The position numbers and the translations under genes were made by a program. A stretch of DNA of 64,000 bases from assembly GCA_030248295.1 (NCBI GenBank), contig JASANH010001707.1, forward strand, positions 1-64,000. The letters are read 5' to 3'. This stretch comes from Mesodorylaimus sp. YZB2_4 (Eukaryota > Nematoda > Enoplea > Dorylaimida > Dorylaimidae). Within the stretch, counting starts at the first letter, position 1; every line of letters begins with the position of its first letter. The notes beneath the pieces are model-generated. The model was not told the origin of the DNA, searched no databases, and saw nothing but the letters and a program-made list of their open reading frames with translations. Shown one piece after another: positions 1 to 64,000 of the stretch.

Positions 1-1224
1 ACCCCTGCCACGACTGAAAACGATTGGGTCCTCGCTGGTCACCAATTTCGTACATTTGCGCTGGATGCGAGAGTGCAGTCGCCCATGATCCTCAACCCGA
101 TGTTAGCCACGGTAGCTGCCCACGATTTGGACACCGATACCGATTCTGCGTATGGATATGGGTCGTGGACGCCCAGGGCGTCAGATCTGCCGCCTTCGCT
201 AGAAGATATTTTGCCAACACGGGCTGCCCTGCGCGAAGAGCAAAGGAAAGAACCAGCCTTGCTGGATATTATCGATGGCCTCAACGGAACGGTCCCTGAA
301 GCGATGGATGCCCGTCGTACGATCACAGCCCAATTGGCTGATTACAAGCTGGATGAAGATGGCACGTTGCTACGTCGTAAACGGCTTCGTGCGCCTGCTC
401 GTCTCGTCTATGTCCCAGTGGTTCCTCGTCGATATCGAAAAATCATTTTCATCAGTCACCACAATGCCCCGGACAAGACGACTGACCACCCAGCTGCTGG
501 GCGAATGCTTACGGTTCTGCGCCCGCTGTATTTTTGGGACACTATGACTTCGGATATCACCCGATGGTGCGCCGCATGCCTGGCATGTAAATTACGCAAG
601 CCCGATTTGGTCAACAGACGACCACCTTTGACGCCGATTCCTGTGCCTGGCACGCCGTTTACCCATTGGGCAGTGGACTCGATGGGTCCGCTCAAAATCA
701 CGAAGAATGGCAATCGATACTTAGTCAATTTTATCGATTTATTCACCAAATTCCCGATCTTGGTCCCAGTGCCTGATCTGTGGGCTCGCACGGTAGCCAA
801 GGTCTTCCTGAACGAAGTCTACCTCGCTCATCCGCAAGTTCAACAGCTTCTGTCTGATAATGGTCCCGAGTATCGAAATCGATTTTTGGCCCACATCTGC
901 TCTGAGCTGCAAGTTCGAAAGATTTTTACGACTCCTTGGCACCCCCAAGGTAATGGCCAAGTCGAACGGCTCAATCAAAGCATCGGCAATAGTATCGCCT
1001 TCAATCTGCAAGATGGCGACGACGAATGGGACACCATGGCTCCTTATACGGCATGTGCGCTGCGTCTTAGCCATTCGACCACCATTGGTATGTCCGCCTA
1101 CGAAGCCGCGTATGGTATCACGCCACAGAAAGATATCGATCGATTACTGGGAACGCCTGTCGAGCCTGGCTCGCCCTCTAAAAGTTCAAGTAAGCCGCTC
1201 AGCTCTTGGCTGCACGTCGCCTGA
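1..1224 (+). CDS. pol: Pol C-terminal fragment: Ty3/gypsy-type integrase
   Basis: The frame is open from base 1, so this is the tail of a larger polyprotein; the ATG at 73 is internal. An H2C2 zinc-binding region (ISHHN ... WCAACLAC) spans about 430-600. It is followed by a DDE catalytic core: D in AVDSMGP near 675, D in LLSDNGPEY near 858, and E in GQVERLN near 962. Spacing and order are those of Ty3/gypsy integrases, which insert the cDNA into the host genome. The frame closes at 1224 with an atypical tail. The expected integrase C-terminal helix (AARRLKFEEIRQRL-like) instead lies in frame 3 from 1194 to about 1331, so a single-base frameshift near 1190 probably separates the two and this copy may be inactive. 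The RNase H and RT portions should lie upstream of the window. Confidence 0.85.
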   Translation, partial: TPATTENDWVLAGHQFRTFALDARVQSPMILNPMLATVAAHDLDTDTDSAYGYGSWTPRASDLPPSLEDILPTRAALREEQRKEPALLDIIDGLNGTVPEAMDARRTITAQLADYKLDEDGTLLRRKRLRAPARLVYVPVVPRRYRKIIFISHHNAPDKTTDHPAAGRMLTVLRPLYFWDTMTSDITRWCAACLACKLRKPDLVNRRPPLTPIPVPGTPFTHWAVDSMGPLKITKNGNRYLVNFIDLFTKFPILVPVPDLWARTVAKVFLNEVYLAHPQVQQLLSDNGPEYRNRFLAHICSELQVRKIFTTPWHPQGNGQVERLNQSIGNSIAFNLQDGDDEWDTMAPYTACALRLSHSTTIGMSAYEAAYGITPQKDIDRLLGTPVEPGSPSKSSSKPLSSWLHVA

Positions 1225-4200
1225 AGTTCGAAGAAATCCGCCAACGATTGCGACAAAGATCCGACTATGCAACAAAAAAGGCATCCCGCCCAAGGTCCTG
1301 GACCTCATTCAAAACCCTCGATTCCCAAAACTGATTTTTCACGGCGTTCACACCGAATTGGTTGCTTTGGGCAACACGACTGGACTCGAAGTACCCATTG
1401 ATAAGGCGCATACGTGGGAAATAGTCGATATTTCGTTAACCAAAACCCCGGTCAGGCCAGATGCCCCGTTAGCCAGTCGTCAACGTGGATGGAGCTACAA
1501 CAAATGGTTTGAAGCCGACTCTGCCATGCCCTTGGCCGTACTCGATGTCATTCGATTTTGGTATGGAGAACATGCGCCGTTGCTTAAACCAGGTGCGATC
1601 AAGACGTTTTTCTATATGTTCTTCGGCGTGGCGTATGGCGGCGAACATCACCATCCACTCAAATGGATTTGGCACTACGGACGACCCGATGCGGACACGC
1701 CATTTGCGTTCACCCACGAGCAACTTCAATACTGCTGCTACGACGGGGCTGCCCCGATGTACTTGTTTTTCGTCATGTCGTTGTTCGCCTCGCATTTGCT
1801 CACGACCGCCTTCGTTCCCCAAGCCTTGCTTGATGCGACTGAAGAAATTCGGAAGCAATTTCACGTAGCTGCCACGGCTCGATTGCCCGTTCCAACCTAT
1901 CGCCAGCAACTCGATTCGTACGGGACCTTGTCCGTTTGCGTCAACTGTTCAGAGCGCCCATGTTACGTCAGTCAGTTAGCGCAAGACGCCGATCGTGAAT
2001 TAGCCGATATTTTGAATTTCGAATCGATTCTGAACGATCAATTGCCAGAACCTCCGCCGTCTGGTTGGTATTATGACGAGCCCATTGACGATAACGAAGA
2101 ACATCCAGTCTACGTCGGCCTTGCTGGAAGAAACGAAGACTCATGGGCAGCAGAATTCGAACGGGGCCAGGCCCGCGCCGAAGCTATGGAAGATATTGCG
2201 ACTGTCACTGCCCCGTCTCAACCCGATCAGCCTCTGGCCTTGCCGGTCGATCCTCGTTATCTTCGCGACCGTCGCGTGGACAGGCATTCGATATTCGACG
2301 ATCTGAATATGATGTACGGTGATTGTAACGTTCAAGTCGCCTACGATCATTTGCGAGATAAAGACGATGGCAAATTCACGCCCAATTATCCACGCAACGC
2401 CAGGCCATTGTCGAAGCCGATCCTGAACAAAGGTCAAACACCCTACGAATTTGCGCACGGCCCTGCCGTTTATTTCATGCAACGTTTGCGTCATGTACTC
2501 GAACATGGGATCGATCCTGCTGATGGCGAATTCTTCTTTCCCACGATTCCGATTCCGTGGCCAAGAATGGACAGAATCCCGCATATCGATCATTTCGATG
2601 AAGCGCCCGAAGGATGGGTTCCGAAGTTGCCGCATGGAACTGCCGATGAAGAACGATCAATGCCTTGCATTCGAAGTTTCGCTCAAGAGTTCCGTCGAAG
2701 AACTAGGCACTTCTTTCGAGAAAACGATGGTCAACCAACCGAGAGAAGACGAGCGGCCTTCGTCAAAGCGGAAGTCAACGAATGGATCGATTGGTACACC
2801 AAGGATCAGTTCAGGACTGCCTTCCCCCGTGGTGAGTCGTTGTCCAATTATCAAAAATGGGTTATTTTCTTGTACGGCTATCACATCATCGCCGTCCAAG
2901 CTCGCCGAAGGTCGACGGCCGCATCGGTTCAGGACCGCAGCGCTGCGTACGTTTTCAATTATTACAAGACCATCGATCTCAGCGATATCAACGCGGCACG
3001 GTCTCAATTGGTCGAAGCGAAAAATCGGGTGAAGCAAGCGATCGCCGAGGTATCTCAAGCCTGTGCGAATCCGAAATTGGCTCGCTATCATCGGTTATTG
3101 GCGAAAATCAACACGTTCTTAACGGGAAAAGAGTACAAAGTCGAAACGCGAACGGTGGTCGGTGGACAAACGTCGTCTGCTCCGCCGCCGCAAGTCACCA
3201 AGCCGCCAGTTCAAACGGCCGATTGGACCCCGTCCTGGACGGAACCGCCCTCAGCCGCCGCGATCGTGGAAAAACAGAAGACATTGGGTATCATGGCCTT
3301 GCCAGGTTGCCGTCCGGTCCCGTTGGATGTGCTGGTCGATCGAATTCCGATTCGCAATTTGCACGTGTCGTACCCGATTTTGATGGACGCGCCAGAATGG
3401 ACGGGCCAGGCCCGCGCTTATGCTTATCGACTGCGTTTGATCGCTCCGGAAGTGTTGCCGCCGTTGGTCTTGCCAAATACGCCCGAAGCCGGCTATCCGT
3501 TCAAAACGCTTGATGAATTTTTGGCCGATTTGAATCGACTCGATCCGAAGTTAGATCCTACGGCCCGGCCGTGTTGTCAAATGCTAGCTGATCAAGTCGA
3601 TTGGTTGTCTAAAGAATTGAAATGGCAAATCGGATGGGAAACGCCCGCGGATCGTGAGAAACGTCTCAGGGACGAACAAACGTTGAAAGAACAACAGCAA
3701 CAGGAGGAAGCCGCGCAATACGAACGAGAGCGGGAATCCGTTTTGAGTCGGTTGGGTGCGCCGTCCAACGTTCGAATTATTCGTCCATCAGCTGCTGCAG
3801 CTGCTAATACTGCTCATGCCGCGTCATCGTCTGCACCGACTGTGCTTCGCTCGACGGAAAATCGCCCGCCTGCGTCGCAGCCAACGTCAAGATCGAGACT
3901 GCAAAGCGTCGTCACCGTCGTCAGACAAGCTCAGGCCATGCCTGCACCACCTGCTCAACCAGTTGCTCCGAGGCCTGCGCCTGTGGAACCACCTACCGCG
4001 CCACCGAAAGTATTGGAAACCGCCCGTTTGTCGATCGATAGTCAAAATCGTCATTATTGGATCAAGCGATCGATGCCAATTTACAAACGGTTGCGAGATG
4101 CCCAATGGCAATGGAACGAATTGAACGCCGAAGAAAAGATCGCCTATCGTTTATTGGCCGATAGTCCACACCCTGACGATACGGAACCGAACAAGGCCTT

Positions 4201-4462
4201 GCCTTTTGTGTTGCCAAAGCACGAATTTCAAGCCAATTTCTTGGGATCCACGTTCGCTGTTACGTTGGAAGCCGTCTACAATCAAATGGTTCTGGAAAGT
4301 GCCCCAGCTACGGCCATGCCGTCTCAGGATATCGCTCAAGCCAGTGCTTCGACTGCGGCTCAAGCTATGGATACGTCTCAACCGCCTATGTTGATCCCGA
4401 CACCTCGTCGTGGTGGTCGTCGCCGTCCGTCTCGTTCGCGTTCGGCTCGACGTGATAAGTGA
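1088..4462 (+). CDS. Long unassigned retroelement ORF downstream of integrase (env position)
   Basis: An uninterrupted frame of more than 1050 codons. Convincing coding sequence starts near 1270; the start shown is the last in-frame ATG before that, overlapping the integrase gene, and is uncertain. I do not recognise the family. The protein has no signal peptide and no clear membrane anchor, though short hydrophobic stretches occur at about 1605-1640 and 1755-1810. The middle is charged and helical. A Q/E-rich stretch (about 3670-3735) precedes a Pro/Ala-rich linker (about 3780-4010). The C-terminus is Arg/Ser-rich and basic (GRRRPSRSRSARR), suggesting nucleic-acid binding. The env position would suggest an envelope, but the composition fits a structural or Gag-like protein better; this is inference. 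A decayed homologue lies on the minus strand at 41.8-43.5 kb, which supports it as a genuine component of an element family. Confidence 0.7.
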   Translation, partial: VCPPTKPRMVSRHRKISIDYWERLSSLARPLKVQVSRSALGCTSPEVRRNPPTIATKIRLCNKKGIPPKVLDLIQNPRFPKLIFHGVHTELVALGNTTGLEVPIDKAHTWEIVDISLTKTPVRPDAPLASRQRGWSYNKWFEADSAMPLAVLDVIRFWYGEHAPLLKPGAIKTFFYMFFGVAYGGEHHHPLKWIWHYGRPDADTPFAFTHEQLQYCCYDGAAPMYLFFVMSLFASHLLTTAFVPQALLDATEEIRKQFHVAATARLPVPTYRQQLDSYGTLSVCVNCSERPCYVSQLAQDADRELADILNFESILNDQLPEPPPSGWYYDEPIDDNEEHPVYVGLAGRNEDSWAAEFERGQARAEAMEDIATVTAPSQPDQPLALPVDPRYLRDRRVDRHSIFDDLNMMYGDCNVQVAYDHLRDKDDGKFTPNYPRNARPLSKPILNKGQTPYEFAHGPAVYFMQRLRHVLEHGIDPADGEFFFPTIPIPWPRMDRIPHIDHFDEAPEGWVPKLPHGTADEERSMPCIRSFAQEFRRRTRHFFRENDGQPTERRRAAFVKAEVNEWIDWYTKDQFRTAFPRGESLSNYQKWVIFLYGYHIIAVQARRRSTAASVQDRSAAYVFNYYKTIDLSDINAARSQLVEAKNRVKQAIAEVSQACANPKLARYHRLLAKINTFLTGKEYKVETRTVVGGQTSSAPPPQVTKPPVQTADWTPSWTEPPSAAAIVEKQKTLGIMALPGCRPVPLDVLVDRIPIRNLHVSYPILMDAPEWTGQARAYAYRLRLIAPEVLPPLVLPNTPEAGYPFKTLDEFLADLNRLDPKLDPTARPCCQMLADQVDWLSKELKWQIGWETPADREKRLRDEQTLKEQQQQEEAAQYERERESVLSRLGAPSNVRIIRPSAAAAANTAHAASSSAPTVLRSTENRPPASQPTSRSRLQSVVTVVRQAQAMPAPPAQPVAPRPAPVEPPTAPPKVLETARLSIDSQNRHYWIKRSMPIYKRLRDAQWQWNELNAEEKIAYRLLADSPHPDDTEPNKALPFVLPKHEFQANFLGSTFAVTLEAVYNQMVLESAPATAMPSQDIAQASASTAAQAMDTSQPPMLIPTPRRGGRRRPSRSRSARRDK

Positions 4463-4499
4463 AGAAATGGAATCGTTTTGGAGAAAAGAATGGTTCAGC

Positions 4500-5311
4500 C
4501 CTTGGCTGCTTATCAGTACGGTATGTTGTGTTTTTGTGTGAGACTGTTATCATGTATAATCATAGTCGTAGTTAGGACCGCACGGGTTATGTAAGTCACG
4601 CGCTGTATAGTATTGATTGGAGTTCCAGGACTTTCCTGCTAAGCCTTGTGAATAGTGGGCCCCCCTTTGGGTAAGGGTGTGGCTATTGATAGTCTTATCA
4701 TTGATAATCATTTTATGGTAGCGTGTATTTTGAATGTGCGTATTTGGTATCGACTGGGACGGGTAGCGGGTCACCAGTCTAAGCTAATCTTCTTTCGAAA
4801 TCTGGGATTTCAACTGTTCCAGTCATGGCTCGGTCCTTGACCGCAAAGTCCATCCAGTTAGGGGCCCAATGTTGGGCCGAGTCCCTCGTTGTGGTGACCC
4901 GAAGGCTAAGAAGACCTCGGTAATAGGAGCGAGATCCTGGTGCCGTCGAGACTTCTACCGACTGGTGGACAGTGGAAGTCCACGGTTTGTGGGCAAGATA
5001 GCCATGTAAGGGTGTGGCTATTCGAATTTGGTTTGCCCCCCTCTCTTTTTCGATCTGGTGACCCAGACGGCCTTGCCGGTGAGTCAGACACTTCCTTCCT
5101 GCCCGTCTCTAGTTAGCCACGCCTTGCGTGCTTATGATTGGTTGCCTTGCCATTTGATGTATCTATGCGCCAGTGCTTTGTTGTCTGTCGAGATTTCGTC
5201 AGTCAGTCTGAATTGTGTGTTTGTCCCGTGCGGTTGTAGAATAAAAGGTCTCGTTGACTCGTTTACGTTTGCTATCGTACGGCACCTAGCTCGACTCGCT
5301 AGGTTACCACA
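4500..5311 (+). repeat. Probable 3' LTR of the gypsy-like element
   Basis: About 800 bp of non-coding DNA lies between the end of the long ORF and the host lectin exon. A purine-rich stretch (ggagaaaagaatgg, about 4480-4493) could be the polypurine tract. An AATAAA lies at 5240-5245, and the segment ends in ...ccaca at 5311. A 17-base motif (gtaagggtgtggctatt) occurs twice, near 4673 and 5007. The 5' edge is not determined because the partner LTR is outside the window. Confidence 0.5.
5240..5245 (+). terminator. AATAAA polyadenylation signal in the LTR
   Basis: Canonical AATAAA about 65 bp before the right end of the element, the usual place for the R/U5 part of an LTR. No other support. Confidence 0.4.
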
Positions 5312-6275
5312 CCAAATATGCGATTGCGTGGAGACAATACGTGGATAAAACCCCGTGTTTGCCAAGAAAAAGATAACATTACTGGGGAATTTTGTTTCTT
5401 CTGGAGGATCGTGGGAGCCGTCACAACGCTGGCTGACGTTTTCTGCCGTTCTGCACGGCAGCCGTTATGCCAGTTCTCAAGTAAGGGTGCGGTCGTGTAT
5501 GCGTGATCTTACCTAGAACAAATTACCGTTTCCTTCTGATCGTAAGATTTATCTGGTACTATTTACCTTCAATCGGACTTGATTTGTAGCACAGTATGCC
5601 CCAAAAAATCACAAATCCTCGGCATATGGCGGTTTGATCATCAAGTTTTAAATTTTCTCGCTTGGAAGCACATTGAAACGGCTTCAAGACGAATTGCACT
5701 CTAGAATCAATGTCGGAAATTTGAAAAAGATTATGATTTTCAGGCTCAGTAGCCACGTATTATAAGGCGCGGCTAAAATTGTGGACATCTAGCATCTACG
5801 AGTATGCAGAAAAGTCGAAATTATTGATCGCAACCCGCAGGAAAAATAAAATTTCGACTTCTTGAATAACTGAGATAGCGGTCCACATTTTTGGCTGCCA
5901 CGTTTCTACTGAATCTGGATATAATACTCTTTTTTTTAATATTCCGACATCAATTCTAAAGTGCACTTCGTCTTTAAGATCAGGAGAAGGCCAGGCTTTT
6001 TTCTTAAAACCTTTTCAGCTAATGAACTCAGTTTCAACAAATCGACCGTTTGCATAATGAGCCCGCCAGCAGAAACCTTCCGCGCAAGCCAACCTCAAGA
6101 ATGCGCAAATGCATGCAGTCAGAAGTTGTGGTGTCGAAGTTTCAATTTCATGCAAGACTTATCGAGCTGCACGAATCACACGTGCAATTTATTCAGCTGG
6201 TCAACCAGAGATTCAGCAGAGATCATGCCGATAGCTTCAGTGGAGGGTTGCATTCAGTACGATTACAATCCATGA
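5312..6275 (+). pseudogene. C-type lectin/PAN gene A, 5'-truncated by the LTR element
   Basis: Two exons remain of the same gene family as copies B, C and D. The second half of the CTLD exon (5312-5480, with NTWIKPRVC and the final PLCQF) ends at a good donor (CAA|GTAAGG). The PAN/apple exon runs from 6019 (acceptor ttttcag at 6018) to a stop at 6273-6275, with the family ending GCIQYDYNP. Both remaining exons are open. The signal-peptide exon, the first CTLD exon and the first half of the next are absent: the retroelement abuts the middle of the exon, just before a stretch matching 61.82 kb. Unless the missing part lies left of the window and is spliced across the element, this gene is dead. 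Confidence 0.85.
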
Positions 6276-7104
6276 GCTCATGTCAGCCGAGAGTGTTCGA
6301 ATACATATAATTAGATTGTCATGTTGATGTACCTGAGCTTGCTTTATTCACCTAAAATAATGATGAATTTGTATTCATATTTTTTCTTGTTTACAGACCC
6401 CATATCGTGTCAGATCCCATCACACTAGCGACTAGCAGCCTATATTATGCAAAAAACCGGGAAAGTGTACTGAGAACATGCTAGCAGCCAGTTAATACGC
6501 CACCATCCACGGTGTCCACAGGGACGTTTTCGCTAGCTAGAGGAAGGGTGTCTTCCAACATTACCACTCTTCCACATGTCGTAAGCAAGCAGTTTTAAGG
6601 CGAATGCCACGGCTTCTCTGGACGCTCGAGTGCCTTATGCCTCTGCCAATTATTCTGACTTGGCATGCAAGTCTCACCATAGCGGAGCTGAGAAATTTCA
6701 TGTCAGCAGGTGATATCGAGTTCAGACTTGATCTTTTGTCAGCGCGCAATTCGAAACAAGTATTGTAACCCACATCTACGCTATCACGCGCTATCGCTGG
6801 CGCGCTATCGCACGCGCTATCACCACGTCGTCGCTGATGCTCTAGCGAATTATCCTGGCCGCTGCAATAGGGTGGCCAAACGAGACGGCAGTTTGTGGGG
6901 TTTACTTTTCGGATCCAAATGCGCGGCGACCGGAAGACTGGGAGACAAAGTTTGTCGCGCTTGCGTTGCCGAGACCTTCGAAGACGATAAGCTATTGGTG
7001 CTTCGCTTCTTGGGCTTCGATTGACCGGGGCTTTCACCTGAATCGGTCCTTTTTTACTGGCTAATCCGCCGCGAAACGTTTCGATAATAGCAGCCATCAA
7101 TCGA
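6276..7104. other. Gene A 3' flank, then weak minus-strand coding-like sequence
   Basis: The first 80 bases resemble the 3' flanks of lectin genes B and C (atgtcagcc..., tgttgatg.acct). On the minus strand a frame from 7124 to 6561 is open for 187 codons and rich in Arg, Ser and Pro. Another minus frame over 6860-7060 gives an S/P/K-rich stretch without stops. I cannot assign either. A short run of GCGCTATC-like units lies at about 6780-6820. Confidence 0.35.
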
Positions 7105-7491
7105 TTACGGCTGATAATTGCCATAACCGTATGACGACGCGGCGGAAAAACTTAGTTCTAAAGCACCCTTTTCAATGCAATCCAGCACATCCTCAAAATT
7201 AGCCCAGCTAGACGGCACGGGTTTGGTTTTCTGGTCGATCAATTCCGGCAAAGGCTCCAAACTGAAATCGAGAGAGTCCAACAAGGATGGTCCAATGTAT
7301 CGCACGCTACTGGACCCAGCAAAAATGGGTTGTGGGGGCTGATAGATCAGAGTGGATGCTACACCCGTCGATGTAGAAGGATGTAAATAGCAATATTTCC
7401 AAAATCGGTCTACTGTGATGATTTTCCCCACAAATCTAGGTTCCAAATGATCGCAGGTCACGCAGGTCGGGTAGAGAGTCAATCTATCCAA
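7105..7491 (-). other. Unassigned minus-strand ORF, coding-like
   Basis: A 128-codon open frame with balanced composition, a CVTC motif near its start and an SSWANFEDVLDCIEKG segment. It could be a relic of a retroelement ORF. The CxxC and SWA..FE motifs vaguely recall the unassigned ORF at 1.3-4.5 kb, but I could not align the rest. A plus-strand frame at 7579-7782 (67 codons, starting MEIDWSKKFDEK) lies close by and is equally unassigned. No splice sites or domains support either as a host gene. Confidence 0.25.
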
Positions 7492-7954
7492 AATATCTGA
7501 GCCATTAGGAAAAGGCTTTAATTAACAGTCCCCTCAGAGAACAGTAATGAAAAAATAACAATTGATCGTGGATACTGTTTGGAAATTGACTGGAGTAAGA
7601 AATTTGATGAGAAACTTCTTTTCATTCCTTCTTTCCAAATGGCCACACCTGATTTGGGAAACCCTGGTCCAGCTATTTCAAAATTACCAGTCTCAACTAA
7701 AAGAGAAAGAGGACGATGGGAGAGAGGGAGAGTACTTATGGCCATACCCTACACAGTACACTCAAAATGTGGGCTAGCATAAACGCGTTACTTACCCTTC
7801 GAGCATACAGTTACGAGTCCACGTTGAACAATGACTGGCTCGTATCAAAATTGAATGAGGAGAAGGTGTTCGAGCTAAGTAATTATTCTCGCTCCGACGC
7901 GTCGGCGGCAAAGATCAAAGGCTTTTTGTTGGCGTTACCGTAAGCAAGTTTTAA

Positions 7955-8098
7955 AATTGATGTCAATGTCAAAGTCAAAATCCCGTCAAAATCGTATGTT
8001 TTCAAAATTCCGTCAAAGTCAATATCAATGTCAGAAAAATTTTTGGCCTCAGTCACAGTCAAAGTCAAAAATCTTGCGAGAAGTCAAAAAGTTTTGAC
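7955..8098. repeat. Degenerate (GTCAAA/GTCAAT)n simple repeat
   Basis: Repeated gtcaaa, gtcaat and gtcaga hexamer-like units over about 140 bp, irregularly interrupted. Looks like decayed microsatellite DNA. Confidence 0.75.
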
Positions 8099-8099
8099 A

Positions 8100-11067
8100 T
8101 TTTGCGCATGCATTATTCAAATCCATGAGCCAAGACCAAGAGTTTACGAGTAAGATTTTCCCTACCAATCTCTGTATCTCGTTTCGAATCGCTCGTTCTG
8201 GTGTCGTTCAAAACATGCTGAGCCACTTCCTCACAGTTTTGTGAAAGATTCCGTCAGTTTATGGTAACTGTATGGTAGAGTAAGGCGGGTGTTGTTTCAG
8301 TTTCACAGAATCTTTTTGAGAAGATAGAGTTTTACTTTTTCCTGTGCCAATAAAAGCATTCAGATAAGCACCAAAACCACGTGCCAAAACGGACCAGACA
8401 TGAGTGACGTTTTTTTGAATAGTGAGCAAGCGGAAATAAGTCGTCAATATTGCAAAAATTTTGTTCGGACTTTCAGTCATGTCATGTCATGTGTGTGAGG
8501 GAAAGGTTTCGGCTGTCGTGCGGTTGGTGTTCCTCCAACCCGCCGAGGAGTAGTACTTGGCAGCTACATAGCATTTGAAAAAAAATATTCTGGATAGGCG
8601 TGACAGTGAAGAAACCTGGGAATGAATGAAAAAGCATAACACGGGCGTGGACTGAGCCATAGGAGGTTGCTTGAATGGCACTACATTCGAACTGACCGAA
8701 ACCGGAGAAACTAGTTGGAAATGGCATCTCTAAATATGATGACGTTTCAGGGTGGTCGGAACAGAAAAATGAGTTTTTCGCGACACATGGTGAGGAAGGG
8801 TCGAAAGTAGCTCATTCGTGTATAACGTTCGTATTTGCTTGGCTCAAAAATGTACTTCGAAAGGTATTTTTTCGGGCAGCTGCGAAAACCTGTCGATGGA
8901 TACATACAATATTCTTTTGGACAGCATATTTTTAGTTTAGCATTTTTCTTGGAAGCATGTTTATCATGTCACCATGGCATGTTATGTCAAGTAAAACCGC
9001 TTCTGGCATCCAATGACAATTATTACAGTGCTGCTGTAGCAGAAACCACAAGAATCTTTAGTCACAGTCAATAAAGTGTGCAGCTACTGTACAGCGTAAG
9101 GCGCTTGCTCTGAGGTGATTTTGCCTAGTCAAACATATGCAGTACATGAATCTGACCATTATTATTATGATTTAGAGATAGCCGTTTTCCGAAATGCCTT
9201 ACAGGGCTGTGTTGTGCGATTAATATATTTGATCACTCGATGCGCGAATAATTTTATGGACTGAGCCACTATGCAATGATTATAGTTGTGGTAAGGTCTT
9301 CTACTGCTCTCAGAAATTTCACGGCGTGGACCAGCCGAATCATACTAATTGATGCCTTGCCTTCAAGAAACCAGGAGCCTGAAACATCAATTCATTCAGC
9401 CGCCTCTTGGGTCCATCATCATGACTCGTCAAAGAGGAAATTGGTCGAATTAGCAGATTACCAAAAACTTTTTCTAAAAATGAGCCAATCATCATGAAAT
9501 TTGATCGCCTTTTGCGTCAATATCAGTGGTTAAGCAAGCCGAGATGGAGGATGTATGTCGGTAGCGAAAACGTGTTCATCGACTAAGTTGGTCAGTGAAT
9601 GGGAATTAGGAAAGCATGTACAGTATATTGTGTCATGTAGATCAACTGTTTCGTTGCCTCTGGTGCCATCGACATTTCGCATGGTCAAGAATCGTCGTAA
9701 AATATTGGCTTTTACCTGAGTGCTCCATGGTTCAACCACTGGTACATCCGACTTAAAAATACAAAGATGGAAGCTTTACCTCATTGTACACTTACGGGCG
9801 ACGTCAAAATTCATGCTTAAAATTTTTCGTAAATTGAATTAATGTAAACTTTTTAAGTAACCCGCCTCCTTAAATTTTTTGCAGCCGAACGTAAGGTTTA
9901 CGCGCACATACAGTACGTGACCTCGCGCCGGCACGTGGGACTGCACTGGAGGAGAAGGGAGGGGGAACAATAGCCTAATGAACGTTTGGCGCCCTCACTG
10001 CGACATGGGCAACGTAAATTTTAAGTAACCTCGACCTTAAACTTTTGCACTGCACTCGCAGATTATCATAAAACATTGTTGGGCACACTCCGCTGGCGTT
10101 AGATGCAACTGACATCGGTTTTGATTCTATCTTTGATGCATTTGAGTTTTGTATGGTGAAGTCTACAATAAGGCTTCGAGAGCTACCCTATCAGTTTTCG
10201 TTTACTGCTGAAGCCTCAGAACCTTCTTGACGTTAGGATCTAAGGTAAATGTCTGTCGTTAGTAGTGGCTTTTCATAAATTCATGTTCGTGTGAAAGACA
10301 ACTGCAAACAAGTCGTGAGCGGATGTGAGTTATTAAAGTTGCAAAGACACGAGGTAGAGGTTTAGGAAGCTCGTGAGTTTTTTTTCAAAAACCTTACAGC
10401 AAAAGAACAAAAATCAAAATCCGAACATAGCCTCTGAATGTGGACATCCGCAACATCTGAGAAATAACATCTGCGACCGATCTTCGAACTCTAAGAACCC
10501 CTTTATACTCGAATGTCGAAATTAGCTTAGCGCCATCTCTTGCTCGCATTCGTATTTTCGTCTTCAAAGATGATGGGTGAAAACAGACTTTGTCAGACGA
10601 TTTAAAGACCCGCAAGGTAAAACCACGTGAGATATTTTAAATATTTATCCCTCTTTTCACTGTAGCCTTTTCATTAGTCCTGCGCCCTTGACCTCATTGT
10701 CCTGACGGAATGATATTACCTCATGACTCCTCATTGTAGAGCTCGTTCGAAGTTCTATCGTCTCTCGCCTACACAGTATTCGAAGCCCAAAAGAAACTAA
10801 ACTTCGCGCATCAAATTTTTACAAGAAGAGGAGTACAAAGCGTCATGGTGATTCATGAGGGCAGAATTAGAGATGGGGCAAAGGTCTATTGTTTCCGTAT
10901 TGCGCCACGCTTGATGAAGCTACAAGTGCAGGACTTTCTTCTGCAGCCACATCGATTGATTCTTTCTAGTAGAAGCAAAGAGACGTGCGAAACAAGCAAA
11001 CTTAAGTCGGTCCTACAGACGACTCGTTGCTGGCTGACTGTCTAGTAAGAGCGGCTCGTGTATAATA
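8100..11067. other. Intergenic region, no supported gene
   Basis: Only short frames without recognisable domains. It holds a pair of diverged direct repeats (about 9838-9890 and 10010-10058) and AT-rich spacer. A plus-strand frame at 10845-11045 just upstream of the receptor gene has no similarity I can name. The promoter of the receptor at 11068 presumably lies here, but no core element is clear. Confidence 0.5.
9838..10058. repeat. Pair of diverged direct repeats about 170 bp apart
   Basis: The two copies share taaa.ttt.taagtaacc, a short gap, and ccttaaa.tttttgca. The spacer contains an E-box palindrome (CACGTG near 9942). Origin unknown; perhaps the remains of a mobile element or a local duplication. 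Confidence 0.45.
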
Positions 11068-14000
11068 ATGGCAAGATTGATATTAATCCATTACATTGTA
11101 CATGCTGGAATCGTGCTCAATCAGATCCAGACGATGCACGCGGAACAGGGTGGATGCAAAGACAACGGTGACGATTGTAAGTAAAACTTGATGCTTGCCT
11201 ACTGACGGGTGAATATTTTTAGCAGGGAATGGAGGCTGCGAAAAGGCTCAGGCTGCTGCAGTCGGCAACAACAACTGTTATAAATTGGTCCGAACAAGCA
11301 CTACCTGGAAATTAGGATTCGATATCTGCGGAAACATTGCGAGCGCAAATAAATTCGGTGAGCATCTTTTTGTTTGGGCATTATTAATTTTTAGGCAAAC
11401 AGGAGTGCGTATCAGCATGGCTCAACGAGAAAATTCTTCCGCAGAATCAGTTCTTTTTCAGGATATGGCCGTATAGCCACGTTTACCGATGACGCGCTAT
11501 ATGACATGATAATAAGTGAAGTAATAAAGGTGGACGGCGCCCAAGGACCTGTTTTGGCGTGGATTGGAGCGTATTCGCCCGCCAAAAGTACCTCACTGCG
11601 CGATTATTGTTGGAAGACAAGCCAAGGGACTGATGGATCCCAAGTGACTTCGGATGAAATATACGTCAAGCCCTTGACCCAACCAGACACCTTCGGCTTG
11701 CTAATCAACACATCGTCGCCACGAACGTTTTATGCTGATTTCTACGATGGGCCTTTGCACGCAGTTGTCTGCGAATTCGGTGAGGCTAAGCGAGTATGTT
11801 AACTTGAATCAGTTTGAATGAAAGATCGATTCACTTTAATAGGTTGCAATAGTACAGTCCCGACCGCGGCGTGTTCCTCTGGTCCTGCTAAGACTAATGG
11901 ATGCAGCACACAATACGCTTGCAATTTGAAATCGAACGCCACGTTTCCTTCAACAACTATGAGCACGACGGGCCGAGCCACCACAAGTCTCGGCACCACA
12001 ACAACATTAAAAACAGCCGCGCCCACATCGTCTACGATTGGCTTTATTACATCTACAAGTGACACAACTTCGTCTTTAAAAGGCGGAACTACGACCACGC
12101 CTGCCACAACGACGTCCACGAGAGACTCGACCACGTCTGTTAGCGGCACAACTACATCCCTCAACGGCATAAGCACGTCTTTCAGCAGCACAGGCTACAT
12201 AAGTGGGTCAACAACATCGACGCCAGTCACATCAACGTCCGCACGTGGCTTAAGCGCATCTACTAGTGACAAAACTACATCTTCAAGCATCGGAACCACG
12301 CTTGCAACCGTTGAGACCATATCAACGAGTGGCCGAGCTGCGCCCAAGATCGTTACTACGACGTTAGCTGCCAGTTTAAGCACAGTTACGATTGACACAG
12401 GTACATCACCTAGTAGCAAAAACAAGTCTTTTAGCAGCGTAAGCACGTCCACGAGTGGCTCAACAACATCGACTCGAATCACACCAGCGTCCGCGAGTGG
12501 CTTAACCGCATCTGCAATTGTCAAAACTGCGTCTTCAGGCGTCGAAACTACACCTACGACCGTGAAAATCATGTCCACGAGTGACATAGCCAGCCCCAAT
12601 GTTGTTACAAACAAGTTGACTATCGCCTTAGGAACATTTACAAGTGGCACAAGTACAGCTGCTAGTGGCGTGAGTACATCTAGAGCTAGTGCAACCACAA
12701 CGACGCGTATCACATCCGCACATCCACGGCGAGCTCAACGACATCTGCAAGCGACACAGCTTTGTCCTCGAAAGGTGGAGCCACGCCCACGCTGGCCGCT
12801 GGGTCGGCCGAATTAACAATAAACACAACCACGTCCACGAGGGGCATACCAAAGCCCATGCGTACATCAACCACGTTACCGAAAGGCGAAATCGCACATA
12901 CAAGCGACAGAACTACATCTCTCAGTGGCATCACCGCCTCCTCGAGCAACTCAGCCTCATTCACAAGTCGGCTAACGAAGTTTTCGAGTAGCGCAGCTGC
13001 ATCCACAAATGGCTTGACCACCGCTAAAACTGACATAGTGACGTTTGCAAATGACCAAAACATGCTCTTCACCAATACACTGGAGCCAGTGAGCGACGCA
13101 TCCATGTCAGATACGTCCAAAGTTGGCACTACCGTATCCACTAGCCGCCTAAAGACGTCGCAAAGCACTACAACTTCGCTCGCATTTAAACAAATTTCTT
13201 CCTCCATTTCTGTCACCATTTCAGAGATTGGCACAACAACTTTTCAGAGTGGCTTAAGCGCTAAATTGCCAACGTCGTCCGTGAAGATGTCCAGTAGCAA
13301 TAGACAAACAGTGATGAGCTCGACGAATGACCGTTCAACTATTCAAGCTATTGGAACGACGGCAAATATGATGATCGAGGCGATTTCGAAAGATGCGTCG
13401 CCACCGGCCATGGTTGCTACTGCTCGTATTGTAACAACAGGTTCTGTTAGCCAAACAAGTCAGAGCAGAGACGCGACCACCGCCTCATATTCCCCAGATA
13501 CCTTAGTTAGCTTAGTGACAATGCCGTCTCTTTCAACAACAGAATCGGCCTCAGCAAACCAACCATTCAGCTCTATCGATGTATTAACTTCAAATGCATC
13601 AGTCACCCCATCTTCCACATATCAGCTGCCGCAGTCATCAGAGGCAGAGACTACTTTGACTCCTCACACCCAATCATTCACTTCAACAAGTGCCCCTATG
13701 TCTAATGTCTACATGGATACGTCAAGCGAAATCAGCTCTACGCCTCTACTAGGTTCAACTACAAGCGCTGCTTCGTCAAATCTTTTCATCACCAATCCAG
13801 CGTCGACTACAGGAAGATCTATAGCTAGGATACCGTCATCTAACATTGGCGACGGTTACACTTCGGTTTCAGCGTCACGCTCCACAACGTCAGAAATCGA
13901 AGAGAACAACACTTCCAGAAATGATTTATCGTTAATTTCAACAAGCACTTTGCCCAATCTCTCACTCTCTCCCACTCAGTCAGCGGCGACGGTAGTAACA

Positions 14001-17000
14001 ACTACGGCCTCTACATTTACTCTACCTCCTACGACTACATGGCTCAGCTCTCAGCCGACCAAAACAGCAATGCTAACATCCACTCGACAAACATCTTCAG
14101 TCACAGTTGTCCCGGCGACGAATAGTATCAAAGAATCAAGTTCATCTAGCCAAAATACAATGGCGCAGTCTACGCTGAGCCCTTTAACCTCGACGGTCGA
14201 CTTGTTTTCAACAGACACCAGCCTTGCACCGAGCTCACAGGTTACGACGCTACTTATCGTTGGCAAGGAAGACACATCAAGCGCTTCATCGATAATGTTC
14301 GCCAGCTCATCGAGTCCAATCGAGGAGACCACTTCTCAGCACATATCTACGCCTACATTGCCAGCTGCACTTTCTTTCAGCGCGCCAACCTCCTCGTCTC
14401 TCTTGTTAAGTACTACCCACCTTCAACTAAGCCAGCCAGTCTTATCAACGGGGCTATCTCCTGTGTCAGCATTGGAAATAAGCACACCTTCAGTGAGTAC
14501 CTCTGACGATAAGTTTAGTCCCAGCCCTTCAATATGGAGCACAGCCGAGTCCTCAAAAAAAGCATTTATTAGCACTGCGACCGAGCAATCCGAGTCAAGC
14601 GCTTCGATCTCGTCGTCCTTTGCAAACGATCTCACCTCGCCAAGACCTTCTTTCACGTCCTCACCAGCCTCCGTGACCTCTCCCATGACCACTGCAAACA
14701 CTCTAGTAATCAATACCCAGCTAACAAGTGCGCTTGCCCCATCTTCGACAGATCCTGAACCATCTTTTTCCTCATCGACTCTGCCGCTAATATTCACCAG
14801 TCCTACAACATTAAATGGCGACCATGAACTGTTGTCATCAGGGACAGCTTCGACAGGTTCTAGCCTCATTGGCTCGCCGACATCAGCAATCACATCGGAA
14901 TTGACACAAATCCCGAGTGTTAGCACGTCGCCGCAGTATACAAGCCCGCAAACAACGATTGACACCGAGTCGATGTCCATACTCGTCACGACAACTACTG
15001 CTTCTACGCGCCAGCCTGAGGTCACGAGTTCTAAAACATTGTTGGTCACTTCGATATCACAAACACCACCAGCAGAAGTTGCTATCAATTTGACCCCAAT
15101 AAATCTTCCAGGATCATCACAATCGCCATCCTCATCCACATGGGCGCCGTCAGTGCTGTTATCAACTTTGTCACCCACCAGTTTATCTTTTTCACCGAGT
15201 ATAACTGACCATACCGCCCCAACCGGACAATTACCGACATTAAAAAATATCAGAAGTACAATTATGAGCTTCAGCCAGATATCAAAATTTCAAGCTTCAA
15301 CTAGCAATCATTATCAAAAATTAGTCGAGGACGCTGATAGACACCAATATACTTCTGCTCTCACTCCAATCGATGATCATGCAGTCGCCCACAGGCCCGT
15401 CGAACCGACGTCTGGTGATCGAGTGTCCACAACAAGCATCTCTATCTTGTCTAGTTCGCTCTCCGCAATTAGCAGCACGGACTTTCGAGGCGCATCCCAA
15501 ACTTTGTTGGACATCTTGACTTCGAAAAAACAGAGTACTGATGATTTGGACGAAGCATACAAAAATCAACGACAAGGACCCATTCCTCTGACTAGTACAA
15601 AGAATTCGATCGACATCGCGGATACCGCCTCCACACCGTCATTGTTATATTCTTCGATTTCAAGCGGTGCAGTTATAAAAAATTCAAAAGAAGAAAGCTT
15701 TCCAATGAAGGACCTCCTCTTCGAAAGCTCTTCATCCTCTGAACCGAGCAGCACCAGGCACAATGGTATCATGACAACTACTCCCACTTCTGCTCCGGTC
15801 ACAGAAGGCAAGACATTTGCTGCAAGTCGCTCTATTATCTTTCTTGAAAATTCGGAGAGCGGGTCACTGAAACAGCAGAGCGAAACTGCTGCTTTCGCCC
15901 AATCAGTCGACGATGCTGCAGGAACTCTAGCAGACCATCGAGACCATGAACAAAGCTCAGGCACACAACAACAGACATTTTCGCACCCAGAAACAACCAC
16001 GAGGGTTAATAGGGGACCCAAAGTAATCGATTTCAAAGAATTTGGAGTAACAAAAGAGAATACAGGGGTTAACGCAGGAATGACCCTCAACCTCAATCAG
16101 AAGTCATTTTCAAAGACTATCACGCCACTATCAGGCAAAGTCGAAAATTCTGCCATCCTCGCTGGTCTCAAACAGGCCACAGCGGACACAGATCAGGTGA
16201 TTGTTTCAAACACAAAGTCTTTTGCCGACACTCAATCGCCGGACGCGCAGGCTTTATCTGCCACGGAGCAATCATCGAATAGAGCTGCTGATCGGAGCAC
16301 TGTGCAACTGATCGCGCCGAAGCAACCGATTAATTCGATTCTGACTACAAAGTCTTCAAGTTTGGACCCACTCGAAAACTCAGTGCCTCAAGTGACTAAC
16401 AACGGATATGACATTGCAGGCCAAGGAGATTCGAAAACCAGCAGTAGCAAGGGTTCAAGTCTTATACTGTCAAGCAATAATTACGAAGCCAGTAAAACCT
16501 TTTCGAGCGACTCTTTATTTACTATCAGAAGTTTGAGTGACCTTAAAAGCTCCATCGAAACTAGGAGCGAGGCCCTTGCTTCTTCCGATATGTCAAGCAA
16601 AATGACGACTGAAAAACTAGCGATTTCATTTCATTCAAGCGCTGCTACACTTCATCCAGAACAAGAGTCAAGAGAGCGAGATTTCTTTAAGAGCCCTAAA
16701 AAAATCCTAGACTTGGCCACTGTTGACCTTGCACCAACATTAATTGGTTATTCGGCCACGCAATCTTTGCCATCAAACTTTGTTGATTTGCTGCAAAAAT
16801 TCACTAATCGTCTTCCAAGTCAGCAACGACTGGCAGATGCCACGAGAGACGCTTCTGCTGTCACTGTATCGCCGATGGGTGACCATGTGTCTGAGCGCAT
16901 TACAGGTAAAAGCCAATGATTTATGTTGAAGCATCTTTGCATTCTTGGTGTTTTAGAAGAGCCATACTCCAAAAACTGCGTGCTGTCCGAATGGAGTGAG

Positions 17001-18300
17001 TACAGCTCATGCACGGCCACATGTGGCGAAGGCGCAGTACGAACCAGGTCAAGATTAATCACAGTAACTGAACAAGGGCGTTGTCCAGGAGCGGAAAAAG
17101 AAACCGTACCATGTCTGACACCGCCATGCGTGAGTGTGCCGTGTGGTTGTTATAAGCTTATTTTAAAAAGCATACTAAGGCTTCTTTTCCAGAGTCCAAT
17201 GACGCGAACGGAGCGTTTTGTCAGAAGCATCACGATGAATATCGGATGCGCATGGCTTTTGGGGGCCCTAAGCTTGTCCATCATTGGGGCTGCTTTCCGA
17301 AGGTACTTCAACTTAGGAGACTTTGACTACTGTACCTGTAGCCAATTTACTGTGCATTTAGAAACAAGCACTACCTTCCGGTCCTACAACTCAACACCGA
17401 CATAAGTCTGCTGGCGGCTCATATTATCGTAATAGCATTAGCTGAACGGAACGACAGCAAATTTAGTCATGTAAGGAGTGTTTTATTGATTTTACAACTT
17501 TTGCAAAAACTTTTTTTATAGGACCTTTGCAAAGTATCCGCCTTAGCCTTGCAGTATTTTTATTTGGTTGCATTCTCCTTCCAGTTTATGGAAGCTCTTT
17601 TTATTTACTGCACTTTGACAGCTGTTTTGATTGAAAGCAAATCAATTATCGGAATCAAGACCACGTTATCTCTGTGCTGGGGTAAAACTCTTTTCATGCA
17701 AGCATGATTGAAACAGAAATGTGACTCTTTTAGGCATACCGATAATTATCGTCGGCTGCACTGCTCTATCATCTTATAACTTTCTTACGTCAAACTTTTC
17801 GTAAGCCGATTTGGCCAGATCTTTCCAATGCATTAAGCCCTCGAAATTTGATTTTGTAGATGCTGGATTAATTTGGGAAACAATGTCATGCTCGCAACGT
17901 TTGTTCCGGTCGCGCTTCTGGGATGCCCGACTGTTATTCTTCTGGAAGCAGCAGGAAACGAGAATCCAGGAGCGCCAAAGGATCATGTTGTCGCATGCAG
18001 GTAGGTCCGCCTTTCGAAGAGAAACTGCTTACCATCACTTGCATCAGAGTCCTTTTTAGGGTTGCTCGCGGCGGTCTTATGGTAGTGTTTGGAGTCGAAT
18101 TTGCTGCGTGGTTCCTCGGCTCATCGGCTTTGTTTTACCAAAGCTTTTCTCTCTTCTCTGTCGTCTTCATTCTGAACGTGACTCTGGGCGTACTCATCTT
18201 CGGATACCACTTTTTCTCTGATCAAAAGGTGGGACAGCGTTTTGCCAGTTTCGCCTCCTTTCAAAAAAAATTCGTCAGCGAGGCGGATGCTTTCAGGTGA
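11068..18300 (+). CDS. Adhesion-GPCR-like receptor: signal, CTLD, mucin stalk, TSP1, 7TM
   Basis: Reconstructed from GT-AG introns with consistent phases. Exons: 11068-11176, 11223-11357, 11462-11779, 11843-16905, 16957-17129, 17193-17302, 17362-17470, 17522-17681, 17734-17800, 17860-18000, 18060-18300; about 2208 residues. Exon 1 gives a weak signal peptide. Exons 2-3 encode a divergent C-type lectin-like domain (about residues 37-187; NNNCYKL, RIATFTDD, final VVCEF). Exon 4 is a Ser/Thr-rich mucin-like stalk of about 1690 residues. Exon 5 is a TSP1 repeat with the O-fucosylation motif CTATCG. Exons 6-11 carry seven membrane helices typical of adhesion GPCRs: RNKHYLPVLQLNTDISLL (loop 1/TM2), LQYFYLVAFSFQFMEALF (TM3), CWINLG (loop 2), FILNVTLGVLIFGYHFF (TM7). 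No GAIN/GPS module is visible. Exon 4 needs one frame change near 12720. The lectin domain may bind glycans; ligand unknown. Confidence 0.85.
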
Positions 18301-19550
18301 TTCAGTTGATAAGAAAGATGATCAAGAAATTTATTTGAAGAGGTCATTTTGGGTTTACTATGACACGAAATCTCTTTGATTCGCGTGCGTTAGTGCTGTG
18401 CTATATGAACACTGCGTGTAGAGTTAGATGCACTCTATTGGACGCCCTTATTTTAGCATGCCAACTCGAAATTTAGTCCAGTTTTGTTGCAGTATTTGCC
18501 TTGAATCGTGGCTCCTAGGAAGAAGATATTCTAGAGGTCAGAAACTGGGCTTCGAAACATCCGAAATACAAAGTTCAAGAATTTGTGGATCAGAAAAAAA
18601 TTTAAAACGATAATCTGTAGACAGACAAAGCACTATGGCTCCTGCTGAGAAGACAGCCAAATCAACCGGCAACAAGTTGCTCAGAAAGTCAAGCACTTTT
18701 CTTACAAGGACACTTCTTTGTGCCTTTTTTAAAAAATCTATCTCACTGGCAGCAGAGAGCTCTATCCTGATATAGCTTCATCAAGCAGGAAGCGTTAACA
18801 GAAACAAAATGCTCAATATCTGGCCTGATCTATTTCGTATTCTGTTCTGAGGAATCACCGTGACATTTTGTCCTGTCCTGTTATGTTACTTCAGTTCATA
18901 GACTTCTTACGGCTTCGAAGATGATAAAATCTGACAAAACGGGTTACAGTCAAGAGTGAGACAGGCTCATCGCCGAGTCGATGTCACCAGTGACTTTTCA
19001 GAGGAATAAATATTTCAAACGTCTCCCACGCGTCTTCACCTTGCGCGAGTACCTCGACTACATACGTATTTGCAGGTTACACTGTCCAAATCGCATTACC
19101 TTTTGCGAATCACCGACGTGCATGTGCATATGTACATACTTGACAGCGCGACAGACAGTGTATTTGACTGCTTGCTTTGGCATGTCTGACTGACTGACAG
19201 ACTGAATTCTTGCTTATGCGTGTAAGCACCAATCAAAGCAGCAGTGACAAAAACGTTTTTAGAGTGACGCTATAAAAAAATGCTGATATTTGTATGGAAG
19301 ATAACCCCACTATCTTCAGTTTTAAAACTTCGAAACAAAATAGAAGAGAAGATAAACGATTTTTCAAGTTTCTGCAACGGCACCGACAAAAAAATAAGGC
19401 GTTGTGGGCCCACGAGTCCATATATAGGACAGTTATCATGTAGCAGAGCAGCAACCTTGGCCATTTGCAGGATCCAAGTCACTTTCATTATCAAGCACAA
19501 CATTTGTTTAGCGTATGAAGATCATGTCGCTTTAATTTTTTCTTTCAATT
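18301..19550. other. Receptor 3' flank and interspersed repeat
   Basis: No supported gene. 18425-18800 is related to 30670-31615 (listed separately). The remainder has only short unsupported frames; a tandem-like tgactgactgacagactga occurs near 19188. Confidence 0.5.
18425..18815. repeat. Interspersed repeat, copy 1 (copy 2 at 30670-31615)
   Basis: Shares long matched stretches with 30670-31615, including gtccagttttgttgcag, gccttgaatcgt, a poly-A-rich centre and a distal stretch with ctggcagcag and tttatcaagca-like sequence. Copy 2 contains an extra 516-bp hAT MITE. Family unknown. Confidence 0.6.
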
Positions 19551-19554
19551 TTTC

Positions 19555-19975
19555 GCTTTGCCTTTAGCCGGCCAGCAGTCAAACCGTATAAGCAAGGCTG
19601 TGCGAGGACCGGCACACACAGCAGCTTCCCGTCTGCGTGTCTCCACTCACTAGGAGCACCTCCGCGCGAGGGCCTCCTTGACTGGACACCGACTTCCTCG
19701 GACGATGGCGGACGGGCTTTGAACCCTGTCGGTGTTCGACAGCCAAGACTGTCTACTCGTTTGGCTTCCGTCTCTCCACTCGGAGCACCTCCAGGGTACT
19801 GGCTGGGTCACCCACGGCCTGGCGTGCAAGGTCAGCCAGGTCTTATGGTTCGCAAATCATACCTCCATCACCGAGGTTCAAACCCGTGACGAGTCCAGCC
19901 ACTCGCTCCCAACCAACACAAAGAGACGAATGTCGAACCGCTGCACCACCGCGGCCGCCTTTATGTCGCTTTGAT
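19555..19975 (+). repeat. SINE-like interspersed repeat with a tRNA-type B box
   Basis: A GC-rich island in AT-rich surroundings. It carries a B-box-like GGTTCAAACCC at about 19874. Part of it (gttcgacagcc ... ccactcggag ... cacggcctgg) recurs at 62035-62150. A tRNA-derived SINE is a possibility; no poly-A or target duplication was found. Confidence 0.4.
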
Positions 19976-21100
19976 GCAGAATAGGACTTTCTTGTCAGGA
20001 TGCTGTACGACCTAGACACGTCTCATCTAATCGTGAAACTGGCACCTGCGCACAGACTAGCTTGTTTCATGTACTGTAATGGTTGTGGGCCGCCTGCATA
20101 CCATGCTATGTAGATTTCCTCTGGTCCCCTTTCGGGCATAGGTGAGCCAAAATTTACCAAAAATGACTTTGGATAAAAAATTCAAAAATCAACCTCATCA
20201 AGTTTAACTTCCTTACTGTTTTTTCTCTCCTGTTATTAGGCCTAATCGAATTCTACAACCACTATTTCAACTTTTTCCAAAAATTCTTCGAATTCGTGTT
20301 TTAAACCTCCCGCTTCCTGATCGGGATGTTTTCCATGTTGCATTTGGTAATTATGGCTAGTCCTATATACTATATAATATTTTGTAGACCATCACGTGCT
20401 TTTTTCATTTCCATACAACATGGATGCAGTTATTGCCACTTAGAGCTGTTAGCCTCAAGCATAACTGGCTTGATTTACCTTAAAGTCTTTTATCTTGCCT
20501 ACTTTCTCCGTCTTGACTTTGAGCTGAATAATAGATTTCTGGGAGTCACCCGCAGCTCCATTACCAGGTTAGGGTCAATTACCTCATATCTATAGAGATA
20601 GTTCTTCTAAGGTACAGATATGGAACCCTTTATCCATATTTTATTGACATATGGATATCGGAATCATATCCTTTTATATTTTTTTGCTGTGCCATATCAA
20701 AAGTATTCGCAGCGAGCACATAGGATGCAAAGTTGTTTCTATGCGGCATTGTCGTCACTCGGATGATATATCTCGTGGCTTTTTTCCTGTTTCATTATTC
20801 TAATACACATTACACAAACACAATGAGGGGAGAGGGAGGGTGGAAGGAGAAAAAACAGTTTTTGGTGCAGTTTCCACTCACGTTCGAATTCGCTCAATCG
20901 CCCATCTGCCTGGTCGACGTGCCGTTGCTGTAATAGATATACTCCTTCAGGACTTGTCTTTATTTTAAAGAAGCATTTACATTTCACAGGAAGGAAGGAA
21001 GGCGTGAAAAAGATTAAAGTATTGGAAAATTGAATTATCAGTTGAACAGGAAGCAAAGCCAGATTTTAGGGTTTGATTAGCATGTATGTTTTGAACAATT
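19976..21100. other. Intergenic, AT-rich, no supported gene
   Basis: Only short frames without domains. From about 21000 the sequence (aacaggaagcaaagccag ... tttgattagc) matches the far upstream region of lectin gene D at 31960-32010, marking the start of the block duplicated between B and D. Confidence 0.5.
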
Positions 21101-21111
21101 TCTGCAGATTG

Positions 21112-22232
21112 CTAGTGTTGTGTATCACGGCCGGATCGGATATCCGATCCGATCTGATCCGAAAAATTACCATCCGAAAATTCGGATCGGATTATCCGAC
21201 CTGAACCTTGCGATCCGACATTCAATGGTTTCTGGAATGAACGAACTACTGCGCAATTATCGTCCACTGACTTTTAAAGTGTAATGAATAAGTTGAAATT
21301 TAAATTCTGCATTGATGCTTCCTTCTTTCGCCCATTATTAGGGTTACAAGTCATCTTCTTCTTATTACTATTTGAGACCAGAGAAAGCATGAATGACTCA
21401 CACACAAGGGAGCTACGGCAACCATCAAGTCGAACTTTACAAAACAGAAAATCGTAATTTGGTGATTGTTCCCAGGCGCAAAAGAAATCTTTCTGCAAAA
21501 CATCAGAGACGTCTGTCCAACTGATCAGCGGGCCTTAAGTCCTGGACATGTTTGATTCTTGATTATAAAAAGCCCGATCGTTGAGAGAAACACGCAGGGC
21601 TCTTTTCGAACTCGCTTTTCAGGTTTTAGGCTTCGATTTTGAGCTTCCAAGACTCAGGTTTTGGTTCTCCTCTCAAAAAACCAAAACAAACAGAAGAATT
21701 GTAAATTTCTGGACATCAGGCACTGACCAGCCACGACCAGTTCGCCAGATACCCCCAATTTTTTTTCAGGAAGCTTTCTTTTACACCTGAAAACAAATAG
21801 CAATTTTTAGTTTTGATAAGTTCGACGCAACGATTTGAAAGATTACCTCCCCAGATTTTGCAAATGTTTGAAGTTAGACGACAGAAATATTAGTTAGGAG
21901 TGGAAACGAAATGGAAATATCCGTTTTTATTTAAAAAATTGAAGTTGTGGATACAGTCATATAAGCAGCATGAATCTTCCTGATGAGATGAGATGCATGA
22001 TGAGCAGTGTGCCAAAGCTTTGAGAAGGGCGCTGCTTGTGCCATGACACCATGATAATAAATACTCTGTGTTCATGGGGAGCAATCTTTCGAAAAAAGTT
22101 CATGCGTTATTGATTGCTGAAAAACTTTGAAGTACTTTTTTCACAATGTCCGATCGATCCGAAATTTTTCCCATTCGATGCGATCCTATCCGAGAAACCC
22201 CGATCCGATCCGATCGTGAAGTGTGTACTCCA
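21112..22232. mobile_element. hAT-like non-autonomous insertion with GGATC-rich ends
   Basis: The left end begins tagtgttgtgtatcacgg and continues into repeated ggatcgg/ccgatcc units (21118-21225). The right end is an inverted, diverged counterpart (22148-22222). The corresponding region upstream of gene D (about 32010-32065) lacks this 1.1 kb, an empty-site comparison supporting insertion. No transposase is visible inside. Class assignment rests only on the TAGTGTTG-type start and is weak; exact ends and target duplication are not resolved. Confidence 0.5.
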
Positions 22233-22384
22233 GCAGATATGAGGCTGATGTGAGAAAATACTTCATTCAAGCAAGTTTTTGTGAATATTCTGCCATATCT
22301 ACTGCACTACTTATTTTAAAGAAAATTCAATGCTGTTAAGCGAAGAGGTTGTAGAAAGTGGGTCATGTATGGGCATTATGTCCG

Positions 22385-22608
22385 AGGGGGTCGAGCTTCA
22401 TCTTTTGCAATATTTATCGTTTCCGAGGTATTTCTTTGACTACTGCTAAGAAAAGGGCGAACGCAAGCAGCCGGGACTGACATATGTACTCAACTCTGAA
22501 CTTAAACTCTTGGAGGTATATGAAGAGCACAGTTCGATATAGGGGCTGTCGTATTCCATCTGTGAGGCAACAGAAAATCTAAAGCATTGAGGACGAGTAG
22601 AGTGCACG
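22385..22608 (+). promoter_or_regulatory. Conserved upstream region of lectin gene B
   Basis: About 220 bp before the ATG is conserved with the same region of gene D (32320-32551): gaggtatttctt, gaagagcacag, gatatagg and tgtgaggcaa(c/t)a occur in the same order. Part is also seen upstream of the minus-strand copy C. Conservation in three copies suggests it holds the promoter and 5'UTR; no start site can be fixed. Confidence 0.5.
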
Positions 22609-24199
22609 ATGGCACACTTATCGTTGCTTGCTGATGTCATTATTGCAAGCTTAGTACTTATATCATGTATGTCACAGTTTTCACATAAATCTAGCCCTCT
22701 GGGGGCTAGATTTGTAAAATGCTTCAATTTCTTCTGTGTAATTTTTTTTCTAGACGCGGCAGTTCATGATCGAGCGGCTTGTCAAGCACTTGGCGGTCTC
22801 ATGCACGGCGGTCGATGTTTCTTCTTTTTGAAAACTACTCATTCGTGGAATGATTCATGGGCTCTATGTGGCCAAGAAGGAGCAAGAATGGCTCACATTC
22901 AAACTAAGATGGAACATGACGCTGTGCACGACTGGATAACGGTAAGATAATATTTTAATCGATATTTTTCAAAAACCAATTTCTTTGGGCATTTTAGTCC
23001 TTTTTTGTCACGAAAAGTATATTTTGGCTTCCCTTGCAACGTGATAATAGTTTTGATGGTCCGCTATCATGCGCAACGACAGAAAATAACACGTACTGGT
23101 ATGATGACGCGGTAACGCGAAACGTTCAACTGCGTGGGGCCAACACGTGGATAAAACCTCGTGTTTGCGATGAAAATGATACAATGCCGGGAGAGTTCTG
23201 TTACATCTGGCGAGTCGACACTGATATGTCAAAGCTGTGCGACGACAAATGTCATTCTAATCGTCTGCCATTGTGTCAGTTCACAAGTAAGAGCCTGGAA
23301 ACTTCCTACTGCATGTATGCTCATTTATTGTTTTTTATAAGCCATGATTCGCTGCAAAATGTGCAAAGAAATTTCCCTAGTACCCAGCTTATTAATGTCC
23401 TCTACAACCGAGGGGTGGAGAATTCTTACACAGCAGCAAAAATCATTTCTTATACATATGTCCAACCAAATTACAGTCTTTTGGATGTAAAATAATGGGT
23501 GTTTGGACGACAGCTATCCATGCCATTCAGCTAAATTCAGACTGACACAGCTAACTAAAACTAAACAATCTTTCAAACCACTATGCCATTACAAAACACC
23601 TCGTGTTGTCAGATGCATAGGTGCAGGGTATTTGGCAGGTCACACCTTCAATTTTCTGCTTACTTAAGATATCAAGCTATGGAAGCAACATGTGAAACTC
23701 TGTACAGTATAGTCTCACCTTTAACTAAGTCCAAGGTACTTGTTTCTTGATCAATTTGGCATATTGTTTGTCGCGAAGACATTAGTACTTGTTGTATAAC
23801 TGATGACTTTAGCTGATAAGCAGTGCTCAAGGCTTTTGATAGTTCTGTTTGCTGAAGGCGCGGCAATTATTCACTCAGCCATTTGAAATCCAAGTATGTG
23901 ATTAGATTTGACCATGTAGTTTGGTTTTTATTTCATTTTCAGCGCCTGAAATTAGCTTCAACAAGTCCTCCGTTTGCATAACAAGCCCGCCAGCAGAAAC
24001 CTTCCGTGCATGTCAACCTCAAGACTGCGCGAACGCATGCGGTCAGAAGCTGTGGTGTCGCAGTTTCAATTTCATGCAAGATCTATCGGGCTGCACGAAT
24101 CACACGTGCAATTTATTCAGCTGGTCAGCCAGAGATGCCCCCTCGACCAAGCCTGTAGCGTTAGTGGAGGGCTGCATTCAGTACGATTACAATCCATAG
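22609..24199 (+). CDS. Secreted C-type lectin-like + PAN/apple protein (copy B, intact)
   Basis: Four exons: 22609-22666, 22754-22941, 22998-23286, 23943-24199. Phases match throughout and give 263 residues. Exon 1 encodes a signal peptide (MAHLSLLADVIIASLVLIS). Exons 2-3 encode a C-type lectin-like domain: CQALGGLMHGGRCFFF, HIQTKMEHDAVHDWI, FWLPLQRD, NTYWYDD, then the last pair of cysteines ending PLCQF. Canonical calcium/sugar motifs (EPN, QPD, WND) are not seen, so classical sugar binding is doubtful. Exon 4 is a cysteine-rich PAN/apple-like domain (VCITSPPAETF, CANACGQKLWCRSFNF, GCTNHTCNLFSW) ending GCIQYDYNP. Product is probably secreted and extracellular; partner unknown. Closest relative in the window is copy D. 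Confidence 0.85.
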
Positions 24200-24377
24200 G
24201 TATGTCAGCCAGGAGTGTGTTGTTGCGGTAATGTTGATGCACCTAATCGCTTAAGCGATTTATTTCACCTAAAATGTTTGAGTATGGAGTTACCCGACCG
24301 GCACAGGACTGAGTTTTGCATTTTGCTTCTACTGTACCCTTGCTTTCACCTTTTAAATGACCTCAGTCCAGTTTCTA

Positions 24378-24383
24378 AATAAA
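24378..24383 (+). terminator. Polyadenylation signal of lectin gene B
   Basis: AATAAA followed by gacg, about 180 bp after the stop. The same signal and context follow gene D (34240), supporting use. Confidence 0.55.
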
Positions 24384-25505
24384 GACGCGGCTTGTTAAAC
24401 GGCTGAACAAAACAATTTGCACGTCAGCAAGCAGCCAGTAGTCGATGCAGAACCGATTGAGGACCCATGGTATGACGACAATGCTGCATAGCGACGACTC
24501 TGCTCTCAAAGAACTCTTGATGTACCTACCTCCAAGAGCGAGCGTCCAGAAATGAGTGTGTCCGTCCCAGTGCTTGTATTCACCTTTTTCAAGCAGTAGT
24601 CAAAGAAATACCACGGAAACTATGAATATCGGAAAAAGATGGCGCGTGACTTGGCAGTTATTCATCAGACACTGTGTCGTCAACCCGTGAAACGCTTATT
24701 GTGAGCTGTTGGCGCTTGTACTGTAGCATCAATATTTTTTAAAAACAGCTAGTCCGAAAGGCTTTTCTTCAGCTAGGCTTTTCGTGCGCCCACAAGTTCT
24801 TAGAAGCATAGTTTTACGTACTGCAAGTAAAACTCAAATAGTCGTTAGATCAAGCTCTCTACTATGAAACTAAAAGTGATTTCACGGGTGCCCTACCTCA
24901 CTTGTTCGTATTTCCCTGGACTCTTCGGGCAAAATCAGCTTGATTTTGGGTATCTCTCCTTTTTTTGTTGCTTATCTCAGCATGAGCCAGCATGCTGATA
25001 ATATTTTTAAGTAAATAACAGGCTCCTGAACTCGCTTAAAATTTTTTCTGGTGAGGCACCTGGCCAATATTCATCAATATCTTGTTATGTAATCGATAAG
25101 CCAAAAACTGTGAAAGATACAACCTATATGTATGTTTTATTTTGCCTTTCTATTTCTCGCAGCATACAGCAAACATTTCGTTCATTCTTTACCTGAGGCA
25201 TACTGCAGGCTGCACCTCATTCTATAACACTGTACGTGCAGTACAATATAGTTGCTCAGATCACGTAATGGAGAGTACATTTCGGTCAGCTTGTCAAAAT
25301 ATTAACGCGTCTGATCACGATCAAGATCTTTCAGGTATTCTGATCTCGACCCTGCTGACTTGTACGTGACACAATTAATTACCGTCTCGCCGAAACTATA
25401 AAAGTTTTAGCACAAACATACAAATTTAACAAGTGAATCACACAAGAGCAAACTAAGGTGCATCAACAATACCGCCCCGCCGCACTTGGCTGACATGTAC
25501 TGTAC
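24384..25505. other. Intergenic; contains an orphan, reverse-oriented lectin promoter fragment
   Basis: 24470-24660 (caatgctgcatagcgacgac ... aaagaaataccacgga) matches 27418-27580, the upstream region of minus-strand gene C, in the same orientation. No lectin exon follows on the minus side within reach. The rest is AT-rich with no supported gene. Confidence 0.5.
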
Positions 25506-25799
25506 CTATGGATTGTAATCGTACTGAATGCAACCCTGCACTGAAGCTATCGGCATGATCTCTGCGGAATCTCTGGCTGACCAGCTGAATAAATTGCACG
25601 CGTGATTCGTGCAGCCCGATAGATCTTGCATGAAATTGAAACTGCGACACCACAACTTCTGACCGCATGCGATAGCGCAGTCTTGAGGTTGACTTGCGCG
25701 AAAGGTTTCTGCTGGCGGGCTTGTTATGCAAACGCTCGATTTGTTGAAACTGAGTTCAGGCGCTGAAAAAGTAATAAAACAATTCTTGAACACGTTTAT

Positions 25800-26440
25800 G
25801 ATTGTAAGTCTTTGAATAAAAGTGCAAAAGTCAGCAGTTTCAGATCGTTTTCTATCATACTTTTTGGCTTAATTTCAGCAGGATGTTTCTCTCGAGATAC
25901 TCGGAAAAATTCTTAGCATGCTATAGGTTTTCCATAGGTCATCTAACCACGATCGTGACAGGGGTACCGTGTAATAAACAGATGCAAAAAACTTAAACGC
26001 AAAAACAGACATAAAAATTTATTCATGGATATTGATGGCATTGCGTCAAGCAAAACGTGTCAGCAATTGACTAATCTTTTTGGCATAATTTTGACTGCAT
26101 TGTGTTCGAGATTAGTTTAATTATTTTCTGAGATTCTCTAAGGTCGTGCTTTTATAAAAAAGACATATGCGGTCGCGCGGACACAGATTCTGAGAAACTG
26201 GATCACAGCAATGAAGTCAGAATGGATTATCAAAAGAGTAATCTCTAAAATATGTCTTACGCACAACTAAAGACAGCGAAAAGAAGATGTACCTTTTTAG
26301 AAAGCTTATCAGGGCATGCCGGTTAAAAATTTTTCGCTTTTATAATTCCTGTGTACATAGATGTAAGACAAAAAAATTGAGCTCTCTAATTTGATAATGA
26401 GCATATTTGGAAATTCATTTAAAATACCACCTCAAAGAAG
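25800..26440. other. Intron of lectin copy C, AT-rich
   Basis: Nothing coding is supported here; it lies between the PAN and CTLD exons of copy C. Confidence 0.5.
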
Positions 26441-26660
26441 GCCGCACTGGTTGGTGCTGTGGTTTGTCATTAGCAACGCGTTCGGAAAGGCAACGAGCAG
26501 CTGGGCTCGTCTCCTGGGTTCAATTCCCAATGGTGGCGGTTGGTTTGACCTTGCACGCGCTCCCAGCGGAGACGCCCATAGGGACATACCCAGAGGAACG
26601 ACCAGAGGTACTCTGCTCCCCGCCACAGCCTCTAGCCCACCAACAACACCCCCAAAAAGG
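26440..26660 (+). repeat. SINE-like insert with B-box-like motif in intron 3 of copy C
   Basis: GC-rich block with GGTTCAATTCCC (about 26518), like an RNA polymerase III B box, and a CA-rich 3' part. Introns of copies B and D lack this block. No second copy was recognised in the window, so the SINE call is tentative. Confidence 0.3.
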
Positions 26661-27368
26661 CATCTAGAAGTATAACTCTTCGAACTTACTTGTGAACTGG
26701 CAGAGCGGCTGACGTGCGCTTTCTCTCCAACAGCTATCGTCAGCCAGCATCGAATGATTACTGGCGACCGACCAGAAGTAACAAAACTCTCCACTTCTTG
26801 CATCATTTTCATCACTAATGCGAGGCCTGATCCAAGTGTTGTCTCCCCGCAACTGTATATTTCGAGCTACTGGATCATCGTACCAATACGTATTATTTTC
26901 CGTCGTCCCGCATGATACCAAACCATCAACGCTGTTATCACGTTGCAAAGGAAGCCAGAAATATTTTTTTACGTCCCATAGGCGGACTAAAAAACCTTTT
27001 AAAAAATTAGTTTCTTATAAAAGATCATTTTCCTTTTACCATTATCCAGTTATGCAGAGCATCGTGCTCCATTTTGGTTTGAATGTGAACCATTCCTTCC
27101 CCGCTCTGGCTGCATACTGCCCACGAACCATTCCACGAAAATGTTGTGTTCACAAAGAAGAAGCATCGACTGCCGTGCATGAGGCCATCGAGTGCGTCAC
27201 AGGCCGCTCGGTCAAGGGTTGCCAGGCCTGATCAGAAAAAATTAAAGCAGCAGACGATATATTGATACTGTGTTTGCTTAGTACAGCTGGGCTATTTGTG
27301 TGTAATATACCTGGTATTATCAAAATAGTGATAATAAACGCATCAGCTACCAACCGGAAATGTACCAT

Positions 27369-27660
27369 CGTGAGCTTTATTCACAAAAATGAGTCGCTCT
27401 CGCAACCGGGAGTACCTAGGGACGACGATGCTGCATAGCGACGACGCTGAATTCAAAGGACTCTGGATGTACCTACGTTTAAGACTTGAGTGTATTTGTC
27501 CAGGCAGCTTCCGAGCAGCAGTAGTTTGAGAAATACCGTGGAAACGATGAATATTGCAAGAGATGGCTCGTGACCTGGCAAGTATTCCTAGGACATAAAA
27601 CAGTAACTTGTCAACTGTTGGCGTCTTTTGTACATTTTGAGAATACATCAAGTAGGCTTT
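27369..27660 (-). promoter_or_regulatory. Upstream region of lectin copy C
   Basis: Read on the minus strand, 27660-27570 matches 61215-61310 upstream of copy F almost base for base (gacgccaacagttgacaag). The proximal part shares ggtatttct...actactgct with the upstream region of gene B. This proximal part is missing before copy F. Confidence 0.45.
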
Positions 27661-28225
27661 ATGTACGCGCAGCTCTCCATGAGACCGTACCTAAGAAGGC
27701 AAGACACTTTGCGAGTGACAAAAGAACATTGATAAGGAGGGGAGGAGCTCTATATTTTCGCTCACTCATTTTTATAATCCATACACGGTAATTCACGCTC
27801 TGAGAAAAGGGGGGCAGTGTACATGGCCTTCTTGACTTCGAAAGCATTTGCCGCACCACCTGATCTGGTACGCCTTCAAGGTCGCATAGCGGACTTTAGT
27901 CCAACCGCATCTGTGGTGGGCGCTAATTGATAGATATAAAGGAATGAAGAGTTTTGTTTGCGGTAAGGTAGGGTATCTGTTCCATTCATAGTGTCCCAAG
28001 GCTCAGCGCTGACCCGCTGATCTCTTATCCCTGCTCTTCGCCGACGATATGATGCTGGCTCATATAAGGCGCAGCAGCCTGAAAGGGCTGTTAGAAAGGT
28101 GGAAGGATCACCTGGAGGAATACGGCGATAAACTAATGTGCCGCCCAGATCAAACAGTGGATGGGATCATAATTAACAAAAGAAGCCAACCCAAAACCCA
28201 GCCCAAACCCATTTTTATAAAAATC
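27661..28225. other. Intergenic, no supported gene
   Basis: Short frames only. A tcatataaggcgcagcagcc stretch near 28050 and the sequence up to 28230 immediately precede the left terminal repeat of the MULE element. Confidence 0.4.
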
Positions 28226-28230
28226 AAAGC

Positions 28231-28346
28231 CTGGCGAGGGATGACCAGGCGATCAGCCAACTCAGCGATCAACCGATGGACGATCAACCGACGATCAACC
28301 GACGATCAACCGACGGACGACCTAGCGACTAATGACTTGACGACCA
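28231..28346 (+). repeat. Left terminal repeat block of the MULE (tandem GATCAACCGAC units)
   Basis: Contains several adjacent copies of a unit near cgatcaaccgacgat plus ggcgagggatgaccaggc. Inverted, diverged relative of 29786-29932. Confidence 0.6.
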
Positions 28347-29584
28347 ATGTTTCATCAGTCTCGTTGTCGTATTGTCAAGAGTTTTGTCAGTGAGCGGACT
28401 AAAGAAATGGATCCTGCAATTACTTCCCAGCGAAACAAGGAAAAGTTTAGCCACGATTGCTACGCATATGTGAAGGACAAGCGGAGCAAGAATGGTCTCT
28501 TTACATTCTGGCGATGTGATCAGAAGTATGCCGGCGTGCTATGCGCAAAACATGCAACCGAATTCGGAAAGGGTAAGATGCACCAGCGATGCCAGAGAAT
28601 CGTCAAGCGATCGTGATTCCAGAAGGGTATTGCCGTTACGAATATAGCCCAGGTGCTTTCGAGAACTTCCTTATAGCTGATTCTGGCCCTGAACCTGAAC
28701 GGGTGCTCATTTTTGGTCGAGAATATAACGAAAAGTGGAGTGGTGAAATGCGCGAAGTATACATGGATGGCACGTTTCTGCTGGCACCACCACTATTTTC
28801 GCAGATATTTGTGCTTCTCGCTCGCCGTGGAGGCTTTGTGCTCCCCATTCTCTTCTGTCTCTTGCCGAACAAGACGACTGAGACATACGTCAAGATGTTC
28901 CAGGTGATCAAAGCGGCGTGACCCTTATTTAATCCTGAGGCGATCAATTTCGATTACAAAATCGCTGTTCACCAAGCCATTCAAGCTGAGTTTCCAGATG
29001 CTGAAATCAGAGGTTGCTTGTTTCATCTTGTACAAAAGCTCCGAAAACATCTGGCTTCATCGCACTTGCTGCAGAGATACAATGCCGATGCCGAATTCGC
29101 TCTGCAAGCCAAGATGATTACATCAGTGGCGTTTGTCATTCACGCCCTTACTGAGCTGGAAGAGCATCTGCTGCCAGAACTTGAACCAATCATCTGCTGG
29201 CTCACGAACAGCTATGTCGGGCGCCTTCGAAACAATGGAACCCGCGCGCTACCACTGTTTCCCTATTCAATTTGGAACGTCCATCAGCGCACTTTACTTG
29301 GTCAAGATCGCACCAACAACTTCGCAGAGGCTTCGCATCGCAAGCTTCAGCTGTCGTTTGGAGTGGCTCATCCATCACTGTGGAAGTTTATTGATGGATT
29401 AAAGAAAACGCAGAAAGTATGTGATGCTGATTATGAGCGGTACGTTGCGGGACACCAACCTCCTCACAAGCGGGCTCGGTATGAAGAAGCTGACGAACGT
29501 ATTCTAAGAAAAGTACGCTCCTACGACCGAGCCAACATCATCGAGTTCCTCCGTGGCGTTTCTCACAATTATCAGATGGATTAG
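28347..29584 (+). pseudogene. MULE transposase with FLYWCH-like N-terminus, broken
   Basis: The first frame (28408-28616) carries an FLYWCH-type zinc-binding region (YAYVKDKRSKNGLFTFWRC...CAKH). The transposase continues in another frame from about 28589, so a frameshift lies near 28590-28610. The DDE catalytic core is recognisable: the first D in YMDGTF near 28764, the second in NFDYKIA near 28951, the E in NFAEASHRKLQ near 29322, and the family GC.FH motif (RGCLFHLVQ) near 29010. A TGA at 28919-28921 interrupts the core where MULEs have continuous sequence. The enzyme would cut and move the element; this copy is inactive by at least two lesions. Confidence 0.85.
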
Positions 29585-29785
29585 CAGGAGATGGTGGGAA
29601 TTCATGTCTCGAGTTTTGGCTCATCTTTGGTGTGCCTTTAGTAACTTGCAGTGCATGTGTTGTCTGAAATTCAAATCGGCATTGCCATGGTGTGTCATGT
29701 CTTCTGCGTAATTTACCTGACATTATACGAATGCTTAAACTTAAATGTGTCTTTTCGGAAGAATCAGACAGCTATCAGAGCTTGA

Positions 29786-29932
29786 GCGCCAGGGTGCTCA
29801 TCGTCAGGTCATCCGTCGTCAGGTCACCCATCGCCTGGTTGTCCATCGCCTAGTTGTCCATCGCCAGGCTGGCCTATCGCCAGGTCGGCGTCGTCAGGTC
29901 AGCATCGCCAGGTTGGCCGTCGCCAGGTCGGG
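29786..29932 (+). repeat. Right terminal repeat block of the MULE (tandem CATCGCCAGGT units)
   Basis: About twelve degenerate 10-11-bp units of the type tcgtcaggtc, catcgcctgg and catcgccagg in a row. Reverse complement resembles the left block. Confidence 0.6.
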
Positions 29933-30590
29933 GCGTACCGCCGTGCATCGTTGTGCCTATAGACTGAGTAATCCGACTTATATGCAGTACAGTGGATGTG
30001 GCCAAAAATATTCAAAGAAATTTTCTCACAGTGGATTGAAATAAAGTATTTTCTCAATAACTCACGTGATGTATGTAGCACAGTCGCTGAAATGCGCAGC
30101 AGCGCCAAGAAAACAGAAATTCTTCCGACACATTGTTACAAACCTTAAAATCTAAGTTTGCTTCCTGCTCCTCCAAACTGATTTTTCAATTTTCGAATAC
30201 TTTGATCTTTTTCATGCCCTCAAATGTAAAATCTAACTCCTTTTTGAGTTATGAGTTATAAGTTATGAGCCAGGTCATCGAATGATGACAGTGCCGCGTA
30301 GCGACAACTCCGCACTCAGTACCGTGTTCCGACTCAAGTTTGTGAAAGAGAGAACCACGTAAGTTGAATTCGGCAGGAATTTCCTTATTTTGATACTTAC
30401 TAGTCCCACGAAAACATTAGCGCGCCTGGACGACATTAGCGCGCCTATACATCAACAATGTCTGCTAGCGAGCGAAAGTCCAAGGGTTCACAAAAATGCG
30501 CACCGTACTTATGTGATGATTTATTCGGAATTGAGTGTCTATATGTGGCTCCATCCACCTTTTGAGAGCGTCATAACGTCATAAGTGGGG
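29933..30590. other. Intergenic, AT-rich, no supported gene
   Basis: AAATAAAGT follows the MULE near 30041. A fragment near 30285-30325 (gacagtgccgcgtagcgacaactc) resembles the upstream region of lectin copy C. Nothing else is supported. Confidence 0.4.
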
Positions 30591-30595
30591 GCGGA

Positions 30596-30611
30596 TGACG
30601 TCATGACGTCA
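30596..30611. promoter_or_regulatory. Two tandem CRE palindromes (TGACGTCA x2)
   Basis: Two perfect TGACGTCA sites lie head to tail without spacer, with two half-site-like tcataacgtcat copies just upstream (30570-30582). A TATATAT box follows at 30652-30658, about 40 bp downstream, a plausible promoter spacing. CREB/ATF bZIP dimers bind such sites. No protein-coding gene starts just downstream; the sequence that follows is an interspersed repeat. Confidence 0.5.
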
Positions 30612-30651
30612 TGGGGGAGTTGCGCGCGTTAGGGTTGTGCTCTTTACTGCC

Positions 30652-30658
30652 TATATAT
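30652..30658 (+). promoter_or_regulatory. TATA-like box downstream of tandem CREs
   Basis: ctatatatgc at 30651-30660. A similar ctatatatgcc occurs at 52908. Its pairing with the CRE tandem suggests a repeat-borne promoter. Confidence 0.35.
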
Positions 30659-30669
30659 GCACTGTATTA

Positions 30670-31615
30670 GACTCTCTTTTTTGGCACGCAAGCTCGAAAC
30701 ATACTCTATGTACTCTAACTTTGGTCCAGTTTTGTTGCAGCCTTCGCCTTGAATCGTTGAGGACATATTTTTAAGAGAAAAATTGGCTTCAAAAAACTCG
30801 AAATCAAAAAAATTTGTAGATCAAGAGAAAATTTGAAAAAGCATGGCATCTTAAACATTATTCAGAGAGAGACGGAATATTTTGGATCTTGCTTGATAGA
30901 ACAGCTAAAGCCAGCAGCAGAAGACCAAATCGAGCACTTAATTGACTAGAAGCACCATTGTGTATTAGTGCGTTATGGCAACACCCCGCCGCCTAGGCAA
31001 CACTCAGCTGTGCATTGTGGCAACACCAAGGCAAGTGAGTTCGGGTTGTAGAAGCAAGGGCCCGATGGACAAATGGGAGAAAAGGGCAAACACAGGTCAA
31101 ATGGCAGTATATCCAAGAACGGTTCTGTACGGAGAGGTCAAAAAAACAGTGCTGCACTAGAGTATATAAGGTTTCCTCAACGGAGCAATGATCAGATGAT
31201 CAATTCATCGATTGTGCACTGCGCTCTTGTAATATGCCTGGCAGAGTCAATGTGCCCGTCCGGCGGGATCCAAACATCGCCGAGATTTCGCTCGCTTTTC
31301 AAACTGAAACTTCGCCGAGAAAAAGCGGCTGCCCTGATTTGGATGTGCTCATACTTTTGTCTTTTTTGGTGACTTTCAAAAGAAAATCCGAGAATTTGTC
31401 TTGGTGCTGCCACAGTGCACCGCTGATCGTGAGTGTAGCCCCGCGAACGGGGTGTTGCCATAATGCACTAATACTGCACCATTGACTGTGAGACACTTGT
31501 CACAATTGTGATTATTGAATTTAGTGCCCATTAAAAAAGTTAATATCCCTGGCAGCAGCAGAAACCTCTGTCCTCTTAGCTTTATCAAGCATGAAGCTAA
31601 ACAGAAACAATTCGC
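30670..31615. repeat. Interspersed repeat, copy 2, split by a hAT MITE
   Basis: Matches 18425-18815 in order (gtccagttttgttgcag, gccttgaatcgt, ctggcagcag, tttatcaagca). The 516-bp MITE at 30961-31476 interrupts it; the flanks are those of copy 1 in modified form. Confidence 0.6.
30961..31476. mobile_element. hAT-type MITE, 516 bp, with 8-bp target duplication
   Basis: Terminal inverted repeats of about 29 bp: the left begins TGTATTAGTGCGTTATGG and the right, reverse-complemented, begins CAGTATTAGTGCATTATGG. Both continue CAACACCCCG. The element is bounded by a perfect 8-bp direct repeat, CACCATTG, at 30953-30960 and 31477-31484, the size made by hAT transposases. No transposase is encoded, so it is non-autonomous. 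Confidence 0.85.
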
Positions 31616-32319
31616 TCTATGAGCCTCCTCTCCCAGGCATACGACGTCTATTAGTAAGGACTTGAAAGAGGTGGGTGTGGCCACACAGAGCCACTCAATT
31701 TTGGACAATTCAGGGGTGTAAGACGTCATATTGTAAGGCTCTTCAGCCATACCCAACTCTCTCTAAAGGTGGGTGTGGCCGAAAGAAACTGAATTCTGAA
31801 TAATTCACGTCACCGAGTGCAGCGTTGTCGCCCACCAGCACTGTCGTCATTAGGATAACATGGCTCGTAAACCTACTTTCAATAAAGCACCTCACATTTC
31901 ACTAAGGCATTGAAAGACATAAAAAAATCAAACCTTTCGAAAGTTGAAAAAAGTTGTGGAAAACAGGAACCCAAGCCGAATTTGGCCTTTGATTAGCGTG
32001 TAACAATGTTTTGTAACAATTTAACATTTCGGGCTTACCAGCAACTGTTTATTAGGGTAATTTATGTGAGAGAATACTTCATTTCGATCTATTGTAAGAA
32101 AGAATATTTTTCGTCATACGTATGGCTTGATGTGTGCCATATCTCATCCCTCACCTCATTCTCAGACACTTCTTGACTCGCCTAATGTTTTTCCGTTCGA
32201 AGCTTGTTGGATTTACTGTATCCACAGTATTCGAGTATGAAGCAAAGAGCTAATAGAAAGTGGCTTGTAAGGCAGCGCACTGAGGAGCAAGGTCAGGACA
32301 GTCGCATCTCTTGCAATAT
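31616..32319. other. Intergenic; far upstream region of lectin gene D
   Basis: 31960-32100 is the counterpart of sequence on both sides of the 21.1-22.2 kb insertion upstream of gene B. No gene supported. A repeated aggtgggtgtggcc occurs at about 31669 and 31766. Confidence 0.45.
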
Positions 32320-32551
32320 TCATAGTTTCCAAGGTTTTCGAGGTATTTCTTAGGCTGCTGCTACGAAGCGGTGGACGGAAGAACTGGGACAGACGTAATT
32401 AAGGTACAATGGACAGGGCTCGAACTACTGAAGGTACAAGTGAAGAGCACAGTCTGATATAGGACCAGTCTGCGATCAGTTCGATACATACCACCAAGCT
32501 GTGAGGCAATAAAAACTTTGAAGCAGCGAGAACGACCAACTAGAGTATACG
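32320..32551 (+). promoter_or_regulatory. Conserved upstream region of lectin gene D
   Basis: Matches the 220 bp before gene B, including gaagagcacagt.tgatatagg and the gaggcaat/c stretch before the ATG. No start site can be fixed. Confidence 0.5.
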
Positions 32552-34038
32552 ATGGCATACTTCTCATTACTTGCTGATTTAATTATTGCAAGTTTATTAG
32601 TTACATCGAGTACGTTACAGTTTCCCCACGAACCATATTCTAGAGTCACCTTGACTAAATACCCCTGTGTCTGCTTCGTAACTTTTGCCATTTCTATGTA
32701 GACGCGGCGGTCCATGATCGAGCAGCTTGTCAAGCACTTAAGGGTCTCATGCACGGCGGTCGATGTTTTTTCTTTCCGGAGGGTACTTACTCGTGGAATG
32801 ATTCATGGGCTGCATGCGGCCAAGAAGGAACAGGAATGGCTCACATTCAAACAAAACTGGAGCACAACGATGTGCACGACTGGATAAAGGTACGATACTA
32901 GTTTAATCTATATTTTTCAGAAACGGAGAGTTTTAGGCCTTTTTAGACAAATCATGAAGCCAACACAAGAGTTTGGCTTCCGTTACGACGTGATAACAGG
33001 TTTGATGGTGCGCTATCATGCGCAACGACAGAAAAAAATACATACTGGTATGATGACGCCGCAACGCGCAATGTCAAGTTGCGGGGGGGCAACACGTGGA
33101 TAAAATCTCACATTTGCGATGAAAATGATACAGCGCTTGGACAATTTTGTTACATGTGGCTTCTCGACAATGGTTTGTCAAGGCTAGGCGACAGCAATTG
33201 TAATGTTCAACGCCCGCCATTGTGTCAGTTCACAAGTAAGAGCCTAGACATTTTCTGCTGTACGTATCTGGGTCCTAATTCTATCGTTTTTAAAGAGATA
33301 TAATTCGCTACAATTTTGCTTTGACTAATTCCTCAGCGGATCCGCTAAGGATTTAATCAGTATTCCGCATATTCAGCGTATTCATTTCTTTACTACCGTG
33401 TAATTGAGAAATCTCTCACTCTCACATTTTTTGAAATATAAAAGTTACACCTATTTGGAAATAAAATATGCTGTTGTTTGGATGGCAGCTTTCCATGCCA
33501 GATCACAACACCTCTTATTGTCAGACGCGATGGTGTGGATATGTCTAATGACACCTTCAGTCACTCAAAGTTTACTGCTTCGCAACAAACTTCGCTCCTT
33601 TTGGCGCGAAGGCATTAGTATTTATTGTTTTTTGCGTGCAGGCCCTGATAGTATAGTCTGGTATTCGATGGTTTTGTATTTTGAATGCAAGAAAAGAATA
33701 TTTTCTCTGGAGTGTGATATCCTCACGATGCAGTTTCTTTTTTGTTTTCAGCACCTGAACTGAGCTTCAACAGGTCTGCCGTCTGCATAACAAGCCCGCC
33801 GGCAGAAACCTTCACTGCATGCCAACCTCAAGATTGCGCGAATGCGTGTGGCAAGAAGTTGTGGTGTCGCAGTTTCAACTTCATGCAAGATCTATCGGGC
33901 TGCACGAATCACACGTGCAATTTATTCAGTTGGTCAGCCAGAGATTCCCCCGCGGTTGAGCCTGTATCTTTGGTAGAGGGCTGCATTCAGTACGACTACA
34001 ATCCAAAATACGTCAGCCGGAAGGGTTTTAATTTGTAA
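32552..34038 (+). CDS. Secreted C-type lectin-like + PAN/apple protein (copy D, intact)
   Basis: Four exons: 32552-32609, 32702-32889, 32947-33235 and 33752-34038. The first three have exactly the lengths of gene B (58, 188, 289 nt) with matching phases; the product is 273 residues. Exon 1 is a signal peptide (MAYFSLLADLIIASLLV). The CTLD has CQALKGLMHGGRCFFF, NTYWYDD and PPLCQF; classical EPN/QPD sugar-binding motifs are not seen. The PAN exon reads VCITSPPAETFTAC, KLWCRSFNF, GCTNHTCNLFSW. The family stop codon after YDYNP is changed to a lysine codon, so the protein runs ten residues further (KYVSRKGFNL). Probably secreted. Together with B it forms a tandem pair about 10 kb apart. Confidence 0.85.
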
Positions 34039-34239
34039 GGTTACGTTGGCACTCCTTAGCTCCTGTGTGGCTAATTTTGCCTGAATAATTTTTGGGCTCG
34101 CGTGGTAGTTACTGGACAGTTACTTGGCGGAGCTCAGCACGAATTGAAGAACGTGCATGATAGTAGTGACCAGGTCAACAGTTTGCTTATACTGTAACAT
34201 TGCATGCACTTTTAGAATAACCTCCAGTGCAATTTTCTG

Positions 34240-34245
34240 AATAAA
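34240..34245 (+). terminator. Polyadenylation signal of lectin gene D
   Basis: AATAAA followed by gacg about 200 bp after the stop, in the same context as in gene B. Confidence 0.55.
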
Positions 34246-36155
34246 GACGTAGTTTGCTGCACGGCGTAACCAAAAAAACATTGCAAGAAGTCAGGGCATA
34301 AGTGTACAGCAAAAAGTGCTGATATTTGAAATTTGCGCGCCGAGTAAGTCGTTTGTCGTATTTCCGCTCCCTACACGATGTTTTTCACTTTAGGTGATAA
34401 ACATAGGGGCGCGCGCGCGCATCGACGACCGGGAGGGCAGTGCGTGGTCGCTGAGTGTACGCGCGCTCGACTAGGCGTCCGAAGTCGCGAAGTCCGAAAA
34501 ATGGAAAAATCAGAAACTCCAAACAAGCTCAACTTAAGCTCAAGCTCAACCAAACTCAATATTGGGCCAACTCAATTTTTACATGCTGAACTTGAGTCCC
34601 ATAGAACACGCTACGCTTCACCAGGTCCACATTAAAAAAAAACTTTTGTCGTTAATATAACTGATCGTCACCTTGTCAGGGACGCAGATTCCTGAGTAGC
34701 GCTGGATGCGCATGTGCAGGTATTTTGGGAAGACTATGGTTGTGGGCTGGCTTGGGATTATTGGCTAGAACATACTTTCGGCCAGGGCCCAGTTTCACCG
34801 GGGCACTTCCAAGTGTTACGAGACCACAAGCGTCTATTTTACAAATATCTGCGTTTAACTACAAACAAACTCGCAAGCGTTAGCGATGCCTGGTTACAAC
34901 GAGCCTGTGGACCGTCCAGTAAAAGCACGTTGCAAGTGTAGAGAGCTACGGGCAATAAGTCACAAGCCTAAATAATGAATGTTTCACCACGACTTTTCCT
35001 ACCCTTGTAAAAAAAGGGGGCCTGTAGAGACTGACTTGTGAAAGATGGAGGCAGCACTTGTAAATGAGCCCAAATTCAGAGGGCAGCGGCGCATTGATTT
35101 TTCGGAAGGTTAGGGCGGGGCAAGGCGTTTTGATAAATTAAGCCTCTTTCGCAGTGCGGGCAAATTTGGTGTATTTTCATTTCCGGGAGCGAGTGCTTTT
35201 TTACACACGGCTGAAGAAAGGTGTGAGAGATTGCTAGCTGTGCGCGTACATAGGGTTGCATGAGCTTGGGCGGGTTCAGGCTTGGGGTAGACTTAGGCTT
35301 CCTCGGGGCGGCCTTGTGCGGGTTTGCAATATTTTTGTTAGCCGTGGTACCTTGCACTCGCGGATACGAGACACTCGCTGAGTCGGGACACAATCACTGA
35401 CACTGACTTTCTTGCCATTATCGTGGAGCTGCCAAAAGACGGAAGGAAACGAATCCACAGGGGAAACGGATGAAAACAAGCAAGGCCCTACGAGTCTTGT
35501 CTTGACTCCTAGAAAATTCCACTCAAGGTACGAGTCTCCGCTTACTTTTTCTGAGAGCTTGTAAGTTTATGCAACCGAAATGCTCGTAGTCGTGCTAGTG
35601 CTCCCGTAACAAGTCTTGTAACTCTATGAGCTGTCAATGGATCGAAAGCCATTAGGAAATTATGTAATTCGCACTATGGTCTATATTAGACTCCCTCTTG
35701 GACGACCGCGTACTCCTGACTTTATCAGCTCCATTAAAATAACTTTGGACATCATTTAGTTCACAGCAAGCATTCATTATGTATAATAATATGTATATAA
35801 TAGGGATGTACAAGCTTTCCCAATGAATTGAAAGCACCAGCGCTAGCTGTACCGAAAAAGGCATGCCCCTAGTAATCTCTGGCTCTAGAAGGACCACTCT
35901 GGTTTTTATCTAATCCTTTGCCACAACATGACTTTCCATCTCTTGGCACACGCTTTTTGATTTAGTTGTCGTATTATTCTTCTCAGTCAATCAGTGGCGA
36001 TATAACGTTCCCCTTGCGGCTCCTAGAACGAGCTGTGTTTCCGCATCCCGCGCCTAATACCGACGCACTGCCTTCGACGTCTGGGTCTAATGCACGTTTT
36101 TCAAAACTAATAATCTAATTTTTTGTGTTTCTACTTTGACCTTGTCATAATCCTA
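34246..36155. other. Intergenic; weak minus-strand frames only
   Basis: A GCGCGCGCGCGC run lies near 34410. On the minus strand 35393-35076 (105 codons, Pro/Lys-rich, with an HQICPHC segment) and 35479-35276 are open but unassigned. No splice context or domain supports a gene. Confidence 0.35.
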
Positions 36156-37292
36156 ATGGGAAATAATACTTCTAGCACTTACCCCTGGAATCTGTCCTCT
36201 GAATACTTTTATGTGGCTCATCATTTCGAAGTCTTTGTGTACCATTACCTTGCCATAACCCACTTCACAGTAGGGTGTTTTGGACACCTGATTTTACTGC
36301 CTGATAAAATTCGGGACTTTAGACGCTGACCACTGCTGACCAGTTGGCTAGACGCCTCCAATATTTTGCACATAGCTGTCTTTTGCACCTAGGAACATAT
36401 TACAATTTTTGGTTTCTCAAAGTTCGACTTAACGGTTGGCGATGTTCCCTTGTGAGCGGGCCTACGGATATCAGGTGATCTACTCTATCAGCAAGACTCT
36501 TGTGATTGTTGTCTTCGGAATGTTCCTGCAAGCCGTCGTAATTTTGAGTGTAGATTCTTATAAATATACTGTACTTGGAAATCAAAATTACGTGGCCATG
36601 TTCACATTCGGGTATATTTTTTATGCCTTCCGCTTGACATCAATAATTTGTCCATTATTACCAGCTGTGGCCATGGCAGCTGACAGAGTCTTCGCTATTT
36701 GGAGACCGATCAAGTATAAAAATATAAACCATGCAGTACACCGATTATGCTCAGCCCTGATTTGCCTGCTGATCGGTTTATTTGCAGTGAGTATATATTT
36801 TTTACGAATAAGGTAGTTTGGATGGAAGATTTTGGTGTTTTTTGGATCGAAATGGATCGGAAATTCGATGAACAAAGTGCGATTGGCAACATTTGTGAGC
36901 AAGCCCATTTATATTCTCGGGTTGGAGGGTTAACACTATTACTGTGCCTAAATTTCTTGATGATCGCGTTGTTCACAAAACGGCCAGTTAAGATGGATGC
37001 AATACAAGGGAATAAGGATTAATCTTCTGGTCCTTCGTCAAATCGAGCCAAGGAGAGGACATTACTTTTGATCAATATTTATCAAGCCTGTGCCATGCCA
37101 CTCAATCAAATGCCACTTGTCATGTGGGTCCACTTACTAGGGCGTGTTGCATACGAGTGAAAAGAATGTCACAAGTTGGTCGTTGGCCCTGTGGCCGACG
37201 CTATGGTCATGACCACAGACACACTGGACTTCTTTATAGTGATTGTTATCAATAGGGAAATAAGGAGGCTGGTCCGCGATGTCATGCCTTAA
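36156..37292 (+). pseudogene. 7TM receptor relic (copy 1)
   Basis: Collinear with the intact single-exon receptors at 38405-39448 and 51622-52659 over the whole length. It starts MGNNTSSTYPW and shows TM1 (FEVFVYHYLA, GCFGHLILL), TM2 (ERAYGYQVIYSISK), TM3 with the D-R-V motif (AADRVFAIWRP), TM5 (LYSRVGGLTLLL), TM6 (INIYQACAM) and TM7 (TLDFFIVIVIN). Lesions: unrelated sequence replaces the codons after LILL (about 36300-36440), a frameshift lies near 36790-36815, a TAA is at about 37020, and a TGA at 37158-37160 stands where the intact copy has tryptophan. Not functional. Confidence 0.85.
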
Positions 37293-37444
37293 TGCCCAGC
37301 AGAAAGAAATTATTGATGAGAGCTGTCATTTTTATTAGTGCCGCGATACAGCTTGCTGTCATCCTACAGGAAGAATGCTCGCTGTTTTTGTGAAAACAAA
37401 GAAGACACTGCGTTCGTAATTTAAAGTTTTTTTCACAACTTCCC

Positions 37445-37600
37445 ACAGCTGGCCGAAGCGAGACTGGCTGAATCGATATCTGGCTGAAATGAAAATGGCC
37501 AAACGGTGTCCCTGGCAGAATTGGGAATGGCTGAACTATGAATTTTTGGCTGAAACGGGTCTCTTGGCTGAGAGAGGATACTGGCCGAAACGGAGCAATT
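37445..37600. repeat. Irregular TGGCTGAA/TGGCCGAA repeat
   Basis: Units tggctgaa, tggccgaa, tggccaaa and tggcagaa recur every 9-20 bp. Not a strict tandem array; possibly a decayed minisatellite. Confidence 0.5.
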
Positions 37601-37959
37601 TCGCCAAAAGACCTCAGCATGATAAGACTGCAAGGCAAATTGATCATCGATCGTAATACCATGTGTACAAATAACCAAACACGAATCACCAAAAAATAAA
37701 CAGGGAAGGTCAGAGAGGGCATTCGTATTGATAATTTTGCATTCTGAAAGTGTAGTATCTGTTCGATTACCTTGTCACACCTGAAGTACTGTTGCTGTGA
37801 AATGCTTATATCAAGAGCCAGAAAGACCACTATTCATTCCGTTCGACTATGTGAGCTTATTGGAAACAACTCGCAAATCTGTCAATCGATACTTGGCTTT
37901 GTCGACGACTGACATCGATGAGTGGGCCAAGTTTTGACCAACTCTGTCTTTCAAGTAAT

Positions 37960-38395
37960 CTTTCGATTCCTTAAAAAAGATAGTTGATCATCAGTTGTCC
38001 AGACACGTGAAACCTCTGCATAAGCTGCTCCCCTTCGCGAAGTTTTTGAATATAGACGACTGCTGGCAAAGCAGAGTTTATGGTCAATCGCTTCCTGGTC
38101 TGATCTTTCTAGTCATGTGTATTCGTGGTTCCTAGACTCGTTTTATTCTCGATTGTTTTCATTTCGATTCGCGCTGAGGCGGTCCTAACCCTCACAATCG
38201 CACGCGGCCTAACCGATATGACTAATATGACAGCATACGCAATCTTCTTATGCTCCCTCCCATTTTCCCTTTATTTTGTCGCTGCTTTACTTTTCTAGCC
38301 CATAGATATTGGAAGTGTACTGTATGTTGAATTGATATAGGTACTTTATGCATCAAGAGTCAAAAATCACGCGGTACCTACTAAACCAGCGCTAA
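37960..38395. repeat. 3' flank of receptor copy 2, duplicated at 63530-64000
   Basis: Shared in order: cgtgaaacctct, ggtcaatcgct.cctggtctg, tcctcaccctcacaatcgcac-like sequence, attgaattgatata and a final tactaaacc. The homologous block at the end of the window stops at the same tactaaacc, which here lies about 15 bp from the receptor stop codon. Confidence 0.8.
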
Positions 38396-38404
38396 AGCGA
38401 GTTC

Positions 38405-39448
38405 TCATACAAAAACCTGGCTTATGTCTTGACGTCTCGAACACTTGGGGACCACATCGTTAACCAGTCGTCTCATTTTTGTGTTGATCGCGATCACAAT
38501 AAAAAAGTCTAATATGTCTGTGACCATGACGCTTGCATCAGCTAAAGACGCAATAACTGACTTGTAACATTCTGCCGATTCAAATGTGATCCGACCGAAA
38601 AAATGAATATAAATAACATGCGGCATTTGATTGAGTAGCATACCACACGCCTGGTAAATATTGATCCACAATAGTGCTCTTTCCTTTGCTCGACTTGACG
38701 CGAAGCCTGGAGATGATTCCTTGTATCCTCTCAGTACATCAAGTTTAACCGACCGTTTCTTGAAAAATTTTATCATGAAGCAATTAAGAAGCAGCAGAAG
38801 TATCAACCCACCAACTCGAGAATATAAACGGACATGCTCACAAATTTTACTGATAATATGATTTTTAAAAAACTGCCAGTCCACTTCGATCATATAAAGA
38901 CGTAATTCCTGCGACCACACCACCTTGGCTGGATATAAGTAAATAATCCCACCAACTAAACCAGTTAGAAGACAAATCAACGTGCCACATAATTGGTGTA
39001 CTGTGTGGTTTATTTTTCTATGAGCGAACGGTTTGATGATGGCAAAGACTCTGTCAGCTGCCATAGCCACAGCTAACAGCAAGGAGCAAATGATGAAAGA
39101 TATGTGCAGGCCGGAGAAAATATACCCGAATATGAACATGGCCACATAATTCTGGTTAATCCAGGTGTATTTGTACGAATCTATACTCTGGATGACGACG
39201 GCTTGTAGAAACATACCGAATACGAAAATCTCGATAGTTTTGCTGATGGAGTAGATCACCTGATATCCGTAGGCTCGTTCAGTTTTCGACTGTTTATAGA
39301 AAGCAGCCAATAAAATCAGGTGCCCTGAGCATCCGACTGTAACGTATATTGCAGCCAGGTAATGGTACACAAAGACTTCCAGATAATGAGCGAAAAAAGA
39401 TCCAGAGGGCAGAGTCAATAAACAGGTGGTAGACGTGGTATTCGGCAT
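38405..39448 (-). CDS. Rhodopsin-family-like 7TM receptor (copy 2, intact)
   Basis: Single exon, 347 residues, starting MPNTTSTTCLL. The N-terminus has an NTTS glycosylation sequon. Seven hydrophobic segments lie at about residues 30-52, 68-92, 105-135, 150-175, 215-240, 268-292 and 305-330. The end of TM3 reads AADRVFAIIKP, a variant of the class A DRYxAIxxP motif. TM7 has DILDFFIVIAINTKMRRL in place of a standard NPxxY. An N-linked GCSGHLILL replaces the usual GN of TM1. It is about 60-70% similar to the receptor at 51.6 kb by eye. Probably a plasma-membrane receptor; ligand unknown. Small tandem single-exon receptors of this kind are often chemosensory or peptide receptors, but nothing here decides. 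Confidence 0.85.
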   Translation of the reverse strand: MPNTTSTTCLLTLPSGSFFAHYLEVFVYHYLAAIYVTVGCSGHLILLAAFYKQSKTERAYGYQVIYSISKTIEIFVFGMFLQAVVIQSIDSYKYTWINQNYVAMFIFGYIFSGLHISFIICSLLLAVAMAADRVFAIIKPFAHRKINHTVHQLCGTLICLLTGLVGGIIYLYPAKVVWSQELRLYMIEVDWQFFKNHIISKICEHVRLYSRVGGLILLLLLNCFMIKFFKKRSVKLDVLRGYKESSPGFASSRAKERALLWINIYQACGMLLNQMPHVIYIHFFGRITFESAECYKSVIASLADASVMVTDILDFFIVIAINTKMRRLVNDVVPKCSRRQDISQVFV

Positions 39449-40770
39449 GATGACTGTGACGATTAGAAATCAAGTAGATTGCTGTAGAGATGGAACGACA
39501 GTACCTGCACTATTAAATGTGTTTGCCAGCGACTCGAGGGAGCTGATAAATTCGACTACGAGTGTATTGAAATAAAAAAGCAATATATACGTATTAAGCC
39601 ACTTAATGTCGTGTTTTTGGGATAGATTACCACAGAATCCCTAAATTTTAGAATGTACAGCTGTACCAGCTTGTCTCGCAAGAGCCAATGGTTGCGAGAC
39701 CGCCTGTAGTAAGGAGCAAAGTAGTACCCCGTCAGGCGGGAAAGCATATGACACTCGATGGCTGCCCTTTCCGCCGCGTTCAGCGCTTACACAGAAAGAG
39801 CAGTTTTGCTGCTTCCAATCAATTTTTCAAGCGTCTCTTTCCACTTACCTCTCGTTCATTTTCTCGACGAACGTCGATGCTCGGTGCGACCTGAAGCGAA
39901 CTCTTAATTACTTTAAATGGACCCGAGAAAATGACAAATATAGCATTTGGAGAGTATATCCTAAAGTAATTTTTATAGGTGCATTTTCACTTGACAAACC
40001 TGACAGGCTTCGAGAAAAGATCCTTACATTGGATCTTCTAGAAGCTCTGTCTAATCAACTCGGAGCTTGAAATTGATAAAGCACGAAGTTCGCTGCAGTT
40101 TTTTCCCTCAACACAGTCAAGATCGGAAAGGTTGGGTGGGGCTCAGTCTGGTGCAAGCGCAGATTCACTTCAACCCATTCAAGAAATCCCCTCGGGAATC
40201 ATACCCGACATTTTCTCATTCGAATAAGTGGATGGACTCAGGGTCTTTTTAAGCACAAGGCTTTTGATGAGAAAAGGAAAACGCGATAAGAACTAGTCCT
40301 AGTCGACTCGATTAGCACGACGTACCTTTGTTCAGTGAAGCATATTTAGTGCTTCTATTTTTATCGCACAAGATCTGTGATCTTAATTTTTCATATTGAT
40401 AAATGATGCGAAAGGGCTGTTATTATTTCTATGAAACTATCAAAGTGACTAGGTACAGTTTCTTGGACATCCTGGGGCGAGTCCAAAATTGATTTTCCTC
40501 CTCACATTTGCACACTAGCTCAATGCTGATAAAGACGATTGGAAATCGTTGCATCTCTGACATAATGGCTCCGACATAAGGCTTCGATGAGACGCCACGT
40601 TTCATTACACAAAGCACTATCTGATCGTCATCTAGCATAAGCAATAAGGCGCCTATACCAAAAAACTAGCCGCTTCCAACAGTCAAAAGTCATCGAAAGA
40701 AATCGTAAGCGCTATCGCGCTCACCTTAGGGCTAGAGGTTAAAACCATGAGCGAGGTAAAGAAACCAGGT
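39449..40770. other. Intergenic, no supported gene
   Basis: Short frames only. Upstream sequence of receptor copy 2 (read on the minus strand from 39449) should hold its promoter; no element is recognisable. Confidence 0.45.
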
Positions 40771-41097
40771 TATTATTTCCAAAATAGTCTGTTATCACAG
40801 GCTCAAAACTTTCAGACCAGCCAATGCACAGAGTGGCTTAGCATGGCTGGTCTACTCGGCCACTGCTAAACCGCAACCACGGTTTAGGAAAAATGTCTGA
40901 GCAGAAGCTGCTTTCTCTGCATGAATATTAACAGGACGACTGATGGTGGCAGCGAACGCCGCGAGCGCGCTGATGGTGGCAACGAACGAGCGAGAGGATC
41001 ACGCAATCTTGTGCTTGTGGTCCACATAGTGGGCTGGGGGTGTCTAACTATCGGGCTATACGTAGTAGCGCTTGCTCTTATTGTTATTAGGGAGTGT
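40771..41097. mobile_element. Truncated copy of the TATTATTTCC MITE family
   Basis: Starts with the same terminal sequence as the element at 57300 (tattatttccaaaa.agtctgttat) and follows it through gaccagccaatgcacagag, ctggtctactcggccactgc and aaaatgtctgagcagaagctg to tagggagtgt. Homology stops at about 41097; the right half and right inverted repeat are missing. Confidence 0.75.
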
Positions 41098-41811
41098 AAT
41101 CACTAAGTTTACTGAGCCCCGCACCCTACGAAGACACGGCACACACTCACCAAGAACAAGGCAGACATCCCCCTTATATGCCTTCCCAGTAGATCAATTT
41201 GCATATATCAACAGATCACCCGTTAATCACAAGAATTGGTCTTCTGAGCCTTTGGTTGTACTTTGACCGGGCGACCTGGCGTGTTGCTGGCATCGTATCT
41301 TGATAGCCTGTAACCGCACTGCCTTGCTGGAACTAGATGGAAGGGTAAACACTGCACCCCTTACACCACTACCTCACCAAAGGAGTATGGGCTTCCACTG
41401 CCCATGTGGCGGCTCAGTTATCAAAGTACTGCAATCCTGACTTATCGTTAGCATAGTATAACAGGTAATTATCGCGGTCTTACCAACCTAGTTGTCGTAA
41501 GGACTTTCCAAATCCAATAAATCAAAATGAATTACCAATATCCAAAAAATAATCTATTCTCAATATTCTAGTCGTTCTCATATTCTAACCATCATCCAAA
41601 GGTAGAGTTCTGACATGACACCCATAAGCCGTAACCCAATCTTCAGTCCTACAGCGTGAGCCATAGTTCCGTGACGTCAGCAAGGTGTACAAACTTCCGG
41701 TGCACACTAAGTAAGCGTGACAGGCCTAACTATCCTGATTATGAAAAGGTGTCTTAGCTTATTTAAAAGATCTCAGGTTATCAATAAGCCCAAAGCTTTA
41801 GCTTAAAAACA
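41098..41811. other. Intergenic, no supported gene
   Basis: Nothing recognised; sequence beyond the truncated MITE and before the decayed retroelement ORF. Confidence 0.4.
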
Positions 41812-43465
41812 CTACACACCGAACAGTGTGGGAGTCGTTGTCGGTGAGCTGAAATGGTCCATAACCAAGATTGAGAATGATTGCTGATTGCGTTGATAAC
41901 CAATTGAGATTGAGTTGTTGAACTGCAGGAAAGTTGTTGAAACGGAAGTTGAGAAGTCGAAAAGGTCGTTGGTGATGGCTAGGGTGGCGGAAAATGGAGG
42001 TTTGCTGAAGGAAGGTTGCTGAATGGAAGGCGAAAGAAGTGAGGCAGTGAACCAATGAAACAGTGATGAGGTTGGCAGTAGTTGAATGATCAGGAGAAAT
42101 ATTTCACCATCCAAAGGATCAAACCGCTTTCGCAGAATACATTCCATACGAAATAAAATTTGAGCTGGATTCGACGTTGGCAAGGCCCATCCGCCCAGTA
42201 GTTGATCTTCTTCTGGCAATAACACAGGTCGTTCGCGTCCTCGGCCTTTCAAGCGAACACGATCGTAAGTGGCTTGCACCAGTACATACGGGTATCGATC
42301 CCGTAACGGGCGGAATGACGGGAAATCGTGAACATGGATGCTATCATAGTGAAGAGGATTATTATTAGACCAAAAACGAGTCTCACCTAATACCAACGTT
42401 GGAGGCACCAGGGGATCTTCATCACAGTCCGTCTGCAATCTTGCGTCTCTTCTGTGTATTGCATATCGATATGGTGAAATAACCAAAGCAGACCACCTTC
42501 CTGCGTTGCGATCACCACAATGTCCTCTTCGTCCGAATCCACGACCGAAAGTGACGCACGAATATCGGGGGAACCGGGAACTTGAGTATCTTGTGGGACC
42601 GTGACAGTCACTGCGGCGGCTGCTGCATGACGATTGGCAGGTGTCTCTAACCATTTGCCTGGGGGGTCTGGTGGTAGTCCTAACTGATCTCCAAATCTTT
42701 GCAAGTCATCATATTCCTGTAGCTGATGACGACCTAATTGCATGATAATACATCGTGACGCATTGGAATGTTCGCATGCATAAGCCAATTCATACCATTG
42801 CAAATTCGGAAACTGTTCGTAGGCAGGTATTGGCAACGGGTCCCTGAAAAACTGAGAAAATTGCTGCCGGTAACCAGCAGAGTCACGCAGCAATTGTGGC
42901 GGTGAATGGGACTCCAATACGGTTTACTGCAGGTTGTGCATGGCCAAAAATAACAGGGCTGGCATGGTTGAATCGGAGATGATGTATTCCTATTGATCTG
43001 TCTCGAACACGTATGGAACCGGCGCATGAGCTTGACCATATCGGAGGAGCCACTCCAGGTTATGATCGCGTCCTGGATGTTGGTACTGCAATCCGAATCA
43101 ACGGGCGATGTTCTTTAGTGTACCAGCGTTTGGGTAGTCTAGCAAGGAGTCGTTCGCACGCCAGTGAACTGCTTCTAACAGAGAGACTTCTGGGCAGCGA
43201 CGTTGGTGGCGCCACTGTGGGCGGGACCACCCTTGATCGCGGGCTATCGATCGTGCGTGACGACCACATCGATTTTCCACCAATGACACGTCGAAGAGGC
43301 CCCACTCCAAAGGGTTATCTGGAGCGCTGGTGACCATCGCATCGCGTTAGCTAACCCCGACAATTCCGTACTCATTGCGCGGAATGACAATTTGATAATA
43401 TACGGATCACATAGCAATTTTCGAACTGGTTCGGGTAACCCTCCGAGTCTCAGCAGATCAATAAG
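41812..43465 (-). pseudogene. Decayed second copy of the unassigned retroelement ORF
   Basis: On the minus strand, pieces in different frames align in order with the ORF at 1.3-2.6 kb. Near 43460-43200: LPEPVRKLL and GLFDVSLVENR ... RDQGWS, matching PPKVLDLIQ and EIVDISLTKTP ... RQRGWS. Near 43045-42970: HNLEWLLRYGQA against HPLKWIWHYGRP. Near 42900-42660: PIPAYEQF and PPDPPGKW against PVPTYRQQ and PEPPPSGW. Near 42190-42080: FDPLDGEIF against IDPADGEFF. In-frame stops (for example just after FETDQ) and frame changes show it is dead. The 5' side is cut by a LINE at about 43470. Beyond 42080 the sequence becomes simple and alignment fades. Confidence 0.8.
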
Positions 43466-43469
43466 GTAA

Positions 43470-44275
43470 TGGTCTTTGGGTGTATTTGTATTGTTTTAGT
43501 ATTGTATTGAGTATTTGGGTGTTTTATTGTCATTGCGGCTGGATTTTATCGATCATTGTCAGTCTACTGCTGATGCTGCTTGTAGGATGATTGGTGCATT
43601 TGGGAGAAAATTTGGCAAGTTTGCGTCAAGTGTTTTATCTACAGTTTACAGCAATTGCGTTCTCCCTCGCCTTGAGTATGGTAGCTGCGCATGGTCACCG
43701 ACATTGCAGTACCTCATCGACGATCTTGATCGAGCTCAAAAATACGCCGCAAGATGCATTCTCAACGACTGGTGCACGCCGTATGACGCAGTTTTATCTG
43801 TCCTTGGTTGGAGTGCTCTGTCCGTGCGTCGTGATCATGCAAAGCTACATCAGTTTTTCAAGTACTACAATGGCATCGCAGCTTATCCGAATCGTCGTTT
43901 TAAGCACATTGTGGAGGTGGATTTTGCTAACGACGGCGCTAGAGGTCTGGGCGGTGAGGGGTCAAGGCGAAGTTTGCGTAACAAACAGCCACATCACCTC
44001 ATTGTGCCTGGACTCTGGAAATCAGCATATCGGCAAAGTTTTGAATATTCGGTGATCAAGAACTTGTGGAATCGAGATGAGAAAACGTTACCATATGATG
44101 TTGTGATAGGGTCGTTTTCTAAATTCAAACAACATGTTTCGGTGACCAAGTTTTACTTTTTTCTTCTTTGTTCTTTGGACGTTAATCTTTATGTTTCTGT
44201 GTACCCGCCGTTTAAGTGCACTGGAAAGTGCTTGGCTGAGGTAAAATAGCAATAGCAAAAAAAGCAATGGTCTGT
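43470..44275 (+). mobile_element. 5'-truncated non-LTR retrotransposon (LINE), RT 3' end
   Basis: The open frame 43515-44249 (244 codons) encodes the part downstream of reverse transcriptase in jockey/CR1/I-like elements: LGVLLSLRLDFIDH, VYSNCVLPRLEYGSCAWSP and DLDRAQKYAARCI match the family pattern. The fragment ends in a short AATAGC/AAAAAAGC tail (44245-44275), as LINE 3' ends do. The 5' truncation at about 43470 is typical of incomplete target-primed reverse transcription, and falls inside the decayed retroelement ORF. The surviving frame is uninterrupted, so the insertion is probably fairly young. Confidence 0.85.
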
Positions 44276-44843
44276 TGAGACAGATCTGTCTCTTTGTCTG
44301 GTATCACCAAGCAAAGGCGTGAAATAATCATGCAAGCATGGCATGCCTGAGCTAGCAAATCAGCCTGGCGGCAGGTAAGAGGTATGCTGTGCGACCGTGT
44401 GAATGTCGACATACCCCAAATCAAAGGTGTGCAAAACTGTGGTTAGGCCAGTTGCTCTGCACGAATCGGATTGGTGGCCCACAACAGATAACACGAGCAG
44501 ATGTTGAACGCTGGCAATGAGTGCTACGGAGGTCACTCGCCTTGATGATAACTTGCGACTTAGGGGTACCTACCTTAAACATAGGCAGATTTTATGATAC
44601 GCTGTCTACAGTAGCCTTTGAGTGATTTTTCTTGGTAAGAGTGTTTATTTCGAATGGTTTTTTGGTAGTTGTGGATACAATCGCTTCATCTCATCATCAT
44701 TTTTAATGTGCGCAAGATATTATGCGCGAGAGGCTGATCTGCTGGCTCAGGCATGCCATTTTTGCATGATGATTGCATGCCTTTGCTTGCTGATCACAGG
44801 CCAAGAGACAGAGGTGAAAATTGCTTACCCTGCTCGCAGATCC
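44264..44843. repeat. Inverted repeat pair (about 105-bp arms), MITE-like
   Basis: 44285-44385, read on the minus strand, matches 44728-44840 on the plus strand: ggctgat.tgct.gctcaggcatgcca, tgcatgat.att, tttgcttg.tgat and aagagacaga. The arms flank about 340 bp with no ORF. Likely a foldback element inserted at or next to the LINE tail. Confidence 0.6.
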
Positions 44844-46058
44844 GAGCTTTTGTCAGTTTTCAGAACCTCGACTCCGCTAAGCTCGAGAACTGCGTGGTAA
44901 GATGCGATAGTTATCTCGAGCTTCAATCAGCCGCCTAGTGAAGGTCACCGCATCTTTATAATGAGCGGACTCCATAGCCTCTCTAGAACTGATGATAAAA
45001 ATATAGGATCACATTTTGGCGCAGTCGCATACCTCACGATCGCAGTCCTAATCCACGATTACAACCCCCGCATAATTCATGGATCATCATCAACGGGCGC
45101 AGATCGTCGAAGAATTGCCCGCTAGGTTTCCAGTCCGACTTCGGGTCCCCACTTCCTTCATGACTCACACCGCCAGAAAAATTTGCCAAATTCTATGGGA
45201 ATATGGGCGACTCATGGTTGACTTTGAATTTGAGTTTAGAAATCTTTTGTCGTGCAAAAGTTTTTTTAAGGCTGCGAAATCATTTGATTTTTTAAATATT
45301 TTACGCCCCAGCTATCATGAACCGCAGCATATATCATTCTCAGCACGCATTTTTTGCGATTCTGGATTATATCGAACCTTTAGATTTACACCATCAAGAA
45401 ACCAGTAACTAACGCATAATGGCATTAATTTACTATAGATACCAACCACCCCACTGCGTTTGGTGAAAATACTTGATTTGAATGCGTATGCGTACACGCA
45501 AAGTCTTTTGCGTAATACGCGAATTGCTTACTTCGAAAAGTATGCGTACGAGTTTGCGTATTGCATATATTTCCTGTAGTAGGTCAGTGCAAACAGCATT
45601 CCTCATACCATGCGTTGGCCCATTTTGGAGCGATCTTTATTTAGCAATCTTCAGCACTCCTAACGAGTGATTAGTTCGCCGAATCGAACATTCTCCCACT
45701 ACTCTTTGTCTTCTAACGCACTGCCTCATTTGCGTGTTTGAATGATGCTAGACTGAAAGTTTATGTCAACGAAGTTCACAATCAGTCAATCATTTAGGTG
45801 TTAGTCCTATTCATCGCCGCCGTTGGGTGAATAAATAAACGATAATATACGATATGAATATATAATATATCAATATACGCATTGTATGTATTGCGTATAA
45901 GCAAGTTTGCATTTGCGTGTATGCGACACCTATGAGACACCTCCACAAGTACAGGACCAGCCAAACGACGAGCACGGAATATGGGGGATGGGGGGAAGGA
46001 GGTTAGGAGATACCCAACCGCTTGTGTCGATATACGTAGACGGACTGAAGGCAGTCCA
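44844..46058. other. Intergenic, no supported gene
   Basis: 45480-45570 is rich in GCGTA/TACGC words. Nothing else recognised. Confidence 0.4.
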
Positions 46059-46478
46059 GAAGGGCACCTAGGCCTGAAGGGCACCTAGGCCTGAAGGGCA
46101 CCTAGGCCTGAAGGGCACCTAGGCCTGAAGGGCACCTAGGCCTGAAGGGCACCTAGGCCTGAAGGGCACCTAGGCCTGAAGGGCACCTAGGCCTGAAGGG
46201 CACCTAGGCCTGAAGGGCACCTAGGCCTGAAGGGCACCTAGGCCTGAAGGGCACCTAGGCCTGAAGGGCACCTAGGCCTGAAGGGCACCTAGGCCTGAAG
46301 GGCACCTAGGCCTGAAGGGCACCTAGGCCTGAAGGGCACCTAGGCCTGAAGGGCACCTAGGCCTGAAGGGCACCTAGGCCTGAAGGGCACCTAGGCCTGA
46401 AGGGCACCTAGGCCTGAAGGGCACCTAGGCCTGAAGGGCACCTAGGCCTGAAGGGCACCTAGGCCTGAAGGGCACCTA
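46059..46478. repeat. 17-bp minisatellite, about 25 perfect copies
   Basis: Unit gaagggcacctaggcct repeated head to tail over 420 bp with practically no variation. Each unit contains the overlapping palindromes CCTAGG and AGGCCT. The perfect identity indicates very recent expansion or homogenisation. Confidence 0.95.
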
Positions 46479-46650
46479 TCGCTCAATACTAGAACTACGT
46501 ACTCTAGATTAGATCCAGGCTCGCTCTTCTTTGCTCATGGCAAGGGAGAGGCCGAGCGTAGGAAGTGTTCACGAGCTTGCACCTAGGCGGCTCGTGCTGG
46601 CCGGTTCACACTGGTAGAGACGAGCCCTTTCCATTTCAATGCTGTTTACA

Positions 46651-47304
46651 CCCCACTAAAAAAGGTCCATGAAATGGACCAACCCCTAGGTGCTTAGGAA
46701 TAGAGAACACAAACCTGCCACCAAAAAACCGTGCGAAAAATTTCCCCTCTCCACGCGCTTCTCTATTCCTAAGCCCTGATATACGCTTGCGTTAGGTATA
46801 GCGTGGAGAATACATTGCATGCCGAGTCATAATGCATAGAAGCATTTGCTGCATTGCTTGCATGGTTGGAGGCATGAGATTTTGCTGTTATGGGTTCGGT
46901 GCAGTGATTCGTTTAGTCTTTCAAGTAAACTATGCATTTTGTAAATGGACAGTGCGTTATGTCACTATAACTGTAGGCATGTTACGATTGCAAGCTGTAG
47001 GTCAATTAATAGAATGCCAAGTGTCCGGATATAATGGCTGTGTCGGTTACTCATTGTGTCAAAGAGCAAGCTTCCTGTGCAATGTTTATTTCACGTTATA
47101 CATAGAACGTGAGTGTAGTGACCGCATGCCACGAAGCTTCAGCGTTCCTGCAGCAACGCACAACGGTATCATTTGTCAGGGCTTAGGAATAGAGAAGCGC
47201 GTGGAGAGGGGAAATTTTTCGCACGGTTTTTTGGTGGCAGGTTTGTGTTCTCTATTCCTAAGCACCTAGGGGTTGGTCCATTTCATGGACCTTTTTTAGT
47301 GGGG
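46651..47304. mobile_element. Foldback/MITE-like element with about 130-bp inverted repeats
   Basis: The left arm (46651-46780) begins CCCCACTAAAAAAGGTCCAT and its near-perfect reverse complement is at 47177-47304. Both arms include ggaccaacccctaggtgc, cttaggaatagagaa and cgcgcttctctattcctaag. The 400-bp centre has one open frame (from 46832) of no recognisable family. The same terminal sequence recurs at 49607-49625. Transposition class is not determined; target duplication not found. Confidence 0.85.
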
Positions 47305-47999
47305 GTCTCGCTTACTTACTGGCAGGTTGCCAGTAAAAGTATATGGCATGATTGGCGTTGTGGATGATTTGTCGACCGAATTAACGACACTAGATAAGTG
47401 AACAAATAAATTTCACTGCTAAGAATCACGACGACATCAAGTCTCGGCTTCTGGTCGAAAATATGTCCGAGTTGTGCCGATCAGATGATGGGAGTGCATG
47501 CGATTTCAGGCAAGGGAACTATAGAATTCGAAGAGTTCATATAAGTCGCATGTACGATTTGGCAGATACCGATGGAGATGACGACCGGCAGAGTGGCGAG
47601 GAAGACTTCCAGGCTGTATTTGAGGTGGGTGGCTGTTGGGCGAGAGTGGTGCTTCACTGACACGTGATTTTGTTCCTGTTTACCTCATCGCGAAATGCTA
47701 AAGCACAGTCGAGGGTGAAGGGACACGTAACACAAGACATGATTTACTGGCCGACAGGGTGGTTTTGCACTGACAGTTTTAAGACGTCACAAGGCTGCTA
47801 AAAGTTTTATGATGTTGTACAGGGTGCCTGACAGCACTGCTGTTGTACATAGTGCAGGTCAGGAAGCATAGGTCGTCTAACAGTATGCTGTAGCAGTTCA
47901 GAATATGACAGCCATTGTTTCTCGCAATGAAGGTGTGGTTCTTGAGTGCGAGCGAGCGTGCCATGTTGCTTTGTCACTAGGTGCCAGGCCAGGCCCAGG
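47305..47999. other. Intergenic, one short plus-strand frame
   Basis: A 65-codon frame at 47463-47660 (acidic, DTDGDDD) lacks support. Otherwise nothing recognised. Confidence 0.35.
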
Positions 48000-48332
48000 T
48001 TATTGTGTGTTATAAACGATGTACTCGGCTGATCGGCGATGTGCTTGTTCTAGATATTGGAATCGAACAAAGATGGACGGATAATAGCCCAAGAACTTAG
48101 CCGTAGAATGAAGACGTTGGGAGAAAATATGAGCGCGAGCGAATTGGAAGATATGACTAGGGCAGCCGATTGAAATGGAGATGGAGCCATCGACTTCCAA
48201 GGTTACCAACCGCCAAATAAAGCTCTTTCCAAAATACTGACAGGCCTGTTCGGGTTTTAGAATTTCAAAATCTATTTCGACATTACGATCAATATTTCGA
48301 TGGTTCCCATTTGAATAAGATGGCGCTGACAA
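48000..48332 (-). other. Unassigned ORF, 110 codons
   Basis: Starts MSAPSYSNGNHRNIDRN and has a composition like a globular protein (EIDFEILKPEQACQYFG, FIWRLVTLEVDG). Could be a terminal exon or a relic. No domain is recognised, and the upstream sequence on this strand is repeat. Confidence 0.3.
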
Positions 48333-48409
48333 CCCACTAGGCTATCCCTTCGACCCATTCGCATACATACTTCCAGCCTATCGCTTACTGTATAGTGGTC
48401 AACATACGC

Positions 48410-48900
48410 CCCCCTCCCCTCGCCTATGGCGCTACTCTATTCCCTAAGCTCACCCGCGCTTACGATGAATTGCACAACGTCACCGCAACCCGCCCGCCTA
48501 TAAACAAACATGCGACCCTAACGAAATCACAGCACACCAAATAGCCAAATCGCTATTTCGCGTACCACCATCGACAAAATTTTCTTTCTTCCCTGATTTC
48601 AAAAAATTACCCTTATTTTCTACTGTACAGCGAAAACTTCTCTACAAACTTCATATCTAAACCAACTATGTCAGCACTCAAAATTTCCGAAAAACAGTCA
48701 TCCTATAATTTCCTCGCTGCCATCCGCCGCCTTTCCTTCAACACATCCGTGTCCACACCGCACCATACTTTCCACAGAACTCACACGCAAAACATACCCG
48801 CCCCTTTCCTCGCCTATAACGATACTCTCTATTCCTAAACTGACCGCTACCGCACTAACGATTACAACCTGTTTCGTCCTATTCGCCTACACATTTCATA
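48410..48900. repeat. G-poor interspersed repeat, copy 1
   Basis: Matches 49785-50215 in order: cgcctatggc, cgatgaattgcacaacg, aatttcctcgctgccatccgccgcctttcctt, actttccacag, cgcaaaacata, ctctattcctaa, cgctaccgc. No ORF. Family unknown; shares CTCTATTCCTAAG with the arms of the foldback element at 46.65 kb. Confidence 0.7.
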
Positions 48901-49784
48901 CTTCCACTAACCATGTAAATAAGCTACAATATTCTTCAAAATAACTTATTACAATCTTAATTATATTCTTCTATCCTTAAAACTTGCGATAGAATACAAA
49001 CTCCACTCTAACGCAACAAACTTGCACATTTCATCATATTGCGCAATAACACCCACCCCTGCCCTAAGAAGTCGGCTAATTTTGCGCCACTTTTGCACTT
49101 TGTCCCCCAAATGTCTTAGGCTTAGCCTACGATAGGCACGATTTCGAGCTTAGCTACAATGCGCTGGATTTCCAGCTTCTGCTGGAGCTAAGGTAAGCTG
49201 GCTTCAGGCTTAGGCTAGATTAGGCTGGTTTTGGCGCTCCACCTAGAATGCGCTAAATTTGAAAAGCTTAGGCTACGTTAGGCTGCATTTAGGGCTTAGG
49301 CTATCATAGACTGCACTTGAGGATTAAACTAGGGTCGGCTGGTTTACCATTATCTTAGCCTTAGCCTTAACCTAAGATAGCCTAGTTTTAGCCTTACGCT
49401 AAGATGGACTACATTGACAAGATTGGGCGACGAACTGCAAAAACGCCAAAATCCCAAACACCTCGTGTTATACTACAGCCATTCGCACCGACTTCCACCA
49501 GTCCCTCCACCATGCTTTCCACAGGGCACACACATTGAAAACATACCGCATCCCCCCTCGCCTATCATTATTGTACTCTAACTTATACTAAAACCTTTTT
49601 ATAACCCCACTAAAAAAAGTCCATCACACTCACCCAATAATCCAAAACCAAAAAAACCGTAATTAACGAAAATCTAATAGCTGCCCAACTTTTATCGCAA
49701 GCAAAAACGATAAATCTCACAGCCTCCACCACCACTCGTCTCTCCTAACGTCCGCCGGCTACAAAATTATACTAAAATGCCACC
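48901..49784. repeat. Spacer with degenerate TTAGGCT words and a foldback end copy
   Basis: 49110-49400 contains about 15 copies of cttaggct/ttaggctg/agccttag, first mostly in one orientation, then from about 49350 in the other. 49607-49625 repeats the foldback terminus (ccccactaaaaaaagtccat). No gene supported. Confidence 0.5.
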
Positions 49785-50230
49785 GCCCCCCCTTGGCCTA
49801 TGGCAATAGTCTCTATGCCTCGATGAATTGCACAACGCCCCGCAACCCCGCTGCCTACAACAAACATGACCGGCTACATACATCGCGTCTCGCCGCGAAT
49901 CCCAAGACCTCTCGCTTTTCTTCCTCAAACCATCTAAAAAACCCCCTTATTTTTACAAACATTACCCTCATTTTGTAGAGCGTTCAATTCTCTATAAATT
50001 AAATGTCTGATCTACCCATGTCATCACTAAAAATTTTGAGAAAACAACGGTCATAAAATTTCCTCGCTGCCAACCGCCGCCTTTCCTTTAACACGTAGGT
50101 ATAGGACACCGCACTGTACTTTCCACAGAGCCCCACGCAAAACATACGACGCCTATGGACTTAAGCTCTATTCCTAAGGTAAGCGCTACCGCGCTTACGA
50201 TTGGCATCCAAATTTCAAAGCGTAATACGC
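49785..50230. repeat. G-poor interspersed repeat, copy 2
   Basis: Diverged direct copy of 48410-48900; see that entry for shared blocks. Ends near cgctaccgcgcttacgattg. Confidence 0.7.
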
Positions 50231-50599
50231 AAACTCCGCTTGCGTATTTTGGACGCAATCAGCTGTACACACCACCCCCTAGAATGAAACATTTTAGTCC
50301 GTATGAAATGACTTTTAACGATTGAAGAACATACAATCGATCAGTGTCATTGTGCTCTTCAAAATACCTTGTGATCTTGTCACTGGGAGACTTTTTGCAT
50401 TTGGCCATCTTGACTGAAAGGATCAAGAAAAGCGTGTGTGCTGTCGCCAGATTGATATAATTACTTCAATGGTGGCCACCAAAAAGGTTGAGGTTGCCCA
50501 GCTACGCTGCCAATGCTTTTTGTTTGACAGGCTTTATACAACAGTTGTTATTCACATATCACAGAGCCTGAGTCTTTGTGCCTCCTATTTATTTGTGCC

Positions 50600-50757
50600 T
50601 CCTTTGAACATCGCTTTGCGACGCGATACAGGAATCAAGGAATGGCCGTGCTCTATAACCAGCAACACGACTTACTGGTTCGACGGGCCAAGCGTGTTCG
50701 ATTGCAAGCTTAGAATATGTGGATACGAAGCTTCTGCATCGGCGAAGATGTTGGATT
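50600..50757 (+). pseudogene. Diverged C-type lectin exon relic (copy G)
   Basis: An open frame through ALRRDTG, WPCSITSNTTYWFDG and FDCKLR follows the exon 3 pattern of the lectin family (PLQRDNS, LSCATTENNTYWYDD, NVQLR). The rest of the exon, with the final cysteine pair, is not recognisable and the frame stops at 50759. No neighbouring lectin exons were found. Similarity is short. Confidence 0.45.
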
Positions 50758-50759
50758 AG

Positions 50760-51621
50760 CAGGCGAAACTGCCTGACGATTAACCACCGATACCCTTTCG
50801 ATGATAGATAATAATTTTATCGAGCATAGATAATAATTTTTCTCGTCTAAAATCGCGTTAGCGCCGTATGGTAAACGTAAATGACATTGAACAGCATGAA
50901 ACATTTATTAGACCGAAACTGATGAGTCGAGTCAGAAGCTCTTAATAATTCGATCCGCACAAAGATAAAAATTTTCTTGTAAAATGTGCTACGGAGGCTA
51001 TCATCTGAGAATATAAAATGCAATAAAAATCTCCTATTAAACAAAGCGGGCCAACTCTAAATCTTATCAACGTGAAGCTTCATTTTGCGAGGAGGTACAT
51101 TAGGTGCACACCAGGGCGAATGTCATTAGAAATTCTCGATAAGTTTCATAAAACCAATTAAAAAGCTTCTTTCGCTCAGTCTAAGCATCAAAATTCTAAT
51201 AAGAAAACTGAAGATCATGAGATTATGCTCGTCTTGTTGATTTTGAAGCACGCACCGTCTCTTGCTAGTGAAGAGGCATTCAGCAAAACCTCGGGAGCTT
51301 GTGCAGTCGGTCGACAAAAACTTTTCTAGTTTTTTCTTATCAGGAAAGGTCTCACCACCTTTAGCTCCGCGAACTCCTCATAGTTCTCGCCACTAATATA
51401 GGGCAATACATTTTTCTTTTTTGAAGTGTAGCAGACCTCACAAAAGCTTTTCTCGTTTCGTTCTCATTTGACCCACCTCTCATTTCTCAGTCCAGGAGGC
51501 TCATCCCTTTTTTTCCACCTTTCGAGGCCCCCAAGATAGTGCAGCCTAATAAGCTCTCAGTCACTGCAGCAACCAACAATTTTTATCCCAAAATCTACAA
51601 CTTTAAAACTTATATAGCCTC
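50760..51621. other. Intergenic; upstream region of receptor copy 3
   Basis: AT-rich with repeated gatagataataattt near 50800-50840. No core promoter element is clear. Confidence 0.4.
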
Positions 51622-52659
51622 ATGGCCAATAATACTTCCACCTCGTGCCACTGGAATCAGCTCGCTGAATACTTGGATATAGTAAATAGTTTCGAAGTGT
51701 TTGTGTACCATTACCTGGCCAAGATATACGTCACCGTAGGATGCTCAGGACACCTGATTTTATTAGCGGCTTTTTATAAACAGTCGAAAAAAGAGCGAGC
51801 GTACGGATATCAGGTGATATACTCCATCAGCAAAGCTTTTGAGATCCTCATATTCGGCATGTTCCTACAAGCCATCGTCATCTTGAGTGTAGATTCGTAT
51901 AAATACACCTGGATTAATCAGAATTATGTGGCCATGTTCATATTTGGGTATATTTTTTCTGGCTTGCACTTACCTTTCATAATATGTTCCTTGTTATTGG
52001 CTGTGGCCATGGCGGCTGACAGGGTCTTCGCCATTTCTAAGCCGACCGCGTACACAAATATAAGCCATTTAGCACACCAGGTATGCTCAGGCCTGATTTG
52101 CCTGCTGGTTAGTTTTTTCGGTGGAGTTGTGTATTTATTCACGACCAAGGTAGTCTGGCGTGAAGATTTGAGCATGTACTATTTAGAAGTAGATTGGTTA
52201 TTTGAGGAAAAATATGTCATTGGTAAAATTTGTGAGCATGTCCGTTTATATTGTCGGGTTGGCGGGCTGGCATTATTGTTAGGTTGTAATTGCCTCATGA
52301 TTATACTGTTCAAGAAGCGGTCGATTAAAGTGAGTGCGATGAGAGAAAATGGGGAAACGTCGTCTATTTCCGACTTGCGTCGAGCCAGGGAGAAAGTGTT
52401 ATTTTTGATCAATCTTTACCAAGCATTTGCGATGCTACTTAATCAAATGCCGCATGTCATGTGGGTTCATTTATTAGGCCGATTGGCGCTGGAATGGAAA
52501 GAATGTCACAAATCGCTGATTGGGGCTGTGGCAGACGCCATGGTCATGACCACCGACACATTGGACTTTTTCATTGTAATTGCTATCAATAGGAAAATGA
52601 GGAGACTAGTCTACGATATCATGCCCAGATGCCCAGCTGGCATTTCTGGAGACCAATAA
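51622..52659 (+). CDS. Rhodopsin-family-like 7TM receptor (copy 3, intact)
   Basis: Single exon, 345 residues. Starts MANNTSTSCHW with an NNTS glycosylation sequon. TM1 about 28-52 (GCSGHLILLAAFY), TM2 about 66-90 (IYSISKAFEILIFG), TM3 about 105-133 ending AADRVFAISKP (DRYxAIxxP-like), TM4 about 150-172 (CSGLICLLVSFFGG), TM5 about 212-234 (CRVGGLALLLG), TM6 about 262-288 (FLINLYQAFAMLLNQMPHV), TM7 about 300-325 (TDTLDFFIVIAIN). A conserved basic segment (RKMRRLV) follows TM7. The relic at 36156 is closer to this copy in TM6-TM7 (MPHVMWVHLLG against MPLVMWVHLLG) than to copy 2. Probably a cell-surface receptor with unknown ligand. Confidence 0.85.
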   Translation: MANNTSTSCHWNQLAEYLDIVNSFEVFVYHYLAKIYVTVGCSGHLILLAAFYKQSKKERAYGYQVIYSISKAFEILIFGMFLQAIVILSVDSYKYTWINQNYVAMFIFGYIFSGLHLPFIICSLLLAVAMAADRVFAISKPTAYTNISHLAHQVCSGLICLLVSFFGGVVYLFTTKVVWREDLSMYYLEVDWLFEEKYVIGKICEHVRLYCRVGGLALLLGCNCLMIILFKKRSIKVSAMRENGETSSISDLRRAREKVLFLINLYQAFAMLLNQMPHVMWVHLLGRLALEWKECHKSLIGAVADAMVMTTDTLDFFIVIAINRKMRRLVYDIMPRCPAGISGDQ

Positions 52660-53570
52660 GATTACAAAATATTGGCGTGCGTACAAAATAACTTTATTTG
52701 CATATTTTTAAAACACAAATATACGACTATGGAGCGTTATATAACCCATTTGGCAAGATTCTTTTCCAACAAAAGAAAAAAAATCCAAATCCTGTCTCCT
52801 CACGCATCCGCATTAAGACTGCGCATCGTAGTATTGTACACACTGGGCTGACCAGATCGCTTACCTTCAAGCAAGAGAGAACTAGTTAGCCTTCTCTCAC
52901 TCATTCTCTATATATGCCCACGCATCATTCATGTTTAAACAACACGAGCACCACTGCGTGAGACATTTGCGCAGGGCACGACAGCCAAGTCGATCACAGT
53001 ATTCTGTGAGGTCAAAACGGCAACAAAATTATTCAGTTTTCGCTGCTCATGCGTACCCATGGTAGGCTGATGAGTGTTTGTAGAGTAGTTTTCACCGTAG
53101 GTTTGTGAAGGGCCGCCACAAAGACTAAAGATGGAAAAATGCGATCAGTTTTACACGCTCTCGCTTCGAGCTCCAACTACCGCTGGACAAGTGCTGCTAG
53201 CCGCTGCGCAGGCAAGTCTAGAAAATATGCGCCAATATATGGCCAGTTTTAATAACCTCAAGCTTTCAACCTTAGCCTAAAGCTTCATGAATTTTATAAG
53301 TTCGTACATAACAAGAATCTGCCTCACCGCCTTGCATTGAGTGCCTAGATGATCGTATTTTACAGAACCTACAGGAGACCGAGAGAAAGTGAAGCGTACG
53401 AAGACTGACACTGACGAGTGTCAAGTGGAAAGTGAGTGCAGTTGGTATGGTAACCCAAATACGTTATCTCACCTCGTAAATGCTTCTTGATGCTTGGCAT
53501 AATAGCGTTGGCATAATGCTCCTTGATTCTTGGCATTTCTGCTCACTCCTGGAAGGAGAGCGAATTCATA
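52660..53570. other. Intergenic, no supported gene
   Basis: A ctatatatgcc TATA-like sequence lies at 52908. Short frames only. Confidence 0.4.
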
Positions 53571-53571
53571 A

Positions 53572-55800
53572 ATGGATACATTGGTAAACGTGAACAAAAA
53601 TTTGAATGAAATGAATGTGGAAAATAGTAGTAATCTTGAAATGCCAGTTTCGATAGAAACGGTAATACAAAAGGTCGCATTTATCCCGCTGTGAAGAGGA
53701 GGATTATTGGACCGTTCTGCTCGCGAAATTGTCAAAGCAATCTCGAAGGAAAATCCTAAAGAATTTCACCCGCTTTATGCTTATCGTTCTCTGAAGCGAT
53801 CAAACTCATTTTTCCAACAAAAGAAGCGCGGGATGCCGCAGTGGAAAGAAAATTATCGAATTTTTGACACATGACTGATCTGGAAATGCCACGTGTGCCG
53901 TCAAGGGAAGTGACTAAAGTGATTCATATGTTTGGAATACCAGATGGAGAAGCTCAATCAACGATCGAACAGTGGCTTAAAAGTCAAGGTATGGAAATGG
54001 CTAGAGACTTGGGATTTCTTTGGTTATGCTGGCCAGAAACAGAAATCAGGAGCGGTGGTCGGTCAGTCAAAGTTCGGTTTCAAATCAATAAAGAAATCTT
54101 GGGTTTTGCAAGTTTCAAATCCGAGAAGCTAAATCGAATGGTACTAATATCGAAATGGTACTTTGCCATGCCGCAGTATTGCTGCAAATGTGAGGAAAAG
54201 GGACACGTATAGAAGCAATGCCTGGTTAGGATCGATAATCGACGACACGAAAATGATACTTATGCAGCACGAGCGAGCGGTCGATACGGCGTGTTTCGAT
54301 CTAGGACAAACATGAATGGAACTGAACAGGAAACTACGACGCATTCTGGAAGCTGCAATTCTTAAAATTTCCCACCAATGCAAACGCTCACCTCGGATCA
54401 CCAAATTCCCCTTCTACACCAAGAAGTCAAAATTTTCGAATCGATTTTCGAAAATGTTTGGTTGTATATTTCGAACTTGCACAGATAGTGCAAGTTCGAA
54501 ATATACAACCGTACTTACTAGTCGATTGAGCATTTTTTGTTCAAACAGAAAGCAGAGTGCATGGGCTAAAAAGAAATTGAAAAGAAGATTTCGAACGCAA
54601 AAACTGCGGCGAAAGCAAAAGAATATGGTGACCAGTTGCAATGCGACGAAAAAGAACATGGTCCGTGGATAGTCTTTCCGAAGAACGAACTTTATGCAGC
54701 AAAAAAGAGAAAATAAAAACAAATTCGGGAACTGCGCAAGGCTTTGTTCAAAACAGCCCCAAAGATTCTGGTCGAAGCTAGCCCCAACGACATGATCTGG
54801 GGACTTGGAATTGGAGTCAACGATCCCGCGATCAACGACGAGTCCAAATGGTGAGGAGAAAATCAATTTGGGAAGATCCTAACGAGAATACGAGACGAAA
54901 TGATGGCGAATCCAGAATACGAAGAAGAGGTCAATACGATGATGGAACAATGACGAATTGAAGAGGAAAAGAAAGGCATGCGAGAAAGTACATCTGGATC
55001 GGACACCGCCAGGGAGGATGGATCCGAACAACGCAAGAACGAATAGCTTTTGACCTTGGCACCAGACAAGCTCATTTCTTTGTTGATCTTAAAAATAGGG
55101 TCTGAGGTCACCTTTTCAACCTATGCCACAGATCGAGATAAGATACAAAAAACGTTGTCTATTTTCGCACGTCTAAAAAGTTTGGATATTGTGTGCATTC
55201 AGGAGACGCACTTACGTAGTGTTCAGGAAGCTATTTTTGATAGTGTTTTCAGTCGGGCTTTAAGATTTTTCACCCTTTTTCTGACCAGTATAGTGCAGGG
55301 ATATGTATGCTGGTAAGCCGAAGGTGTTTATTCTCAGAGATAGTTCGTGTCTCTAGTGTCCCAGGTAAAGGTCTAGTATTAATTATGGGGTCGAGTCTTT
55401 TTTGTTTGTGGGTGTGTATGCGCCAGCTCAGGAGCAAGCCAGAAAGGTCTTCTACGATGAACTTCATGAGACGACTTTACAAAGGTTTCGTTATCATGAT
55501 GCAAATGTTTGCCTAAGCGATTTCAATTTTGTAGAATCTAAAGAGCTTGATCGCAATGATCCCACAAATTATCCAGAGGTGGGGCTGAAAGAATTTAGAA
55601 GATAATTTCGAAATTCAAATTTCGGGATATATTTTGAGTGCATCATCCTAATGGTCAGGAGTTTTCTCATCTCGCCCATAGCACCAAAACGCAGGGCCGA
55701 ATTGATATAATCTACGCAACTGAAAACGTGGGTGCGCTCTTATGAGAAACACAAATTTATAAACACGGGTCTATCTGACCATAAATTTGTAAATTTTGCA
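53572..55800 (+). mobile_element. Decayed LINE: ORF1 with zinc knuckle and AP endonuclease
   Basis: ORF1 relics run from an ATG at 53572 through several frames (an internal TGA near 53691). At 54178-54216 is a CCHC zinc knuckle (CCKCEEKGH...QC) interrupted by TAG. From about 55060 pieces of an endonuclease/exonuclease/phosphatase domain follow in three frames: LDIVCIQETHL near 55185, FVGVYAPAQEQ near 55405, LSDFNFVE near 55513 and a final SDHKFVNF near 55780. This is the apurinic-endonuclease start of an ORF2. No reverse transcriptase follows, so the copy is 3'-truncated or interrupted. Many frameshifts and stops show it is old. Confidence 0.8.
54460..54510. repeat. Perfect 23-bp hairpin with 5-nt loop
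   Basis: Left arm 54460-54482, loop agata (54483-54487), right arm 54488-54510. All 23 positions pair. It lies inside the LINE ORF1 relic and has no obvious role there. Confidence 0.9.
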
Positions 55801-57299
55801 TGTATCGACTAGTATACCCAGTAATGATCGTTGTGAGTGATAATAATAATCGAAAAATCCTTTCTCATAATCGAAACTCGAACAAGATCTCGCGGGAGCA
55901 GCTCCGCTACTATGAATGCAGCAGGAAAGGAGTCCATGATTTTGGATCTCGACTGCTGTTTAGCTTCGTTCAGCTTTTCCTTAGTCAATTTAGTGAAACG
56001 ACTTCTAACCTCTAAAAGATAAAGTTCAACTTGAAAACTGGCACAATGGTTTTTGTACAGCTTCACAGCAGAGTCACCCAACTAGTGTTGGTAGACGTTA
56101 ACGTTAATAACGATATTTAACGCGTTAACGACTTTTTTTGGCCAACGACTTTAACGATAATGGTAACAGTATCTATTTCTAGATAACGCGCTTAAACAAT
56201 AACATTATCTTTTTCATGCTGAATAACGCTTTATTTAAATCTAGGAAACAAGCTCACGATTAGATTATACAGTACGCACAGTACCGAACGCTGCATAAAA
56301 ATCACTAAATGAGGATAGCTCCTTTACCTTCTCTCCGTCAAAACCATCCGCAGGGTTGCATTCTCGAAAGTATCTAGCTGGCATTTTAGCGCAGGGTACA
56401 GAGAGTAGGTACTGTAATCTTAAAGCCTTCCACGCATGGATTTTCGCCGGGGTCCCCTCAAAACCTTGCTTCGGTGTGAGCAAGAAAAACTTACTTGGGG
56501 CTTAGGGTTGTGATGCCTGGATGTGCATCAGCCAACGACTGCGTTCATTAACACGAGTTTCCTTGACAGTTTTGCAACTCAGCGAAGACCAAGAACGTAT
56601 AGGCGTATTGGTAGAGGGGAACGAGTGCACTTACGATTAGTGCACTCGATTAGTGCGCTGTGCACTCAGGAAGAATTTTACGCAAGTTTTAGATTTCACA
56701 AAGACTTTTTGGATTTGTGCGATCATCATCAGAAAGATTCGAACAGGGAAACCCGTAGGAGTCACGCTTCACTAGTCGAATTTCAAGTTGCAGTCAATGT
56801 TCGCTTATTGCTTTGTAAGACCTCTCGATGAACATCTCGAAATTCTGTAATTGATAAATCATATTGAAAACGAGTGGTCACTTTATTGTTGTTGTTCTGA
56901 AACAGACCAATTTTTCGTACGATCTGCTGCAATGAAGTAGAAGCAAAGGATACTTCCCTTCCCCTCACGCAGTCTGGCAGACTGGCAAAAATATAGTCTA
57001 CTATTTTTCTTTGAGAATAGTTGAAATGGGAAGCAGGACTTTAATTGGGTTACGGGTTCCTCTGTGGGATTTTTATACGCATAGGGACTGGAGCGCCTCT
57101 TTGAGACCCCGGCCTTGTAGTTTTTGGTCCAGTGCTCATAGGATTTGCGCAGTACCCCAGGACATATACTGTAGGAACCCTATGAACCAACAACTGCTGA
57201 CTAACCAACTGCATGTAAATGGGAAGCTGAATGAGTACTGTACTTATTAATAACCATCAAAAAATGATCGAATTCGTTTTTTTCCTCAAGCTTATCTTC
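55801..57299. other. Intergenic with a TAACG-rich block
   Basis: 56083-56235 begins tagtgttggtagacgttaacg and is dense in GTTAACG/AATAACG words. A reversed counterpart lies at 59275-59390. No supported gene. Confidence 0.4.
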
Positions 57300-58079
57300 T
57301 ATTATTTCCAAAAAAGTCTGTTATGACAGACTCAAAACTTTTAGACCAGCCAATGCACAGAGTGAAACCAGGGCTTAGAATGGCTGGTCTACTCGGCCAC
57401 TGCTAAGCGCAACCACGGTTTAGGAAAAATGTCTGAGCAGAAGCTGCTTTTTCTGCATGAATATCAACAGGACGACTGATCCTGGTAGAGGGCCACACGA
57501 TCCTGTGCTCGTGGTCCTCAAAGTGGGCTAGGAGTGTCTAACTCTCGGGCTATGCGTAGTAGCGCTTGCTCGTATCATTACTAGGGAGTGTTCGACTCGC
57601 GGCCAGGTAAATCATTTTGTGTCATGTGCCCTTTTATCCTTGAGTGTGTCATTACTGATATGATAAACCATGAGCATGAACATAAAGTTGGAAGAAGGGG
57701 AAAGATTTCACAGTGTTCATCGAGGCTTAGGCATGTAACGATAAGCAATATCACTTTGCTCCCAGCGCTACAGCTTTAGCATGCAGTGTGCAGGTTAATT
57801 GTGTGGAACAGCACAGCTGCCTTTGGGGAGCCTGTCTGAACAGCAGCAGTACATGCACCGAACACAAGCTTTGTGGCTTGGATGCTGACATATCAATGCA
57901 TACATACATACAGTATATGTGTGCGAGCAATTACAAGCTGTGTGTGCACTGCCTGTTGGGGCACTTTCCCTTTTTCTTGTGGCCGAGTAGACCAGCCATC
58001 CTAAGCCCTGGTTCCACTGTGTGCATAGGCTGGCCTAAAAGTTTTGAGTCTGTCATAACAGACTTTTTTGGAAATAATA
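57300..58079. mobile_element. MITE with about 105-bp terminal inverted repeats (TATTATTTCC family)
   Basis: The left arm (57300-57402) and right arm (about 57976-58079) are reverse complements: tattatttccaaaaaagtct, gttatgacagactcaaaact, gaccagccaatgcacag.g, ggctggtctactcggccac. The interior of about 570 bp has no transposase. A truncated second copy is at 40771. The terminal TA may be the target duplication, which would suggest a Tc1/mariner-type origin; this is inference. Confidence 0.85.
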
Positions 58080-59394
58080 AAACCGTTTTTCGTTTTTTGC
58101 TAGAAACTATAGTTTGGCCCAAAACACTTGTTCCTACAACTGAGAGAATTGAGCGACTTGACTGTCATACACCTTCTTCCAAACCTCTTAAAACAGAAAC
58201 ATAGAGCGGAACGTTAACCCGCGCCCATGAAATTACTCGTAAAGACCGCCTACAGATCGATCGACCATTTCATAGTCAGAAACTCTCACCCGTGCCTGCT
58301 CATGAAATGCGCATTTTTTCGCATATGTACTCAGATATACAGGCGGCATGAAAAACAATAAAGCTCATTCGTAATACTCGCTACACTCGTTCGTATATCC
58401 TCAGAGTATTCCATCAGAAGCTGAAACTGAATACTTAGGATCCGCAAGTTTTATAAGTTATTTTTAGCTCCTATTTTCCTCAGCCCATCTTCGTGAAAGC
58501 GCGCTAAGTGAGCCTAGCCAATCAATAGCGCTGCACCTCAACCCGTTCAGTTGATGTTTCTAAGCTGCGCGCCGAAAATGAAAAAAACAGAAACACCAGA
58601 GCCAGCTACTTTCGGTAGTCAATAACTCAAGAATGATTACACCAAAAAAGTTTATTTTTCGCACGCTTTGCAAGATAGGTCAGATCCGCTGCTACGTCAA
58701 TTTTTATCAAAATCTGTTGAGTACTCGACAAGCGACGGGTTGAAAAAGCCAAAAAAGTGATTATTTTCTGGAATAACCTTTTCGAAACTAAAGCGTTCAA
58801 AAAACGAATGCCAAAAGGCAGATTCTGAAGATGCAAGCTTTCAGAAAAACTAATATTTACACCTGTACGACCTCTGGTTGTTGCTCTAGGCTGATGTTTA
58901 TCCTCCTCCTCCTCCTCGTCTTCTCCCCCCTGAACAAGAAATCGCCTATCCTGGAATTCGACAATAGCCGGACGGATTTTGATAAAAATTGGCACGATTG
59001 TAGATTCGGCCGATTCTGCTATGTGTGCAAAAAATCAAAAATTCTCGTCAAATCGTTCTCGAGTTATTAGTCGGTGAAAATGGTCCTTTAGCATTAGGCG
59101 TCTGGTTGGCTGGTCTAAGCAGGCACTACCGTGCCTGCTGATATTGCGGCGAACAAAACCTGGCGACAGCAGCAGGGAATAAAAAAAATGTATCATCAGA
59201 GTTTTCAGTTCCAGTATTAAAATGCCAGCATGTATGATAAAACAGCAGCTATTAACATAATTATACTTCATCCGTAACCTTTTAAAAAAAACGTTATTTA
59301 ATCCGTCAACGATATTTTTTAGAGCGCGTTAGCGACTAACGATAACGATTTCATTTTGGCACCTTGTCGTTAACGGTAGCGATAAAAGATTTCT
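58080..59394. other. Intergenic with a diverged inverted repeat
   Basis: 58620-58725 and the reverse complement of 58965-59070 share taataactc.agaa, attttt.at...tttgca and caatttttatcaaaatc. The arms are about 105 bp and quite diverged. A CCTCCTCCTCCTC run lies at 58902. No gene supported. Confidence 0.45.
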
Positions 59395-59657
59395 TTTTTG
59401 CCAACAATGCAAACACTACCTAACCTCGAGCTGCTACCCTTGACATCCCAAAAATTACAAAATCCTTCAATGGTTGCGTAATTTTCATCGCGCATATGCA
59501 CTTTGATCCCCGTGTTGTCTCCTCGAAATTGAATATTGCGCCTTATTGCATCATCGTACCAATATGTATTATTTTCGATTGTCCCGTATAACATCGAGCT
59601 GTCAAAGTTTTTATCGCGTTGCGAAGGAAGCCAAAGAAACCGTAAGACTGATCCCAA
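59395..59657 (-). pseudogene. C-type lectin exon 3 relic (copy E)
   Basis: Minus-strand homologue of the second CTLD exon, preceded by a usable acceptor (ctttttcag at 59658). It reads FLWLPSQRD, ENNTYWYDDA, RGDNTGIKV and GFCNFW without stops, but the family W in NTWIK is G, and the 3' quarter with PLCQF is gone where the TAACG-rich sequence starts. No other lectin exon is present nearby. Confidence 0.8.
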
Positions 59658-60239
59658 CTGAAAAAGTGGTTTTTTGGAGTGGGGCTCGAACCACCCTGTC
59701 TAAAAACCTGACCTAACCCAACCTAAAAACCCACACATAGGGTTGGGTTTTGGGACCATGTCGAGCCTGGCCTCCGCCTGCTGCGCACCTCGTATTATTC
59801 ATAGAAGAGAAAGAGTCTTCGTTTAAGTGGAACATGGAGACCTGATTTAGAACGATTCTCTTGTCAGAAACAGCACGATAACTCGAAATAATGCCATGGC
59901 ATTTAGCCACCATGCAGAGAGCTACAGATATCGTGAGATCTACTGTTTCTGAGCAGACAAGCAGAGTTTGAATACTCGACGATCTGGGATGTGTAGCGCG
60001 ATAACGCATGAAATTCTGTGCAGTTTTTTTACAAATATAAGTCTTTTGTTTTAAATTTGCACTTTTGACCAAGCTGATAAATTTGCACTTCTAAACTACT
60101 AATTTAGACGTTCAAAAATTTGTGATCCATGCCACTTGCGATGGCTTTTCGGCACAGTAGAATCAGTCAGCCAGATCTGATTCCCGCGGCATTGAAGGTG
60201 ATCTATATTTCCAATCGTTACCAAATGACTGAGACTGGT
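59658..60239. other. Intergenic; palindromic AACCCAACC segment
   Basis: 59710-59760 contains aacccaacct...agggttgggtt, a short imperfect palindrome. A GGTTCGAGCC B-box-like motif lies on the minus strand at about 59677. No gene supported. Confidence 0.35.
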
Positions 60240-60585
60240 GAGCATTTCCTGATCTAAGATAGTTGTCCCAGGGCCTGACCCAATTCTCATGTTTTCGACT
60301 GAACGAAATCTAGATCTGCTGGCTCGATTCCATAACTGGTGCGTCGATAGAACCCTTGAAAACGGCTCTGCCTCTTTTCCAGCAATTGTATATTATTCAT
60401 GGCGTATAATACCACAACGTCATTCCTTTTGTGTTCGCTCTTCTGCCGAAGAAGACAGAGCTACGTATGCTTGGCTGCTGGCTAAACTGAAAAACAGAAG
60501 GCCTATTCGGAATCCTGAAACGATTTTGAGCGATATTGGGTTATCTGCGATCAATGCTTCCCGAGGAGCTTTCCTAACCCCGTAA
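60240..60585 (+). pseudogene. MULE transposase fragment
   Basis: Starting near MFSTERNLDLLARFHNWCVDRTLE, the reading follows the MULE pattern up to the second catalytic region: the first D in WCVDRTLE, then (one frame over) YHNVIPFVFALLPKKTE, then back to ATYAWLLAKLKNRRP and ILSDIGLSAINA. Two compensating frame changes and the loss of flanking domains show a relic. It is not closely similar to the MULE at 28.3 kb, so it is a different family. Confidence 0.7.
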
Positions 60586-61322
60586 ATCGACTGAAAAAAG
60601 AAATACTTTTTCTGTCCTGCAGGTACTTAGCAAGTCATTAATTCTTTAATCCTGAGAGGTAAAATTTTACTTCCACCAGTTTTCTAAAGCGAAATTTTGA
60701 CTCGCACACCATTTTGTTGTATGACATTTTACATAGACGACGTTTTAGACGACGCATAGACGACGTGCACAACATTTTGCCAACGATATTTTTACATGAC
60801 ACGTCGAAACCAAATCGGGATTATTTCGGAATACAGTAGAAGACTTAAGAAACAAATCCAGTCTTTGAATTCGATCCAGAGTAAAGGGCCCCTAACCCTG
60901 AGGATCTGGCGCGTAATTTAAACCAAGCACAGTTCTGGGACCATTATAGTGGAACCTGCACAAATGAACAGAATGATTCTCTATTCTCTAGTGCGACCCA
61001 CTCCAATAAACAGTTTTCCAGACCAAATCTCGAGCATAGGTTCGGAATAGTTCTCGAAACCGTGTCCATACCGTGTATTATGGATTATAAAAATAATTGA
61101 GTCAAAACAAAGAACTCCCCCCCATATCGCCACCAAAATTATGTTCTTTTGTCATTTGCTGTGTCCTGCCTTCTGGGGTATGGTCTCTCGGAGTTCCAGG
61201 CGGACACAGAGCCAGGTGGATGTATTCTAAAAATATACAACAGACGCCAACAGTTGACAAGTTACTGTTTCACGTGTACGCACATTGTCTGAGGGAATAC
61301 TTGCCAGGTAACGCGCCGTAAG
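60586..61322. other. Intergenic; distal upstream region of lectin copy F
   Basis: 61215-61312 matches the upstream region of minus-strand copy C (27660-27570). Otherwise nothing recognised. Confidence 0.5.
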
Positions 61323-61991
61323 CTGATACATTTCTAGTAGGTTATTGATGTGCTTATTATCAGTATTTTGGCTATACTAGGTATATTAAACGCATATAGT
61401 CCAGCTGTACCGAAATCAACATAAGATATCGCTTCCTGCATTAACTTTTCTCTAATCGGGCGCGGCAAGCCTTGACCGAGCAGCTTGTGACGCACTCGAT
61501 GGCCTAATGCACGGCGATTGATGCTTGTGAACACCACATTTTCCTGGAATGGTTCGTAGGCAGTATGCAGCCAGAGCGGAGCAGGAATGGCTGTCATTCA
61601 AACCAAAATGGAGCACGATGCTCTGCATAACTGGATAATGGTAAAAAGGAAGTGACCTTTTAAAAATAACTATTTTCTTTAAGCTTTTTTCAGTCTGCCT
61701 ATGGAGGCATGAAAAAATATTTTTGGCTTCCTTTGCAACGTGATAACAGCGTTGATGGTTTGGTATCATGCGGGACGGCGGAAAATAATACATATTAGTA
61801 CGATGATCCAGTAATGCGAAATATACAGTTGCGGGGAGACAACACTTGGATCAGGCCTCGTATTTGTGATGAAAATGATACAAGAAGTAGAGAGTTTTGT
61901 TACTTCTGGTCGGTCGCCAGTTATCATTCGATGCTGGCTGATGAAAGTTGTTGGAGAGAAAGCAAACGTCAACCGATGTGCCAGTTCACAA
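61323..61991 (+). pseudogene. C-type lectin gene copy F, dead, no PAN exon
   Basis: Closest to copy C. Exon 1 (61323-61380) aligns base for base but its ATG is CTG and two codons are TAG. Exon 2 (about 61460-61640) has lost the CAG acceptor (CGG) and about 7 nt, shifting the frame. Exon 3 (61694-61991, 298 nt) keeps splice sites and most residues (RNIQLRGDNTWIRPR, CQFTSK) but has TAG at 61793-61795 in place of the W of NTYWYDD. No PAN exon follows. The proximal 190 bp of promoter seen in copy C is missing. Multiply inactivated. Confidence 0.9.
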
Positions 61992-62029
61992 GTAAGTATT
62001 AAGAGATACTTCTATGTGGTGTTCTGCGA

Positions 62030-62155
62030 ACCTTGTCGGCCTTGTCGAAGTTCGACAGCCGAGGCTCTACTCTTTCATCCCCACTCGGAGAACCTTGACG
62101 GTACCAGGGGGAGTCATCCACGGCCTGGAGTGGAAGATGAAACCGACTCCGTGCA
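62030..62155 (+). repeat. Fragment of the 19.6-kb SINE-like repeat
   Basis: Shares gttcgacagcc, ccactcggag and cacggcctgg in the same order and spacing as 19735-19830. Sits directly after the lectin relic and before the receptor relic. Confidence 0.55.
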
Positions 62156-62300
62156 ATTTGTGAAAAAGCTCGTTTATATTCTCGGGTCGGAGGGTTAGCA
62201 TTCTTATTATTCCTTGATTGCTTGGTGATTGCATTGTTCAAAAACGGCCAGTTAAGGTGATTACAATAAAAGGGAAGGAATCATCTTCTTCTCCTCAAGT
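62155..62300 (+). pseudogene. Receptor (7TM) fragment, TM5 region
   Basis: tttatattctcgggt.ggagggtta through ttcaaaaacggccagttaag matches the TM5-loop 3 part of the 7TM relic at 36900-37060 (LYSRVGGL, KRPVK). Frameshifts and a TAG right after the GSEG codons; only about 140 bp remain. Confidence 0.8.
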
Positions 62301-62306
62301 CGAGCC

Positions 62307-62320
62307 CCCCCCCCCCCCCA
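62307..62320. repeat. Poly-C run
   Basis: An uninterrupted C tract of about 14-15 bases after gtcgag; length may be misassembled. Confidence 0.8.
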
Positions 62321-63529
62321 AACGGAAATCACCCCAAAGTGAAACCCTGCGCTGCCTGTGCTTTTTAAACTGTTTTGGTTGGTTTTAATCTGTTATGCCA
62401 ATTTCTGTGCTCATGTTTATCCACAGCATCAAAGGCTTATACGCTTCGAAAGGTAAACGCACGCATTAGACACAAGCTGGCACACATGGACTCCACCTTA
62501 TCCCACTAAAGGAATGCACGAGGGAGCTAACATGGATCCGCTGGTATTCTGTGGATCCCACGCGGGATTGAAGGGTTTGAGGAATCTGAGATGCTTATGC
62601 CGTGATGTCAGGCTGGTTTTATTCTTCGAATTTCTCATCTTGCCTTTCTTATTTGATCTGACCATTAGTCAGGGAGTTAGAACCTTGCAGCATTGAGGCC
62701 TGCGGGCTGAATTGTAAATGCAGCGTTGCACCCTTGAAAAGTCTTATCGTACTGTAAGACATCATCGGGATGAATGACAGGCAGCTAAACATAAGGAATG
62801 TCCACCCAAAAAAGTTTTTTTCTTGACTCCCCCCCTACCGTGTCTACTTTACATATAGCTCCATTTAACCCTATAAAAATGGACTCCAACTTCAGACAGC
62901 GCATGCCAGCAGTACAGCTTGATCGAATGGATGATGATGATCTAATATACTGATCCCGGCGGAATGAAATCGACAAGCTATATATACACCGAGACTGCAT
63001 CACGCAGATCTTGGATCGTGATTAGATCCTGGTCGGCTGCTTCCTTCTGCTGTATTCCCACATAGTGCATCTCGTGCGCGAGATTGCCCCCTTTCTGTTT
63101 GCTATAGCAATCACGCACACAACCAAGTAACCAAGTATGAACTGAGGTGCAACCTAGTACTAACCCTGTGGCGGCCAGCGGCAAAAGAAAAAATTTTTAC
63201 AACCATAGAATTCCTCGATCTTTGGACATCCTAACAAGGGAACAAGTGGGCCAATGAGGAGCAACGATACAGAGAGACGTCCAAACACTGATCATGAGAG
63301 GCTGAGGTAGCTGAAAGCAATAAAAGTCGAAAAAGCTTAAAAAATAACAAAAAGCCAAAAAAGAAGCACCACAGACTACCACTAACCACTGAGAGAGAGG
63401 AAGAAATGATCTAAATACCAAGTTTGACACATAACCTTTCAATTCCTTGAAAGTGCTGGAGGACATATAAATTTTCATCACAAAATTTCATGGTGAAGAA
63501 CTCAAAAAATTGCTATTAGCGAGTGATTG
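62321..63529. other. Intergenic, no supported gene
   Basis: Short frames only on both strands. Confidence 0.4.
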
Positions 63530-64000
63530 ATTGGTGCTTTCATATATGAGAGAATTAATCATCTGTTGTCTAGACTCGTGAAACCTCTAAAAACTGCTCC
63601 CGCGCTTAATGTTTTTCTGCTGGCAGATGACTACTGATGACAGATGACTGCTGGCTTGGCAGATTAATGGTCAATCGCTACCTGGTCTGGCCTTTCTTGT
63701 CAAATGCATTGATGCTTCCTAAACTTGTCTTGTTCTCGACGGTTTTCAGTCCAATTTGTGCTTAGGTGGTCCTCACCCTCACAATCGCACTCTACTTTAG
63801 CTCTAAACTTGCAAACAGAAAGTATAGAGAAATCCTATGGGATCATATGGAAGGATACGGAACCTACTTTCATTCCCATTTTCTCTCTCTTTTTTCCGCT
63901 TTACTATCCCACCTTAGAAATATTACTGTTCCGGAAATGAGTATATTGAATTGATACACAGTTTATTCATCATGAGTCAGAAATCAAGTGATACTAAACC
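63530..64000. repeat. Duplicate of the 3' flank of receptor copy 2
   Basis: Matches 37960-38395 to the last base of the window (cgtgaaacctct, ggtcaatcgct, caccctcacaatcgcac, attgaattgata.a, tactaaacc), with an insertion of about 100 bp near 63790-63880. At 38.4 kb the same flank leads directly into the stop codon of a minus-strand receptor. Confidence 0.8.

Follow-up and report, generated by a model that had tools for sequence, protein, structure and literature searches.

A nematode family of adhesion-GPCR-like genes joins a lectin-like head, a Ser/Thr-rich stalk and one TSP1 repeat to a 7TM with no detected GAIN or GPS

The window, that is, the whole stretch of 64,000 nucleotides analysed from the nematode Mesodorylaimus sp. 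YZB2_4 (contig JASANH010001707.1), contains on its forward strand, at 11068-18300, a gene that we rebuilt with the 11 exons of the original prediction, all of its introns being GT-AG introns of 46-104 bp (Table 1). In the product, a leader is followed by a divergent C-type-lectin-like domain (CTLD), a Cys-free stalk, one TSP1 repeat and a 7TM. The acceptor of exon 2 could also lie 3 bases further on, and a start of exon 3 at 11395 was discarded, as it runs into a stop. Exon 3 matches the family profile at 8.3e-43, a profile that itself includes the window sequence, and the TSP_1 place in the own-genome search covers 16986-17129. The reading phases, described earlier as consistent throughout, are interrupted in exon 4: at ~12,711-12,717 the Ser/Thr-rich reading drops out of one frame and continues in another, a break that the first reading overlooked. 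As introns that could take its place, all frame-restoring GT-AG pairs between 12400 and 13000 that span 35-400 bp were enumerated; every one of them lacks a convincing pyrimidine-rich acceptor. At 12670-12689, a 20-bp GT..AG stretch fits arithmetically; it is below the shortest intron here, and the upstream Ser/Thr-repeat reading continues beyond it. Either an assembly indel or a recent mutation may account for the break of the window copy.

Table 1. Features of the rebuilt gene model (positions in the window).
Feature	Position	Strand	Content and evidence
Exon 1	11068..11176	+	Start codon, hydrophobic signal-peptide-like leader (from sequence); then donor GTAAGT
Exon 2	11223..11357	+	CTLD first third (CYKL ... 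W..GF..C); family profile 1.7e-11
Exon 3	11462..11779	+	CTLD remainder (GRIATF ... WIGA ... CW ... VVCEF)
Exon 4	11843..16905	+	Small Cys module behind CTLD, then Ser/Thr-rich Cys-free stalk
Overlap of two stalk reading frames	12690..12816	+	Frame break ~12,711-12,717
Exon 5	16957..17129	+	TSP1 repeat; Pfam TSP_1 3.2e-8
Exon 6	17193..17302	+	TM1 and conserved xPMTxxE junction; gene model
Exon 7	17362..17470	+	TM2 and ICL1; gene model, family profile
Exon 8	17522..17681	+	TM3, TM4 start; gene model, family profile
Exon 9	17734..17800	+	End of TM4, part of ECL2; gene model, family profile
Exon 10	17860..18000	+	TM5, Cys-Trp pair of ECL2; gene model, family profile
Exon 11	18060..18300	+	TM6, TM7, short tail, stop codon; gene model, family profile

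By the Cys, W, WIG and CE pattern of its profile, the head is identified as a divergent C-type-lectin-like domain, as had been proposed. Specifically, a CTLD profile built from 13 family heads retrieves PDB entries of C-type lectins (best 2.6e-4); searched by itself, the window head gives nothing in Pfam at E<=1, and Pfam Lectin_C matches two of the 13 heads (best 0.0076). Sugar-binding C-type lectins carry the Ca2+/sugar motifs EPN or QPD, plus WND. Neither EPN nor WND occurs in any of the 13 heads and QPD occurs in one, namely the window copy; because these motifs are mostly absent, sugar binding by the heads is doubtful, and ligand binding by the CTLD is putative.

Past the small Cys module, counted from its last cysteine, the window stalk contains no Cys and 39% Ser/Thr over 1,662 residues, a sum across both sides of the frame break, so that the long Ser/Thr-rich stalk first described stands, with its length revised from about 1690. 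The stalks of the paralogs C62B-D are likewise Cys-free and Ser/Thr-rich behind a Cys module, those of C217, C151, C5 and C63 contain a few Cys, and the stalks of the compared paralogs align locally at 29-40%. O-glycosylation of the stalk is predicted, and if the rod were fully extended, the mucin value of 2.5 A per residue cited in PMC10687090 would give it a length of ~0.4 um.

Behind the stalk, Pfam recovers the single TSP1 repeat and the class B2-type 7TM of the original prediction (7tm_2, 5.5e-11), and 7tm_2 also matches 10 of 10 aligned copies. The 7TM family profile reaches ADGRD1 at 5e-14, ADGRL3 at 2.7e-12 and ADGRG4 at 1.2e-8, with a best secretin-class match of 8.8e-6; judged by these profile scores, the 7TM groups with adhesion GPCRs rather than with secretin receptors. 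HormR/HRM, the mark of secretin class B1, finds no match in the product or in the 10 aligned copies. The large modular ectodomain of adhesion GPCRs is present here in the form of CTLD, stalk and TSP1. The T of the TM1 motif SIT..GC (T72) lies 14 positions from the last TSP1 cysteine (C58), close to the ~15 residues claimed, and the TM1 hydropathy core begins at residue 75. Across the aligned junctions, exactly one residue leads from the last TSP1 Cys to PM in nine of 10 copies (three in C151), and this near-constant length fits rigid coupling.

A GAIN domain with a tethered agonist is treated as a hallmark of adhesion GPCRs. As claimed at the outset, the spliced window product has no Pfam match to GPS or GAIN, and a hidden fold of this kind, the stated danger to that claim, did not emerge from the HMM search of the product, in which the window stalk offers no Cys to form a GPS. 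None of the 12 GPS places in the genome lies within 14 kb upstream of any of 41 family loci (among the matches listed), and none of its six GAIN places is at a family locus. A TxFAVLM-like tethered agonist was not found at the junction of the aligned copies, which reads xPMTxxE there. GPS receptors do exist in the same genome, including two latrophilin-like ones with HLTTFAVLM ahead of TM1; these serve as an internal control, in which the first stachel T precedes the T of FIT..GC by 25 positions. Since GPS, GAIN and Stachel are absent, we infer signalling without GPS cleavage and Stachel, in agreement with the original prediction.

Sequence comparison across the genome indicates that the CTLD-stalk-TSP1-7TM architecture is real and belongs to a gene family with dozens of related receptor-like genes rather than to a single odd gene. 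Among the matches listed, 41 loci have a TM6-7 match, with TSP1 upstream at 30, one or more CTLDs upstream at 23 and both at 21, the latter being linked by position and strand only and not as gene models. All of these counts are lower bounds, because there are further genome matches beyond those listed. The rows entering the count were selected by eye: 41 covering the TM6-7 exon, 35 TM1-exon rows, 31 TSP1 places, 59 of 69 CTLD rows (the remaining 10 hold further head exons) and all 12 GPS rows. Long matches of low identity (20-28%) to other 7tm_2 genes, among them C130, C24, C103, C278, C688, C885, C58 and C72, were left out, as were rows such as C441, C78 and C22:270191 for absence of the TM6-7 part. 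That 21 of 41 listed loci have both CTLD and TSP1 ahead of the TM6-7 exon is counted as beyond chance; at one of the 41, C83:322677, the paired TSP1 8 kb upstream may belong to another gene. The 20 listed loci without a detected CTLD or TSP1 reflect in part the limits of the search, and C2, C9, C22, C260 and C76:215115, with none of the upstream parts, may represent other 7tm_2 genes. At C62, four tandem genes repeat the order CTLD - stalk - TSP1 - 7TM, C62A being degraded. Values of dN/dS of 0.08-0.22 in eight of 12 comparisons (those with finite dS) indicate purifying selection on the family.

The frame break could mark the window copy as a recent pseudogene of the family whose own architecture is functionless, and other copies (C589a, C589b, C62A and C63) are visibly degraded or frame-broken. 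We consider this unlikely: every splice site of the model is intact and all 7TM exons are open, 1,398 codons are open past the break, dN/dS against C589a is 0.12-0.19, and an assembly indel is equally possible. The position of the break in the stalk, between both halves, together with a frame shift in the C63 stalk, could also be read as two adjacent genes that were duplicated as a unit, one for a secreted CTLD-mucin and the other for a TSP1-7TM receptor, a possibility raised with the original prediction. The open frames of the paralogs make it very improbable. In C62B, C62C and C62D, unbroken stalk frames of 1,862, 2,014 and 1,675 codons start in CTLD exon 3 or immediately after it and reach to within ~50 bp of the TSP1 exon, where the exact splice sites are not fixed; that of C62C begins inside CTLD exon 3 and contains the stalk. 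One 1,524-codon frame of C63 covers the stalk and extends into TSP1 itself, the shift lying further upstream, and two C83 TSP1 places sit within open frames of 1,649 and 1,394 codons. Both parts, moreover, recur jointly at the 21 listed loci. C217 and C151 have single long stalk frames, and the C589a and C63 stalks are split over four and two frames, respectively; because the window, C589a and C63 stalks are broken, only C62B-D, with C217 and C151, retain an unbroken stalk frame among the copies whose head was read.

Our preferred reading, to which we assign a probability of roughly 40%, is that the window gene is a member of this family and a likely cleavage-independent contact or force sensor, acting from CTLD, rod and TSP1 into TM1. 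Because no self-cutting domain is recognisable, contact or pull would likely be sensed by a route unlike that of known relatives: a ligand bound by the lectin-like head would pull on the rod, predicted to be O-glycosylated, which would transmit the force to the TSP1 domain, and this domain directly to TM1. Surface display of the receptor and G-protein coupling of its 7TM are predicted. Force sensing is proposed by analogy, and a soluble ligand would suit this anatomy equally.

Such a ligand (a peptide, glycan or matrix fragment) might drive the receptor through TSP1 or the 7TM pocket, with head and rod merely capturing or concentrating it. Hormones of secretin receptors bind the ectodomain, with the hormone domain right ahead of TM1, a position that the single small Cys-rich domain adjoining TM1 resembles here; the 7TM profile also reaches secretin-class receptors, albeit more weakly, and expansion with divergent ectodomains is common among chemoreceptors. 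However, HormR has no match, the 7TM is nearer to adhesion receptors, and the retention of stalk frames of 1,000-2,000 codons in distant paralogs is left unexplained, which makes a soluble ligand somewhat unlikely as the driver. Cleavage outside a GPS, for example shedding of the stalk followed by signalling of the TSP1-7TM remnant, draws on the frequent proteolysis of long Ser/Thr stalks, and the C-terminal third of the window stalk, being poorer in Ser/Thr and richer in charge, is likely less shielded. Against this, no Pfam domain, SEA or other, matches the stalk (12690-16904) at E<=1, and we judge such cleavage to be quite unlikely.

The proposed cleavage-independent sensing by the family can be set against several known systems. 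The BAI receptors (ADGRB1-3), which have several TSP1 repeats, also place TSP1 on an adhesion 7TM; the window family differs in its one TSP1, in lacking HormR and GAIN and in its added CTLD and long stalk. As described in PMC13322242, BAIs carry hormone-binding (HBD) and GAIN domains, and neuronal functions of BAI3 are reported to be independent of its GAIN domain or tethered agonist. ADGRG4 (GPR112), proposed as a shear or force sensor, similarly has a head, in this case pentraxin-like, that a giant mucin-like stalk links to an adhesion 7TM, but it has HRM, GAIN and Stachel, to which the account in PMC10687090 hands the force. By contrast, the window family has TSP1 directly on TM1, a CTLD head and dozens of copies. 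ADGRA1 (GPR123), named in PMC8421042 as the sole adhesion GPCR without a GAIN domain, shares this lack; no ectodomain modules are given for it there, and it has neither a lectin head nor a stalk or TSP1. Amphioxus adhesion GPCRs include members with Lectin C domains in the N-terminus, like the window family, but many have a GPS, and the order CTLD - long stalk - TSP1 - 7TM is not described in the available text of PMC2246102. The GPS is also absent from some sponge and sea squirt adhesion GPCRs (12 of 40 sponge receptors lack it and 21 of 30 in Ciona are reported with it, according to PMC4302439 and PMC2396169); the sponge receptors described there, however, have short N-termini and are perhaps incomplete models, whereas the window family has a huge ectodomain and many copies. 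Across the open-access PMC papers searched, no family is described with the order CTLD - stalk - TSP1 - 7TM, in keeping with the earlier statement that no named family was known to have it.

Within UniRef and EukProt entries, which include animals, a protein search found no relative among 3460 candidates for a 333-residue piece or among 6002 for alignment A2, and two among 3254 for the long tail, both of which have TSP1 but no 7tm_2 among their precomputed domains; the search requires shared 5-residue words and missed distant adhesion receptors as well. Viral contigs yielded no relatives among 36 pattern matches, and these negative protein and viral searches are no proof of absence in other animals.

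Whether the tethered agonist generally drives adhesion GPCRs in the body is described as an open question in PMC13322242. The family provides a natural, expanded case in which the whole GAIN apparatus is gone, the giant ectodomain is kept and canonical latrophilin-like genes occur in the same genome, and hence a clean test object for cleavage-free coupling of an ectodomain to a B2-type 7TM. More tentatively, at somewhat less than even odds, the family may form a repertoire of new architecture, with diversified heads on mucin rods, one TSP1 and a common 7TM, in which ectodomain-TM1 coupling would be direct because GAIN, GPS and Stachel have been lost, and whose function would be comparable to that of lineage-specific repertoires for chemoreception or innate recognition. 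Different heads would then feed one common output, and variable heads on a conserved 7TM resemble a recognition repertoire that belongs to neither the known chemoreceptor nor the known immune families. Heads diverge more than 7TMs in all six pairs compared, as in C62B/C62C (59% vs 84%).

Reconstruction from the sequence gave the window gene 11 exons (11068-18300, forward strand), with intervening introns (46-104 bp) of the GT-AG type. Its product begins with a hydrophobic leader and a head of roughly 150 residues; a short cysteine module then leads into a Ser/Thr-rich stalk, which is followed by one TSP1 repeat, a seven-transmembrane unit (7TM) and a tail of about 30 residues. Kyte-Doolittle windows show seven hydrophobic segments. 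Pfam recognised 7tm_2 (5.5e-11), TSP_1 (3.2e-8) and TSP1_spondin (1.9e-9, slightly below its own cut-off), but matched neither the head nor the stalk behind a frame break at E<=1. The eleven-exon model of the original prediction, joining a C-type-lectin-like domain (CTLD), stalk, TSP1 and 7TM, was thus recovered, its CTLD through a family profile rather than Pfam. The consistent phases claimed for it fail at one point: the first stalk frame extends to ~12,717 and a second takes over from ~12,711, both being open across 12690-12816, and no good candidate for an intron as the cause was found. The break may be a true mutation or stem from an indel in the assembly; behind it, 1,398 codons are open and contain no cysteine.

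By its sequence, the window gene belongs to a gene family and is not a singleton in its genome (145 Mb, 1,067 contigs), where it sits on a contig of 68,986 bp (C406). Contig C62 bears four tandem genes (C62A-D), each with CTLD, stalk, TSP1 and 7TM; the first is degraded, and the others have uninterrupted stalk frames of 1,862 (C62B), 2,014 (C62C, opening within CTLD exon 3) and 1,675 codons (C62D). On contig C589, one copy (C589a) has its stalk split over four overlapping frames and the other (C589b) is degraded, with no head detected. More distant copies named by contig share the plan; their open frames are 1,263 (C217), 1,600 (C151), 1,524 (C63) and 1,056 codons (C39) long. In C63, this frame continues into TSP1, and the upstream stalk lies in a different frame of 685 codons, adjoined by a CTLD truncated where the examined stretch ends; in C151 and C39, stalk and TSP1 exons are linked only through a longer inferred intron. 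C5:1067738-1079500 combines TSP1-7TM with a Ser/Thr-rich frame of 1,920 codons and no CTLD detected in the 4.7 kb upstream, possibly representing a headless member.

Among the matches listed, at least 41 loci match the TM6-7 exon. The TM1 exon is matched at 34 of the 41, TSP1 at 30, at least one CTLD (up to 6 within 14 kb) at 23, both TSP1 and CTLD at 21, and a GPS within 14 kb upstream at none; five loci without any upstream part may be other 7tm_2 genes. Genome-wide, GPS was found at 12 places at E<=1 (9 above the curated cut-off), seven of them adjoining a 7tm_2 place (C58, C72, C130, C249, C16, C2 and C1), and GAIN at 6 places, none at a family locus. The genome's own GPS and GAIN places therefore provide a same-genome positive control for their absence from the family. 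At C39:492000-508000 and other C39 and C83 loci, 2 to 6 CTLD exons lie upstream of a single TSP1-7TM unit. These exons may all serve a single receptor with several heads, be used as alternative heads, or belong to separate lectin genes; the second option, if true, would be a striking route to diversification.

The junction between TSP1 and TM1 is short and nearly constant. Specifically, the T of SIT..GC in TM1 of the window product stands 14 positions behind the last TSP1 cysteine, in keeping with the ~15 residues originally claimed, and the TSP1-TM1 gap is 24-70 bp in 26 of 29 match pairs (98, 234 and 723 bp in the remaining three). The interval holds a motif, xPMTxxE (PMS in C62B and C62C, Q for E in C63, xPLT for xPMT in one C83 copy). 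Across 10 aligned copies, P, M and the TM1 core MxIGCxW are invariant, and one residue separates Cys from PM in nine (three in C151). A Stachel-like motif (the tethered agonist behind a GPS) was looked for at the family junction and none was found, nor is there room for a GAIN domain, which bears out the predicted lack of GAIN/GPS. Two latrophilin-like genes of this genome do carry the Stachel HL/TTFAVLM, its first T lying 25 positions ahead of the T in the aligned TM1 motif FIT..GC. A TSP1-7TM profile built from the 10 copies matched ADGRD1 (5e-14), ADGRL3 (2.7e-12), ADGRE5 (2.3e-9) and ADGRG4 (1.2e-8) ahead of the top secretin-class receptor (8.8e-6), agreeing, like 7tm_2, with the proposed class B2-type 7TM.

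Pfam misses the window head taken singly because it is too divergent; Lectin_C matched 2 of 13 family heads (best 0.0076). A profile of these 13 heads, run against PDB sequences, found C-type lectins and snaclecs (best E 2.6e-4; 71 matches up to E 10), and the best 60 of the 71 bear names that we take to be those of proteins with CTLDs. Among classical sugar motifs, EPN and WND occur in 0/13 heads and QPD in the window head only. The head is therefore a CTLD, with doubtful sugar binding.

Values of dN/dS of 0.08-0.22 for heads and 7TM (8 of 12 comparisons, those with finite dS) mean that the proteins are under purifying selection. Head identity is lower than 7TM identity in all six pairs (C62B/C62C, 59% vs 84%; C589a/C62D, 50% vs 82%; window gene/C62D, 50% vs 75%; window gene/C62C, 51% vs 63%; C217/C151, 58% vs 64%; window gene/C589a, 71% vs 75%), a contrast that fits either a greater age of the heads or local homogenisation within the 7TM part. 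In C62B/C62C and C589a/C62D, head dS is about three times that of the 7TM (1.5-1.8 vs 0.47-0.57, rough values near saturation); with introns, the C62B/C62C TSP1-7TM blocks are 81-87% identical and the CTLD exons 70-75%. In these two pairs, the TSP1-7TM part is thus more similar, and lower in dS, than the head and stalk are, which may reflect gene conversion of the signalling half; the pattern is missing in window gene/C589a (head dS 1.07 vs 1.33).

Passages of earlier surveys describe Lectin C domains in amphioxus adhesion GPCRs (PMC2246102), GPS missing in 12/40 sponge (PMC4302439) and present in 21/30 Ciona receptors (PMC2396169), ADGRA1 without GAIN (PMC8421042), and GAIN in nearly all choanoflagellate adhesion GPCRs (PMC12716839). 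Our literature search found no described family with CTLD, giant stalk and single TSP1 directly on an adhesion-type 7TM, as originally supposed, and protein database searches with family sequences found no relative with a 7TM. Under strict membership, the family does not count as adhesion GPCRs because GAIN, GPS and Stachel are all missing, its 7TM being nearest to the adhesion kind.

Domain order, junction and the lack of a cleavage apparatus are shown by the sequence, and a mechanical mode of action can be envisioned. The stalk would be O-glycosylated and stiff; with the per-residue pitch of 2.5 A given in PMC10687090, this rod of 1,662 residues would reach ~0.4 um at most. A head bound to a surface at the rod's distance could pull on TSP1, which, at its short, near-constant distance from TM1, could displace TM1 or form a cap over the extracellular loops. 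The main rival is that a soluble ligand drives the receptor. For the mechanical reading, the closest precedent proposed for rod and head is ADGRG4, although there the force goes to a GAIN domain; BAI3 is reported to need neither its GAIN domain nor the tethered agonist for its work in neurons, but to require its G-protein activity (PMC13322242). The many heads on one 7TM kind suggest a recognition repertoire, which might be directed at partners, prey, microbes or conspecifics.

The window holds further features (table). Its two receptor-like intronless frames are 65% identical over 343 residues, with no Pfam match at E<=0.01. Elsewhere in the genome, COX1 occurs at 15 places (C73, C273, C741 and others), one nearly full length with ten in-frame TGA codons and the others partial; these may be mitochondrial sequence or nuclear copies.

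Further features of the window
Feature	Position	Strand	Details
Retroelement integrase and MULE transposase match	1-1221 and 28922-29581	+	rve, Integrase_H2C2; MULE transposase match below cut-off
Open frame	815-4459		1,215 codons; no Pfam match
Reading similar to the CTLD-like gene at 32788-33231	22998-23492	+	
Second CTLD-like gene family	32788-33231	+	Lectin_C E 0.087; passes cut-off only together with frame neighbours
Frame fragment	36433-36813	+	Weak Srbc chemoreceptor match, below cut-off
Receptor-like intronless frame	38408-39469	-	~350 codons
Receptor-like intronless frame	51607-52656	+	~350 codons
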